Origin: Bactericera cockerelli
Taxonomy: Eukaryota > Arthropoda > Insecta > Hemiptera > Triozidae
Reading direction: 5' to 3'
Length of the DNA stretch: 64,000 nt
NCBI GenBank assembly: GCA_024516035.1
Contig: CM044964.1
Coordinates: 20,528,931 to 20,592,930, forward strand
The stretch's first letter is position 1. Each line of letters starts with the position of its first letter. The notes under the pieces were generated by a model. It did not search any database and was not told the DNA's origin. It worked only from the letters and a program-made list of their open reading frames with translations. Made by a program: the position numbers and the translations under genes. Below are positions 1-64,000 of this stretch, piece after piece.

Positions 1-55
1 CTAGAACATGGAGGGTAAAACCTCCATTGTAATTTTTATCATATGACCATGAATT
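1..55 (+). repeat. SINE tail fragment
   Basis: The stretch around GGAGGGTAAAAC followed by ATATGACCATG matches the body/tail shared by the SINEs found elsewhere in the window (compare 35506-35540). It is short and diverged, and the rest may lie left of the window. Confidence 0.45.
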
Positions 56-105
56 TGTAAGTAACATAACATTCTCTCATAGTCGTTTCCATGTCAATTT
101 CACAG

Positions 106-746
106 GAAAAGCCCACTACCACTTCCATCATTAGCTACAAATGTACTGAATGCTCAGCTCTTGACCAAGTGGAAATGTTGTGTGAGCATTGTGCGCGTCA
201 TTTCTGCGTGGCACATCGCTTCCACAACTGCCACCAAGTGGAAACTAGCAGGAGGAAGCAGCTGAGAGAGCAGTGGAAAGTTCCGAAAGAGCAATTCAAG
301 CAGGCAAAACTTGCAGCTGATAAACAGGTTGGGTTTTTTTTTTAAGTTTCTTACAAAAAAAGGTTTGATTTTGATTTTTTACTGTAATGCAGATATTATT
401 TACATAAATAAAATTTGTTCAACTTTGTTTACAATAGATATTTCTTCTGCCAATTAGAACTAAAGAATCCCATTATTCCAGCACATCACATTGCTCATGT
501 GAAGGAGTTCTCCATTTTGAATATGAAAATTTCTTAAAGAGAATTGCAATTGTTTTATCTGAAAAATGGAAGAAGCCATATAGACATATTTTAAAATGGG
601 CAAAAGTTAGAACACAAATTGTAATCATAAGAGCTGTATCTCTCCGAGTTCGAGGCACAAGACGGATCCCTACACAACCTGGATTACCAGACTTGCACCT
701 TAACCATCACCATTAGGTGATAAAATTGTTTTTACATTTTCATTTT

Positions 747-788
<42 letters not shown>

Positions 789-1302
789 ACAGATCGAAGC
801 CAAACTTTCTCGCGCCGAAATCGCACCCGAAAGCCGCCCCCTCGCCCTCAAGTTGCGGCTCATGAAGTTGAAAGCCAAAGCCGCGGGGGACCACAGGGTG
901 CCGCCCGTGGACCGCATCTATTTCAACTGCGTCTCTCCCAAACACCGAGCCTCCTCCGAGAACTCAACATCGGGGGGGAAGCAAGACAGTGTCCCGCACA
1001 ATCCTTCCTCCACAACGCAAATCCCTTGCAAACCCGTCTACGTGAGCCGTTTCTGGTCGGTCGGGAAGTGTCTCGACACAATTGCCGCCCAGTTGAAAGT
1101 CTTCAACGATAATAAAACCGGTGGACCGGCCAAGCTGAGGCTGTACAAGCAAGATGGTACCCGAGTGGATAAGGGGGATTTGAGTGTGATTCTGGATGTG
1201 CTACTCAAGGAGGAGAGAGTTTACAGTGGAGAGAATTTGATTCTGGAGAGGGGTGATGTGGAGAGATTGAGCGGGAAGTTGGATTATAATTTTGTGGTGT
1301 GA
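106..1302 (+). CDS. ZFAND1: AN1-type zinc finger protein, ZFAND1-like (5' end missing)
   Basis: Two exons are visible: 106-327, after a TTTCACAG acceptor, and 793-1302, after TTAATTACAG. The donor is CAG|GTTGGG at 328 and both junctions are phase 0. Exon one encodes an AN1 zinc finger (CTECSALD, CEHCARHFCVAHR, HNCHQ). Exon two encodes the C-terminal ubiquitin-like region (RFWSVGKCLDTIAAQL, then GENLILE) and ends at TGA 1300-1302. ZFAND1 proteins usually have two AN1 fingers. The second is seen here, so the first should lie left of the window. The ATG at 91 is probably not the start because it sits in the polypyrimidine tract just before the acceptor. In human cells ZFAND1 brings the proteasome and p97 to stress granules; that role is known for the family, not shown here. 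A poly-T tract (about 749-784) precedes the second acceptor. A polyadenylation signal follows at 1435. Confidence 0.88.
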
Positions 1303-1434
1303 CTCGATAAGTTTTGGTACCATGTCAGTTCGTACTCACCAAGTCTTAAGATTTGTTTTTTTCTCCCTCTCATTTGGTCATAATTAGAGGATGTGTGACA
1401 CACACGCACGCACAAATATTAAATGATCCTTTCC

Positions 1435-1440
1435 AATAAA
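1435..1440 (+). terminator. Polyadenylation signal of ZFAND1
   Basis: Canonical AATAAA 133 bases after the stop codon, followed by AT-rich sequence. Confidence 0.6.
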
Positions 1441-3044
1441 TTATTATGATGAACCAGAAATTCTTCAATATGTATTTATTTTAAGTGTCTTTTAAATATT
1501 TGAAAATGAAAAATTGAAGAAAAAAACTTTTCTTGCTTTTGAATTGAAGTGAGGAGAAAGTCTATTAAAAAATAAATTACCCAAAGATATGTTTTGATAC
1601 TAAAATCAGCATTTATTTATTTATTTTTAACGTTAAATTTTCAACAATATTTTAGATGAAACACTTCTTAAGTAGTGATTTTTTAGAGAAAGTATTTTAT
1701 CTAATTACAATTACGGAGTGTTTGATCTTACAATCTAATATAATTAGAAAAGTGGTATTGAAAGATAATAGTAATAATAATAACGAAATTGTTTGACGGA
1801 CATTTGAGCTAAATTTAAATATCTAAAACAACATAATATATGGCAAAGCAAAAAGAAATTAAAGAAGAAGATGAAGTGCCCGGCTGCATTGGTTTCTTTA
1901 ATGTTCATTGTGTGTTGTTTTTTTTTTTTCTTTCTTCAAGTAAGTACCTAGGTACTAATTGAAATTAAAAGCTAAGCGAAGAAAGAGAGAGAAACAGAAC
2001 ATTATAGACTTTAAACGTAAAAAATCTGAGTGTGTATCTTTGGCCAAGATTGACATTTATTTGAAAATTGTCATGAAATACATTCAATTGACGGGACAAT
2101 AATAATTATTTTCAATTTTCTTTATGTTTTTCTTTTTCTTGCAAGATCAATGTCAGTCATTCCGTGAAAAACCTAGCTTAAACGGTAGGATATAATTTTC
2201 TATTTAATTCAGATGTTAAGGGAAAAGTAGAGAGAAAACATTAGGCAAAGACAATTTTTTTCACAAAGTTTTTTAGTACATTTGAATGAAATCATTTCCA
2301 CAATGGTATGTTGAAATTGTTTCAAACAGTAGAGTAGAGAGAGATGATTTTTTTGACTTCTAAAGGCGTTTAGTTGGGGACAAAAAATTATTTTATAGTA
2401 GTATTAGATACTGGAGCTTTTAAATCTAAACTAACTCAAGGTATTAATAGTATTAGTAAATATATGGTTCTATAATTAATATACTTTAGTTTGAAGTATA
2501 TGTTCTACTCAAAAAGTTCTAATATTATTTTTTTTTAAGAGAAACTTTCCAAATTGAAACACGTCATGTATCTAATACAAAGAGATATTTAATATAAACA
2601 TCTTAATTACATTGGAATCAAGATGGTTAGTGCGTGATAAAAACCCTGGTTGCAGTGGGTGTTGAATTTGAAGAGTAAGCAGAATATGGTAAGGGTAATA
2701 ATAATATTATATTACTTCCGAGAAATTTCTAATATTAGAAATCGGAGGTATTGTGTTCGTTTTTGTAAAAAAGAAATATTTTTTTGCTCCGATTTCAATT
2801 ACTTTCATATTTCTGGACGTTTCATAACCTCATGAGCAACTTTTTTTAATTGTGTGTTGCGCGTAGCAACTGAATACTTAGAGGAGCAAGGACTCTGATT
2901 GTTAAGTCTCCTCTATAAATAAATATCAATAAAAAAAAATCATTTATTTATTGCCGCTAACATAGCACATATGTAGGTCACTGCGAGAAACACAATGACG
3001 ATGGCATGAAAACAAGCAGTACCACCTTTTAACGAGCCATCTCT
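1441..3044. other. Intergenic DNA between convergent ZFAND1 and SUCLA2
   Basis: AT-rich, with no coding signal on either strand. About 2700-2860 is a relic of the TTAA-flanked element seen whole at 26950-27969 (shared ATTACTTCCGA and TTTCTAATATTAGAAA palindrome). TTTATT at 2943-2952 reads AATAAA on the minus strand and could serve the SUCLA2 transcript. Confidence 0.5.
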
Positions 3045-3282
3045 TTTTTTTTTTTTTTTGTTTTTTTGGATTTAACGTCGCTTTCAACTGCATAGTCATA
3101 TCAGGACGGGGGTGTTGCTCTCCATTCGCACGAGACTTACAAACCTGTTACACTTAACCACATTAACCTCACCCAGCCTGGGTTAGGCCGGAATGCCAGC
3201 CGAAGTATTAACCTTGCTTGACGTTGCTTAGCTTCAGTGATCTTACGAGAACCGGTGCATTCAACGCGCCATCGACGCTGGC
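3045..3282 (-). repeat. 5S-headed SINE, diverged copy
   Basis: On the minus strand it begins with GCCAGCGTCGATGGCG, continues with the 5S-like AATGCACCGGTTCTCG and the shared SINE body, and ends at GACGTTAAA plus a poly-A tract (T-run at about 3046-3068 on the plus strand). It lies in the 3' region of SUCLA2, so it may be part of that 3'UTR. Confidence 0.7.
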
Positions 3283-3609
3283 GAGACATCCTTAATTTTC
3301 GGGTGGGAGAATTAACAACATTTCAAAATTTCGTAAGCCAATAGATAGCAGGCAGGTGTGTTGGTGGCAATACAGAGAGGTATTATAGGTAACCGCAAAA
3401 ATCAACAGGCTTGACAGCATAACCTCTTTGCGCCCAACACCAATTTTTGTTTTGTAGTACAAAGTGACCGGTGGCCTCGCCCGAGGACAAACATTTTATG
3501 CTACTTGGTAGTATAAATTTTTAGCTTGGGCACTTAGGACTATAAAATAAATGTCCTCTCACGATGACATTGGGCGCGAAGAGGATAACAGATGCTAAGG
3601 CTGCCAAAT

Positions 3610-6600
3610 TTAGAGGGGGATTTCGAAGTTGACATCAAGTTTGGCGGCTCGGGCCAGGCCGACAATGCTGGACAGTTTGACGGCTAGTCTGGCGGCTTCG
3701 TCCAAGTTATCGCACGGGAGAATCTTCATTGCCGCGGAAGCGATGAGCACTTTGGCGTCATCGACGTTCGTGCCCTGTGGGAGGAAGTAAGAGAAGAGAG
3801 AGCATTGAGTAGGGAAAGAACATTTAATAAACTCGTTTTGCTGTTCGGATCAACAAATTGTTTTTGTTTCTCCGTCTTGTGCATCTCATTAGATGAGCTA
3901 CTTTTTGTTTTTTAAAAGGTTGAGTACCGAATTTCAGTCTCACATTTTTCAATAAAGTAAGTTTTTGCATGCCTAACACGGCGACTACAATCAAAGTTTA
4001 CAAGTTCAAGAAGTTTTGTGCAATTGTCTTATATGGGGAAAACAAGTACTAAGTCATGACTTTAGAACTGGATTTTGTCTACTAATTTCGCCCCAAATTA
4101 CCTCGAGTCTACAGATGATAGAACCCCATATGGGGAAAACCAGTGTACTCTGTCTTATATTGGGGAAAAAAAGTGCTAAATCATGACTTAAGAACTCGAT
4201 TTTGTCTACTAATTTCGCCCCAAATTACCTGGAGTCTACAGATGATAGAACCCCAAATGGGGAAAACCTGTATACTGTCTTATATTCGGGGAAAAAAAAG
4301 TGCTAAGTCATGACTTAAGAACTCGATTTTGTCTACTAATTTCGCCCCAAATTACCTGGAGTCTACAGATGATAGAACCCCATATGGGGAAAACCAGTGT
4401 ACTCTGTCTTATATTGGGAAAGAAAAGTGCTAAGTCATGACTTAAGAACTCGATTTTGTCTACTAATTTCGCCCCAAATTACCTGGAGTCTACAGATGAT
4501 AGAACCCCATATGGGGAAAACCAGTATACTGTCTTATATTGGGGGCAAAAAAGTGCTAAGTCATGACTTAGGAATTCGATTTTGTCGTTTCGACCTGAAT
4601 TACCTCGAGTCTACAGATGATAGAACCCCATATGGGGAAAACCAGTGTACGGTCTTATATTGGGTAAAAAAAGTGCTAAGTCATGATTTAAGAACTCGAT
4701 TTTGTCGTTTCGACCTGAATTACCTGGAGTCTACAGATGATAGGAATCTTCAGGTTGAGTTCCTGGGCCGCAGCTATGATACCTTCGGCTATGACGTCAC
4801 ATCTCATGATACCTCCGAAGATGTTGACCATGATAGCGCACACCTTGGGGTCAGCGGTGATGATCTTGAACGCTTCTTTGACCTGGAGAGACAGGTTTTA
4901 TTTATAAATAATAAAAATTAGAATTCCATAGTTATAATAATAATTATCATTATAATTCCATAAATAGAATAGAATTTTGTATATTTGTTTAAAGTGTATT
5001 CCAAAATAGAAATGGTTAGACCATTTGGGAAAGAAATTGATTGAAATTACGGGTGATCCCCGTTCCAATCATTTTCTTTACCAAAAAATTGGTCTAGCCA
5101 TTCAAAGAGGAAATGCTTCTTGCATCCTCGGTTCCCTTCCGGAAGAACGGTCCCTGGGACAAGTTTTTTTTTATACAAAAAAAAAAAAAAATATAACATG
5201 AATTATACTTCTTAAAAAACAGTTGCAAGCAACCTATAACATTATAACACACTAAGATATAAACAGATTAAACAGTTTTAGAAAACAATAAATCTAATAA
5301 TAATAATTCCGAGTCTATGTGATAGGCACACATACAGGGTGGACCAAAAAAACGTTTACACCCGTTAATGGTAGATTACTGACGACATTTCCAGGCCGGA
5401 TCTGCAATCCGTTTTTTCGGATTCGCCTTCGTAACTGCACAAAGTGATTTTTTGCAACTTTCCGAAAAAGTCCGACTTTGGCTTATTCTTCAGGTCAGTA
5501 CTTTTTTCCTGTTTAAGATGAGTTGATTCTGAACAATTTTGCAGAAAGCCAACAAAATTTCGATGTTTCTAGCTACACTACTTTGTTTTTTACGATTTGG
5601 TTTGTCATATTTTTTTACACTTGAACAGAAAAAAACACCCAAAAAAACTTTTTTACTAAATAAAACACTTGACATTTGTCCGAACAAATTTTGGCACAGA
5701 CATGGGCAAGTTTGATAAAAGTTGGCGGCCGCCCCGAGGATGCTAAAAAATAATTTTACGATTTTTTATCACGTGATCTTCTGGGAAAAATTATTAGATG
5801 TTTGCCAAAAACTCTTCAAAAATCCTAAGAGTTTTCTAGCTGTAGACTGTGTAAGGACGTCTTGTATTGTTTTCAAAAATTGTTTACATTGCTTTTTTTG
5901 AATACCGCGGTCTCACATGCCTCATCAGCCAGTTTAGGAAAATTCAAATAACAACTTTCGTTCTTTTCTGATTGTCAGCGGTGTTAGCTAGATGTGGTAG
6001 TGCTGAGAGCGTTAGTCGCATGACCGAGGTTCAATTCTCGGCGGTCAATATTTTTTTAATTTTCAAAAAAATCTGATGGAATATTTTATTTATACCTGTA
6101 TCTGACCTGTTGTAACACCAACAACTTATGGTTTTTTTTGGGGGGTAATACCATCTGTAAATTGAATTATATCAGATACTATTGGTATCACAATACACAT
6201 AATTATTATTCATGTAAGCCCTGAGAGACTGCCTTGATAATGCAAGGATGGTTTTTCTTATGCTTCCCTACGAGAGAAAAAAAAAACTAGCGAATTTTCC
6301 AAACGAAAATAGAGTTTATGAAATAAATCCAGGTAAATATGTAGGTAGGTTCTTCTATCATAAACAATACTAATTAAATAACAAATATTTACCGATTGTC
6401 CACTCTTAATAGAAGTCTTGAAAAAAACAAGATAATATTTTGTAAAATTAATAAACTTTTGCAGTCTTTATTATGTTTTATACTATTTTGATATAAACAA
6501 AAAGTTATTTAAAAAAACATTTTGTGTTAGTATGTTCAATGAGAAACGATTAGACTCGCACGATTAGCTCAGTGGTAAGCTAGTCCACCCGGTCCGAACG

Positions 6601-6790
6601 CCAGAGCCAGCAAAAAATTCATGACTACAAAATAAAAAAGACTGTTGCCATTTTTTATTTAGCCATAGTACACACTATGGATTCTCCTCACACAATTTTT
6701 TGAAACCAATGGTGACTTTAGTACCTTAGTTCTAACTCAGAACTGTCCCTCTACCTTATTCTTGCCTTTCTCTGTCTCTCTTTCGCTCTT

Positions 6791-6879
<89 letters not shown>

Positions 6880-9362
6880 CCCCTTCTCAATTCCCTTAGA
6901 GGAACTGTTGGAAGTGGCGTCCACCTTCCTGGATGCAAAGGTTGAACCTCTTCATCATGTTCCGTCGAATGTTGCGGAAGATTCCAGGTTTTTCTGTCAG
7001 GTGATCAGGTCATCGAATCCAACAGGATTCTTGCTACCAGATTTCGTAAACTATGTTTTTCACGTGATCCCAAATGTTCCTGTTGGCAACTCCATATGCT
7101 AAATGCGTATCTGCCATTTCAGCATCCGAATTATAATAATGTAACTTGTAAAAAAACTCAAGAAGTTTAAAGATAATATTTCATAGAATGCAGAAAAGTA
7201 TGCTTGAAAACTATCATCGAGAAACAAACAATCATTCATTTGACTGGCCTTTAATTAATTAATTCCAGGGAAAATAATTATCAGACATAAATAGCTAATT
7301 ACTCTTTGAGTACAAGACGACCCTACACGGTCAACACTTTTAAGATTTTGAACACCATTTTTTGAGACTTACCTGGTTTGTTTACCCAGAAGATCACGTG
7401 ATAAAAAATCGTAAAATTATTTTTTAGCATCCTTGAGTTGGCCGCCAACTTTTATCAAACTTGCCCATGTCTGTGCCAAAATTTGCTCGGGCAAATCTTG
7501 AGTGTTTCAAAGTGTAAAAAATTTACATGAGAATTTTTTTTCTATTCAGGTGTCAAAAAAGATGCCAAACCAAACCGTAAAAAACAAAGTAGTGTAGTTA
7601 GAAACATCGAAATTTTGTTGGCTTTCTGCAGAAATGTTCAGAATCAACTCATCTTAAACAGGAAAAAAGTTCTGACCTGAAGAATAAGCCAAAGTTGGAC
7701 TTTTTCAGAAAGTTGCAAAAAATCACTTTGTGCAGTTATAAAGGCGAATCCGAAAAAACGGATTGCAGATCCGTCCTATAAATGTCGTCAGTAATCTACC
7801 ATTAACGGGTGTAAACGTTTTTTTGGTCCACCCTGTATATCACAGTGGTGAGAGAATTATATGGATGCCCAGATAATTATGTATAATGTCTAGGCTCCTT
7901 TCATGTCCATTGATAATATTCTATTTTAATGTGTTGTTTTTGAGTTGTACCAGCTGGGAATAGTACCAGCAACCCACAATAACCTCGCCCAGCCTGGACT
8001 AGGTTGGGAATGCCACGCTCAAGTGTTTTTCACTCCAGAGGGAACAGATTTGTGAGAAAATTCTGCCCAATCCAGGGATCAAACTCAGGATCTCTGGACC
8101 ACGGGTATTAACGCGCTAGTCGAAAAAGCCCTAAATGTTTCAGAGTACTAAAAGTACAAAATTTGACTGAGGAACGAAGAGGACACGGAAAGTAAGTAAG
8201 TACCTTGTACAGAGGTAAATTGGGCCTTATTGTAATTCGTTCTCTAATACAGTCCAATATATAGATAATAAAAATAATAATAATAAAAAAAAAGATTATA
8301 CAGTTTTTATTTATTTTATTTCTCTTCATTTTATAAATAAAACAATGCATTCATTTCTTCAGAAGGCAATGCTGACAACACACTGGCAGCATTGCCCCTC
8401 TGAATCGCCAAACTTATTTTCTCTGTTAAATAGCTCTTTGATCTTGGGTCTCCAGTTTTATCAATCATTTTCTTCCCAATTGTCCTTATCCATTCTTTTC
8501 CTTCCTTACACCAAACTCCCATCGTCTCAACAGCCATCACAACTAAATCAAACCCTCTTGCTTTTTATGTCTGAATATAATAATCTCTTTACCTGAGTGG
8601 CAGTGGCACCACCTCCAACATCCAAGAAGTTGGCGGGCTCTCCCCCGTGCAGCTTGATAATATCCATCGTGGCCATGGCTAGACCTGCACCATTCACTAA
8701 ACACCCGATGGTACCTGAGAATTGTTCAAATGAATGAATCAATGTGTTTCTTTGTGTTACTATATCACAATTTTAGTGGGCAGTTGAGAATTATAGGACT
8801 TTTCCATATCTTTATTATTCTAATATCATATTTTTGCTTTAATTTCGCCACTGGTTGCTGCTCATTTTTTATTATTATTATTATTATGATAAATATACAA
8901 CATTACAAATAATAAAGGAACTAAATGTAACAATACAAGCATAAATATACATATAAGTTTCATTAATCCATACAATAGGATAATAATTTTCATAAAACAA
9001 ATTCTTATAATGACAAGCTCAAAAGCGGCGAAATTATGGGCAGCTACTCATCGAAAAAATTTTTTTCAAGAGGTATGAGTGAACCCCGAAGAATTGTTTA
9101 AATTAGAATTAGGCCAGTTCAAGAATAAGTTGTAGAGTGCGCGAGAGGGTAAGATAATGAGGGGAATGATGATATCCAGCCAACTTCATTTCAAAGTTGG
9201 CTCGTCCTGAACCACAAATTTCTATGTGTAATGAACCATTGCACATTGTGAGGATTTGGACTCTTCTTTGTAAGCCATTAAATTTTGGCTTATATATTTT
9301 AAAATGACTTGTTTAAAAGGTCCGACCTGTAACGGCTATTTCGTGACTGTGAAAGATACTTT

Positions 9363-9398
<36 letters not shown>

Positions 9399-12300
9399 AT
9401 TGTTCAATAAATTAGATATTTTAAACAAAAAGAATTACTTAATGGTTTAGCAGTTCAAGTCCAATAAAATGAAACTTTTCAAACAGTTCTTCTAATATAT
9501 TCTTTTTTTTTTCACCAATGTTTTTCCCTAGCTTCTTTTGGCTTACCGTCAAGAGCTATATAGTTGAGTGAGTGTTTGGCAGCCTCCACCTCCTTAGCAT
9601 CTTCCTGAGTCCAATCCCTCAAGGCAAATAGCTCCTTTTGACGGAACTCTGCATTGTCATCAAACCTGGAATAGAATATCATTAAATTGAGTAATACCAC
9701 TTTACTAAAGGTTTCTTTTTTAATTAGTAAATATAAGCCATATTTATTTATTTTTAATCAATAAATATTGCTCCTCCATCTTCATACAGCAAACTTCAAA
9801 CTAATTTTGAAACTATTAATTGTAAATAATGAATGTAATTTTTATTTGCATTATAATATCACAACTTTTATGCATACACAGCAATAGCATTCTAGATAAA
9901 TAATTTAACTTCTAGATAAATAATTTAACTAATGACTGCATTGATTGCTTGTAATGCTGCCAAACAAAGATGAGCCACTCATTTTTCCTCATGGAGTACT
10001 AAGCTCTATCATTTGACTGAAGAAAACTGGTTTGATTAATTAATCAATACATCTACTTGATCAAAAAAAGAAGAGAAAATACAATACTTTCCTTATAATA
10101 GGATAAGGAAAGTAAAAAAAAGACTGGTCATCATAATTTCTTTACCTCAAAAATAATTAAAAAAAAAAAATAAAAAAAAATCATGTTGTAAGTACATAAT
10201 AAAAAGTAAAAAATCTTGTACAGTCTACCTCATCTTGGCATCCAGTCCAAAATAGCTTCCACTGGCATCTTCAGCGTAGGGGTTGATTTCAATAAGTGAT
10301 GCATCCTTGCTAATGAACAGGTTGTACATCTTAATGAGCATCTCAGCAGTTAAGTCTCTCTTATCCTTGAGACCGACAGCATCTGCCACTTTCAATGCTT
10401 GTTCCTTGGTGATTCCTACGTGAAATAGTAAGTATTTGATTACAGAACAAAGGCTCAGAATACAGAAGAAAAATATTCTAATCGATTTATACAAATGTAC
10501 ACCTTAACGAGCAGTAACTCCTTTTTGCATGTAATTATTTATACTGCAGAATTTTCTTGTGTTGTGCTGTAGGTTTATATAATTTGTCAAAAGAGAATGA
10601 TGCCACAGTTTTTTTCAGTAGGTTAGAAAAACAAAATCAATTTTCTTGTATTTTTCAATGAATAATTTTATTGTGTTATTTTCAGGTTTCCATGACCTAT
10701 TTTTTTTTTTTTAGTTTGTCTATGACTACCACCATTTTATAAACATTCCTAGAAAAAGAACCTTTTTTTTATTAGAATTATAAGTTCTGGGTTCAAATTT
10801 TTCTCAAGCAAGACATTTTTAGTTTGCTGAATGGTGTTATAAATTAGCTGTCTATTTTCTTTTTTTTTCAATTAAAAATAGACCAGGTTCTCACCAACAG
10901 TGATATCCACAGGCTCGTATAGAATGGCCTGGGGGTTCTCCGCAGCTACCTCCTCAATATTAACTCCTCCCTGGCTGGAGGCTATCAACACAGGACCAGC
11001 AAACGACCGCTCCATCATGAATGCAAAATAGTACTCCTTTCGCGGGAACTTGCGTTCAGTCACCATCACAGCATTGCAGATACGTCCCTTCTCACCAGTT
11101 TGTTTGGTGATCAGGTAGTCACCAATCATCTGACCAGCAAGTTCTTCAGCTTCTTCAGGTCTGAAAATAAGTAGAAGAATATTAATATTGAAGTGCTGTG
11201 GGTTTAATGGATTAGTGTGTTATAAGTTATAATTATAATACATAAAATAACAGTGTTAGTACAAAATAGTTCCTTTGGATATTTAAGCACATTTCTATGC
11301 CTTTTGCAGCTCACCCTATAGTACTTTTTCATAATTTGATGTGAGACAAATCTTCATTAGGATTTGTATGGCTATTTTCATCTTCATTTTTAATCAAATT
11401 GAAACCTTTCAAAGTCTATGAGCTAGCTCAACTGGAATTTTTAACACTCCTATCAAGAAGTATTTTTTTATTTATTACATATTTTAATGTACCTACTCTA
11501 TTATATGAACTTACGTAAACACCATTCTCACTCCACCCTTGAGACCTCCCTTAAAGGCACCTTTGCCTCGACCTCCAGCCAGAACCTGGGCTTTGAGCAC
11601 AATATCCTTCACATTGAGCTCCCTGGCAATTTTCCCAGCTTCCTGTTTGGTCTTGGCAACTCCAAATGGAGGCACAGGGATGCCGGCTGACTTCAGGAGT
11701 GTGTAGGAGACGTGCTCATGTACGTTGAGGTTACGTTTCTGCTGTTGGCTCCATGATGGAGCACTGGCAGCAGATAGTGCCTGAATAGGGAGAAGAAAAT
11801 AACATGTTAAAATAATAAGTTTTGATTTGACAGAAATTCATTTGGGTGAAGTTCAATTTAACTATGAAATACTCAAACATGTCTTATATGTTTCAATGAT
11901 TCCATCACATGATACATTGTTAATTAGTACAAATACAAATATAACAATTTCAAACATTTTCTTTCATTTACAGATTTTTTCTTTTTGTTTTGAATAGATA
12001 AAAATGAATAGAAATCCTTTAATTTTTATTAAATTTTATTTATCTCAAGCTAGACTTTCTTTTTTAATTAATTTTAGACCACATTATTTTCTATGACCAA
12101 GCTGGTGTACCTAGAAAGATAATAGATTAAAATAGGTAACCTAATGAAGGAAATATGATCACTAAAGAGTGGATTGTCTCACAGAAGAATAGATTTGTAA
12201 CCTAATATATTAATGGTCTTGTACATTTTACTCTACAGTCTAGTTTTTAAAAGGTCATAATTTGAACCTGATTTTGCAGGTACACCGAAAAATCAAATCA

Positions 12301-12694
12301 TCTCAGTGCAGGCTTGAGAGGCTAAGGTACATTAAATATATTCTTATCTAAGGAGTCGCTGTACTATTTATCAAAAGAATGTTTTCTTTGACCAATCCCT
12401 ATCAATACATATCATTGATAAAGGCAGAGACAGGAAATTGTATACATAAGTGTGGATGTAAAATAAAATTGACATCCATGAATACAAAGGTCATTTAGTT
12501 AAAAATTAACACAACTGTGCAGTAAGGTGAATTGTTTGGTAAGTTGCCAAAAAAAAATACACTGTCCATTTGCCCTGACCATACTTTACAAGAGAGTAGT
12601 CTGCAAGGCAGTACAAGATTTTTTAGTCACTTACCTTAAGGGAGGTGTTTTTGGCTACATTCTCCAAAGCTGAAACGCTCCTACCCAACATCAT
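3610..12694 (-). CDS. SUCLA2: Succinyl-CoA ligase [ADP-forming] subunit beta, mitochondrial
   Basis: Eight exons, all with GT-AG junctions in phase: 12635-12694, 11515-11780, 10895-11160, 10229-10415, 9547-9665, 8593-8714, 4724-4882 and 3610-3774. The total is 1344 nt, or 447 residues, near the usual length. The start [13 protein letters not shown] looks like a mitochondrial presequence. The ATP-grasp domain follows ([12 protein letters not shown] at about residues 83-94; [20 protein letters not shown]). The CoA-ligase domain starts near residue 301 ([28 protein letters not shown]) and ends [23 protein letters not shown] and DWTQED favour the ADP-forming over the GDP-forming paralogue. The enzyme pairs with the alpha subunit in the TCA cycle. 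The 3.7-kb intron (4883-8592) holds a long-inverted-repeat transposon and other relics. The donor of exon 7 is embedded in a minisatellite (4020-4760). Confidence 0.95.
4020..4760. repeat. Minisatellite of 120-128 bp units carrying copies of a SUCLA2 splice donor
   Basis: Six units have their landmark (ACCTSGAGTCTACAGATGAT) at about 4100, 4226, 4352, 4480, 4601 and 4722. The unit nearest the gene contains the real 3' end of SUCLA2 exon 7. On the minus strand every unit carries about 19 nt of exon end (TATCATCTGTAGACTCCAG, or the CTCGAG variant) followed by GTAATT. The five extra copies lie downstream in the intron. Confidence 0.9.
5010..5180 (+). pseudogene. Relic of a mobile-element ORF with a QRGNA-type C-terminus
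   Basis: The plus strand reads [12 protein letters not shown], then [15 protein letters not shown], then ILGSLPEE. The same domain is found at 8331-8540 on the other strand. Such short peptides recur in invertebrate genomes and behave like the C-terminus of a transposable-element protein, but I cannot name the element class. There is no start and no complete ORF. Confidence 0.5.
5335..7835. mobile_element. Non-autonomous Tc1/mariner-type element with about 450-bp terminal inverted repeats
   Basis: The element begins CAGGGTGGACCAAAAAAACG and ends with the reverse complement of the same sequence. A TA dinucleotide flanks each side (5333-5334 and 7836-7837), as expected for Tc1/mariner insertion. 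The arms run about 5335-5787 and 7387-7835 and match closely. No transposase is recognisable inside. The interior holds a CT microsatellite (6796-6877) and tRNA-like scraps near 6000-6050 and 6560-6600. It sits in the large SUCLA2 intron. Confidence 0.85.
6796..6877. repeat. (CT)n microsatellite
   Basis: A near-pure CT run with one TTCTC interruption, inside the transposon at 5335-7835. Long Arg-Glu reading frames over it are artefacts of the repeat. Confidence 0.95.
7945..8105 (-). repeat. SINE body fragment
   Basis: On the minus strand it carries the shared SINE body (GGCTGGGCGAGGTTATTGTG and the GCTGGTAC motif) with the head not recognisable. It lies in the SUCLA2 intron between the transposon and exon 6. 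Confidence 0.5.
8331..8540 (-). pseudogene. Second relic of the QRGNA-type mobile-element ORF
   Basis: The minus strand reads [15 protein letters not shown], then [13 protein letters not shown], then [12 protein letters not shown] and a stop at 8331. It is the same domain as 5010-5180 but extends further N-terminally. It lies 53 bases downstream of the SUCLA2 exon-6 donor and would be read only in retained-intron transcripts. Element class unknown. Confidence 0.5.
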
Positions 12695-13305
12695 ATCGGT
12701 TTATTTGATGTTGACGCACAAAAACAACTCCTGTTTTTTATGGATGAAAAATATTTGAAGAAGCTTATCAGAAGAGATTGACGTGAATGCTTATCAAATT
12801 TATCACAGCTTATCACAATTTTTAGATATGAGAACTTGAGAAGTTAGCCACATCTAAAATTGAATGCGAAATGTTTACATCGAAGACGCTAGCCTGAAAT
12901 TTCAAACTTTTTAAAAGTTACAAGTTTCAAACCCTTGAAAAAGGAAATTAAATAATTTAACATTTTTAGATTAATTGAGACCCTTTTGAGGTGAAATTTT
13001 AATATCTGGAATACCTTTCTATTACATTTTGTAAGGAAATATTCTTTTTATTTTTAACATTATGTAGTGTTACAATTTTTTTTCTTCAAATTTTATTATT
13101 TTTAAACGACTTTAGATTGGTACTAAGCTACACGGCCTTGAACGTTGGGGGTGTTTTGGGTGTAGTTGAACAGCTGATTTCGCCTATCATCTTTTGCTTG
13201 CTTTTGAGTTGTGGTGGTTTTGTGTTTTTCTAATAAATTTAGTGATAAGAAGGAAAAACTTTCAGTTTTATTATTACCCTTTAGATTTCGATAACCAGAA
13301 GCAGA
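12695..13305. promoter_or_regulatory. Shared divergent promoter region, SUCLA2 / V-ATPase subunit D
   Basis: There are 611 bases between the two start codons, which point away from each other. Both genes serve energy metabolism. No clear TATA box is seen at a fixed distance. The region must hold both 5'UTRs and at least one promoter. Confidence 0.5.
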
Positions 13306-14037
13306 ATGTCAGGTAAAGATAGACTTGCCATTTTTCCGTCCCGAGGAGCTCAGTCTCTCATGAAGTCCCGTCTCAAGGGGGCACAGAAGGGACACAGTTT
13401 GCTTAAGAAGAAAGCTGATGCTCTCCAGATGAGATTCCGTATGATCCTGAGCAAAATCATCGAGACAAAAACCCTCATGGGTGAAGTCATGAAAGAAGCT
13501 GCCTTCTCCTTAGCAGAGGCGAAATTCACAACAGGGGATTTCAATCAGGTAGTCCTACAAAATGTAACCAAGGCACAAATCAAAATACGCACTAAGAAAG
13601 ACAATGTTGCGGGTGTTACTCTTCCAGTGTTTGAGAGTTACCAGGATGGTACGGATACCTACGAGCTAGCTGGTCTTGCCAGAGGAGGCCAACAGCTCGC
13701 AAAGCTGAAGAAAAACTATCAGACAGCCATCAAACTCCTTGTTGAGCTAGCCTCTCTACAAACATCCTTTGTAACCCTAGATGATGTTATTAAAATTACC
13801 AACCGCAGAGTGAACGCTATTGAGCATGTCATCATTCCTCGTATTGAAAGAACTCTGGCGTATATTATTTCTGAGCTGGATGAACTAGAGAGAGAAGAGT
13901 TTTACCGTTTGAAGAAGATCCAGGATAAGAAGAAGGTGATCAAGGCAGCATCAGAAGCATTCAGAAAGTCCCGTAAATATGATGAGGAGCAAGCAATGAA
14001 TATGCTTGATGAAGGTGATGAAGACATTCTGTTCTAA
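13306..14037 (+). CDS. ATP6V1D: V-type proton ATPase subunit D
   Basis: A single uninterrupted ORF of 243 residues, close to the usual 245-250. It starts [16 protein letters not shown], which is characteristic of the family, and continues with [36 protein letters not shown] and [16 protein letters not shown], ending in an acidic tail (DEGDEDILF). Subunit D forms, with F, the central rotor shaft of the cytosolic V1 sector, coupling ATP hydrolysis to proton pumping. The N- and C-terminal helices form an antiparallel coiled coil in known structures. The start fits family alignments. Absence of introns could reflect old intron loss; an intact frame and its own upstream region argue against a processed pseudogene. 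Candidate AATAAA signals lie at 14680 and 14714. Confidence 0.97.
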
Positions 14038-14679
14038 ACTGATCACATCATGTTTAGATTGAATTTCAAAATCAGTCTTGATCAAAACCTGAGGATGAAT
14101 GTTGCAATGTCCCATTAAGGCTGCTTCATTTATATTCTGAGAGAAATGATCCAAAATTACAAAAGAGCTAGGACCTATCTCACTGGTGGGAGTATGAACC
14201 ATTGTAATGAGTTTGTGTATTCAAGTGAGATTCCCTACAACTTAAATCTCTTAAATTAGACTTAGATGATGGTAGGTAGGTTTTAATTGCAAGATCTAAT
14301 ACTGAGGAGCATCTAAGCCAAATTATAAATCAGGTTTATTTAAATTCAAAGTATTAGATTAGGGTTTAAAGTTTTCTACTGATTTTTTTTTCAGCCCATA
14401 GTCCTTATTGGCTACATCATGGCAACCATTTAGAATTAATTGGCTGTTAGATATGAATAATAATTACTGCTCCAGTATCAAGAACACCATTAAAATAACT
14501 TTACCTATATCTTTTTTTTTACAATAGTCATAAGTTAGATAACAGAATTGATCATCAAATTTCTCTTAGATTCCATTCCATTTCTGTTTGTTTTATTGAT
14601 TTGTTGTTTCTGAATGTATCATACTACTTAGAGCTATATATTTCCTTCATCTTGTCTTACATTAGGCATAGAATTCCTT

Positions 14680-14719
14680 AATAAAATTGTTAAATAAGCT
14701 ATTTATGTTCTTAAATAAA
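14680..14719 (+). terminator. Polyadenylation signals of V-ATPase subunit D
   Basis: Two AATAAA hexamers, at 14680-14685 and 14714-14719, about 640-680 bases after the stop. Confidence 0.5.
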
Positions 14720-16775
14720 ACTCTTTTAAATTTCTTGTTTTAATATTTTTTTACTCTCTGCTACTTTTTTGAAATTGAAGTTATAGCCACTCAACTCCCA
14801 ATTTAATATTTAGTATAGTAAGTTTCAATATATATTATTATATCTCTTGTAAGTAGCTCAGCATTGCAACTCTCACAGCTCACACATTTCTCTTAATTTA
14901 ACAACATATTCTTCTTGGTGCCACTAATTGATATCCATACAAATAAATACTCTCTTTTCTTCTCGAGGTATGAGCAGACCCTATACATCTAAGTGAAGAA
15001 CAGAAAAAAATGTTCTGTGCTAGGGATTTAACCTGGGTCATAGTGAGAGCAAGGTCTAATGAGCTACAGAAAAAAGGGATGGTAACTATTAAACTCATTA
15101 CACAAATGTGATATTATGGGGTGTTTTAGATTTATCATTAAGATATTCCACAAAATTTTATGAAGAAAAAAAAAAAAAAAATCACTTAACATTTGGTAGT
15201 AGATATGGTTATGGTGCAAGTCTTAAAATATGAACTTTACTATCCATGTGCTGTGCATGTAGGTATATCAGATCCCAGCTAATGCTTGGATTTTTCCCTC
15301 ACTTATTTGAGTTTGCAACCACATAATAACAAGACTCTGAGGGTTAGGTGTAAAATGCTCTGAGCCAGTGGTTGCCAACTCGTGGCATCCAAATTAGTGG
15401 TCCTAAAAAACAATTTTTGAAATCAAGCAATATTAGACATAATTAAGGTAAATATATGCCCCAGTTTCCCCTTGATTAACCCTGTCACTAGGGCTTTACC
15501 CTCCCAAAATTCATAGTTATTTCATACCTAGAAAGATTACCAAAGACCATCAAAGTTGAAAAAGAGACATAGCAGCAATCACAATAATTAGATTTGTCTC
15601 CCACTGTCAACAGCAAAGCTTGAAGTGATCAAACTTGACTTATAGTGTTCCTAAAGTTCTTGGTGTAGCTGTGTTTTCTGGTGGTCACGAGTTTGTATAC
15701 ACTACCAAGCAAGAATGCCCATACCGACTGGGGCTTTAATAGCAGTGGAGTACTTTTAAATCATGGAATAATCCAGAAAGAAGATGGTCTCAAATCCATG
15801 TCTTTACAATTTTATCAGTAAAATTGAGCAGTTGTACATTGGAAGGATTGAAGTTTATTGTTTCCATGTTGAATGAAGGAGTCAATGTGTTTAAAACATT
15901 GGAATAAGTAATGTGTCAATAGTCAAGCTGCAACCCTACTAAACTTGATAACATTAAAAAAAGTTTGTTAAGATCTAAGAACACATTCTGCAGTCACAAT
16001 CTCGAAACGGATACAGCTCCATAAAAATAAAACAACAGATTGCTTTTGTAACAGTTTTATTTCTTTTTTTTTAATAATTTAAAACATGTTTTTTTAAGTA
16101 ATTAGAAATTAATTTTCACAACTATTGCTAGAAAAAATATAAAAACAAAAATGCCAATATTCAAGCTGAAGAATTCTTATTTACATAGGTAAGAATAATC
16201 TCAGCGAAAATCACAAGCTGAGATGTAACAGACTTGCTAAGAGGAAGAATTTCATTATTTGATGCAAAAAATTGTATGAAAATTATACACCACTTTTTCT
16301 AAAGAACCCACCTAGCTCAAATTCAGAGGAATTATTTCAAAACTTTAAATGTCTTTTTTAAGAAAACCCTATCAGATCATTGGACACAAAGAGACTGAAG
16401 ATCTCAAGACTTTTGATAAGAAACCCCACTATCATCAGATCAAATACAAAACATGGTTAGTCCAATATTGATTGCATAGGAAAATTCTAGTAATAATGAT
16501 TCATTTAATTTTCCTCTTTTTACTGACATTGCCACCCAAGAAAGAATAAAAAAAGAAGCACAAGGAAATGAGGGTCATGTTTTAACATGGTACTATGTTA
16601 TATTTCAACAGAATCACAAAAAATCAGTACGAGGGCTTGTCTAAAACAATGCAATGCAATAAACTTAAATGAAAAAAGTTGGAGATGATAAATATAGACA
16701 GAGATAAAGATATTGAGACTTGCGCTTTTAATCACGTTTGTTTCAATGTGTTTACAAGGTTTGGTTAGTGTAAGT
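14720..16775. other. Intergenic DNA between convergent V-ATPase D and NAC-beta
   Basis: No coding region is supported. About 14945-15065 is a minus-strand copy of the CTCGTGAGG-type tRNA-like SINE. TTTATT at 16056-16061 reads AATAAA on the minus strand and is a candidate polyadenylation signal for NAC-beta, giving a 3'UTR of about 0.7 kb. Confidence 0.5.
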
Positions 16776-19288
16776 TCAAGCGGGTACTTTGTTATTGGAT
16801 ACAGGTGATGTTGAATTCTTCTTAATGTTTTCCTTATCTTTGCTACTAACTACTTTGACTTCTTCTTTGCTGGCCTCTTCAAAGTTTCCAACAAGTTCTG
16901 GGACCTCGTCTTCTTCTTCTTTTGGCTTGAGTGCACTGCTAGCACCACCTGTGAACAAAAATCAATTTAAAGTTTGGAGAAAAATGATCCTTTTTAATAG
17001 AGAAGATATTTTTTAAAATATGCATGGCTGGAATTGATTCACTAATGGCTAGGCAGTCAGGATGCACCTGTCAGGTCCCAGCTCATGTAAATTAAAGGCC
17101 ACTGGATCAATTTCCAACAGAGCTCTATAAAAGTGATCACAAAACTTTAAGGGCCAAATTATGAAACAGGATTAGTTAATCTTAGTGGACACACTATCCC
17201 TCAACTTTGGTTGACAACAACTGTAGAGGTCTTATCTTAGCCAAATATTGTAGCTGTATTTTCTCTCAGTGGCATAACAGAGCTATGGCTAGCCTTTGTG
17301 TCGGAAAATCTTGTTTTAAAATACCTATTGATTGGCTTTACTTATCTTGTTTCATAAAATAAACCTAAATCTACATGAGCACATCTAATAGTTTGAGAAC
17401 ATTAAGCATATGAAAAGTCTTTGCAGATTTTTTTTCCTCTGACTGATAAAACAAAACCTTTTTTGGCTTTCAATTGCATGTTAGGTTTTGAAGGTCTACT
17501 CTCGTTGTATTTTTTTATGTACCAATTAGATTGTGACCACCGGCATGTATAAGCTATTATTATTTTACTCTTTAAAAAAATACTTTTGCCTTTACTTACA
17601 TGTCTTGAAAAATTCTACAAGCTAATATATCTTAAAGCAATGCCCAATTTAAACTAACAAGTCCCATTATTCTAGCAGTTAGCTTAATACATACTTATAT
17701 GTGGCCAAAACCTCAATGGGAGGATAACTTGTCACATCCAGGTTGTCTTTCAAACCTATAACCTCTTCTCTAGATTACCTTGATCACTGAGCTCTTGAGA
17801 CCATATTGTTAGATTTGAAAACCCGGTATATATATATTTTTTTTTTAATCAACTAAATAAACAACATCTTACCAGCAACACTTGTGGCTAAACGTTTCAG
17901 CTGTGTGAGTCCCTCGGGTCCAAGCTGACTTAGGATGCCCGGTAACATTTCTGTGATTTCTCTCGTTTCTCCATGACCTGTGATGGCAAATGTGTTGGCT
18001 GCGAGGGATGCTTGTGCTTTGGGGTTGTTAAAGTGAATGATGGTGCCATCCTCTTTGATCATGTTAACCTGAGGAAGAATTATTTAAATTTGTAAACTTT
18101 CATTTTGAGATCTATATTCTTACTCTCCATGTTCTCAATAAATTACTTTCAATAAACCTCTGATATATTATGGGTCTCTTGTTTTTGTGACATGTTAATC
18201 AAATTAAAAAAAAACTGATAAATGTAGATAGCAGCCCTTACAAAATCATTTGACAAACTTATTTTCTTTGTCCTTGAGAGATCATAGAGAGGTTGTATGA
18301 AAAATCCTTATCAGGACACTCAAATTATATTCTAGGTTCTAGCATATCTAGGTTTAAGTACCCTTCCAAGGACTCTTGAAGGAATCAAATAATTATGACT
18401 GTTCTACATCTAAAAACAGGGTCATCCCAGTAAAAACTGTGCCAGATACAATTTCTTTTCATTAAAATTTCCATGTATTCATATTTCATGAATAAACATC
18501 TTCAACAAATAATGAGGGTATACCCACCTTCAAAAGATAAATAATTAAGCCCCTTTGGACCTAAATTAGGAGCATTCACCAATATTTACCATGAGAGAAT
18601 ATTCTCCTTGCTTTTATAGACAATAAAACAATGTGAAAATCCTTACAAGGACACTAAAAATTTGACAATTTTAGGTGTCCTTGACTAAAGTAACAAAACA
18701 AGGACTATCAAGTAACCTCCAAAGTACTATAATTATAACTTTTAGTGGAAGGTAACCACCAGGCAAGGTTGATGTTCGAAGCATTTTCTACCACCAAAAC
18801 CCCAAGTTTTATTATTATGTGGTCACAAACTCAAAGAAATGAAGAAAAATTCAAGCATTGGCTGGGATTCAAAGACAATGGATCCCTACATTAACTGGAT
18901 TACCAGACTGGCGCATTTACCACTCTCCTACCAATTATACATGATTCAGGCCTTGGAATCTAAATTTAGAATACAGAACTGGAATATTATTCATTCCCAG
19001 AGCCTATGTTCCAGTGACCATGAGCTTTGATACTTACTCAATACTTGTTCCCCTGAGAACCTTCAGGTTATTTTTAACTTACCTCCTCGATACCGGGGAT
19101 GGTGTTCACTGCTAGTTTCTTCAAGGAACTTTGGAGCTTTTTGTCATCAGTAGCGGCCGTTGTGTGAACACAACCTTCTTCTTCCTTCTTGGGGTGCCTT
19201 TTCCTCCAATTCTAACCTGGCCTGCTTGTTGCTGCAATTTCTTCAGCAGCTCTGGGTTCATTACCACTCGTTTCTCGCCTTTATTCAT
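16776..19288 (-). CDS. BTF3: Nascent polypeptide-associated complex subunit beta (BTF3), with a frame break in exon 1
   Basis: Three exons: 19083-19288, 17873-18068 and 16776-16948. Exon 1 encodes [31 protein letters not shown] (the ribosome-binding RRKxxKK motif) and, in a different frame, [12 protein letters not shown]. Exon 2 encodes the NAC domain ([41 protein letters not shown]). Exon 3 encodes [16 protein letters not shown] and a Lys/Ser tail. NAC-beta pairs with NAC-alpha on ribosomes and guards emerging polypeptides. The ATG at 19288 adds MNKGEKRVV before the canonical MNPE start at about 19261. Two extra bases (TT on the coding strand, 19167-19168) split the highly conserved KKVVHTT. 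Everything else is intact, so an assembly error or a rare allele is more likely than a pseudogene. Without the two bases the product is 190 residues. Confidence 0.9.
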
Positions 19289-20025
19289 TTTGATTTTTTA
19301 CCACTACGGTACCTAAGGTTATTAAACGTTGAAAATTAGTCTTTTAATTGATTAGGTTCATGTGGAAACTGTTTAAAGTGAAAATTTTATAGCACGCACG
19401 TGATTTTTCACTTTTTTACCGACAGGAACTTGGAAATTATTTCAAAATGGAAGATCCTTTTGTTTTGATTTTTTTTACATTTCAAATCAGCTGATTTGCA
19501 ATAACAGAGGTGCAGGTGGACTACAGACAATCCAAATATGAGACATTTATCTAGCATCTTTTTAAAAAATATTCCTACACAGTGTTCGAGGAAAAACTTT
19601 CCACAATTGAAAATTTCAATGGAAAATTATTCAAATAAAATAGCCTAACAATACAAATTGAATTACGTAAATGAGAGAATATAGGATTTATCCTTTAACT
19701 TTTTTTTACAATATTTTGAATTTCCTGTGGTTGCTGATTTTTGCTAACACTGCGAAAAAGTAGCCTCAGTGCCTCACGGCAACAGTGGAAAAAAGTTGCA
19801 ATAAAATGTAAACAAACAAAATTATCAAAAAAGAAAAGTGAAATGAAAACATGCGAATTTTCTTTAGCGGAAAACGCAATTCGACGTTTTTCAGAAAGAT
19901 TTTCCTTTCATTTGATAAAAATAATTGTGATTTTTTGCATTTAGTCATAGACTTTTTTAACTTCAGACCTCCATGGTAACTGATGTGCTCGAAAAATTCA
20001 AGTGCCCCAACCCAGTGTTCTCAAA
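19289..20025. promoter_or_regulatory. Divergent intergenic region, NAC-beta / BOD1L1-like
   Basis: The start codons of the two genes are 737 bases apart and face away from each other. The region should contain both 5'UTRs and promoters. No TATA box or repeat is convincing. Confidence 0.4.
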
Positions 20026-21522
20026 ATGATGAACAACGTTTACTACTCTGGTATGGCCGGATCCTCCAATGGCCAGTCTATGCATGAAGAAGAGATCGAG
20101 AAAATAATCAACGAAGTAAAAAGTCAAGGAGTATTTGACGAATTTCGAAGGGACTGTATTTCTGATGTGGACACTAAAGTAAGTTCAATTCTGTCTTGCT
20201 CTCAGAGGAATCTGTTAACTGTTGACAACACTACAAGGTCATTGCTTATCTGTTATCACAAACTATCCAACAAAGATACAGATCCTATCATGGACTTTTT
20301 ATTGTGTTAGCTTATTTTTGGTGTGATAGATCTAGAGATCAGGAGCATAATTTGATTGCTTTTGCCAAAGTTTTCTGTTCTCACTGCTATAATTATAGTC
20401 AAAAGTTCGGATCACAAGACCTAGTTTGCTTGGTAAAATTGAATGCAGAATTGCATCAGATCATTTTGTATGGATGAAAATAAGTTTATGAAATGTGATT
20501 CAGGGTTTCAAATGCATACTGAAAAAATATTAGGTACAACATAATTTCAAATGACTTTCTTTTCAGTAAATATTGAGTTTAAATGACAAGCTTTGTAATT
20601 TTTGCTAATGTTATTTTTTTTTAATTTACGGATTGTAAATCCATTTTTATAACACTTGGACCTATATATAATGCACCTACTTAAACTATAAACTAAATAT
20701 AAAATTGTAGTATTACTTAACTAAACATAAACCCATCTATTTCATCAGGAGTAATATTGAAAATATCAATCCCTACATTGCTGGCTCTATTGCCTATAGT
20801 TTGTAGTCTTTGCATAGATGAAGGTTCTGAAAAACCAAGAACAAAAACCCAAATGGAGCCCTAAAAGTTGTAAAGTACTGTTTAATTTGATTTTTTACAG
20901 CCAGCCTATCAGAATTTGAGATCAAGAGTGGAAACAAGTATACAGAAATTTCTGGAAAAACTTAAATTTGATTCCACATTGAACAAAAATATTGTCCGTG
21001 AAAATTTGAGGAAACATGTTCTTGAGTAAGTATGATGTAACTATGGAAAAAAAACATTACTGATTAATTCAATATACATTTTTGTTATGACAAAATATAT
21101 AATGTCTTTAAATACTAGAATATTCTCCTTTTTTTACTTATCACTAATCGGATGCATTTGCAACAACTTTTTAGATCATTTTATTTCATAATGTGACATT
21201 AACATTTTTCTGTTTTTTAGCACTAGACAAGCAAACAGAAGTAATTATTCCTTTCTTGATTTCTAGGAGCAGTTTCTACAATCCAGGTCTTGACAGGATC
21301 ACGGATCAGATTGTCAATCCAAAGATGATGCCTGTTCTCTACCCAAAGGTGGAAAAGATTGTCTGTGACCATTTGAACATCCCCTATGTGCCATCTGCAA
21401 ACCCTGTAGCCCCAGCCAGTCTACAGCCAAGTATATCTTATGGTAATGACGAGTCTCCAAGAGTTGATAGAAAGAGAAGTGAGAAGAAAAAGAAAAAAAC
21501 ACAAGAAAAAAAAGAAGCATAA
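20026..21522 (+). CDS. Possible short BOD1-like isoform by retention of intron 3
   Basis: If the donor at 21443 is not used, exon 3 reads on for about 26 codons (NDESPRVDRKRSEKKKKK...) to a TAA at 21520-21522. The product would be the Shg1/BOD1 domain with a short lysine-rich tail, about 137 residues, resembling vertebrate BOD1 instead of BOD1L1. In the neighbouring frame the same bases read Lys/His-rich past 21560. No AATAAA follows closely, so this is inference. Confidence 0.3.
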
Positions 21523-22487
21523 GAAACATAAGAGAAAAAAGAAGAAAAAAGAAAAATGTAGAAAAAAAACTTGAGCAAAGTGATAGATGTTTTGAATGCA
21601 TAATACATAGAATTTAATATTTAATATTTGTTCACAATCTCCTTCAAATCATCTCTTAAGATGAAGTCTTCTTAATTTAAAATAGCAGTGACAGAAATAG
21701 TTACATCTCTAAAGGCAAGAAGTATATCAACCCAGCCACAAAAGATCCTATTCTTTGACCAACATCTGAAATATTTCTCCTAGGATGGGTTTTTGGTTAG
21801 ATAGTTTATTTAAAATGCAAAAATTTGTAAATTAGGGCACTTATTTTTAAGGATTAGTATTACTTGTCTCAATGATTCACATTAAACACATTTTTCCCTC
21901 TAAGTGCTATTCAAACAATATGAAGATCTTAACATCTTCTTTATATGGTTTTCATTAGCTAAACCTTGAAAAAGATGTTAAGTTCTGGCAGTGATTGTTT
22001 TAGAGGTAACACTTGATATTACATATTTACAATGTATTTATTTAGTTGAACTGTAATTAAAGGGGTATAAATATTGTTCTTAATGGGTTACTTTTTTTCA
22101 ATTCAGCTAATACTATTGAAAAATTGGATTATTTGGAATAGCCTAATCAAAGCCCCAAAAAATGGTTTATATTAAATGATTCTCACTAAATCCCAAAAGT
22201 TAATGTCCATGAAGGTCAAAACTTGATGGGTGATAACTCAATTTAAAACTCCTGTGATGCTGGTCATTTCTGGCCCAGAGCAGGTCAATAGCTGGTTTAT
22301 GAGTTTCTAGGAAATTAAGTGAAAACCTCTTCAAAAATATATTATACCAAACAGAAGTATGTTCTTGAAGAAATAGGTGGGCCAATTATTGTTCATTGAT
22401 GAATATCAGGTAAGTGAACAATGTTGACTGTTACTTTGTCTATCATAACAAGCTGCAATTTTAAAACAGTTCCATATTTTACTAGTT

Positions 22488-22520
<33 letters not shown>

Positions 22521-25500
22521 AGTTACAAATTAATATCTTACAATTAGGTACCAACAAGGCGCAAGCTATGTATAATTTTGTAATCTAGGATGAAACACAA
22601 TGTATGAAAAAGAACCACAATTAATTAATATTATTTCACATTAACTTTCAGCCAATACCAATGGGTCTCTGAACAACCACATTCCATCTCTGATCCCCGG
22701 TGTAGCTGGCTCTACCCCTGCTGAGCATAAGGGTAAGTCATCACATACCAAGTCTTTATTATTATAATAATATGTAGTCACCATGGCCTATTGGGTAGCA
22801 TATCAGTCCTGCACACATGGTGACCTGTATTTGAATCCGATTTTTTGGATTTGTACTTTTGATGTTACGGGATCAGCACATAACTCGTGAGGAAAAAAAA
22901 ATAGCTGCTCTAATAATAATAAATAAATACAGTACAAATTGTGACATTCCTGGTTCACCTATCCACCCATTCAATTATTTTACGTAATGTCGATGCAACC
23001 CACTAAAAAATGTGACTGCACAAATAACTAGCTCTTTTATCCATTATTCATTTGTTTTATTATTCATGTTTTATTATTCTCCTCAGGAGTTTGCATAAGC
23101 TTAGGAGATAATGTTAAGAAATATTATTATTGTACAAATAAAAAACCATATTATTCAATTCAATTCAAATTCATTTTTTTCTTCTTTCTTTCCAGACGAT
23201 TCCAAGCCTCAAGTGAAACCTGACGTGGAGGTTAAAGTAGAGGCAAACAAGGAAAGTGAGGCCCAACCACAAGATCAAAGAGGTGTCCAGGATATGGACG
23301 TGGACGTCTCGCCCAAATCTGAGCCTATGGACGTGGTGTCGTCCTTGTCGGGCATATCTGATTTGGCCAGTCACGGTGAGTAGCTCTCTGTTTATTTTTT
23401 TTTATTTATATAATTATTTCGCAAACTAGTTTGCCTTTTTTTAAATTTTTCTCTATTACAGTCTTCTTTCTCTATTACAGTCTCCGTGTTCTTCGCAATG
23501 TATTTCATTTGTTAGATAATTTGGACTCAGCTTCTTTTATCATTTATATGTACTTGAAATTTTGATGTTGAAAATTTAGAAATTCGAGCGCAGGACTTGC
23601 AGCCATACCGGCGCGTGCCTGGCTCGAAAATCTATCTCTGATTATTTTTTCTATCTCTAATAACGGTTGTGACTACTGCCTGTAGTCCAGAGAGCCTGAG
23701 TTCAAGTCCCGGCTGGGGCAGACTTTTTGCAGAAAATTATGTTTCCTCCAAACACGTGTGGCTGGCATTTTCGTACCTACCCAAGCTGGGTGAGGTTTAT
23801 GTGATTAGCTGGTACGATTTCCAGTGAATGAAGGCTAAAATCCTCGTCGTCATGTAACCATGCGGTTGAAAACGGTTGGAAGAGAATGTCGTTGGCATTA
23901 GCACCGCCCTTGATCAAGTTTTGTTTTGTTAATTTTAATTTCTATGTATGCATATATTCTATGTTATTTGTAAATAAAACTTGATCCAACATGTTTAGTA
24001 AAACGATGTTAAACGTAAATTAAAACATTGTCTTTTTTAACCTACTATTCTCTCTGTCTCACTTGTTCTCCTCAGATGAGAACTCGGACAGCAACGCCTC
24101 ATCCAGCGGCAGCGTGTCTCACCAGGACACCGGTCAGTGTACCACCGCGGACACCGGGGACGATTCCAACTCCAACTGGGAAGCCACCGGACGCCGAAAC
24201 AAGCATTCAAAAAGAACGGAAAAGTCACCGAAATCCACCAATGAACCCCAAAAAGGATCCAACGAAGATTCGCAAAAATCAACTGAATTATACGACGGAC
24301 CCGAAAAATCGAATAAAAAAGCGCATGAAGGAGCTAGAGAGTCTCAAAAATCTGACAAAGAGTTCAACAGCGGTAATGAAGATTCCTATTCCTACAGTGG
24401 AGCAGAAGACAGGTTCAATGAAGACTCCAGAAGTTCCAGTGTTGACGAATCGCCATGCAAACCTGTTCTGAGCAGTTTTGGACCGGATTTGTTGAATATA
24501 ATTGGCGCAGTCGGGAGTGATTTACTGAAAAGTGACGATGAAAGTGAGAAGAAACATCAAGAGTTTGCCAAGGAAAGAAACAAAGATGATGGCAATACAA
24601 GAGATGGCAAAGAAGAAACTGAGAAAAATAGTGGAGAAAGCGGAGACAAAAAAGAATATAACGACAGGAGTGAAAAAAGTATTGGCGAAGGTGTATCGGA
24701 TGTTGACGAAAAAGAAGATGGAGAAGTAGATGACGAAGATGAAGATGATAGCAAAATAGAAACCTTAAAGGAGCCCAAAAAAGAAGTGCAAGAGAATCGG
24801 GTGCATCCGAAAATGAACGACTTGCAAAAGGAATATTTGAAGAAGATCTGGAAAGAATAAGTTCCTCCGATGAAGATTTTGGGTCAGCAAAAAGTTCAGA
24901 AAAAGATGACAGCGCTGATGGAAATGACCATCCTAGAAAAAAGAAATCTTATGATGACAAAGGCGACAAACGTGAAAGCAAAGGCTCTGAGAAAGATGAC
25001 GAAAGCGAGAGCAATGATTCGAGTAGCGACGATGATTCTCGTGCCCCAAGTAAAGCTAACAGAATGGAATTGAAAAGTTCAGACACCGTAAGCAGCGAGG
25101 AGAAGTCTCGGGATTCGATGGCAATGGAAATCGATGAGGCAAGTCAAGAATCAATTTTTTCAAAACATTCGGAACGGGACGTGGAAGAGCGTTCAAAAAG
25201 AGACAAGTCCAGTGATTCGAAAAGAGCTACCTCCAGGAACTCAGATTCGAAAGAAGATACCAACAAAAAATCCGATACTAAAGAAGATAGCAAAGGTGTG
25301 TTGAAAGATGACTTACTGAACGATGTAAAGGACAAACATGAAAGTGAACGAGATGGAAGTCGAGAGAAACAGAATAGAGATCGCGATAAAAAGAGCTCTC
25401 ATCGTGATCGTTCGAGTGAAAAAGACACAATATCTTCTAGCAAACACAGAAGTAGTGATGGAAAATCTTCCAGTCGATCTAAAAGCGACAGCAAAAGCTC

Positions 25501-28473
25501 CAGTAGAGACAGACATGCAAGTGATCGAAGTAGAAGCAAAGACGATAATCACGCATCTCAGGGAAGCAACTACGCGAACAGTTCAGAGAGAAAAGAACGA
25601 AGGAAGTCCAAAGAAGAGAGTTCGAAAGACAGAGAAACCGAAGAGAAACTGTCTTCACACTCGAAGAAAGACAAAGAGATGTACGCGAAAGAAGAAACGA
25701 ACTCTCGAGACAAAGAAGAATACAAAAGCTCTTCAAGTTCCAGGGATAAAAGTTCTCGAACAAAAGGTTCTAGTTCCAGAGATAGAAACGAGAAAAGGTC
25801 CAGCTCAAGTCGTAGTGAAAGCAAAGCGTCCAGTCGGGACTCAAGCAAAAATCGTGGATTATCGTCTGCTTCCGAAAAAGACCGCGAATCCGATAGTCGC
25901 AAAGATAAAAGTGATAAACATCGATCTAGCGTGAGAGAACCATCACGAGAAGATAGATCGGATAAAAATCGACACAGCAAGGAGCGATCCAGCAAAAGCG
26001 ACTCGCGATATCGCAGCGATTCAACAAAAACCGGAAATCGCGACAGTAATCGCCAATCAAAGCGCGATCGTGTTTCAGGCGATAATTCCGAATCAGAATT
26101 GAAATCGGAACAGTCTTCGTGTCGGGATTACGACGAAAATCGCTCGGGCCGATCTCCCCCGAAATCACCCGAAGGTGACAAGAGCTTCGGCTCATCTCGT
26201 AGGGAACACAGTCAGAAATCTTCCTCAGCCGAAAGGAGAGACAGGGGAAGTAAAAGTGAAGAAGGAGGGAAGTCTAATTCTGAGAAAAGAGGCAGGACGA
26301 AGCAGAATGGAGGAATTGGAGAGAACGGGTAAGACTAGCTGATTTACATTACCATAATTATCAAGCTCTGTTGCTAACGCCAGAATTTTCCTTATTTATT
26401 TTTCCCTTATATATTTTTCTTATGTATATTTAGCTTTTCAAGCCCCAAAATGATTTTCTTGTGTTAAGTTATTTACTGAACTTAATAATAACAATAACAA
26501 CACTCTTTAGTGGAAGGTAACCAACAGGCAAGGTTAATGCTCGAAGCATTTTCTACCACCTAACCCTCATAGTCTTATTATTATGTGTTCACAAACTCAA
26601 ATTTACGAGGAAAAACTCATGATTTAATAGTTTATTTTATAGAACATCAAAAGAACATAGTTTAGAAGAGATGAATATAAATATTATTTTTTTGAACTGA
26701 GAAATTTAGTTTTTTAAATTTATTCACGTCATGCTAGTTGAGTTTTGTCATCAAACACGTTTAGTATGTTTTAATTAAAATACAAATTCATTAACTCATA
26801 GATAAAACACCTCCCGCATATCTGCTGTCCTCTTCCTTGTTCCCAACACACTCGCCGCATTTCCGACCTGAATAGCCAAACTTATTCTTTGCATTAGGTA
26901 TTATGCTTTTGCTCTCTTCTCTCCTGTCACACTTCTTAATGTATCTTAACACGTTCGTTACCGAACGGCCATATGTGGATGTTTTTGTGTTTTTCTTTGT
27001 GACCGAAAACACACATGTGGCTGTTATCAAAATTTTAACGAGTGACTGGACATCCATATATGGCCTTTTTGAGGTAGGTTGTTAATATTAGAACAGATAT
27101 AGGATCGATTCTTGTACAAATACGATGCCAAATATGCAACAAAAAAAAAATAATTTTGGTACCCAGGATGCAACAGCGACTTTACCGTGGTCCCTACGTA
27201 AAACTTGAAAAAACACTGCCAATTATGGACACAAAACTTCCTCGTGATTGCTTCACATTGTAAACACGTGCCAATTTTGAGATTTTATAGAAAATTACTT
27301 GTATCTCCAAAACGGCTCAACCGATTTTCTTCAAATTTGTTTTATATGGTAGAATATCGTATTTTCTACATTCTAGATTCCACAAAAAATTCTGTATCGG
27401 CAAGTCGTGGTCCTTATTTTTTTACTTTTTTGTCCAAAATTTCGGAATTTCTTAAATATCAGAGTTAAATTATAATTATTTTGAAAATAAATATAAATAA
27501 CCTATGCAAAACAATAATATGCATATTCTTACAAAATTTCATCGAAATCGAGTGTACCGTTCACGAGATATAAGCGTTTAAGTAAAAAGTTAGTGGTCAG
27601 GCGCATGGTCTCTTTCACCCAGAACCGCTAGTATGAATTCAATGAATTTAAAATGGGACCATCTACAGAATGTCTCCTAGATGTGTGCAAAATTTCATTA
27701 AAATCGGTCGAGTGGTTTCCGAGATTTGCGCGTTACAAGGAATCGTTTTAACAGACCGACGGATCGACGGATCGACGGATCGACGGACCGACAGACCGAC
27801 AGACGGACACAAAACCAAATTTACTCAGTAGGTTATGAAACGTCCAGAAATCTGAAAAAAATTGAAATCGGAGCAAAAAAATATTTTTTTTTACAAAAAC
27901 GAACACAATACTTCCGATTTCTAATATTAGAAATTTCTCGGAAGTAAAATTGGCTTGGTAACGAACGTGTTAAAAAATTCTTACTTTTATTCTCAGATTC
28001 TACCGACTCAATGGACTGTGAAGTGGCGTCTTACACCAGTGTTACCTCATTCACTCCACCGCCTAGCAGTACCAAGTCACCATCAAAGCGAAGAGACTGC
28101 TTCACACCACCGTCGATGGAATGTGTGACTCCCAAGAATTGTAAGAAAATGAAATTAACAGTTTTACAACACTTGTCTTTTCTTTGTCTTTTATTGCAAA
28201 AGAAAGTTTTACCTTAAGCAGTTGCCAAAGGAGATTTCCTTAGCTTCTGCGAATGGGATTGGACCCCGTAAATTTGTAAATAAAAAAAATAAAAGAAATC
28301 GTTTTATGGGTTTGATGGCAGAGATTGCCTCAGGCATTAATCACGCCCTTTGTCAATATTATTCTTGTCACTAAAGAGTCATTATTATTATTTTACTTTA
28401 ATACAAAGGAGGCTGTTTTTGTTTTACTTTAGAAGAAGAAAAAAGTGTTTTTACAACTTTTTTTTTTAGATTC

Positions 28474-28510
<37 letters not shown>

Positions 28511-31500
28511 TGAGTGTTTCACAGCCTTTTTTATTTCGTAGCCATGAAACAGGAGCTACTGTAGACGCTTGTGGTCTGTGTTGTAGCCTGCCCATCCCGT
28601 AGTATGCCTCCCCTCTGATGGGCGAGAAGTGACACAATACATCCCATTTACGCACTGGGTCAACACGAGCGCACATTTGATGTACCAATTTTTCTGTATG
28701 ACTGTGTGGTTTATCCAGATTTTTTTTTCTTTCAACATTTTAACAGATAGAGATTATCATATAGTTGAAGCGACTTATTAGACCAAATTCTTGTGAGTTC
28801 ATTTTAAGTCTTACCATTCATTGAATTATTGTACTCAACCATAATTATTAAACATTAAACATGTTGGATCAAGTTTTATTTACAATAAAGTAGATACATA
28901 GAATATTCACATAGAAATTGAAATAAAACAAAACTTGATCAAGGGCGGTGCTAATGCCTACGGCATAAGTGACTTTTTCTGAGTTCTTTATTAAGTTTAA
29001 AAAGCTTGACAAATGTCCACACGCTCTCGTCTACACATTGTTTGCATTTTATAAGTGATTGTCATTGTTTTTTTTTTTCTTCTAGACACAAATTCTGCAG
29101 AAAAAGAGCCGCTCACTCCAAGCAAAGCAGCTCTGAAGCGCATGCTCGATCTTTGCAACCAGAGAATCGAACAAGAGAAAACCAAACAGAATCGAGGTGC
29201 AAAAAATGCGGATGCAAAAAGTCCAGAAGGAAACATGGAAACGAGGAATCATGAAATTAAAACAAGCATGGATGCTGAGAATCAACTAAGTGAAGCCAAT
29301 ATTGACGCTAGCAATGAAATAACTGAAGCAAATGTTGATAAAAATATTCCAGAAATGGAGACAAATATGGATATTAGAAACGAAGAACCTCAAGTTGACA
29401 CTAAAAATGTAGACTCTGAGGCAAATATAGACACGAATAGTGATAGAATTGAGACAAAAATAGGCACTGGAAATGAAGAAATGAACACAGCGAACGTGGA
29501 CTGTACAAATGAAGCGACCGTAACAAAATATGTAGATAGTTGTATTGAAGACCAAGAAATTAACTCTTGTACAAATGAAGCGACCGTAACAAAATATGTA
29601 GATAGTTGTATTGAAGACCAAGAAATTAACTCTTCTCATGGAAATCATACAGCTGCAGTGGAAGAAATCAATGAAGATGGAAATGATCTATCGGAATATG
29701 TTGAAAGTTTATTAGAACATGCAGTGGGTGACGAGACAGAGAAGGAAGAAAATGGAAGTGACAGCCAAGTTCTGCTTGGAAAGAAAGAAAGAGATGGTCA
29801 AGGCACAAACAAGAGATTGGACATAGAAAGTAGCAAGCACAATGATCATGTCACAGAAAAAGTAGATCTGGTCGACGAGAAATCAAAAAACTTTGCAGAA
29901 AATAAAACTGAAGGTATGGAAGAAAAACAAAGTGACAAGAACAATAAAGAGCTGGATGATAAAATAGGATCAGTTGATAAAAAAGCTACAGAAGAAATTC
30001 ATGATGGTGCTGAAAAAGGAGCACAGAACCAAAAACATGAAGCAAAGATTGAAAAGAAACCAAGTGAAACTGTCAAAGAAAACCAGGAAACCACTGTCCC
30101 GAATCCATCAGAGGAAAAGAAAATCGAACATAAAACACCAGCTGGCTCTAATAAAACGTTCTTGAATGGAAAACCAAACATAAAATTGACATCTCCAAAT
30201 CACAATACACCACCTGCTATTACCAGTGTCAACAAAACAACCATTTCTAAAACCACCCCCAGTAATGTTAATGGAAAACTGAGTAATACATCTAGCAGTA
30301 CTAAGAAATTGGACAAGCCACAGTGTGTGAAGAAATTGGTTGAAATCAATATGTGGGTTAAAGAGAGAGTCGATCCATACAAAGTAAAAAAAGACCTTTG
30401 TAAAATGAATAAGACCTTGCAAGATAAAGCTGTTGAAGGTGAACATTGTAAGAAAGTTAACACTGACCAAACCGAACTTAATAATTATTTTCTAAAAGAG
30501 AACACTTCTCCCAAGGAAAAAGGATTAAAAACATTGGAGAAACGTGCCTCACCAACAAGTAAACCAAAAGAAGATCCGAGATCAGAAGATAAAATAAATT
30601 CTAAAAAAGAATTGTTCGAAGGTAAAGGAGATATATCGAAACTAAAAGAAAATGCCCACAAGACAAAAGAATGTTACACTATGTCAAAGGTAAAACAAGA
30701 TACACATAAGACGAAACAAGATATGCACAAGTCCAAAGAACAAATCTCCAGCTCAAAACAAGACATAATCTCACCAAAGAAAAATGACAGCCAAGAAGAT
30801 ACCACCTTTATTTCTCTCCACCCTGAAAGTTTGGGTATTCAAGAAGACGAACTAATCAATGCTTTGCAAGTTACAGTCAATGTAACCAATTGTTGTACCA
30901 GAATAATAAATACTAATAACAAAACAACCAATACTAAAAACAACGAGAAAACTCCAGATAGAAAAATTACAAGAGATAAAAATATGATAGATATCGGAAA
31001 CCAACTTCAAACACCCAAAGAGATATCCAATAATAACAAAAAATATAATTCTTCTGAAGTCAATGAGACACCTAACGAAAGTTACTCAAAGAAAACAGCA
31101 ACCAGCATGAAAGAGATGCTGAAAATATCCCGAGCAAGGCTTGAGAAAAAACAGAAAAGTATTGAAGAAAACAAAGAAGAAATAAATGGGGAGAAAGAAA
31201 ACAAAAGAACATTAAAAACGGAAAACACAGATTGTAGGCGAGATGTGAAGAAAGAAGTTAAACAAATGCAAGAAAACAATGTATATGCTAAAATAGAGCA
31301 CTACAAAAAACTCAAAACATCAATGGAAAAGCGATTATCAATGGATCCTAAAAATATTACTCTCTGTACAAATTTTGAAAAAGTAAAAAATATCTTGGAA
31401 AAACTTGCACTTAAAAAACGTTTGTTAATGGCAATGAAAGAAACACCACAAATAAAAGGTCACAATAATGTTGGAGATGGAAGTGTATCTTTTGAAAAGA

Positions 31501-34500
31501 ACAAACCAGGTGATATTCTGCGCAACATTACAACCATGCAAGCCACTGTGAACAAAGAAGGCGAACAAAAACTTGTGCATAGACTAGAAATGTTCAGAGA
31601 GAATCATTCAAAAAGAATTATAGAAAATGAATTCAAAGAAGACAAGGAAACCATTTTAACTAGTTCGACCCAAAATGATAAAGAAACAACTTCCACAAGT
31701 TCAACTGAAGATAGCTCTTACTCTGACTCCTTTGATATTGAAGAAATGAGAAAAAGGTCAGTAGAAAGAAGAAAGTTGAAATTGATAGCTTTAGAAAAAG
31801 AAACAAGTACAACTGACAGTCCTAAGAGACGATTATTTAGCGAGAACAATACTTGCAGTGATGAAAGCGACAAAGATAACGCGTTCAAAGAGAAATCACC
31901 TAAACTGAAAAAATCACCAGTCAATAGAAATAGAGAATCTCGAAAAATAGCTGCTATCAAGAAACAGCTACAAGAGTTAAAAAACAAGAAAATTCAAATG
32001 CAGCAATCTCAGGCAAATGTCTTCCAGTCCAAACAGGAACCAACAAACAAAAGTCCTCAACTCACCCCATCAAAGATCATTGTCCCCGCTCATATGATTC
32101 CCAAACTACAACTAGACCCCTGTGACCAACTAGCGCAGGAATATGCTGCCTTCTATCATAACAGACTACTCCAAGAAAAGAAAGACTCGGGAAAGGATGA
32201 CGGGGAAATCTCTGATGACGACATGGTCCTCGCTATGAAACGAAAAATAGCCCTGGAAATTAAAAACAAAGTGAAATCTTCACCCCCGCAAACCGAAACC
32301 AATTGCAACACCTCACCACGACCACAAATAACATCTTCTGCCATAGATGATCTCATAGAGCTACGCAAACAAAAAAATGATATCATTACTGTGTACAATA
32401 AGAACCATCAGACATCTCAGAATAATAGATGCGAAACCAGAAACGTGAGAAAGAATTCTGCTCAAGACTTTGATAGTAAAACTAAAACCAGTAATGGTAA
32501 AGAAATTGTTGGAGATGCCCTTCAAGATAAAGCCATTGTTCAAAAGGAAACACAAAACGATGATTCAACTTGTGAAAGACTTGAAGCAAATAGTTCCAGT
32601 CGGAGTAGCTCATATCTGAACACGATTCTGGATGAAGAAGATGAGTTTATCAAACGTTATGTGATGCCTGTGATAGAAAGTCGGAGGAAACCAAGTGTAA
32701 ACAATGAAAACAAAATTGTAAAATCTACTTTCCAAGTTGATCTCAGTGAAGAAACTATTCCCGATACCAGTATGGGAGACGGAACTTTAGAGAATACAAA
32801 TGATGAAACAAGCGATCATGAAACTTTAGAAGAAGATTGTGCAGATCAGAAAGATATTAAATCCAAAGTATTTGAGCAACTTCAGAGAGATTTTCTTAGC
32901 AATCAAGAAAAATATGCAGTGTCAATGAGCGTCATGAAAAGTAAAGACGACAAATCTCGAATATTTGAAGAACTGGAAAAACAGTTCTACAGCAATCCAT
33001 TGAAGTACAGTGAGAAGACTCCCAAGAAAATCAAATCACCCAAACTCGAGGGAAAAAAGAAAAGTGTAGAAATAAAAGACAAAACAAAAAATATCACAAA
33101 CAATACAGATCAAGTTGTCGAGGAAAACAAAATGAGCCTTTTTGAGAAGCTCCAACAAGATTTTTATCATAGCCAAAGCAAAAACAAGGAAGATGAAGTT
33201 GCAATTGAAAATGATGAAGATATTATCGAAATAAATGATGAAACTACTTGTGAAGAGTTGAAAGACTTGAAGAAAGACACTATTGTAGTAAATGAAAAGC
33301 CATGTAACTCAAATAATCTCAAACAAATTAACCTAGTTGTTCATCAAGACAAAACTGATAATGAAGAGAACACACACGCAGTTATTGAAGGGAAACAAAA
33401 GTCATTTTGTGAAAAAGAAAATATTAAAACCGGAACGACTCAAACAAGAACACAAATAAAAGATCTCGATAGAACAGAAAACAGAAAAGTTCCTAAGAAG
33501 AAAGACACCCAGGGTAAAATTTCCATGGAAGTTACACTAAACATTAAAACAAGAGAGAAAAGGGAAATATCGAAACCAATCCGGTTCCATTCTGAAGATG
33601 ATACCAAAAACAATAAAGTTTCTCCAAGTAAAAAGATCGACTTCAAAGACAGTGACCCAAGTAATGATAAAGATAAAAATATTCCAAAACAAGACATACC
33701 ATTTTCTGGATTCAAAGTCACAGAAAAAATAGCCGTTATCAAGAAAATTCACAGCTACACAGATTTAGTCATCGCCATTGAACAATTTGAACGGTCCATT
33801 CCAAAAAACAATACTTCAACAATCAAAACTAATGTCAACAAAAGAGGAAAGAAAAGACAAAACGGGGACATGGATATACCTGTTGACAACAAATTTGAAG
33901 TGAATAAAATTAGTGTTGCTAAAAACAATCTACCAAACATAAACAACAAGAGTGCTGTACCAAATACAAAGACCCTAGAGAAAGACACTTCCCCACAAAA
34001 CATGACTGATGATGATTTCACAAGCATCAAAAGATCCAGAATGCAGCGTAGCAGTGAAGAAAGTGGATATGGAAGCACTGATCTCAACACCCACGAGGAA
34101 GAAGACAATGATCACAAAACTTCTCAACAAAATAGATCAGCTCATTGGTCGTCTCAAAGAAGCTCCCTCAACCACAAACAAGAGAAAGAAGATCTCAAAG
34201 GATTGAAAGTTCCAAAATTTATAATTCGTCGAAAAGAAGGGAAAGTAGAATACCAAGGAGGTGAACATGGAAAGAGCAGAGAACGAGAAAATGAGAGGAC
34301 TCGAAATGTAAACACTACAGAGGACGAACATGAGAAATACAAATATGGAATTGACGGAAGTTCATACCAAAACCCATGTCATGCTTCAAGTGATGCCCAC
34401 ACTTCTAGAAGTAGTAAATTAGTTGGAGGCCAACTCAGAGATAGTCATGTTACCAGTGAGCCAATGAGAGACAGGGAAGGAGATCCATACACGCCTGAAA

Positions 34501-37500
34501 GTCTACAGTCCGTGCTTGATGCTGTGAATAATGATATCAATGGTAAGTTTCTGTTATAATCTGACTGGCAGTAGGGTTTTGGTAAAAACTCCATACAATA
34601 AAAACTGCAACCTAATGAGATAGTTAAAACTCCGTACAATAAACATTGCAACCTAATGAGATAGTTAAAATTCTATACAATAAACACTGCAACCCCTAAT
34701 GAGATAGTTAAAACTCCATACAATAAACACTGCAACCTAATGAGATAGTTAAAACTCTATACAATAAACACTGCAACCTAATGAGATCGTTAAAACTCCA
34801 TACAATAAACATTGCAACCTAATGAGATAGTTAAAACTCCATACAATAAACACTGCAACCCTAATGAGATAGTTAAAACTCCATACAATAAACACTGCAA
34901 CCTAATGAGATAGTTAAAACTCCGTACAATAAACATTGCAACCTAATGAGATAGTTAAAATTCTATACAATAAACACTGCAACCCCTAATGAGATAGTTA
35001 AAACTCCATACAATAAACACTGCAACCTAATGAGATAGTTAAAACTCTATACAATAAACACTGCAACCTAATGAGATCGTTAAAACTCCATACAATAAAC
35101 ATTGCAACCTAATGAGATAGTTAAAACTCCATACAATAAACACTGCAACCCCTTATGAGATAGTTAAAACTCCATACAATAAACACTGCAACCTAATGAG
35201 ATAGTTAAAACTCCATACAATAAACACTGCAACCTAATGAGATAGTTAAAACTCCATACAATAAACACTGCAACCTAATGAGATAGTTAAAACTCCATAC
35301 AATAAACACTGCAAAGCCAGCGTCGATGGCATGTTGAATACACCGGTTCCCTTCAGAACACCGAAGTTAAGCGACATCCAGCGAGGTTAAGACTTGGATG
35401 GGTGACCATTCAAATTCTAATTCTCGTGACGCTGGCTTTTCCCGGCCCCACTCAGGCTGGGTGAGGTCAATGTGAGTAGCAGGTTTGTGAGTTTCCTGCG
35501 AATGGAGGGTAAAACCCCCGTCGTGATATGACCATGGCAGTTGAAAGCGACGTTAAACCCCACTTTAAAAAAAAAAAAACACTGCAACCTAATGAGAGAG
35601 TTAAAACTCCATACAATAAACACTGCAACCTAATGAGATACTTAAAACTCCATACAATAAACACTGCAACCTAATGAAATAGTTAAAATTCCATACAATA
35701 AACACTGCAACCTAATGAGATAGTTAAAACTCCATACAATAAACACTGCAACCTAATGAGATAGTTAAAACTCCATACAATAAACACTGCAACCCCTAAT
35801 GAGATAGTTAAAACTCCATACAATAAACACTGCAACCCTAATGAGATAGTTAAAACTCCATACAATAAACACTGCAACCTAATGAGATAGTTAAAACTCC
35901 ATACAATAAACACTGCAACCTAATGAGATAGTTAAAACTCCATACAATAAACACTGCAACTTAATGAGATAGTTAAAACTCCATACAATAAACACTGCAA
36001 CCTAATGAGATAGTTAAAACTCCATACAATAAACACTGCAACCTAATGAGATAGTTAAAACTTCGTACAATAAACACTGTAACCTAATGAGATAGTTAAA
36101 ACTCTATACAGTAAACACTGCAACCTAATGAGATCGTTAAAACTCCATACAATAAACATTGCAACCTAATGAGATAGTTAAAATTCCATACAATAAACAC
36201 TGCAACCCCTAATGAGATAGTTAAAACTCCATACAATAAACACTGCTACCTAATGAGATAGATAATGGGCCGTATTCACAAAAAGAAGCAAAAGCTTTTA
36301 CTTCCGAAATTCGCAGAAATTGTTTCAGTCGGTATTTATAAATTTTTGAGAGGAAAAAGTTTAACTTCAAAGCTAAAGCAAAAGATTTTCCTTCTTTGGA
36401 AGTAAATGATTCTTGGATATTCATAATGATCTTTTCCTTTTATGTATAGCTCCTCTAACTTTAACATGGAGCAATCGAGCAATGGCTTGTAAGCTCAAGC
36501 AAATGCTCACGAGTAAAAGCAAATGGTTACATGAATACGAAAATGAGAAAATGCTTTTCTACTTTTTTCGTCAGACCTTTTGCTTTTACTTCGAGCTTTT
36601 GCTCACGCGCAAATGTTTCATTTTTATAAATATGGCCCATTGTCTTTAGGCCTGTCAGGAGTACCGTATCTGCTTAGTGTTAAACGTCCCTTAGCGTACT
36701 ATTGCTATAAAACTAATTTTTGGTTTAAGTGGGTTGCTATGTTAAGTACCATTATCACATGTTAGAATATTATTCTAACCCTATTACTTCCGATAGATTT
36801 CTAATATTAGAAATCGGAAGTATTGTGTTGATTTTTGTAAAAGAAAAAATATTTTTTTACTCCGATTTCAATTTTTTTTGTATATCTGAACGTTTCATAA
36901 CCTCTTCGAAGATTCTCTCCAAAGTGTGTATGTTAATAACTTTTGTAGATACAAGTGATTTAGTATAAAATCTCAAAGTTGCCAAGTGTGTACAATGTGA
37001 ACCAATCACGAGGAAGTATTGTCTCCATAATTGTCAGTGTATTTTTCTATTGCTATACATAATGAATTGCAGCGTGCTGAAAAACAAAGTGATGGAAGAA
37101 AAATAAGTATTTAATTGAAATGGTTGTACCTATTATTTCTGGTACAAAAATATATATTTTAGGGTTGAGAATAAATTCACAGGCATAGAAAGAAAGTAAT
37201 AGCATTGTTAATAAATTAAACTTTATATCTATGCATTGAAATGCCTTCAATTCGTTGAAGCATCAATAAGTTCAAAATCATCATAACAAAATCACCCTTC
37301 AATAAGCATTAATTATTGCGATAGGCATTGAGAATTAGATGGACATTTCAATTAAATAGTTGTCAAAGCATGACTTGAATTTATCAGGCTGTTACATAAA
37401 ATGCATTGATATACACACCCTAAAGCATGACAAGAAAAACAAATATTTTAATATTGAAAAAAAAAAAACAGATTAAACCAAGAAATTTTATAATTGATAA

Positions 37501-38645
37501 AATAAAATATAAATAAAGTATCAATTTTTTAATTTTATATGCTAACACGACAGATTATCTAATATTATGACCCTGCTATGGCTGGGTGAGTTATTGTTAA
37601 TAAAGGGAACATAACTGTAAAAGTAATACTCAATGTGTAGCATAACTCCTATTGTTTAATTTTTCATGCCAGAATAATATATTTTGTTCCAAAAATTTCA
37701 AAATCTAACTCAATTTTTACTCTTGATAATTTTGTTACTTTTCTTCAAATTTTATTAATATAAAATAAATGGGTGTTCTTAGTGTTACTTTATCACAATT
37801 TTAGAGGGTAGCGCAGAGTTATAGGACATTTTCTTTTCTCAATTTCTTGTATATTATTTACTCATAATTCCGCCCCTGGTTACTGCTCACATTAACGCAG
37901 CTACTCATTTTACGGACATCCAAGTACAGAGCAGAAAAATTCCTGTCCTTGTGGGGTTCAATATATATTTTTTTAACGTCGCTTTCAACTGCATGGTCAT
38001 ATCATGACAAGGGTGCTACCGTCCATTCGCAGAGAACTCACAAACCGGCTACCCAAATAAACCTCACCCAGGCTGGGGTTGAGCCGGAATGCCAGCATCA
38101 CGAAGTCTTCACCTTGCTGAACGTTGCTTATCTTCGGTGATCTTACGAGAACCGGTGTATTCAACGCGCCATCGACACTATATGTTTTTTACTTTCCTTA
38201 TCCTATAATAAGGAAAGTATTGTATTTTATAAGATACGAACTAGGTTTAGCGTAAGTATACACGCTCGTTTTGTTTTTCTTGGCGTTGCAAAACTAGCGT
38301 TTTGCTTAATGTATTTTAAGAATTACAAGTCACCGTAGACCAACTCACTTCCATGGTGACTTCTAATTTTAAAAACATTGATAAAAACATTTTTATTAAT
38401 GTTCCGCAATTTTTTTTCCCTTCATAAATCAGAATTTTTCCTAAAACTTTCAGAATTTTTCCTAAAACTTTCATTTCCCCCTTCCAGATCACGTAGTGGC
38501 GGCTCAGATCAAAATCGTGCCCCGGTCCACTGCGCCGCCCAAGCCCCGGCGGTCCGCCACTGGTGTTCAACACTACGACTCTGCAGATCTCTACAAGCCC
38601 CGGCTCTCGTTCCAGAGTAAACGTCGCAAGCTGAGCCCCCCCTGA
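20026..38645 (+). CDS. BOD1L1: BOD1L1-like protein (Shg1/BOD1 domain plus very long charged region)
   Basis: Nine exons: 20026-20178, 20901-21025, 21267-21442, 22652-22732, 23196-23375, 24076-26328, 27997-28140, 29086-34542 and 38488-38645. Exons 1-3 encode the Shg1/BOD1 domain (INEVKSQGVFDEFRRDC, DVDTKPAYQNLR, NPGLDRITDQIVNPK). In vertebrates BOD1L1 works with SETD1A/COMPASS and protects replication forks; BOD1 aids chromosome biorientation. Exons 5-8 encode Lys/Glu/Ser/Arg-rich, probably disordered sequence. Exon 8 alone gives about 1819 codons with an in-frame 21-codon duplication (29504-29566 and 29567-29629). The C-terminus is basic (KPRRSATG, SKRRKLSPP). From exon 3 on the junctions are phase 1. 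Exon 6 has a problem: the frame entered stops at 24860, a second frame is open from about 24750 to 26332, and it meets the donor in phase 2, not 1. The start is the ATG pair at 20026. Total about 2900 residues. Confidence 0.85.
22766..22915 (+). repeat. tRNA-like SINE, CTCGTGAGG family
   Basis: The head GTCACCATGGCCTATTGGGT carries an A-box-like stretch, followed by a B-box-like TTTGAATCCG and the family tail with CTCGTGAGGAAAA. It lies in BOD1L1-like intron 4. Similar copies lie near 14945, 42515, 45540, 48055 and 60805. Confidence 0.6.
23655..23930 (+). repeat. tRNA-headed SINE with the shared body
   Basis: The head AACGGTTGTGACTACTGCC and the B-box-like GAGTTCAAGTCCC are followed by the body GGCTGGCATTTTCG...GCTGGGTGAGG, also present in the 5S-headed SINEs. 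It lies in BOD1L1-like intron 5. An AT-rich tail follows, including AAACTTGATCAAGTTTTG, a palindromic block found inverted at about 28860-28955. Confidence 0.7.
26950..27969. mobile_element. TTAA-flanked element with 13-bp terminal inverted repeats
   Basis: It starts CACGTTCGTTACC, ends with the reverse complement, and is flanked by TTAA at 26946-26949 and 27970-27973. TTAA duplication is typical of piggyBac-type insertion. No transposase is present. It includes a GACGGATC minisatellite (about 27755-27806) and a TTTCTAATATTAGAAA palindrome. It lies in BOD1L1-like intron 6. Relics of its right end are at about 2700-2860 and 36781-36960. Confidence 0.75.
34578..36258. repeat. 41-bp minisatellite with AATAAA in nearly every unit
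   Basis: The unit ACAATAAACACTGCAACC + TAATGAGATAGTTAAAACTCCAT is repeated some 34-35 times, interrupted by a SINE at 35316-35579. It starts about 35 bases after the exon-8 donor of the BOD1L1-like gene. A higher-order repeat is visible: the block from about 34626 recurs from about 34918 with the same variant units in the same order. Confidence 0.95.
35316..35579 (+). mobile_element. Full-length 5S rRNA-headed SINE inside the minisatellite
   Basis: The head GCCAGCGTCGATGGCATGTT, then TGAATACACCGG, AAGTTAAGCGACAT and GACTTGGATGGGTGACC, follows the eukaryotic 5S rRNA gene including its internal promoter region. The body and a poly-A tail follow. The minisatellite sequence AACACTGCAA flanks both ends, a target-site duplication or a repeat match. 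It differs from the copy at 42077 at about one position before the tail. Confidence 0.9.
36267..36651. mobile_element. Short inverted-repeat element (MITE-like)
   Basis: The left end AATGGGCCGTATTCACAAAA and the reverse complement of the right end (AATGGGCCATATTTATAAAA) match with a few changes. The interior is rich in AAGCAAAAGC-type repeats. No clear target duplication and no ORF. It directly follows the 41-bp array. Confidence 0.55.
37968..38180 (-). repeat. 5S-headed SINE, diverged copy
   Basis: The minus strand reads CGATGGCGCGTTGAATACAC, the 5S-like middle and the shared body, ending at GACGTTAAAAAA. It lies in the last intron of the BOD1L1-like gene. Just downstream (38197-38225) is a short palindrome, CTTTCCTTAT...ATAAGGAAAG, also present at 10085-10113. 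Confidence 0.7.
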
Positions 38646-40708
38646 ACGAACGAAATCGATTTCTTGTGGTGAGAATCGATAATCGAAAATCGGTTTTGAA
38701 AATCGAAAAAAAAATCAGATTAGCCCTTGACCAAAGGAAGTCGATCAAATGCGGTGAGAATCGATTATAAAAAATGATTTTTAAATATGGATGTTTGATT
38801 GAAAAAATGGAGAATCGCTTTTGATCAGAGGAAATCTATTGCTTGTGGCGAGAATCGATTATCAAAAAGAAGTTTTAAATATTTATATTCGATTGAAAAT
38901 AACCAAAACTACCTCTTGACCGAAGGAAATTGATTTGGTGTATCAAAACTCGGTTTTAAAAACCCAGTCATTGAAAAAACCAAAAGAAATCAATTCTTGT
39001 GACAAGATTCAATTTAGTTGTGGTCAATCTTGAAAATTATTTTTTTAATGATAACTAATGCAATTTAAAAAAATCAATTCAATTTAAAAACTGACATTTT
39101 TTTGAAAAATGATATTCAGATGATCTATTTTTAACGAATATTATTTTGTCTAAACAAATTCAAATTTAATATAAACCAATGTATCTACCAGATTTACCTA
39201 TTAGATTTACAATTATTATCAGGAAAAAAATCATCTCATGGTTAACATTGATTTTAAAATTAATGTTACAGTTTTAAAGAAACCTTGAAAATCGATTTCA
39301 AGGATAAACATATTTTGAAAAGAAATATTTTTACAGATTTTACTTGATTTCCATGCAGATCATGGCACATTTGACTTGTCCTGACATCAAAAAAGATTAA
39401 TTTAAGACAAGGTTGATCTGTCATTCTCAAAGTTCGAATGAAAATTCTAAATGCAGAAATATACTTATAATTTAACGTTAAAGATTATTAATTTAAAAAT
39501 AAACTGGCAATTAATATAATTAGGTTATTTATCAACTTGTAACTCTTAATTACTTATTAGTTTCTAAAATCTCACAAGTCCTCTTGTATTTCGTAATTGA
39601 GAGAGGATTTCCAAAATATCTCAATTTTGTAATTTTTAGAATAAGCGCGCGATGTATTTTGAAAGCACTGCTTATTTTCCCTCCACTTGTATTTTAAAGC
39701 TCTTTCAGATATTGTTTCATTCACTGTATGTTTGAAAAATAAAGAAATTATTTTATTTTACTTTATAGATTTATATAGATAAAAATAACTTAAACAAGTG
39801 TATTTCTTTTAAAATAGCCTAGAATACGTCCCTCTACTCGCTGGGAATGGTACCAGCTACCCACATTACCCTACCCAGCCTTTTGTCTTACCACACCCAG
39901 CCTTCTGTTATTTGTTAACCAACAAATATTTTTGTTATTTGTTAAAATTTTACTATAAAATACTATGACGCTGGTAAAGAAAATTTAAAAGTACAATATG
40001 ACTACTGGATACTTTATGTAATTATTATTTTCTACTGTCCAGTGATCTAGGCCAAGTGGGTTTTCACATTATTTATTACTACTGAATCCCTGGTATGGTT
40101 ATGTATGGTTAGAATAAAAAAACTATAAAAAAAATCATTAATTTAATTTGAATAAAATGCGAAGGTATTTTTGACAGGTATATTAATTTAATTAATTTTC
40201 GTCCTGTTGCAATTACAGGGAAAAATCTCGTTTTTAAGACAGGTCGTAACAAATTATTTTTAAAAAAGTTGGAAAGGTGTTAAAAAAAGATCAATAAAAA
40301 TTGTACCATAACAATTTGATTGAAGATTTACTATTGATAGACAGACCGGACCGGTTTTAGCTAAAGTAGCTGCCATGGATTAGACTAATTGGAAATCTGA
40401 ACAGCAAATATCCTGTCAAGAAATATTTTGCTATATTTTTTCGTAAATCTCTTTTTTTTAAAGACCAAGTGTCTATTGACAGACAGTCCACATGCAAGGA
40501 GTACTTTTATTAATGGAAAACGTTTGCTCTTCTAAACGAGGAAGTATCTTATTGCAATATTATTTGTACTTAAAAGATAGTAGAAAGTTTTTTTTTAATT
40601 GGTTGAATAAACAAATAAAAATATTTTACCTTATAGGTAGTAGAAAGTTGAAAAAAAATTGTTGCATATAAAAAAAAATTGCTTACGCTGGGTTTCGAAC
40701 CCACGACC
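38646..40708. other. 3' flank of the BOD1L1-like gene
   Basis: About 38650-39000 holds degenerate repeats of GAATCGATT-like motifs, probably 3'UTR. An AATAAA lies at 39738. A SINE body fragment on the minus strand lies at about 39828-39890. No ORF is supported. Confidence 0.45.
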
Positions 40709-41355
40709 CTATCGCGGTCGGTCTTCTCCTTCTTTTCCTCTTTCTTCATCTTCACCAACTGCATGGAAAGGAGGGGAACTCAAAATATCGTTGGATCTTC
40801 CCCTCTCATCTTGGTCATTTTCCCCCTCCCCCCTTTCTACTTGATTTTCATCTCCCCTCTCGTAAAAGTCCTCCAAATTGAGTCGACGTCTACGAGAAAG
40901 TATTCTTGGTTCATCATAGCTCATCTCTCCGTTGGATCTTTCCATTTCTTCAAGATCATTTCTCCTCTCTTGCCCTTCTTCAAGGTCATTGCCTCTCTCT
41001 TGTCTTTCTTCAAGGTCATTTCCCCTCTCTTGGCCACCCAAGTCTGCCTCATGAAGTCGAAGTCTTCGCGAATTGATTCTTTGACTGGGGCCCGAACTAA
41101 TGTTCCCTTGGTCACTTCCCCTCTCTTGTATTTCTTCAAGGTCACTTCCCCTCCCTTGTCCAGCCTCCTCTCTCCCATCTAATCGAAGTCTTCGTGAATT
41201 GATCCTTTGACCGGGGGGATCCAAAATGGGGTCCAGAAATGGGGCATCCTCTATCAGATTTTCCAGGTTAATAGGAGGCGGCATCAAATGAATCGCGATG
41301 CCTTCCCATTCACCAGGCCCCATCGGTCGATTCAGGTACTGCTGGAACTCTTCAT
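40709..41355 (-). CDS. Charged-repeat terminal exon, copy 1 (intact)
   Basis: The exon starts after TGCCTGCCCCACAG and enters in phase 1 (G|AT GAA GAG gives DEEFQQYLNRPMGPG). It reads 214 codons without interruption. A short unique part (INLENLIEDAPFLDP) is followed by units of about 10 residues (ERGNDLEERQ and variants), two QRINSRRLRL blocks, PRILSRRRRLNLEDFY and the ending RSNDILSSPPFHAVGED, with TAG at 40709-40711. No known domain. The 3' end runs into tRNA-like sequence (GGGTTCGAAACCC). The upstream exon is not adjacent; the phase fits the FBA exon at 57315-57498. Very high Arg/Glu/Asp content suggests a disordered protein. Function unknown. Confidence 0.6.
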
Positions 41356-41498
41356 CTGTGGGGCAGGCAAAAGAAAAGGTTGTAGTAGTGCTAGTTTTAG
41401 ACTCTCTCTGTAGCAAATAATTGCAACTTCTAGGTTTTTACTAATTTTTTTCCCCCCCTAAATCTACTTTGCTTACGATTAACCTAAGATCTCATTCA

Positions 41499-41806
41499 GC
41501 GGTTTTTTGAACGAAAAGCCTGAACGAGATCGAACAGTCAGCTCTGGTCAGCCAAAATTTGAAGAATAAAAAAAGTTATTTTTGGAACTCTGGTTTGTTC
41601 ACATTAAAGATATCGGTGTTTGTTTACATTTTGCATTTGAAATCATCCACTTCTTCTTCTTCTTACCGAACCAAACGAAATGACCGAACGAACGAGCCGG
41701 TCCACTCTGGTCAGGATTTTTCGGTCCGGTCAAATAAAAAAAAAGTGAATTTCAGTGACCAGGTCAGCTTCGGTTCGCTTCGTTCCAATTAAAAAAACCG
41801 CTTATT
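41499..41806. mobile_element. Possible short inverted-repeat element
   Basis: It begins AGCGGTTTTTTGAACG and ends with the reverse complement of AGCGGTTTTTTTAATTGG. The interior has repeated GAACGA and GGTCAG motifs on both strands. No target duplication is certain. Confidence 0.35.
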
Positions 41807-42076
41807 GTAAACAAAGTATTTATGTCAGTCAAAGTCAATATTAGTTTTTTTAGCATTTACCTATGTACATTATCACAAATCTATTGTCAAATGAACGAGG
41901 TACTCAGTACCTATATATTTAAAAAAAAAAAAAATGCAACTTAACTGTTGCTTTATTTATGGTTCAACGCGGCAATGCAACCTGTATGCTTGGAACTCTA
42001 CCACATGTCGGTGGTATGGACCAAGAATACAACCTTCAATAAATGTGTTGTATTAAACAATAAAAAATATTTATTA

Positions 42077-42351
42077 GCCAGCGTCGATGGCATGTTGAAT
42101 ACACCGGTTCCCTTCAGAACACCGAAGTTAAGCGACATCCAGCGAAGTTAAGACTTGGATGGGTGACCATTCAAATTCTAATTCTCGTGACGCTGGCTTT
42201 TCCCGGCCCCACTCAGGCTGGGTGAGGTCAATGTGAGTAGCAGGTTTGTGAGTTTCCTGCGAATGGAGGGTAAAACCCCCGTCGTGATATGACCATGGCA
42301 GTTGAAAGCGACGTTAAACCCCACTTAAAAAAAAAAAAAAAAAAAAAAAAA
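42077..42351 (+). mobile_element. Full-length 5S rRNA-headed SINE with poly-A tail and target duplication
   Basis: The same element as 35316-35579, nearly identical before the tail. A poly-A of about 25 bases is followed by AATATTTAT, also found just before the head, consistent with a target-site duplication from LINE-type retrotransposition. Confidence 0.92.
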
Positions 42352-43846
42352 ATATTTATGGTTTACTATTGCTTTATGTTTTATCTAGCTTTATTTGGGG
42401 GATCAGCTCCTGTTCTTGATTTGTTTCAGACTGTCTGGTCGAGACAAGGAGTCCCATTACGCTAACAGGTTATCATTCTTAAATAAATACCTCGTGAGGA
42501 AATTTAACTCTGATCTGAGTAGCAAACAGTGGCGGAATCATGGGCAAATGCCACAAATGATAAAATAGGCTTGCCCAAGTTTTTTTCTGCTCTGTACTTG
42601 GATGTCCGAGGTCCACTCATACCTCGTGAGGAAAACTGAGTAGCTGTTTTAATGTGAGAAGTGACCAGTGGAAGATTTATGGTTTAACAATGCACAAGAA
42701 TTAAAAAAAAGTTTTAATTCTGCACTCTCCTAAATTATTAAATAATGACACAAAGATTTTTTTTATTTTTAATAAAGTTTATTTTAAATAATTATTTATT
42801 AATAAAGACATAATAATATACAGTACATTAAGTACTGCAATAGCTGATTAACTACTTTTGTTAAAAATAAGAATATTAGAAAAATAGAAATATATTTCAT
42901 CTCATAGGTTTGTATTTCATATTTAAAAAAAGATGTATTATTATTTTTATATCAAGCTTAATTAGAAGGACAAAGTATACAATATTTACAGCATAAAATA
43001 GTTTTAAAATTAATAAATGATAAAATAGTTTATAGATAACTAATAAACAATAAAAATACTAGAAATTAATCTGAATATCTGATGTAATAATAATGCCCTA
43101 ACTAAAGTTATTGCCTGCGGCAATCTCTTTCCCCAACCCTTGTCAAATCGTTGTACTACAACGATAGGATTTAAGATTTACAATCGATTTTAACGCGGAA
43201 GGGTTTAAGCTAGAGAGCCATGGCATCCTTTAAAATTTGGACAGCAAATTTACGGTAAAGAAATAGTTTGCTACCTCAAAGTACGCTTATGTTTTTTCTG
43301 TATTTCAAGACCAAGTGCCTATTGACCAGTTCGCTCCTTTAAAACTTAGAGTGAGTGTCTTAACCCAGATGGGGCTGACGTCCTTCCAGAAGGACGTCCT
43401 TCTGGAAAGACGTCAACCCCATCTGGTGAAAGGTACTACGTTGTGGATTTTTCTAATTAATTAAGCTTGTTGAGGTTAGTTGGCGACACCTTAAGCTATT
43501 TGTTTTGAGTCCGAGTGATAAGTTGACAGCACTTATTTTGATTCAGGACTCAATTTATATCACTCAAAAAAAATAAAACAAAAAATTTCACCGCGTTATC
43601 TGGGTTAATGCAATATTTTCTTTACCTTATGTCCTTATAAGAAAAAAGAAAGTTAAAAAAAAACTTGTTAGAATAAATAAAACAAAATATAAATCTATAC
43701 CTTACAGGTAAAAATAAGTTTAACAAAAATGTTTGAATAAAAAAGTAAAAATATTTTACCTTATAGGTAATAGAAAGTTTAAAATTTTTTTTTAATAAAC
43801 AAAAAAATTGCCTACTCTGGGTTTCGAACCCACGACCCTACCGCGG
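42352..43846. other. Intergenic repeats between charged exons 1 and 2
   Basis: A CTCGTGAGG-family SINE on the plus strand at about 42515-42690, AT-rich DNA, and a 62-bp palindrome at 43365-43426. From about 43590 the sequence matches the region that lies 3' of each charged exon (ACCTTATAGGTAATAGAAAG blocks and GGGTTTCGAACCC). No gene is seen. Confidence 0.45.
43365..43426. repeat. 62-bp loopless palindrome
   Basis: CCAGATGGGGCTGACGTC to the centre AAGGACGTCCTT and back to CCCCATCTGG. Each arm has 31 bases, with only two mismatched positions and no spacer. It could form a cruciform or an RNA hairpin. It does not belong to any repeat recognised in the window. Confidence 0.85.
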
Positions 43847-45025
43847 TCAGTCCTCTCCTTCTCCTCTTTCTTCTTTTTCACTATGTGCATGGAAAGGAAG
43901 GGAACTCAACTTATCGTTGGTTCTTCCCCTTTCTACTTGATTATCATTTCCCCTCTCTTGGTCTCCAAAGTAAAAGTCCTCCAAATTTAGTGGACGTCTA
44001 CGAGAAAGTATTCTTGTTTTATCATAGCCCAACTCTCCGTTGGATCTTTCCATTTCTTCAAGGTTGATTCTCCTCTCTTGCCTCTCATCAAGATCACTTC
44101 CACTCTTTTGGTCTGCCAATTCTGCCTCATCAAGTCCGATGTCTTCGCGAATTGATTCTTTGACTAAGACCTTCAAGGTCATTTCTCCTCTCTCCAAGGT
44201 TATTTCCTCTTTCTTTTCCTTCTTCAAGGTCATTCCCCTTCTCTTGCGTTTCTTCAAGGTCACTTCCGCTCTCTTGGTCTCCCAATTCTGTCTAATTCAG
44301 TCGACGTCTTCGCGAATTGATTCTTCGACCGGGACGCGAACTATTGTTCTCCTGGTCACTTCCCCTCTCTTGCCTTTCCTCAAGGTCACTTCCCCTCTCT
44401 TGCCTTTCTTCAAGGTCACTTCCCCTCTCTTGCCTTTCTTCAAGGTCATTTTACCTCTCTTAGTCTCCCAATTCTCCCTAATTAAGTCGACGTCTTCGCG
44501 AATTGTTTCTTTGACTGCGACGGAAACTATTGTTGGCCTGATCACTTCCCCTTTCTTGCCTTTCTTCAAGGTCACTTCCCCTCTCTTGCCTTTTTTCAAG
44601 GTCACTTCCCCTCTCTTGCCTTTCTTCAAGGTCATTTCCCCTCTCTTGGTCTCCCAATTCAGCCTCGTCCAGTCGACGTCTTCGCGAATTGTTTCTTTGA
44701 CTGCGACGCAAACTATTGTTGGCCTGATCACTTCCCCTCTCTTGTCTTTGTTCGAGGTCACTTCCCCTCTCTTGCCTTTCTTGAAGGTCATTTCCCCTCT
44801 CTTGGTCTCCCAATTCAGCTTCGTCCAGTCGACGTCTTCGCGAATTGATTCTTTGACTGGGGCCCGAACTATTGTTCCCTTGGTCACTTCCCCTCCCTTG
44901 TCCAGCATCCCCTCCCTCATTTGGAAGAAATTGAAATAATGGAAGATGGTAGAACCTTCCTTGAGCGAGGTCCATTCCCTGCTGAATTATTTCGTCCAGG
45001 TCGATCCAGGCATCCGTGGGAACCT
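43847..45025 (-). pseudogene. Charged-repeat terminal exon, copy 2 (degenerate)
   Basis: The acceptor TGCCTGCCCCACAG and phase-1 entry (G|AG GTT CCC, then VPTDAWIDLDEII) are intact. The frame reads LAQGRFYHLP, GGDAGQGRGSDQGN and three copies of a larger block (QRNNSRRRRL, DEAELGDQERGNDLEERQ) before a stop at 44478. Beyond this the frame has several stops, although the typical ending (RRPLNLEDFYFGDQ, TNDKLSSLPFHAH) is still readable at 43847-44263. The copy is likely non-functional or makes a shorter protein. It shows a second, larger repeat level of about 180-190 bp over the 30-bp unit. Confidence 0.55.
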
Positions 45026-46979
45026 CTGTGGGGCAGGCAAAAAAGAAGTTTAATAATATTTGGAGAAAAAAAATATATTAAATACATGCCATATCTCTTT
45101 TGAAAGGGACTTTTCAGTCTTACCTTGGCACTATAAACAAGTGTTTCATTCAAAATATTCACTTTTTAAATTAGAATAAACATGGCGGAAAAAACATTAT
45201 GTAAAAATCCCATAGATGCAAACATCTTCGTTTTGTTCAAAATATGTATATTTAAAATATTCTTTTTATTTTTTATTTCTCATTATAAAATTCGATTTGT
45301 GCAAATATTCATATAAAGGGAACTGTACGTTAACACGCTTAAGTTATTATTATTATTATTATATTATGTTTTATTAGGTAAGAAAAAAATATATACAGTA
45401 AAATACAATGAAATTATAGAGAAAAAATAAATAGATTGAAAAAAAAAATGAAGCTAATGTCCTACCTAAAAGGCGGGGTTATTGCCTATGGCAACCTCTT
45501 CCACCCAACCTAAGTTATACCTCATTAAGAAATATGACTTTGATGTTAGCAGCAAACAGAGGCGGAATAATGGGCAAATGACACACTAGGTTCGCAGTTC
45601 AGGGATTGATCCCCACAAGATAAGGAATTTTTCTGCGCTGTATTTGGATGTCTGGGGTCCACTCATACCTCGTGGGGAAAAATGAGTAGCTGCCTTATAG
45701 TGAGCAGTGACGAGTGGCGGAATTAAGGGCAAATGATAAACAAAATTTAAGATTTTTTCTTAAATTTCTGAGCTTATAATTCTGCACAACTCACTAAAAT
45801 TGTTAAATAATGACACATATTATTGTTTAATTATTATGATTATTTACGTCTTTTTGCCGTTTCGCCTGTCTGAATGGCGTAACGGTTGTGACTACTGCCC
45901 ATAGTCCAGAGTTCAATTCCCAGAGTTTTCACACAGAAAATTCTGTCCCCTACAAACACGTGAGGCTGGCTTTTCCGGCCTTACTCAGGCTTGGTGAGGT
46001 AAATGTGGGTAGCTGGCACGATTCCCAACGAATTAGGACGTTAAATCTAATAGAATCGTTGGCGTTAGGAAGGGCATTCAGCCGTAAAGTATGTGCCACA
46101 ACCATGAGGTTGAACAATGCCGACTCTAAGTAGGAATGCGAAACGGCAAAATAAAGATGAAGAATTTTTTTTTTTTAATAAAGTTTATTTTTCATAACTA
46201 TTTATTAATAAAGACATATACAGTTTATTAAGTCGAGCAATAGCTGATTAACTATTTCTTAAGAATAAAAATATTAGAAATGTCATGGACGAACTCAGGA
46301 GTGGGGCCTATAAAGGTCGATTTTAAAATCTTGAAATTTTTAATGAGACAACTCATACATTTGATCACATTGGTTCATATTAGCAACAAAAAAAAAATTG
46401 TACCACAACAATCTGATTTAAAATTCAATATCAATTGATACACTTTTTCGTTTTTTTATTTTTCCAAAATAAGAAGCAATAAGATGAAAAATATTAGGTT
46501 TTTATACTTTTTTTTGAGACTAAGTAGCAGCTATGGACCATATTTTTATTCATGTACAAAATTTGCTATTCTAAAACGTTTGCAATATTTTCTGTGCCTA
46601 ATGCGTAAAAGAAAGTTTTTTTTTTTTTTTTTAAATATTTGAATAAATAAAACGAACAAAAATATTATCTGTACCTTAAAGGTAATAGAATTTTTTTTAA
46701 AAAAAACTTGTTTGAATAAACAAATAAAACTATTTTACCTTATAGGTACCTAATAGAAAGTTATTTTATTTATTTATTATATATAAAAAAATTGCTCACG
46801 CTGGGTTTCGAACGCGGTCTGTCCACTCCTGCTTCATGTACAAAGTTTGCTTTTTAAGACATAAGTTATCAGATTTCTAGAAAGCTTGTCTGAATAAACA
46901 TAAAAGATATTTTACCTTGTAGGTAATAGAAAGTTTAAAAATAACTTTTTGAATAAACAAACAAAAAAATTGCTCTAGT
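45026..46979. other. Intergenic repeats between charged exons 2 and 3
   Basis: A CTCGTGAGG-family SINE (about 45540-45730), a tRNA-headed SINE (45873-46135), AT-rich DNA, and from about 46610 a degenerate copy of the usual 3' flank of the charged exons with GGGTTTCGAAC near 46802. No coding region is supported. Confidence 0.45.
45873..46135 (+). repeat. tRNA-headed SINE with the shared body
   Basis: The head GGCGTAACGGTTGTGACTAC, B-box-like GAGTTCAATTCCC, then the body (AGGCTTGGTGAGGTAAATGT, GGTAGCTGGCACGATTCCCA) and a tail containing CAACCATGAGGTTGAACAAT. Confidence 0.7.
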
Positions 46980-47115
46980 TGGGTTTCGAACCCATGACCC
47001 TACCGCGGTTGGTCCTCTCTTTCTTCATCTTCACCATCCGTATGGAAGGAGGGGAACTCAAATTATCGTTGGATCTTCCCCTCTCTTCTTGGTCATTTCC
47101 ACTCTCTTCCCTGGC
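46980..47115 (-). pseudogene. Truncated charged-exon 3' end
   Basis: Only the terminal part (REESGNDQEERGRSNDN, LSSPPSIRMVKMKKE) and the tRNA-like flank remain, in tandem with copy 3. No acceptor is present. Confidence 0.55.
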
Positions 47116-47229
47116 CATTCAAACTTGATTGAATAAACAAAACAATTCTGTACCTTACAGGTAATAGAAATTAAAAAAAAAAACTTGTACATAAAAAAAT
47201 TGCTTACGCTGGGTTTCGAACCCACGACC

Positions 47230-47777
47230 CTATGGCGGTCGGTCCTCTCCTTCTTCTCCTCTTTCCTCATCTTCACCAACCGCATGGAAAGGAGGGGAAC
47301 TCAAATTATCGTTGGATCTTCCCCTCTCTTCCCTTTCTACTTGGCTCTCATTTCCCATCTCTTGGTCTCCAACGTAAAAGTCCTCCAAATTGAGTCGACG
47401 TCTACGAGAAAGTATTCTTAGTTCATCATAGCTCATCTCTCCGTCAGAAATTTCCATTATTTCTTCAAAGTCATATCTCCTCTCTTGCCTTTCTTCAAGG
47501 TCATTCCTTCTCTCTTGCGTTCCTGCTGGGTCATTTCTATTCAAATCATGGCTTGAAGAGATGGAAAGATCCAAAGGAGATCTTTGGTCACTTCTCCTCT
47601 CTTGGTTAGCCTCCCCTCTCCCATATTGTTCGTTTCTTGGTATATAGAGTCTTTGAGCGGGATCCGGATGGTTCACTATCAGGTTGGGATCACGGCGGAA
47701 TACTTGGTCCAGATCGATATAAAAAGCGGGCTCCATGGGTTGCTGGTGTTGGTTCAGGTACTCCTGGAACTCTTCAT
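47230..47777 (-). CDS. Charged-repeat terminal exon, copy 3 (intact)
   Basis: The acceptor TGCCTGCCCCACAG enters in phase 1 (G|AT GAA GAG, DEEFQEYLNQHQQPMEPAF) and reads 181 codons to TAG. The N-terminal unique part has YIDLDQVFRRDPNLIV and DPAQRLYIPRNEQYG, followed by QERRSDQRSPLDLSISSSHD, a few 10-residue units (QERRNDLEER), LRILSRRRRLNLEDFYVGDQ and FHAVGEDEERGEEGEDRPP. DPAQR-YxPR and SPLDLS are shared with copies 4-6. DEEFQ and the ending are shared with copy 1, so copy 3 links the two subgroups. Function unknown. Confidence 0.6.
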
Positions 47778-48054
47778 CTGTGGGGCAGGCAAGAAAAGTT
47801 CATGGTTGTGGGTGAACATTTTCTCCGCAAAAAAATCTATGAACTTCAAAGAAATTAACTCTTTGCAAAATTTAAGCTTTGTGGAACAGAAACAAGAACA
47901 TTATTCCGCATTACAACTCCTCAAATCACTCCGCAAAAGTGTTTCTGGAACAGAAACTGGATGTGCGGAGTGAGAAGTACGGAGCGGCTATGCGCTTTCA
48001 GGAACAGGCTCCATATCTCTTTTCAAAGGGACTCTTCAGACTTAACTCGGCAGT

Positions 48055-48480
48055 ATAAATAAATTATACCTCGTGAGGAAAAATGAGTAACCCGCTTTAA
48101 AGTGAGCAGTGAACAGTGGCGGAATGATGGGCAAATGCCGCAAATGATACAAAAAGTTTGCACGCACGGTGACCCGGATTCAATCCCTAAAAGTACAGGA
48201 ATTTTTCTGCTCTGTAATTGGATGTCCACTCATACCTCGTGAGGAACAATGAGTAAGCTGTTTTAAAGTGAGCAGTGAACAGTGGTGGAATTATGGGCAA
48301 ATGCCACAGGTGATTCAATAGGCTTTGCATGAACGGTTCTATGTTTGATCCCCACAAGGACAGGAATTGTTTCTATTCACCAGGATGTCCGGCGTGCACT
48401 GATACCTTGTGAGGAAAAATGAGTAGCTGCTTTGAAGTAAAAAGTGACCAGTGGCAGAATTATGGGCACACATATGGAAA
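48055..48480 (+). repeat. Three tandem CTCGTGAGG-family SINE-like units
   Basis: Repeated blocks of CTCGTGAGGAA...GAGTA, AGTGAGCAGTGAACAGTGG and GGAATTATGGGCAAATGCC, with B-box-like GATTCAATCCC or GTTTGATCCCC. They lie 3' of nothing coding; copy 3 of the charged exons starts 280 bases away on the other strand. Confidence 0.55.
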
Positions 48481-49012
48481 TATGTGGACATTTAATAAAA
48501 CCATCTTATAATTCTGTGCTCCCAACAAAAATTGTAAAATAATAATACAAAGAACATATTATTTTTTAAGAATAACTTTTTTTTAAATATAAATAAAGTT
48601 TATTTTTAATAATTATGTATAAATAAAGACATGTATACAGTTCATTAAGTCCAGTAATAGATGATTAACAACTTTTCTGAAGAATAAAAATATTAGAATG
48701 TCAGGGACAAACTCAGGAGCAGGGCCCATGGCGGTCGATTATAAAATCTTGAAACTTTTAATGAGACACCCACTATTTTTCACCTCATTGGTTTAAAATT
48801 TTGTAAATAAAAAATAAAAAATGTGAATTTGGACAGCAATTTCCAAAGTACGCTGATGTTATCCATACACTTTTTTTCAACACCAAGTGGCAATTGAATG
48901 ATAAGTTTAAGCAAACAATTTTTATTGCTTCTTTCGTGTAAGTACATACTTTTATATATGTACAAAGTCATACTTTTATTCATGTAAAAAGTTTGCTCTA
49001 TTAAAACATATA

Positions 49013-49946
49013 CAGGGCCTCCATAAAGTCTCACCCAGGATTGGGTTTCCCGAAAATGACTCAAAATATCAAAAAACGCAAAAACACGTTATTCTTTATT
49101 TTTAGGGGGATTAATTTTCAGCGATTTTTTTGCCTACACGGCCCCAGCCAGGCTGGGCAATCTGGGCATGGACCAATTTTAAAATCTTAAATGGAATGGC
49201 ACATCGTGTGGCATATTGTTTTAAAGGTTTCATCGAGAGAAGTTCATTGCAAAATTCAGTGAGCTACGACTTACGGTTCTTGAGATACAGAGTCGGACGT
49301 CCTGTGTAATATCCATTTATTTTGAGCTATAACTCGTTAACCGTAAGTTCCAGAAGGATGAAATTGGTTGATAATAACTCCTTATGCCGAGACCTTTTTC
49401 ACAAGTTATAACTCGATTTGTTTTTCAGTTAAAACTTTTGCCGAATGGTCGTCTGGCAGGCTGACGAAACCTACCAGAAACTAACATCAACAGAATAGGT
49501 CGAATTACACCTTGTTCGAAAGGTCTCAATAAAAGCAGTAAATATCAACAAATTTTCTCCTTCTGGAACTTACGGTTAACGAGTTATAGGTCAGAACATA
49601 GGGATATGAGCCAGGACGGCCGACCCTGTATCTCGAGGTATGTCGTAGCCCATTGAAATTTGTTGCGATGAACTTCTCTTAATGAGGCTTTTAAAACCCG
49701 CCCTTTAGTTAGGACATATATGATGTATATATTTATTTATTTTTTCTTTATTTTTTTCTTCTATTATATTGTCTATTGCATTTTCATTTGAAATTATTTG
49801 TATTGTATATAATATGTCCTATTACCTAATAAAGTGTAAAAAAAAACAAGACATACCATTTAATTTTTGATTTTAAAATTGGTCCGTGCCCAGCCTGAGT
49901 CGTTTGCCCGGAATCCAGACCTGGATGAGACTTTATGGAAGCCCTG
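49013..49946. mobile_element. Fold-back element with inverted ends and nested internal palindromes
   Basis: The left end CAGGGCCTCCATAAAGTCTC matches the reverse complement of the right end (CAGGGCTTCCATAAAGTCTC). The left flank is TA; the right flank is CA, probably a mutated TA. Inside, ACTCGTTAACCGTAAGTTCC (about 49327) is matched in inverse near 49560-49585, and the arms around GAGAAGTTCAT are also inverted. The whole unit is a large imperfect palindrome with no ORF. Confidence 0.65.
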
Positions 49947-50218
49947 CATATAAATAAAAATATAATAAATAAATGAAAGAATAAATAATTTTTATAAAAC
50001 AAATAAAGAATGCCATTGGGAAATGTACATATCATACTTGGAGAGCTATCTCGACAAAGCCCAACACACTCATTACGAAGAATACAATCATCATCATAGG
50101 GTGGCGTCATCGTGAACGATGGTAGCCAGACAGTGGAGGAATGACTCAGCACTTCTACCACTGTCTTTACAAGGAGGCTAATAAGGCACACAGAAGGCAC
50201 AAGAATACAATACCTATC

Positions 50219-50510
50219 CTAATTACCATAGGTCTTTACTCTTCTGAATTTTGCATGTGCTTTATCCCTAGCCTTCAGGACAGTTCTGATACTATCAATC
50301 AGCCATGGGGCAGGGGGACGTTTAACACGGCGCTGTTTGGAAGGCATATGCAACTCAAAGAGGACTTGGATGATTTGACCCAATTCAGCGACTTTTTCAT
50401 TGTCTGCATCCCAAATAAAGAGTTCCAATTGATATCACAGAAGCGTCCTCAAGAAGCTTTTCTATAACCAGATTCTTATAGTCCCTAACATAGGTCATCA
50501 GATTGAAAAT
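50219..50510 (-). pseudogene. LINE (non-LTR retrotransposon) ORF fragment, first of three
   Basis: The minus strand reads LFIWDADNEKVAELGQII, then RPPAPWLIDSIRTVLKARDK, AHAKFRRVKT. The PWxxDxIR...RDKAxxxxRR pattern is typical of the linker between endonuclease and reverse transcriptase in non-LTR retrotransposon ORF2. The same block heads the duplicated segments at 52355 and 54000. Confidence 0.65.
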
Positions 50511-50754
50511 GTCATATTGCAATATTTTCAGTACCTAAGAGCTAATAGAAAGTTTTTAAAAAACTTGTCTGGATAAACAAATAAAAATATTTTAACCTTA
50601 TAGGTAATAAGTTTTAAATATTTTTTTTTAAATAAATAAAAATATTATTATTAATAAACAACAACAAAAAAATTGCTTACGCTGGGTTTCGAACCCACGA
50701 ACCTGCTGCGGTCGGTCTTCTCCATCTTCTCCTCTTTCTTCATCTTCACCAAGC

Positions 50755-51898
50755 TCATGGAAAGGAGGGGAACGCATATATATTTACATAATTATAATCT
50801 ATAATGTCGTTCCGGTCAAGTCGACGGCGACGAGGCAGTTTTCTTCTCTCTTGCCTTTCTTCAGGCTCATTTCTCCTCTCTTGCCTTTCTTCAGGCTCAT
50901 TTCTCCTCTCTTGACTTTCTTCGGGGTCATTTCGCCTTTCTTCAAGGTCATTGCCCCTCTCTGGCATGGAAAGATCTCAACGGTCATCCCCTAGAACTCT
51001 GGTCATTCCCCTCTCTGGCATTTCTTCAAGGTCATTCCCCCTCTCTTGCCTTTCTTCAGGCTCATTTCTCCTCTCTTGCCTTTCTTCAGGGTCATTTCTC
51101 CTCTCTTGCCTTTCTTCAGGCTCATTTTGCCTTTCTTCAAGGTCATTCCCCTCTCTGGCATGGAAAGATCCAACGGAGAACTCTGGTCACTTCCCCTCTG
51201 CTGTCGTCCAGCGCCTATAAATCTCCATGGAAAATAGACTCTTTGAGCGGGGTCTTCATTTCTCCTCTCTTGCCTTTCTGCAGGCTCATTTCTCCTCTCT
51301 TGCCTTTCTTCAGGGTCATTTCTACTCTCTTGCCTTTCATCAGGCTCATTTCTGCTCTCTTGCATTTCTTCAAGGTCATTCCCCCTCTCTGGCATTTTTT
51401 CAAGGTTATTCCCCCTCTCTGGCATTTCTTCAAGGTCATTTCTCCTCTCTTGCCTTTCTTCAGGCTCATTTCTCCTCTCTGACATTTCTTCAGGATCATT
51501 TCTCTTATCTTGCCTTTCTTCAGGCTCATTTCGCCTTTCTTCAAGGTCATTCCCCCTCTCTGGCATGGAAAGATCCAAAGGAGAACTCTGGTCATTTCCC
51601 CTCTCTGGCATTTCTTCAGGCTCATTTCTCCTCTCTTGCCTTTCTACAGGCTCATTTCTCCTCTCTTGCCTTTCTTCAGGCTCATTTCGCCTTTCTTCAA
51701 GGTCATTCCCCCTCTCTGGCATGGAAAGATCCAACGGAGAACTCTGGACACTTCCCCTCTGCTGTCGTCCAACGACTATTATTCTCCTTGGGAAATAGAC
51801 TCTTTGAGCGGGGTCTTTATGGTTCAATATCATCAATTCCCGTCGACGGTTGTCGTAGAATTCTTGCAAATAATCCAAATCGTTGAGCATTCTTTCAC
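50755..51898 (-). CDS. Charged-repeat terminal exon, copy 4 (longest; frame breaks near its 3' end)
   Basis: The acceptor TGCCTGCCCCACAG enters in phase 1 (G|GT GAA AGA, GERMLNDLDYLQEFYDNRRRE). It then reads DPAQRVYFPRRIIVV, SSPLDLSMPERGNDLEER and about 20 units of 10 residues (ERRNEPEERQ, ERGNDLEEMP, SRNEPDERQE), including partial duplications of the SSPLDLSMPERG and DPAQRVYFPWR blocks. The frame is continuous to about 51150, where a run of four C (five elsewhere) shifts it. A further four-C run lies at about 51006, and 50980-51000 is rearranged. The usual ending resumes at 50755-50967 (PRRRRLDRNDIIDY). If the C runs are assembly errors the exon may be whole. Function unknown. Confidence 0.5.
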
Positions 51899-52167
51899 CT
51901 GTGGGGCAGGCAAAAAAGTTCATTGTTATGGTTGAGGTTAATGTGGGTAGCTGGTACGATTCCCAGTGAATGGAGGGTAACACCCTCGTCTTGATCAGGA
52001 CGTTAAAACCAAATGGAATCGTTGGCGTTCGGAAGGACGTCGAGCCGTAAAAAAAGTGCACCACCCTAACAAACTCAACCATGAGGTTGAACAATGCCGC
52101 CCCAACAGCAACACAAGCAAATATGGGATAAAGGCTAGGAAGATATTTATTGTTTTAAAAAAATACA

Positions 52168-52355
52168 TAGCTTTCAACTCCATGGTTAAATCACAACTGG
52201 GATTTTACCCTCCATTCGCTGGAAACTCACAAACCAGCTACTCAAACCAGATCAGTGAAGCCAGCAATAGCCAGCCAGCATCACGAGGATTCAATTCGAA
52301 ATGGTCACCCATTCAAGTTCTAGCCTCGCTGGACGTTGTTTAACTTTCAGTGACT
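52168..52355 (-). repeat. 5S-headed SINE, 5'-truncated
   Basis: The minus strand has AAGTTAAACAACGTCCAGCG, GAACTTGAATGGGTGACC and the shared body up to GAGTTGAAAGCTA. Equivalent copies lie in the other segments at 53814-53998 and 55985-56175. Confidence 0.65.
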
Positions 52356-52545
52356 GATACTATCAGTCAGCCATGGGGCAGGGGGACGTTTAACACGGCG
52401 CTGTTTGGAAGGCATATGCAACTCAAAGAGGACTTGGATGATTTGACCCAATTCAGCGACTTTTTCATCGTCTGCATCCCAAATAAAGAGTTCCAATTGA
52501 TATCACAGAAGCGTCCTCAAGAAGCTTTTCTATAACCAGATTCTT
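52356..52545 (-). pseudogene. LINE ORF fragment, second copy
   Basis: Nearly identical to 50284-50470; part of the second duplicated segment. It is truncated on both sides and not functional. Confidence 0.6.
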
Positions 52546-52850
52546 GTAGTCCCTAACATAGGTCATCAGATTTTAAGAAAATGTCATATTGCAATATTTT
52601 CAGTACCTAAGAGCTAATAGAAAGTTTTAAAAAAACTTGTCTGGATAAACAAATAAAAATATTTCAACCTTATAGGTAATAAGTTTTAAATACTTTTTTT
52701 AAAAACAAAAATACTATTATTAATAAACAACAACAAAAAAATTGCTCACGCTGGGTTTCGAACCCACGAACCTGCCGCGGTCGGTCTTCTCCTTCTTCTC
52801 CTTTTTCTTCATCTTCACCAAATGCATGAAAAGGAGGGGAACGCATATAT

Positions 52851-53544
52851 TTACAAATAATCTATAATGTCTTCCAAGTTAAGTCGACGGCGACGAGGCA
52901 GTATTCTTGGTCGACCGCCCAAAACATAGCGCACTCTTTCTTCAGGCTCATTTCTCCTCTCTTGCCTTTCTTCAAGGTCATTCCCCCTCTCTGGCATTTC
53001 TTCAAGGTCATTTCCCCTCTCTGGCATTTCTTCAAGGTCATTTCCCCTCTCTGGCATTTCTTCAAGGTCATTTCCCCTCTCTGGCATTTCTTCAAGGTCA
53101 TTTTCCCTCTCTATCATTTCTCCAAAGTCATTCCCCTCTCTGGCCTTTCTTCAAGGTCATTCCCCCTCTCTGGCATTTCTTCTAGGTCATTCCCCCTCTC
53201 TGGCATTTCTTCAAGGTCATTCCCCCTCTCTGGCATTTCTCCAAGGTCATCCCCCCTCTCTGGCATTTCTTCAAGGTCATTCCCCCTCTCTCGGTCATCG
53301 AGTCGACGGCGGCGAGAAAGTATTCTTGGCTCAGCGCTCAAGTCATGGCTTGAAGAAATGGAAAGATCCAACGGAGATCTCTGGTCACTTCCCCTCTGTT
53401 GTCTAACCTCTAATCTCCCATTTCGTAGAATCATTGGAAAATAGACTCTTTGAGCGGGGTCTTCATGGTATAATATCATCGAGGATTCCCGTCGACGGTT
53501 GTCGATGTGTTCTTGCAAATCCAAATCGTTGAGTATTCTTTGAC
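52851..53544 (-). CDS. Charged-repeat terminal exon, copy 5 (one frame break)
   Basis: The acceptor TGCCTGCCCCACAG enters in phase 1 (G|GT CAA AGA, GQRILNDLDLQEHIDNRRRE). DPAQRVYFPMILRNGRLEV, QRSPLDLSISSSHDLSAEPR and ILSRRRRLDDRE follow, then a run of ERGNDLEEMP units. A four-C run at 53133-53136 shifts the frame. The other frame continues with IERENDLEEMPERGND and ends PRILPRRRRLNLEDIIDYL. Restoring frame across one base would give about 230 residues. Unlike copy 4, the SRRRRL block appears twice, once before and once after the repeats. Confidence 0.5.
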
Positions 53545-53813
53545 CTGTGGGGCAGGCAAAAAAAGTTCATTATTATGGTTGAGTTTAATGTGGGTAGCTG
53601 GTACGATTCCCAGCGAATAGATGGTAACACCCTCGTCTTGATCAGAACGTTAAACCCAAATAGAATCGTTGGCGTTAGGAAGGACGTCGAGCCGTGGAAA
53701 AAGTGCACCACCCTAACAAACTCAACCATGAGGTTGAACAATGCCGCCCCAACAGCAACACAAGCAAATATGGGATAAAGGCTAGGAAGATATTTATTGT
53801 TTTAAAAAAATAC

Positions 53814-53998
53814 ATAGCTTTCAACTCCATGGTTAAATCACAACTGGGATTTTACCCTCCATTCGCTGGAAACTCACAAACCAGCTACTCAAACCAGATC
53901 AGTGAAACCAGCAATAGCCAGCATCACGAGGATTCAATTCGAAATGGTCACCCATTCAAGTTCTAGCCTCGCTGGACGTTGTTTAACTTTCAGTGACT
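53814..53998 (-). repeat. 5S-headed SINE, 5'-truncated
   Basis: The counterpart of 52168-52355 in the second segment, with the same breakpoints. It was copied with the segment and did not insert independently. Confidence 0.65.
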
Positions 53999-53999
53999 G

Positions 54000-54170
54000 A
54001 TACAATCAGTCAGCCATGGGGCAGGCGGACGTTTAACACGGCGCTGTTTGGAAGGCACATGCAACTTGGATGATTTGACCCAATTCCGCAACTTTTTCAT
54101 CGTCTGCATCCCAAATAAAGAGTTCCAATTGATATCACAGAAGAGTCCTCAAGAAGCTTTTCTATAACCA
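54000..54170 (-). pseudogene. LINE ORF fragment, third copy
   Basis: Matches 52356-52545 but lacks about 15-20 bases near 54064 (part of the CAACTCAAAGAGGACTTGG stretch), so it is further decayed. Confidence 0.55.
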
Positions 54171-54396
54171 GATTCTTGTAGTCCCTAACATAGATCATCA
54201 GATTTTAAGAAAATGTCATATTGCAATACTTTCAGTACCTAAGAGCTAATAGAAAGTTTTAAAAAAACTTGTCTGGATAAACAAATAAAAATATTTTACC
54301 TTATAGATAATAAGTTTTAATTTTTTTTTTTTTAATAAACAAAAATATTACTCTTAATAAACAACAACAATTTCATACAAATTATTACTTGAAGCA

Positions 54397-54630
54397 TTGC
54401 CATTGGGTAGTTTAAATAACCGAAGAATATTTTACCAACTAACAATCGTACATGACCTCATTAACAACAACATTATTTGTCCAGAAATAATTAACAAAAT
54501 AAAATTCAAAGTTCCCAACATAAACCTGAGACAAAAGTCAGAACCAAAATACTTCGACACACCGAGTGGGAGTTGTCCTGTGGCTTTTGACTCACCCCTT
54601 CTATCTTCCCTAGTATCTTGCCTTAGGTAG
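54397..54630 (+). pseudogene. C-terminal fragment of a different LINE ORF2
   Basis: The plus strand reads PLGSLNNRRIFYQLTIVHDL, then INNNIICPEIINKIKFKVPN, with a stop at 54628-54630. The pattern L..RR....L...L.N..I.CPE......F.VP is that of the C-terminus of jockey-like non-LTR elements. It belongs to a roughly 390-bp insertion (54370-54760) absent from the equivalent place in the second segment. Confidence 0.55.
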
Positions 54631-54886
54631 TGAGGAATACAGATGTAAGTGTAGGGAAAAACTCAATATAGATACAAAGTAGGCTCAATTTAGATAGGAA
54701 TATTCTATTTGCGTAATTGCAACATTAATTGTTGCGTGCAAACGGAATTAAAAAAAAAACAACAAAAAAATTGCTCACGCTGGGTTTCGAACCCACGAAC
54801 CTGCCGCGGTCGGTCTTCTCCTTCATTTCCTCTTTCTTCATCTTCACCAAACGCATGGAAAGGAGGGGAACGCATATATTTACATA

Positions 54887-55120
54887 TCTTAATATATAAA
54901 TGTCAAAGTCACTGACTGACCACTGACTGATCATCGCTGTACCTCCCAAACCGTAAGTCCTAGGAAGCTGAAATTTGGTAGGTAGCTTTGTCTTATGGTC
55001 TAGATGTGCCATAAGACGGGATTTTTCGAAATTCCCACTACAACACCTGCCATTGGCGAAAAAGGTTTTTGTGCTTTCACGGCCATGCCTCGGCCCGCAA
55101 AGCGGGCGACAGCCCGCTAG
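54887..55120 (+). mobile_element. 234-bp non-autonomous Helitron-like element
   Basis: It starts TCTTAATATATAA, ends in the hairpin GCCCGC-AAA-GCGGGC followed by GACAGCCCGCTAG, and sits between A (54886) and T (55121). 5' TC, a 3' hairpin, a CTAG end and A/T insertion are the Helitron hallmarks. The second tandem segment has the nearly empty site (TTTACAAATAATCTATA, about 52851-52867). No ORF. Confidence 0.85.
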
Positions 55121-55719
55121 TAATCTATATAGTCTTCCAAGTTAAATCGACGGCGACGAGGCAGTATTCTTGGTTGACCGCCCAAAACATAGCGCACCCT
55201 TTCTTCAGGCTCATTTCTCCTCTCTTGCCTTTCTTCAAGGTCATTCCCCCTCTCTGGCATTTCTTCAAGGTCATTTCCCCTCTCTGGCACATCTTCAAGG
55301 TCATTTTCCCCTCTCTATCATTTCTTCAAAGTCATTCCCCCTCTCTGGCCTTTCTTCAAGGTCATTCCCCCTCTCTGGCATTTCTTCAAGATCATTCCCT
55401 CTCTCTGGCATTTCTTCAAGGTCATTCCCCCTCTCTGGTATTTCTTCAAGGTCATTCCCCCTCTCTCGGTCATCGAGTCGACGGCGGCGAGAAAGTATTC
55501 TTGGCTCAGCGCTCAAGTCATGGCTTGAAGAAATGGAAAGATCCAACGGAGATCTCTGGTCACTTCCCCTCTGTTGTCTGACCTCTAATCTCCCATTTCG
55601 TAGAATCATTGGAAAATAGACTCTTTGAGCGGGGTCTTCATGGTATAATATCATCGAAGATTCCCATCGACTCTGGTCGAAGTGTTCTTCCCAATTCAAA
55701 TCGTTGAGTATTCTTTCAC
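55117..55719 (-). CDS. Charged-repeat terminal exon, copy 6 (stop supplied by the Helitron; one frame break)
   Basis: The acceptor is TTGACTGCCCCACAG, one base different from the others, with phase-1 entry (GERILNDLNWEEHFDQSRWE). DPAQRVYFPMILRNGRLEV and QRSPLDLSISSSHDLSAEPR match copy 5. The ERGNDLEEMP units then run to 55301, where four C (three in copy 5) at 55308-55311 shift the frame into a stop. The other frame continues (EDVPERGNDLEEMP, then PRILPRRRRFNLEDYIDY) and ends at TAG 55117-55119. Those stop bases are the CTAG terminus of the Helitron-like insert. Without the insert the exon would probably end IIDYL as in copy 5. Confidence 0.5.
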
Positions 55720-55984
55720 CTGTGGGGCAGTCAAAAAAGTTCATTGTTATGGTTGAGTTTAATGTGCGTAGCTGGTACGATTCCCAGCGAATAGATGGTA
55801 ACACCCTCGTCTTGATCAGAACGTTAAACCCAAATAGAATCGTTGGCGTTCGGAAGGACGTCGAGCCGTCAAAAAAGTGCACCACCCTAACAAACTCAAC
55901 CATGAGGTTGAACAATGCCGCCCCAACAGCAACACAAGCAAATATGGGATAAAAGCAAGGAAGATATTTATTGTTTAAAAAAAA

Positions 55985-56175
55985 ATACATAGCTTCAACT
56001 CCATGGTTAAATCACAACTGGGATTTTACCCTCCATTCGCTGGAAACTCACAAACCAGCTACTCAAACCAGTTCAGTGGGGCCGGCAATAGCCAGCATCA
56101 CGAGGATTCAATTTGAAATGGTCACCCTTTGAAGTTCTAGCCTCGCTGGAAGTTGTTTAACTTTCAGTGACTGAA
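55985..56175 (-). repeat. 5S-headed SINE, 5'-truncated
   Basis: The third counterpart of 52168-52355; it marks the outer end of the third tandem segment. Confidence 0.6.
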
Positions 56176-57110
56176 TAGCTACTTCGATGTGAGCAGTGAC
56201 AAGAATTCAAAAAGAAAGGAAAAGTCCTATCATTGTGCGCTATACTAAAAGTGATATCTATTTTTTTTACTTTTCTTTTAGGGAATTCCGATTCGATTCC
56301 AGATCTAATTACACAAAGAACACAGTAATACGATTACAACACATTCACATTCAATTTACAAAAGAAAAAAAAAACGGAATACATATCGCTTACCGAATTA
56401 AAATGGCGTCCTGTTCAATTTGTCATGAACGTCCAAAATGGCGGCCTCTGAATCAGAATTTTTTAATAGTTTTAAAAAACGCAGTACAATGACACTAGTT
56501 TAAACGAAAAAAATAAACGTTCCAGCTTTCAATCGTTCAAAGTTCAACCAGCTGTTTCTGGAATTTATGAACGCACTGTATTGTATACAATACAAATGCC
56601 AGCCTCCGTGGCGTAATGGTTGTGACTACTGCCCGTAGTCCAGAGTTCCCGAGTTCAACTCCCGGTTGGGGCAGACTTTTCGATGAAAATTCTGTTTCGT
56701 CCAAACACGTGAGGCTGGCATTTCCGGTCCTCCCCAGGCTGGGTGAGGTTAATGTGGGTAGCTGGTACGATTCCCAGCGAATGGAGGGTAAAACCCGCGT
56801 CCTGACTATCTATCTCAGTCAGTACGTTAAAACCAAATAGAATCAACTGGTCACAATAGATCTAATTAGGTCGCAGTGTTAATTGTAAGGGTTTCACTGA
56901 AAACCCTGCAACCAGGTCAGATAATAATAAATACAATACAAATAGTGAAAACATAGAAATAGACGGTCAGCGGTCAAGACGTTGTTTTCGTAATCCAGAG
57001 GTCGTGGGTTCGAAACCCAGCCGGGACATGACAAGTTATCCTCCCATTTAGGATTTTAACCACATAACAATACGTCTGGGGCAGTATGAATAAGGTAATA
57101 TTATTAATAT
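56176..57110. other. Intergenic or intronic DNA 3' of the FBA exons
   Basis: It contains a tRNA-headed SINE on the plus strand (56598-56850) and part of another tRNA-like SINE (about 56950-57110, with GTGGGTTCGAAACCCAGC). If the FBA exon is spliced to the charged exons, this stretch is intron. No exon of its own is recognised. Confidence 0.4.
56598..56850 (+). repeat. tRNA-headed SINE with the shared body, well preserved
   Basis: CTCCGTGGCGTAATGGTTGT, B-box-like GAGTTCAACTCCC, then the body GGCTGGCATTTCCGGTCCTC, GGCTGGGTGAGG, GCTGGTACGATTCCCAGCGA and ATGGAGGGTAAAAC. It is the best copy for comparing the body with that of the 5S-headed SINE. Confidence 0.75.
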
Positions 57111-57129
57111 TTATATAAAAAAATATAAT

Positions 57130-57305
57130 TATAGATATATTAAAAAGGTAATTGTGCCCCTGAACTGCTTTCGCAATACTTTACCTTTACACTCATGCCA
57201 TTTCGGTAACGGAAGAACTCGGTCAGAATTTTCCGCTCCGGCCGGGATTCGAACCAGCAACCTCCGGGTCAGTAGCCAATGCTCTTAACCACTGAGATAT
57301 TATTA
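57130..57305 (-). repeat. tRNA-like SINE placed at the FBA exon donor
   Basis: The minus strand begins about 10 bases after the exon donor and reads ATCTCAGTGGTTAAGAGCAT (A box) and GGTTCGAATCCCGG (B box), then a non-tRNA tail rich in AT. Read-through of the exon continues in frame into the SINE to a stop at 57223, giving 31 extra residues. Confidence 0.7.
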
Positions 57306-57314
57306 AGCATTTAC

Positions 57315-58397
57315 CTGTCATGGCAGGCACGTTATTGGCTACGTCGATCTCATATGCAACACCAGGGGGCACTAGCATCACAGTACTGTGAGTGATCTTG
57401 GGACCATAATGGCCCTTCCAAAACTGATTATCACTCGCCCGATGACAAAACTTCACGTATCGTGTGCCTTCAGGATAATCCACCAACTTGTTCTCTACCT
57501 GAGAAATTGAATCAAAATTATTTGTTTAGTTGCCCCTTCAAGTATCCTATAATGCCCCTTCCAAAACAGATTATCACTCGCCTGATGAGTAAACTTCACG
57601 TATCGTGCGGCTTCAGGATAATTTACATGCTTGTAATATACCTGAGAAATTTAAAAAAAAAAAAAAAAAAAATTGTATAGTTAGTTGCCCCTTCAATTAT
57701 CCTATAATGCCCCTTCCAAAAGTGATTATGACTCTCTCAATGAGTAAATTTCAAAGAACAATACAGTATGTCTCAAAAGGCTTTGCCCTTTGCTTTTTAC
57801 TCTTTGTCAAGCAAGTATTTCAGGTAAGGTTAAGGTTACATTTAAAAGGTGATGTGACCGACATCCTGCCAGTTAAGGTTCTTATCTACAGGGACATGGT
57901 GTATTTGCTTCAACAGTTCTTGACTATACTCGTCCACAAGGTTAGTAGGTTATGTAATATTTTGTATAACCTATTTATTTTTAAGAAACCACTCTCTAAA
58001 AAAAGGTGAAGTTAGGTTTACGTTATCAAGGGTATCCAGCCAAAAAAAACGTGCTTTACCCAACCAACCTCAACCATGAGGTTGAACAATGCCGACCCCA
58101 ATAGCAACTTGAAGTAATGATATTTTTGTTCCAAGTGCGGTTAGCTTTTAGAGAAGGTGGGTTTTTAGTGGGTGGAAATCCCACACCCCAGGATCTGGGT
58201 GTCTTTGAAAGATTTTTTCCTGCCTTCCATTAAAAAAAAATAGCAACATAAGCTAATATGGAATATGACCTACCTTCCGCCAGTTAAAGTCATCTACAGT
58301 TGTATGGTGTATCTGTTTCAAAAGTTCTTGTCTATCCTTATCCAGGAGAGTTACCGTGAGAGTGTAGTTCCCTCCACAGTCATGCCGTCGACAGAAC
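57315..58397 (-). CDS. F-box-associated (FBA) domain protein, two internal exons; F-box part not found
   Basis: Exons 58274-58397 and 57315-57498 join in phase 0. The first has acceptor TTTTCCCCAG and donor AAG|GTAGGT, the second acceptor TTTCTCAG and donor CAG|GTAAAT. Together they read DCGGNYTLTVTLLDKDRQEL, DDFNWRKVENKLVDYPEGTR and YVKF, then SDNQFWKGHYGPKITHST. This matches the C-terminal half of the FBA domain of FBXO2/6/44-type proteins (DCGC-Y-L, W-V, DYP-GVR-V-F, QFWAGHYGPRVTNS). In that family the FBA domain recognises substrates for SCF ubiquitin ligases, often glycoproteins. The F-box and the N-terminal FBA half are not visible between here and 62039, so the gene is incomplete, rearranged or decayed. 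The final donor is phase 1 and is followed, on the same strand, by six phase-1 charged exons. Confidence 0.7.
57540..57905 (-). pseudogene. Decayed tandem copies of the FBA exons, inside the FBA intron
   Basis: About 57545-57640 copies the second exon (acceptor TTTCTCAG kept; HVNYPEAARYVKF, ASDNLFWKGHY) but lacks the end and donor. About 57690-57770 is a more damaged copy (FWKGHYRIIEGAT). About 57840-57905 copies the end of the first exon (QELLKQIHHVPVD, LNWQ). The order shows that the exon pair was duplicated and the extra copies degenerated. Confidence 0.65.
57910..58270. other. FBA intron sequence
   Basis: AT-rich DNA with a SINE tail fragment near 58060-58115 (CAACCATGAGGTTGAACAAT). No coding signal. 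Confidence 0.4.
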
Positions 58398-58772
58398 CTG
58401 GGGAAAATAATTGTGTTTCTTTGTGTTATCATGTCACAATTTTAGTGGGTTATAGAACACAGAATTATAGGACTTTTCTGAATCTTTGAGATAAGAACAG
58501 ATACCTATATCACAGTGGTGAGAGGATTATATGGACACCCAGATCCAATGTTAAGGCTCGTTTCATGTCCATTCATTTTTAGTGTAATGCAGAATTGTAG
58601 TACATTTCATTATTTTTTTTATTTAAATTTTATCTGGTAAATTTGGTCTTGACATTTTGAAAAAAATGAATGACCTACCATGAGATAGGCACGGATACCT
58701 ATATCACAGTGGTGAGAGGATTATATGGGCTGAGATCCAATGTTAAAGCTCGTTTCATGTCCATTGATTCTA
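58398..58772. repeat. Interspersed repeat upstream of the FBA exons
   Basis: Two copies of CACAGTGGTGAGAGGATTAT...GTTTCATGTCCATT (about 58511-58575 and 58701-58765), also present next to the transposon at 7840-7920. No exon for the missing F-box region was found here. Confidence 0.5.
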
Positions 58773-60422
58773 CACTTGAGAGCAGCAAAAGCGAATCAAA
58801 CTTTTTCCTCCACCAAATCTGCGATATCTTCGAAATTACTATTTCTATCGAGTCGTAAGATATCTCAAAATGTTGTAAATTTTGTTTTCTACAATTTCAT
58901 AATTTGATTGTTAAAAAAACACCTACGAGAAGCCGTAAAAATCAAATTTTCCTACAGGGTGTCAAAAAAGAAGAAAAACATGATTTTTTTATGTTTAACA
59001 AAAGAAGTTATAACATGAGAAATCAAGAAGATTCATTCGTAACATTGGTGAATCAGTATTTTGTGTTGTCTCCCCGAGCTCTAATCACAGCATTCATTCG
59101 ATTTGGCATTGACTGGATCAAAATAACCACAATAACTTGGGGCAACCTCTCCCATTCTTCGGTGAGGGCGATCTTGAGCTCTACTACAGTCTGAGGAGCC
59201 GGTATTCTGCCTCAAACACTTCGTTTGAGTCGGTCTCAAAGATCCTCGATCGGGTTGAGGTCGGGACTAAGAGAGGGCCAGTCCAAAGTGTCAATATTCT
59301 CCTCACCCAAGAACTCCCGAACACAGTTAGCCGCATGTGGGCGGGCATTGTCGTGCATGAGGAGGAACTGGTCGCACATACTTTGAGCGAGAGGAACCAC
59401 ATGGGTCTGCAGGATGTTATCAATGTATCTCTGACTGTTCAGGCCACCTCCCGCACCGCATGTGATGAAAACCAATTCAGTCTTTCTTTCAGTTGAAATC
59501 CTACCCCGCACCATACAAGAACCACCGGCGAAACTGACAGTCTCTGTGATGCACTACTCAGCATTTCTTTCTCCCGCTCTTTTATAGACTCTTTTCCTTC
59601 TGCCATTACCAAACAAACACACCCGGCATTCATCAGTGAAGAGAACAGAGCGCCATTGCTGGGGTATCCAATACACGTGTTCTATGGCGAATCTGAGTCT
59701 CCTTTCCCTGTGCTCTCTGGAGAGTTTGGGTCCATTTGAAGCTCTCTTTGGTTGAATTCCAGCTTCTTGAAGTCCTGCAGACCCATGTGGTTCCTCTCGC
59801 TTAAAGTATGGGCGACCAGTTCCTCCTTATGCACGACAATGCCCGCCCACATGCGGCTAACTGTGTTCGGGAGTTCTTGGGTGAGGAGAATATTGACACT
59901 TTGGACTGGCCCTCTCTTAGTCCCGACCTCAACCCGATCGAGGATCTTTGAAACCGACTCAAACGAAGTGTTTGAGGCAGAATACCAGCTCCCCAGACTG
60001 TAGCAGAGCTCAAGATCGCCCTCACCGAAGAATGGTAGAGGTTGCCCCAAGATATTGTGATTATTTTAATCCAGTCAATGCCAAATCGAATGAATGCTGT
60101 GATTAGAGCTCGGGGAGACAACACAAAATACTGATTTACCATTGTTACGAATGAATCTTGTTGATTTCTCATGTTATAACTTGTTATAACTTCTTTTTTT
60201 AAACATAAAAAATCATGTTTTTCTTCTTTTTTGACACCCTGTAGGAAAATTTGATTTTTACGGCTTCTCGTAGGTGTTTTTTTAACAATCAAATTATGAA
60301 ATTGTAGAAAACAAAATTTACAACATTTTGAGATATCTTACGACTCGATAGAAATAGTAATTTCGAAGATATCGCAGATTTGGTGGAGGAAAAGTTTGAT
60401 TCGCTTTTGCTGCTCTCAAGTG
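58773..60422. mobile_element. Tc1-type element rearranged into a large inverted repeat
   Basis: The ends are CACTTGAGAGCAGCAAAAGC and its reverse complement, flanked by TA at 58771-58772 and 60423-60424. The arms run 58773-59414 and 59773-60422 (about 645 bp each, highly similar), around a 358-bp unique centre. Each arm contains terminal sequence plus the C-terminal part of the transposase gene. A second motif, ACAGGGTGTCAAAAAAGAAG, lies about 180 bases inside each end. Confidence 0.9.
59053..59790 (-). pseudogene. Tc1-type transposase, N-terminal half missing
   Basis: The minus strand reads GLQEAGIQPKRASNGPK, then HRERRLRFAIEHVYW, WRSVLFTDECRVCLFG (first Asp of the DDE triad), a stop near 59570, then ELVFITCGAGGGLNSQRYID, FLLMHDNARPHAAN (second Asp) and SPDLNPIEDL (Glu), ending NAVIRARGDNTKY. 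The helix-turn-helix N-terminus is replaced by the inverted arm. With a premature stop and no DNA-binding half it cannot make a working transposase. The plus-strand ORFs over this region are antisense shadows. Confidence 0.88.
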
Positions 60423-60516
60423 TATTTAGTTGTAGCGCAGAATTATAGGACATTTCCGTATCTTCATTGATTCTATTTAGTTGTAGCACATTTAGTGAGT
60501 AGGGCAGAATTATAGG

Positions 60517-60720
60517 ACATGTCTGTCCCGGTAGCTCAGTGGTAAAGGTGACACTCTGTGAATCCAAAGTTTCCAGAGGTCGTGGGTTCGAAACCCAACC
60601 GGGACAAGTTATCCTTCCATTTGGGATTTTTACCACATAATAATATGTCTTGGGCTTACTGCTGGAATAATGGGACTTTAGTAGTCTTAATCGGGCAGTA
60701 TAAATAAGGCGATATTATTA
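60517..60720 (+). repeat. tRNA-derived SINE with preserved acceptor stem
   Basis: GTCCCGGTAGCTCAGTGG (A box) and GTGGGTTCGAAACCC (B box) are enclosed by GTCCCGG / CCGGGAC, which pair fully. The anticodon loop would be about 15 bases, so it is not a working tRNA. A family tail follows, shared with 57010-57110 (TATCCT-CCATTT, GGGCAGTATGAATAAGG-like). Confidence 0.65.
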
Positions 60721-60804
60721 TTATCCTCAATATCCTATCTTTTAATTTTTTGCCTATATCTGCCACTGGTAACTGCTTGCATTAATTTTTTCCTCACGAG
60801 GTCT

Positions 60805-60937
60805 CACTGCTCATTTTTCCTCACGAGATCTGAGTGGACCCCGAATATCTAAATACAGAGCAGAAAAAATCCTGCCCCACTGGGTATCAAACCCGGGTCA
60901 CCATGCATGCACTAACTCACTCAGCCATGGTGACTAC
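60805..60937 (-). repeat. tRNA-like SINE, CTCGTGAGG family
   Basis: The minus strand begins GTCACCATGGCTGAGTGAGT, with B-box-like GGGTTTGATACCC, then CTGCTCTGTATTTAGAT and CTCGTGAGGAAAAA. It is one of the better copies of the family. Confidence 0.65.
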
Positions 60938-61087
60938 TCAGAACTTGGAGAATATGACAGTTAGGCTATCTAGACACGACCAGTTTGTAACTTTTAAACT
61001 AGTTTTGACTTTTGTCTTCCTTTATTACGAATATTTTATGCTTCGTTTTGTTTTTTTTTTTTTTTTACCCTTTTTATAAACATATGA

Positions 61088-61180
61088 TAGCCATAGTCCA
61101 TGGCACATTGAATACACCAGGTCTCGTTTTGTCACTAAAGTTAAGCAACAACCAGCAAGGTCAGGACTTGAATCCGGTAT
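61088..61180 (+). repeat. 5S-like SINE head, truncated and diverged
   Basis: CATGGCACATTGAATACACC, AAGTTAAGCAACA and AGGACTTGAAT follow the 5S-like head. The body is absent. Confidence 0.5.
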
Positions 61181-61438
61181 AAAAGAAGTTCATTTCTGTA
61201 AAAACTTGTCAGAGATTGTTTAGTGACATTCAAATATTTCTTTTCTGAGTTCGGTCATACTTTTTTCAACTTCTTTTTACGCTCTAAAGGAACTTCAAAT
61301 AATATTATCCGAAATAATACTTTGTAGTCAAGTTTATCCAGTTCATAATAACAAAATAAAATATATTTAAAATTTTAAACCTATTAATGAAAACTGTAGC
61401 ATGTTTCTGTTGTTGAATACAATAAAAAAGTTCTGGAC

Positions 61439-61444
61439 TTTTAT
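61439..61444 (-). terminator. Candidate polyadenylation signal of IQUB
   Basis: TTTATT on the plus strand is AATAAA on the minus strand. It lies just beyond the 56-bp array, so the array would be in the IQUB 3'UTR. Confidence 0.4.
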
Positions 61445-61464
61445 TGTTATTAATTAAGTAGAAA

Positions 61465-62085
61465 AAAATCCCAGTCAATAAGACAAAGACTCTTCCTCAA
61501 TCTCTCCCATTCAGTTAAAAGAAATTTCCAGTGAATAAGAAAAACACTCTTCCTCAATCTTTCCATTCAGTTAAAAGAAATTCCCAGTCAATAAGACAAA
61601 CACTCTTCCTCAATCTCTCCATTCACTTAAAAGAAATTCCCAGTGAATAAGACAAACACTCTTCCTCAATCTCTCCATTCAGTTAAAAGAAATTCCCAGT
61701 GAATAAGACAAACACTCTTCCTCAATCTCTCCATTCACTTAAAAGAAATTCCCAGTCAATAAGACAAACACTCTTCCTCAATCTCTCCATTCAGTTACAA
61801 GAAATTCCCAGTGAATAAGACAAACACTCTTCCTCAATATCTCCATTCAGTTAAAAGAAATTCCCAGTCAATAAGACAAACACTCTTCCTCAATCTCTCC
61901 ATTCAGTTAAAAGAAATTCCCAGTCAATAAGACAAACACTCTTCCTCAATCTCTCCATTCAGTTCAAAGAAATTCTCAGTGAATAAGACAAACACTCTTC
62001 CTCAACCTCTCCATTCAGTTAAAAGAAATTCCCAGTCATCAAGACAAACACTCTTCCTCAATCTCTCCATTCTGTTCTTCTGAGC
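61465..62085. repeat. 56-bp minisatellite overlapping the IQUB 3' end
   Basis: About 11 units of TCAGTTAAAAGAAATTCCCA + GTSAATAAGACAAACACTCTTCCTCAATCTCTCCAT. The unit nearest the gene includes the last IQUB codons (NGEIEEECLS, stop at 62039-62041). The other units carry the same bases without the reading frame. Confidence 0.93.
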
Positions 62086-64000
62086 ATTCAAAATCATCAA
62101 ACGCCGTGCCTTGCATGACCAAGATATTCTTCACGTAGTATTCCAAGCGCTGAAGATTGCCGAAACGTTCCCGAGCGTTCATGTTTATCCGCCACACGTT
62201 TCGAATGAACGCGGATGAATACAAAGTTTGCACATGTCGCACACACACGTGATTGGCTAGTTCCTCTTTCGTCAGCAGAATGTTGTTCCAGGGCGTCCAA
62301 TCCAAATGGATGATCCAGCGAGTGAGGCGCAACTTGAAGAGATCTTCACATCCGCTAATCGGGGATCGAGATCCCCACAAGGTCACGATGTTATGCACTG
62401 TTTCTTCGTGGATGAGAAATGCGACAGGGGAAAGGGTGCAGCGTCTCAACTCTGAGTGGCGCAGTTTGATCAACATTGTCGTGTACTGAGAAAAGTCTTC
62501 CCGCTGGTTGCCGACTTCACGCGTGTAGAAACACTTCTTGCACATGCGCAGAACTTCGTTCGAGAAACTCTCTGTTTGAAAATGATCCGCGTGTTTGGTT
62601 TTCAGACAGTGATTGCAGTAGTGTAGCTCTGGACCGCAGGTCGGGGGACATTTTCTGTCGAGGATCTTGCCCATGTTGGGGTTCACAGCGCGGGATGTGA
62701 TGTACTTGAGGAAGTGGAGCTCGATACGGGCACGCAACGGTTCCATTTGAGTTCCAGCGGCGATGGAGTGATTCAAATAATCGATTTCTCTGTTGATCAA
62801 ACTCAAAATTCTCTCGGTCAGACGAATCTCTTTGTTTTCGTTGATGAGAAACTCACGCACGTGGAGCAACAAATCAACGCGTTCCTCCAAGGTACTATCC
62901 CGTTTCTTCAACGTCTTATAAATGTTTTTCAGTTGAGCGCACCGCTGAGACTGCGGTGTTACAATAATCACAGGAGCCCCTTTGGTTTTCTTCAACTGCA
63001 ATGGCTTTACCGTCTCGTTCAACTGTGTTTCAGCTCCACTCTGTCCTGTACTTGGCTTTTCAATGTGTGCACGCTTTTCTCCACCGCGATCAAACGTGTC
63101 AGGAACACCTTAAATTCTTCGAGGAGAATTTTGGAAGCGCACGCTCTCTTTAGATCAACACACTTGGTGCCAGAACTTTTCCTGCGTCGCGTCTCTACAG
63201 CCCGTCTATGTAGGTCGCTGTTCTTGAAGTTCCCCCACCAGCTTTGCAGGAAGATGTACAGCATGTACGCGTCCTCCTTCCTGTTCAGATAGAGTGGGGA
63301 GAGCATCACCTTCATCTGACGGACGCAACCACCCTCCTCCATTCTGTTCTTCAAAAACAAATCGTTTTCTCGCAGCTTTGCCACAATATTCCGTATTTCT
63401 TCGTCGTATTTCTCCATTAAATAATTCCTCCACTCACGTTGGATCCGTATCGCCATGGCCGCCTGGTACCCCAGGTCATATGCTGGGTTGGACACCCACC
63501 GTCCTGGACACAAGATAATATCACTTCTCTCGTCCACACAATAGTCCTCGCGATCCATCTGAGTAGACGTTGTCACCGTGGTAACGGTTGCCGTCTCAAG
63601 GAGTGGAAAAGCGGGCGTTTGAGCCTCTCTCGAGACAAGATTTCCCAGGTCAAACGGGCGCACCGTTTGTGAGCAAGCATTATAGTAGGTCACATGGGTT
63701 GTTCTATGTCGGTAACCTTTGACACCGCTGTCGGATTTTTGTGTGCAAGTTTCCTGAGGAACGACTGGTATTTCTTCAGTTTCAACTGCGAACTCCACGC
63801 GTAGAGAAATGATACGATACACGGGGTCAAGAGGAGGGAGATCATGCAGGCAGAGAGACTCATCGGTGTAGACTTGTGCATCGTCCGACAGAATAACGTT
63901 CAACTTTTCTCGACATGAAAGATCAACAAAATCCTTTTTCAAATACTTTTGCAAAGTCTTCAAACGATTCAAGATGAAGTTTTTCAATCTGCCGACGTTA
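62039..64000 (-). CDS. IQUB: IQ motif and ubiquitin-like domain protein, C-terminal part, with one frame break
   Basis: Two abutting frames on the minus strand make one protein. The first (64000 to 63019) is open to the window edge and contains GVKGYRHRTTHVTYYNACSQ, a STQMD motif, PGRWVSNPAYDLGYQAAMAI (IQ-like AIRIQREWRNYL) and KEDAYMLYIFLQSWW. The second (63022 to 62039) contains LKNIYKTLKKRDSTLEERVD, RLTERILSLINREIDYL, ELHFLKYI, a CNHC...C-K-C pair and WIIHLDWTPWNNILLTKEEL. Order and motifs match IQUB, a radial-spoke protein of motile cilia and sperm flagella. The N-terminal ubiquitin-like domain lies right of the window. Both frames are open across about 63020-63130, and a one-base deletion there would explain the break. 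The splice signals nearby are too close for an intron. The C-terminus is next to a 56-bp array. Confidence 0.9.

Follow-up and report, generated by a model that had tools for sequence, protein, structure and literature searches.

FBXO2, FBXO6 and FBXO44 (Fbs) are lectin-type substrate receptors of SCF ubiquitin ligases, and substrate receptors usually diversify by gene duplication. Among genes with alternative terminal exons, the closest described systems are those of Drosophila: pip and PGRP-LC have tandem homologous terminal exons that are mutually exclusive (PMC9013439), and in mod(mdg4) a constant set of exons is combined with a single 3' exon out of more than 30 (PMC12692577). We analyzed a window of 64,000 nucleotides of the psyllid Bactericera cockerelli (assembly GCA_024516035.1, contig CM044964.1, positions 20,528,931 to 20,592,930; all positions below are given in window numbering), in which the end of a predicted F-box/FBA gene is followed, on the same strand, by a bank of six homologous terminal exons (E1 to E6). 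The gene is like the Fbs proteins in the order of its domains (F-box, then FBA), in the CRxVC pattern and in the W-K of a loop, but the charged C-terminal tail taken from a tandem exon bank belongs to the psyllid gene; Fbs2 has been described as having a C-terminal tail of its own (PMC6389600). The likeness to pip and PGRP-LC lies in the tandem homologous terminal exons. For those two genes, UTRs or 3' variable regions and competing RNA structures are described, whereas the copies here encode tails of a receptor in a ubiquitin ligase, and in the intron bases covered no pairing of that kind turned up. The case of mod(mdg4) differs in that it involves trans-splicing with 3' exons on both strands, while E1 to E6 are all on one strand and cis-splicing suffices. 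Finally, two hypothetical proteins of Diaphorina citri, M8J76_008880 (P0002) and M8J76_007122 (P0003), share the core and continue into tails, one of them R/E-rich, but they are two protein models with one tail each, known here from proteins alone. Fbs-type F-box proteins are thus a known kind of system, and so are alternative terminal exons in tandem; what is new is a candidate case of the latter in an F-box gene; among the listings of a literature search we found no F-box gene with a bank of terminal exons.

The constant F-box/FBA core

Two minus-strand exons within the window account for the C-terminal half of an FBA domain. Exon 5 (58397-58274, phase 2 to 0) covers about positions 90-131 of the FBA profile, and exon 6 (57498-57315, phase 0 to 1) covers about 132-174 plus a short linker. 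When joined, they match PF04300 at 1.2e-17 (profile 90-174 of 175) and also match FBXO2/44/6 structures. An earlier sequence-only reading had seen here a single FBA exon; the domain assignment was correct, but the exons are two, with decayed copies between them. The same reading had placed a phase-1 donor at 57315, and this was confirmed: exon 6 ends there without a stop (TGACAG|gtaaat, 57315 being the final exon base), and the donor scores above 99.2% of 3407 GTs with a rough matrix. Pfam scans that covered positions 35001 to 64000 on the minus strand and most of the plus strand (50001-54000 excepted) found neither an F-box nor the N-terminal half of the FBA domain in the window, and a search with structure sequences for an F-box in 58275-62035 gave only a Tc1-like transposase. 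The earlier reading had likewise seen no F-box, which was its main objection to the join, and the F-box-less window at first suggested a truncated pseudogene. Both points are overturned by the adjoining upstream stretch of the assembly (64001-74000), with matches to FBA profile 18-89 (1.4e-08) and to an F-box (2.9e-04). The missing part lies outside the window, in four further minus-strand exons: exon 1 (71255-71217), a start exon added by its likeness to the relative P0001 (see below), exon 2 (70875-70749), exon 3 (69482-69303) and exon 4 (68332-68050). The exon linking the F-box and FBA pieces, with phases that fit on both sides, was the sole candidate in a search for an acceptor, an open frame and a donor.

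The six exons joined in phase (all five internal joins are in frame) give a stop-free frame of 937 bases (312 residues and one further base). The acceptor of exon 2 is poor (ccaaaag), so the protein start is the least certain part of the core. A 294-residue part of it contains an F-box (PF00646, 8.1e-10, 38.6 bits against a cut-off of 20.5) and a complete FBA domain (PF04300, 2.5e-42, profile 4-174 of 175), and matches the FBXO2 structure 2e31 at 6.7e-36. Proteins of this type bind SKP1 and N-glycans; in the core, the W-K of the putative sugar-binding loop is seen in an alignment to mouse Fbs1 (FWKG to YWKG). The F-box signature of FBXO2/6/44-type proteins, CRxVC (PMC3210139), is present as CRRVC and spans the join of exons 2 and 3. 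By these matches, the locus holds one complete F-box/FBA gene of the FBXO2/6/44 type.

The intron between exons 4 and 5 (9.65 kb) contains a Tc1-like transposon and an IQUB-like ORF (65409-62039, of which 62039..64000 falls in the window), on the same strand as the F-box/FBA gene, with no intron seen and with one frame break near 63.1 kb. Within the intron between exons 5 and 6 are the decayed copies of these two FBA exons, also on the minus strand (57961-57866, 57754-57704 and 57632-57549). The possibility of a tRNA gene at the ends of the exons found no support.

A bank of six terminal exons

Beyond exon 6, on the minus strand, follow E1 (55301..55719, 139 aa), E2 (53114..53544, 143 aa), E3 (51003..51898, 298 aa, with long 10-residue repeats), E4 (47230..47777, 182 aa), E5 (44478..45025, 182 aa) and E6 (40709..41355, 215 aa), the most distal from the core. 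All six ORFs enter in phase 1 and end with a stop codon of their own, at the first coordinate given for each. The tails that they encode are Arg/Glu-rich, with 38-46% charged residues and a net charge of -24 to -4. The C-terminal motif of the family is reached in frame by E4 and E6 only. In E1, E2 and E3 it lies in a different frame, a frameshift having led to an early stop relative to the family, and E5 has in-frame stops before the family C-end and then a frame change; assembly error may be behind these four early stops and frame breaks. An AATAAA or ATTAAA within 200 bases after the stop is present only behind E6, and this polyadenylation-type signal fits E6 best.

The acceptor word TTGCCTGCCCCACAG precedes all six exons, on the minus strand, in five cases exactly and in one with a single mismatch. 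With the seventh match, at 56074 with two mismatches and not an E acceptor, the window has 7 occurrences with up to two mismatches versus 0.05 expected by chance. In the whole 565-Mb assembly, the 17-base acceptor with up to one mismatch has 8 matches, the 6 of the bank and 2 elsewhere, compared to 4 for the backward pattern. The 3-kb stretches around the two off-locus matches gave no match to an FBA or E-exon query at E 0.1; the occurrence of the tails elsewhere in the assembly is judged by this acceptor search alone. Each of the six E acceptors scores above 99.6% of 3762 AGs (rough matrix). The six charged exons with near-identical acceptors, phase 1 and their own stops, as read from the letters before, were therefore all recovered. 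The arrangement is the one expected of tandemly duplicated terminal exons that may serve as alternatives: the copies are homologous, share one phase and lie in a row behind a single donor.

The copies have different ages. The 300 bases upstream of the acceptors of E1 to E3 are 93-96% identical, so these three acceptors carry little evidence of constraint. The stretches of about 700 bases upstream of E4 to E6 are only 65-71% identical, and by this divergence E1 to E3 appear to be young copies and E4 to E6 older ones. The 15-base acceptor is 93-100% identical in 15 of 15 copy pairs, whereas identity in the intron beyond -30 drops to 10-40% (no gaps) in the 12 pairs involving E4, E5 or E6. On the exon side, the first bases of E5 are 10-20% identical to those of the others (no gaps), and the first 30 bases of E4 and E6 are alike. 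All six copies share repeat words and a SINE-like 3' end, TCGTGGGTTCGAAACCCAG; the exact words common to E4, E5 and E6 are few (the acceptor, parts of the repeats and of the C-end, and this SINE-like end). As no FBA piece was found among the E exons, E1 to E5 look like copies of the terminal exon only and not of whole genes, and the bank is, to judge from its sequence, a tandem duplication of one terminal exon. Phase and acceptor would then be inherited by the copies, so their agreement, which had been put forward as conservation and is indeed seen in all six, does not amount to six independent signs, and that of the phase counts once (about one chance in three).

Relatives of the core and their tails

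A protein search with the full core gave 9 relatives. The best, P0001, has 59.5% identity to the core over residues 1-312 and comes from a sequence of 1614 bases that is probably a cDNA; next come P0002 and P0003 of Diaphorina citri (52% and 50%), then proteins of a damselfly, frogs, a fish and a nematode. Only the full core found relatives: E6 alone, or the last FBA exons plus a tail, had no match in the protein collection. A scan of viral contigs found nothing. The best matches of the P0001 model were also the FBXO2/FBXO6/FBXO44 structures.

P0001 continues after NNVPTM into SDSEQQNVVHDVGWDGIPIELIPP, where our core has NNVPAM followed, in E6, by (T)DEEFQQYLNRPMGPGEWEGIAIHLMPP. Its tail starts at the core/tail junction, is short and has no repeats. 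Compared to E6 it scored 54, against a mean of 27.2 for 2000 shuffles (p about 0.001), which was the best of 18 tail comparisons (3 relatives by 6 heads) and is near 0.02 after correction for 18. P0002 with E6 was next (0.009), and all other tail comparisons were above 0.05. The tail of P0001, much shorter than the E tails, has low-confidence coordinates in its model (pLDDT 39-51), consistent with disorder. P0002 and P0003 are 86% identical over 340 residues, and their agreement ends about 30 residues beyond the junction; of the dissimilar tails that follow, that of P0003 is the R/E-rich one, and that of P0002 is not. The likeness of the P0001 tail to E6, together with the diverging tails of P0002 and P0003, indicates that a tail behind the junction is conserved and that E6 is likely of the ancestral type. 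The divergence past the junction also indicates that other psyllids have tails that diverge or are exchanged.

Coding constraint and rival explanations

In the true frame, pN/pS for the heads of the exons was 0.59 (E1/E3), 0.62 (E1/E4), 0.57 (E2/E3), 0.65 (E2/E4), 0.76 (E3/E4) and 1.24 (E1/E2), and for the tails 0.38 (E4/E6), 0.81 (E4/E5) and 1.38 (E5/E6); in the middle part of E5/E6 it was 0.59 in the true frame versus 0.34 in a wrong one. The smallest of the ten p values, 0.010, fails after correction. The values of the E1/E2 heads and of the E4/E5 and E5/E6 tails are not low, and we counted them against the use of several copies. In a neutral simulation with an assumed divergence of 0.08 to 0.4 per lineage, the E4 or E6 ORF remained stop-free in 17% down to 0.05% of the runs, and without either stops or frameshifts in at most 1.1%. 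Taken together, the constraint tests weakly favor E4 and E6 and say little for the other copies.

It is conceivable, although we consider it rather unlikely, that only one terminal exon is used in practice, the ancestral E6, and that E1 to E5 are decaying by-products of duplication, rarely or never spliced. The early stops in E1, E2, E3 and E5 agree with this, as do the match of the P0001 tail to E6 alone and a pN/pS near or above 1 in several pairs, and the decayed duplicates of FBA exons nearby show that non-functional copies do arise in the region. However, E4 is intact to the family end, which is unlikely under neutral drift at the assumed rates, and E4 and E5 have kept the 15 bases of their acceptors unaltered between flanks that have diverged. 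Besides, E1, the nearest to the donor and with an acceptor nearly as strong as that of E6, would need to be skipped. If only E6 is used, the locus offers a clean case in which a terminal exon was duplicated without function.

Very improbable, in comparison, is that the E exons are separate small genes with first exons of their own and that the FBA gene ends elsewhere. Such genes might have a non-coding first exon or a weak donor, and an internal ATG is present at residue 4-23 of every E exon, but the core reaches its last donor without a stop, and in P0001 the same core is followed by an E6-like tail. In addition, no coding first exon running from an ATG to a phase-1 donor was found before E1, E2 or E3 above a donor cut-off of 3.5, a value that would miss this gene's own exon-2 donor (0.58), and the five candidates before E4 to E6 are four codons long or within old tail copies. 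We give just as little weight to a bank that is partly an assembly artefact of collapsed or expanded repeats and indel errors: the region is repeat-rich, its G and A runs contain several frame breaks and the nested IQUB ORF has another, but E4, E5 and E6 differ too much, both among themselves and from E1 to E3, to be assembly duplicates, and the artefact could be limited to the frames or to the number of the young copies.

A probable module with several last exons

The explanation that we favor, and hold to be probable, is that of one F-box/FBA module with several alternative last exons that arose by tandem duplication. The joining of the FBA exon to an E-type terminal exon is well supported in the case of E6, because the core itself lacks a stop, the two exons match in phase and P0001 passes through the same junction into an E6-like tail; in Bactericera cockerelli, E6 is very probably spliced to the core. 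For at least one further copy, E4 first, the balance tips slightly toward use. The idea of one recognition module with interchangeable tails, already proposed from the sequence, holds in this first part, the join; the use of several tails stays conditional, and the early stop of four of the six copies relative to the family and the resemblance of E6 alone to the P0001 tail were counted as evidence against it. More tentative, and in our estimate somewhat short of even, is that three or more proteins are made from one F-box/lectin module via the tandem terminal exons, i.e., a cassette re-targeting of a ubiquitin ligase in which the segments near the junction diversify faster.

Six constant exons would encode the F-box and the FBA fold and end without a stop at the phase-1 donor, and a seventh, terminal exon would encode a mixed-charge tail, probably disordered. 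The ancestral terminal exon would be the distal E6, and the duplications, in an order that we infer, would have given E5, E4 and then the young E3 to E1, inserted between exon 6 and E6. Each copy kept its acceptor, phase and stop and so can serve as an alternative last exon. The pre-mRNA would run through the bank, one E exon would be joined to the donor at 57315 (the implied introns to E1 through E6 measure 1.6, 3.8, 5.4, 9.5, 12.3 and 16.0 kb) and the 3' end would be formed at that copy. As for competing RNA pairing, a search for unbroken helices in 1415 of the 1595 intron bases gave no docking site of at least 10 pairs common to the six units, and the number of such sites at 9 pairs did not exceed that in 8 shuffles.

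If this is true, a receptor that keeps one recognition core while multiplying its last exon would be an evolutionary experiment seen at several ages, the probable ancestor being accompanied at one locus by five copies, two of them older and three young. It would be a dated series for the origin of alternative terminal exons, with repeats (the SINE-like 3' ends) at each copy, and would let one ask whether the tail changes the location of the ligase or what the ligase tags. The ligase module would carry one of several tails, differing most in the 30-50 residues behind the junction, and these would steer its location or the binding of partners. Arg-rich mixed-charge domains are able to target proteins to nuclear bodies (PMC9324279); that the E tails do so is a guess, since their net charge is negative.

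Repeats, duplicated exons and other ORFs around the F-box gene

Local duplication at this FBXO2/6/44-like locus was not confined to the tandem terminal exons (E1-E6) but affected the constant exons too: between the intact FBA exons 5 and 6 lie further copies of both, now decayed (window 57549-57961, minus strand). The 3' end of each E unit carries a tRNA T-arm-like word, GGGTTCGAAACCC, followed by a run of T (minus strand, 54794, 52765, 50696, 47223, 46993, 43831 and 40702; E4 has two). The same word occurs twice on the plus strand, within repeats. In E4 and E6, the final codons and the stop extend into it, which gives the impression that the exon has incorporated the end of a SINE. A 5S-rRNA-like sequence (42077-42198, plus strand, 64.7 bits) and a tRNA-like one (60525-60606, plus strand, 29.1 bits) are probably SINE heads. 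A Tc1-like transposon (58803-60393) contains a transposase piece similar to Sleeping Beauty SB100X (5.1e-28); its inverted arms are long, pairing at 97% over 200 nt and at 96% over a further 413 nt.

The intron between exons 4 and 5 contains an intronless IQUB-like ORF on the same strand as the F-box gene (minus; 62039-64000, continuing to 65409 in the upstream stretch L009; PF25805, 5.8e-27), possibly a retrocopy. It has one frame break, near 63.1 kb, and its upstream part is assigned by frame continuity only. A 56-base tandem repeat (61395-62178) spans its end and the sequence beyond. Elsewhere in the window, a single plus-strand ORF of 1834 residues (29055-34559) has a very high content of charged residues. 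On the upstream side of the F-box gene, the next gene is a putative AIMP1-like one, seen as plus-strand ORFs (L009/L010, window numbers 75214-77401).
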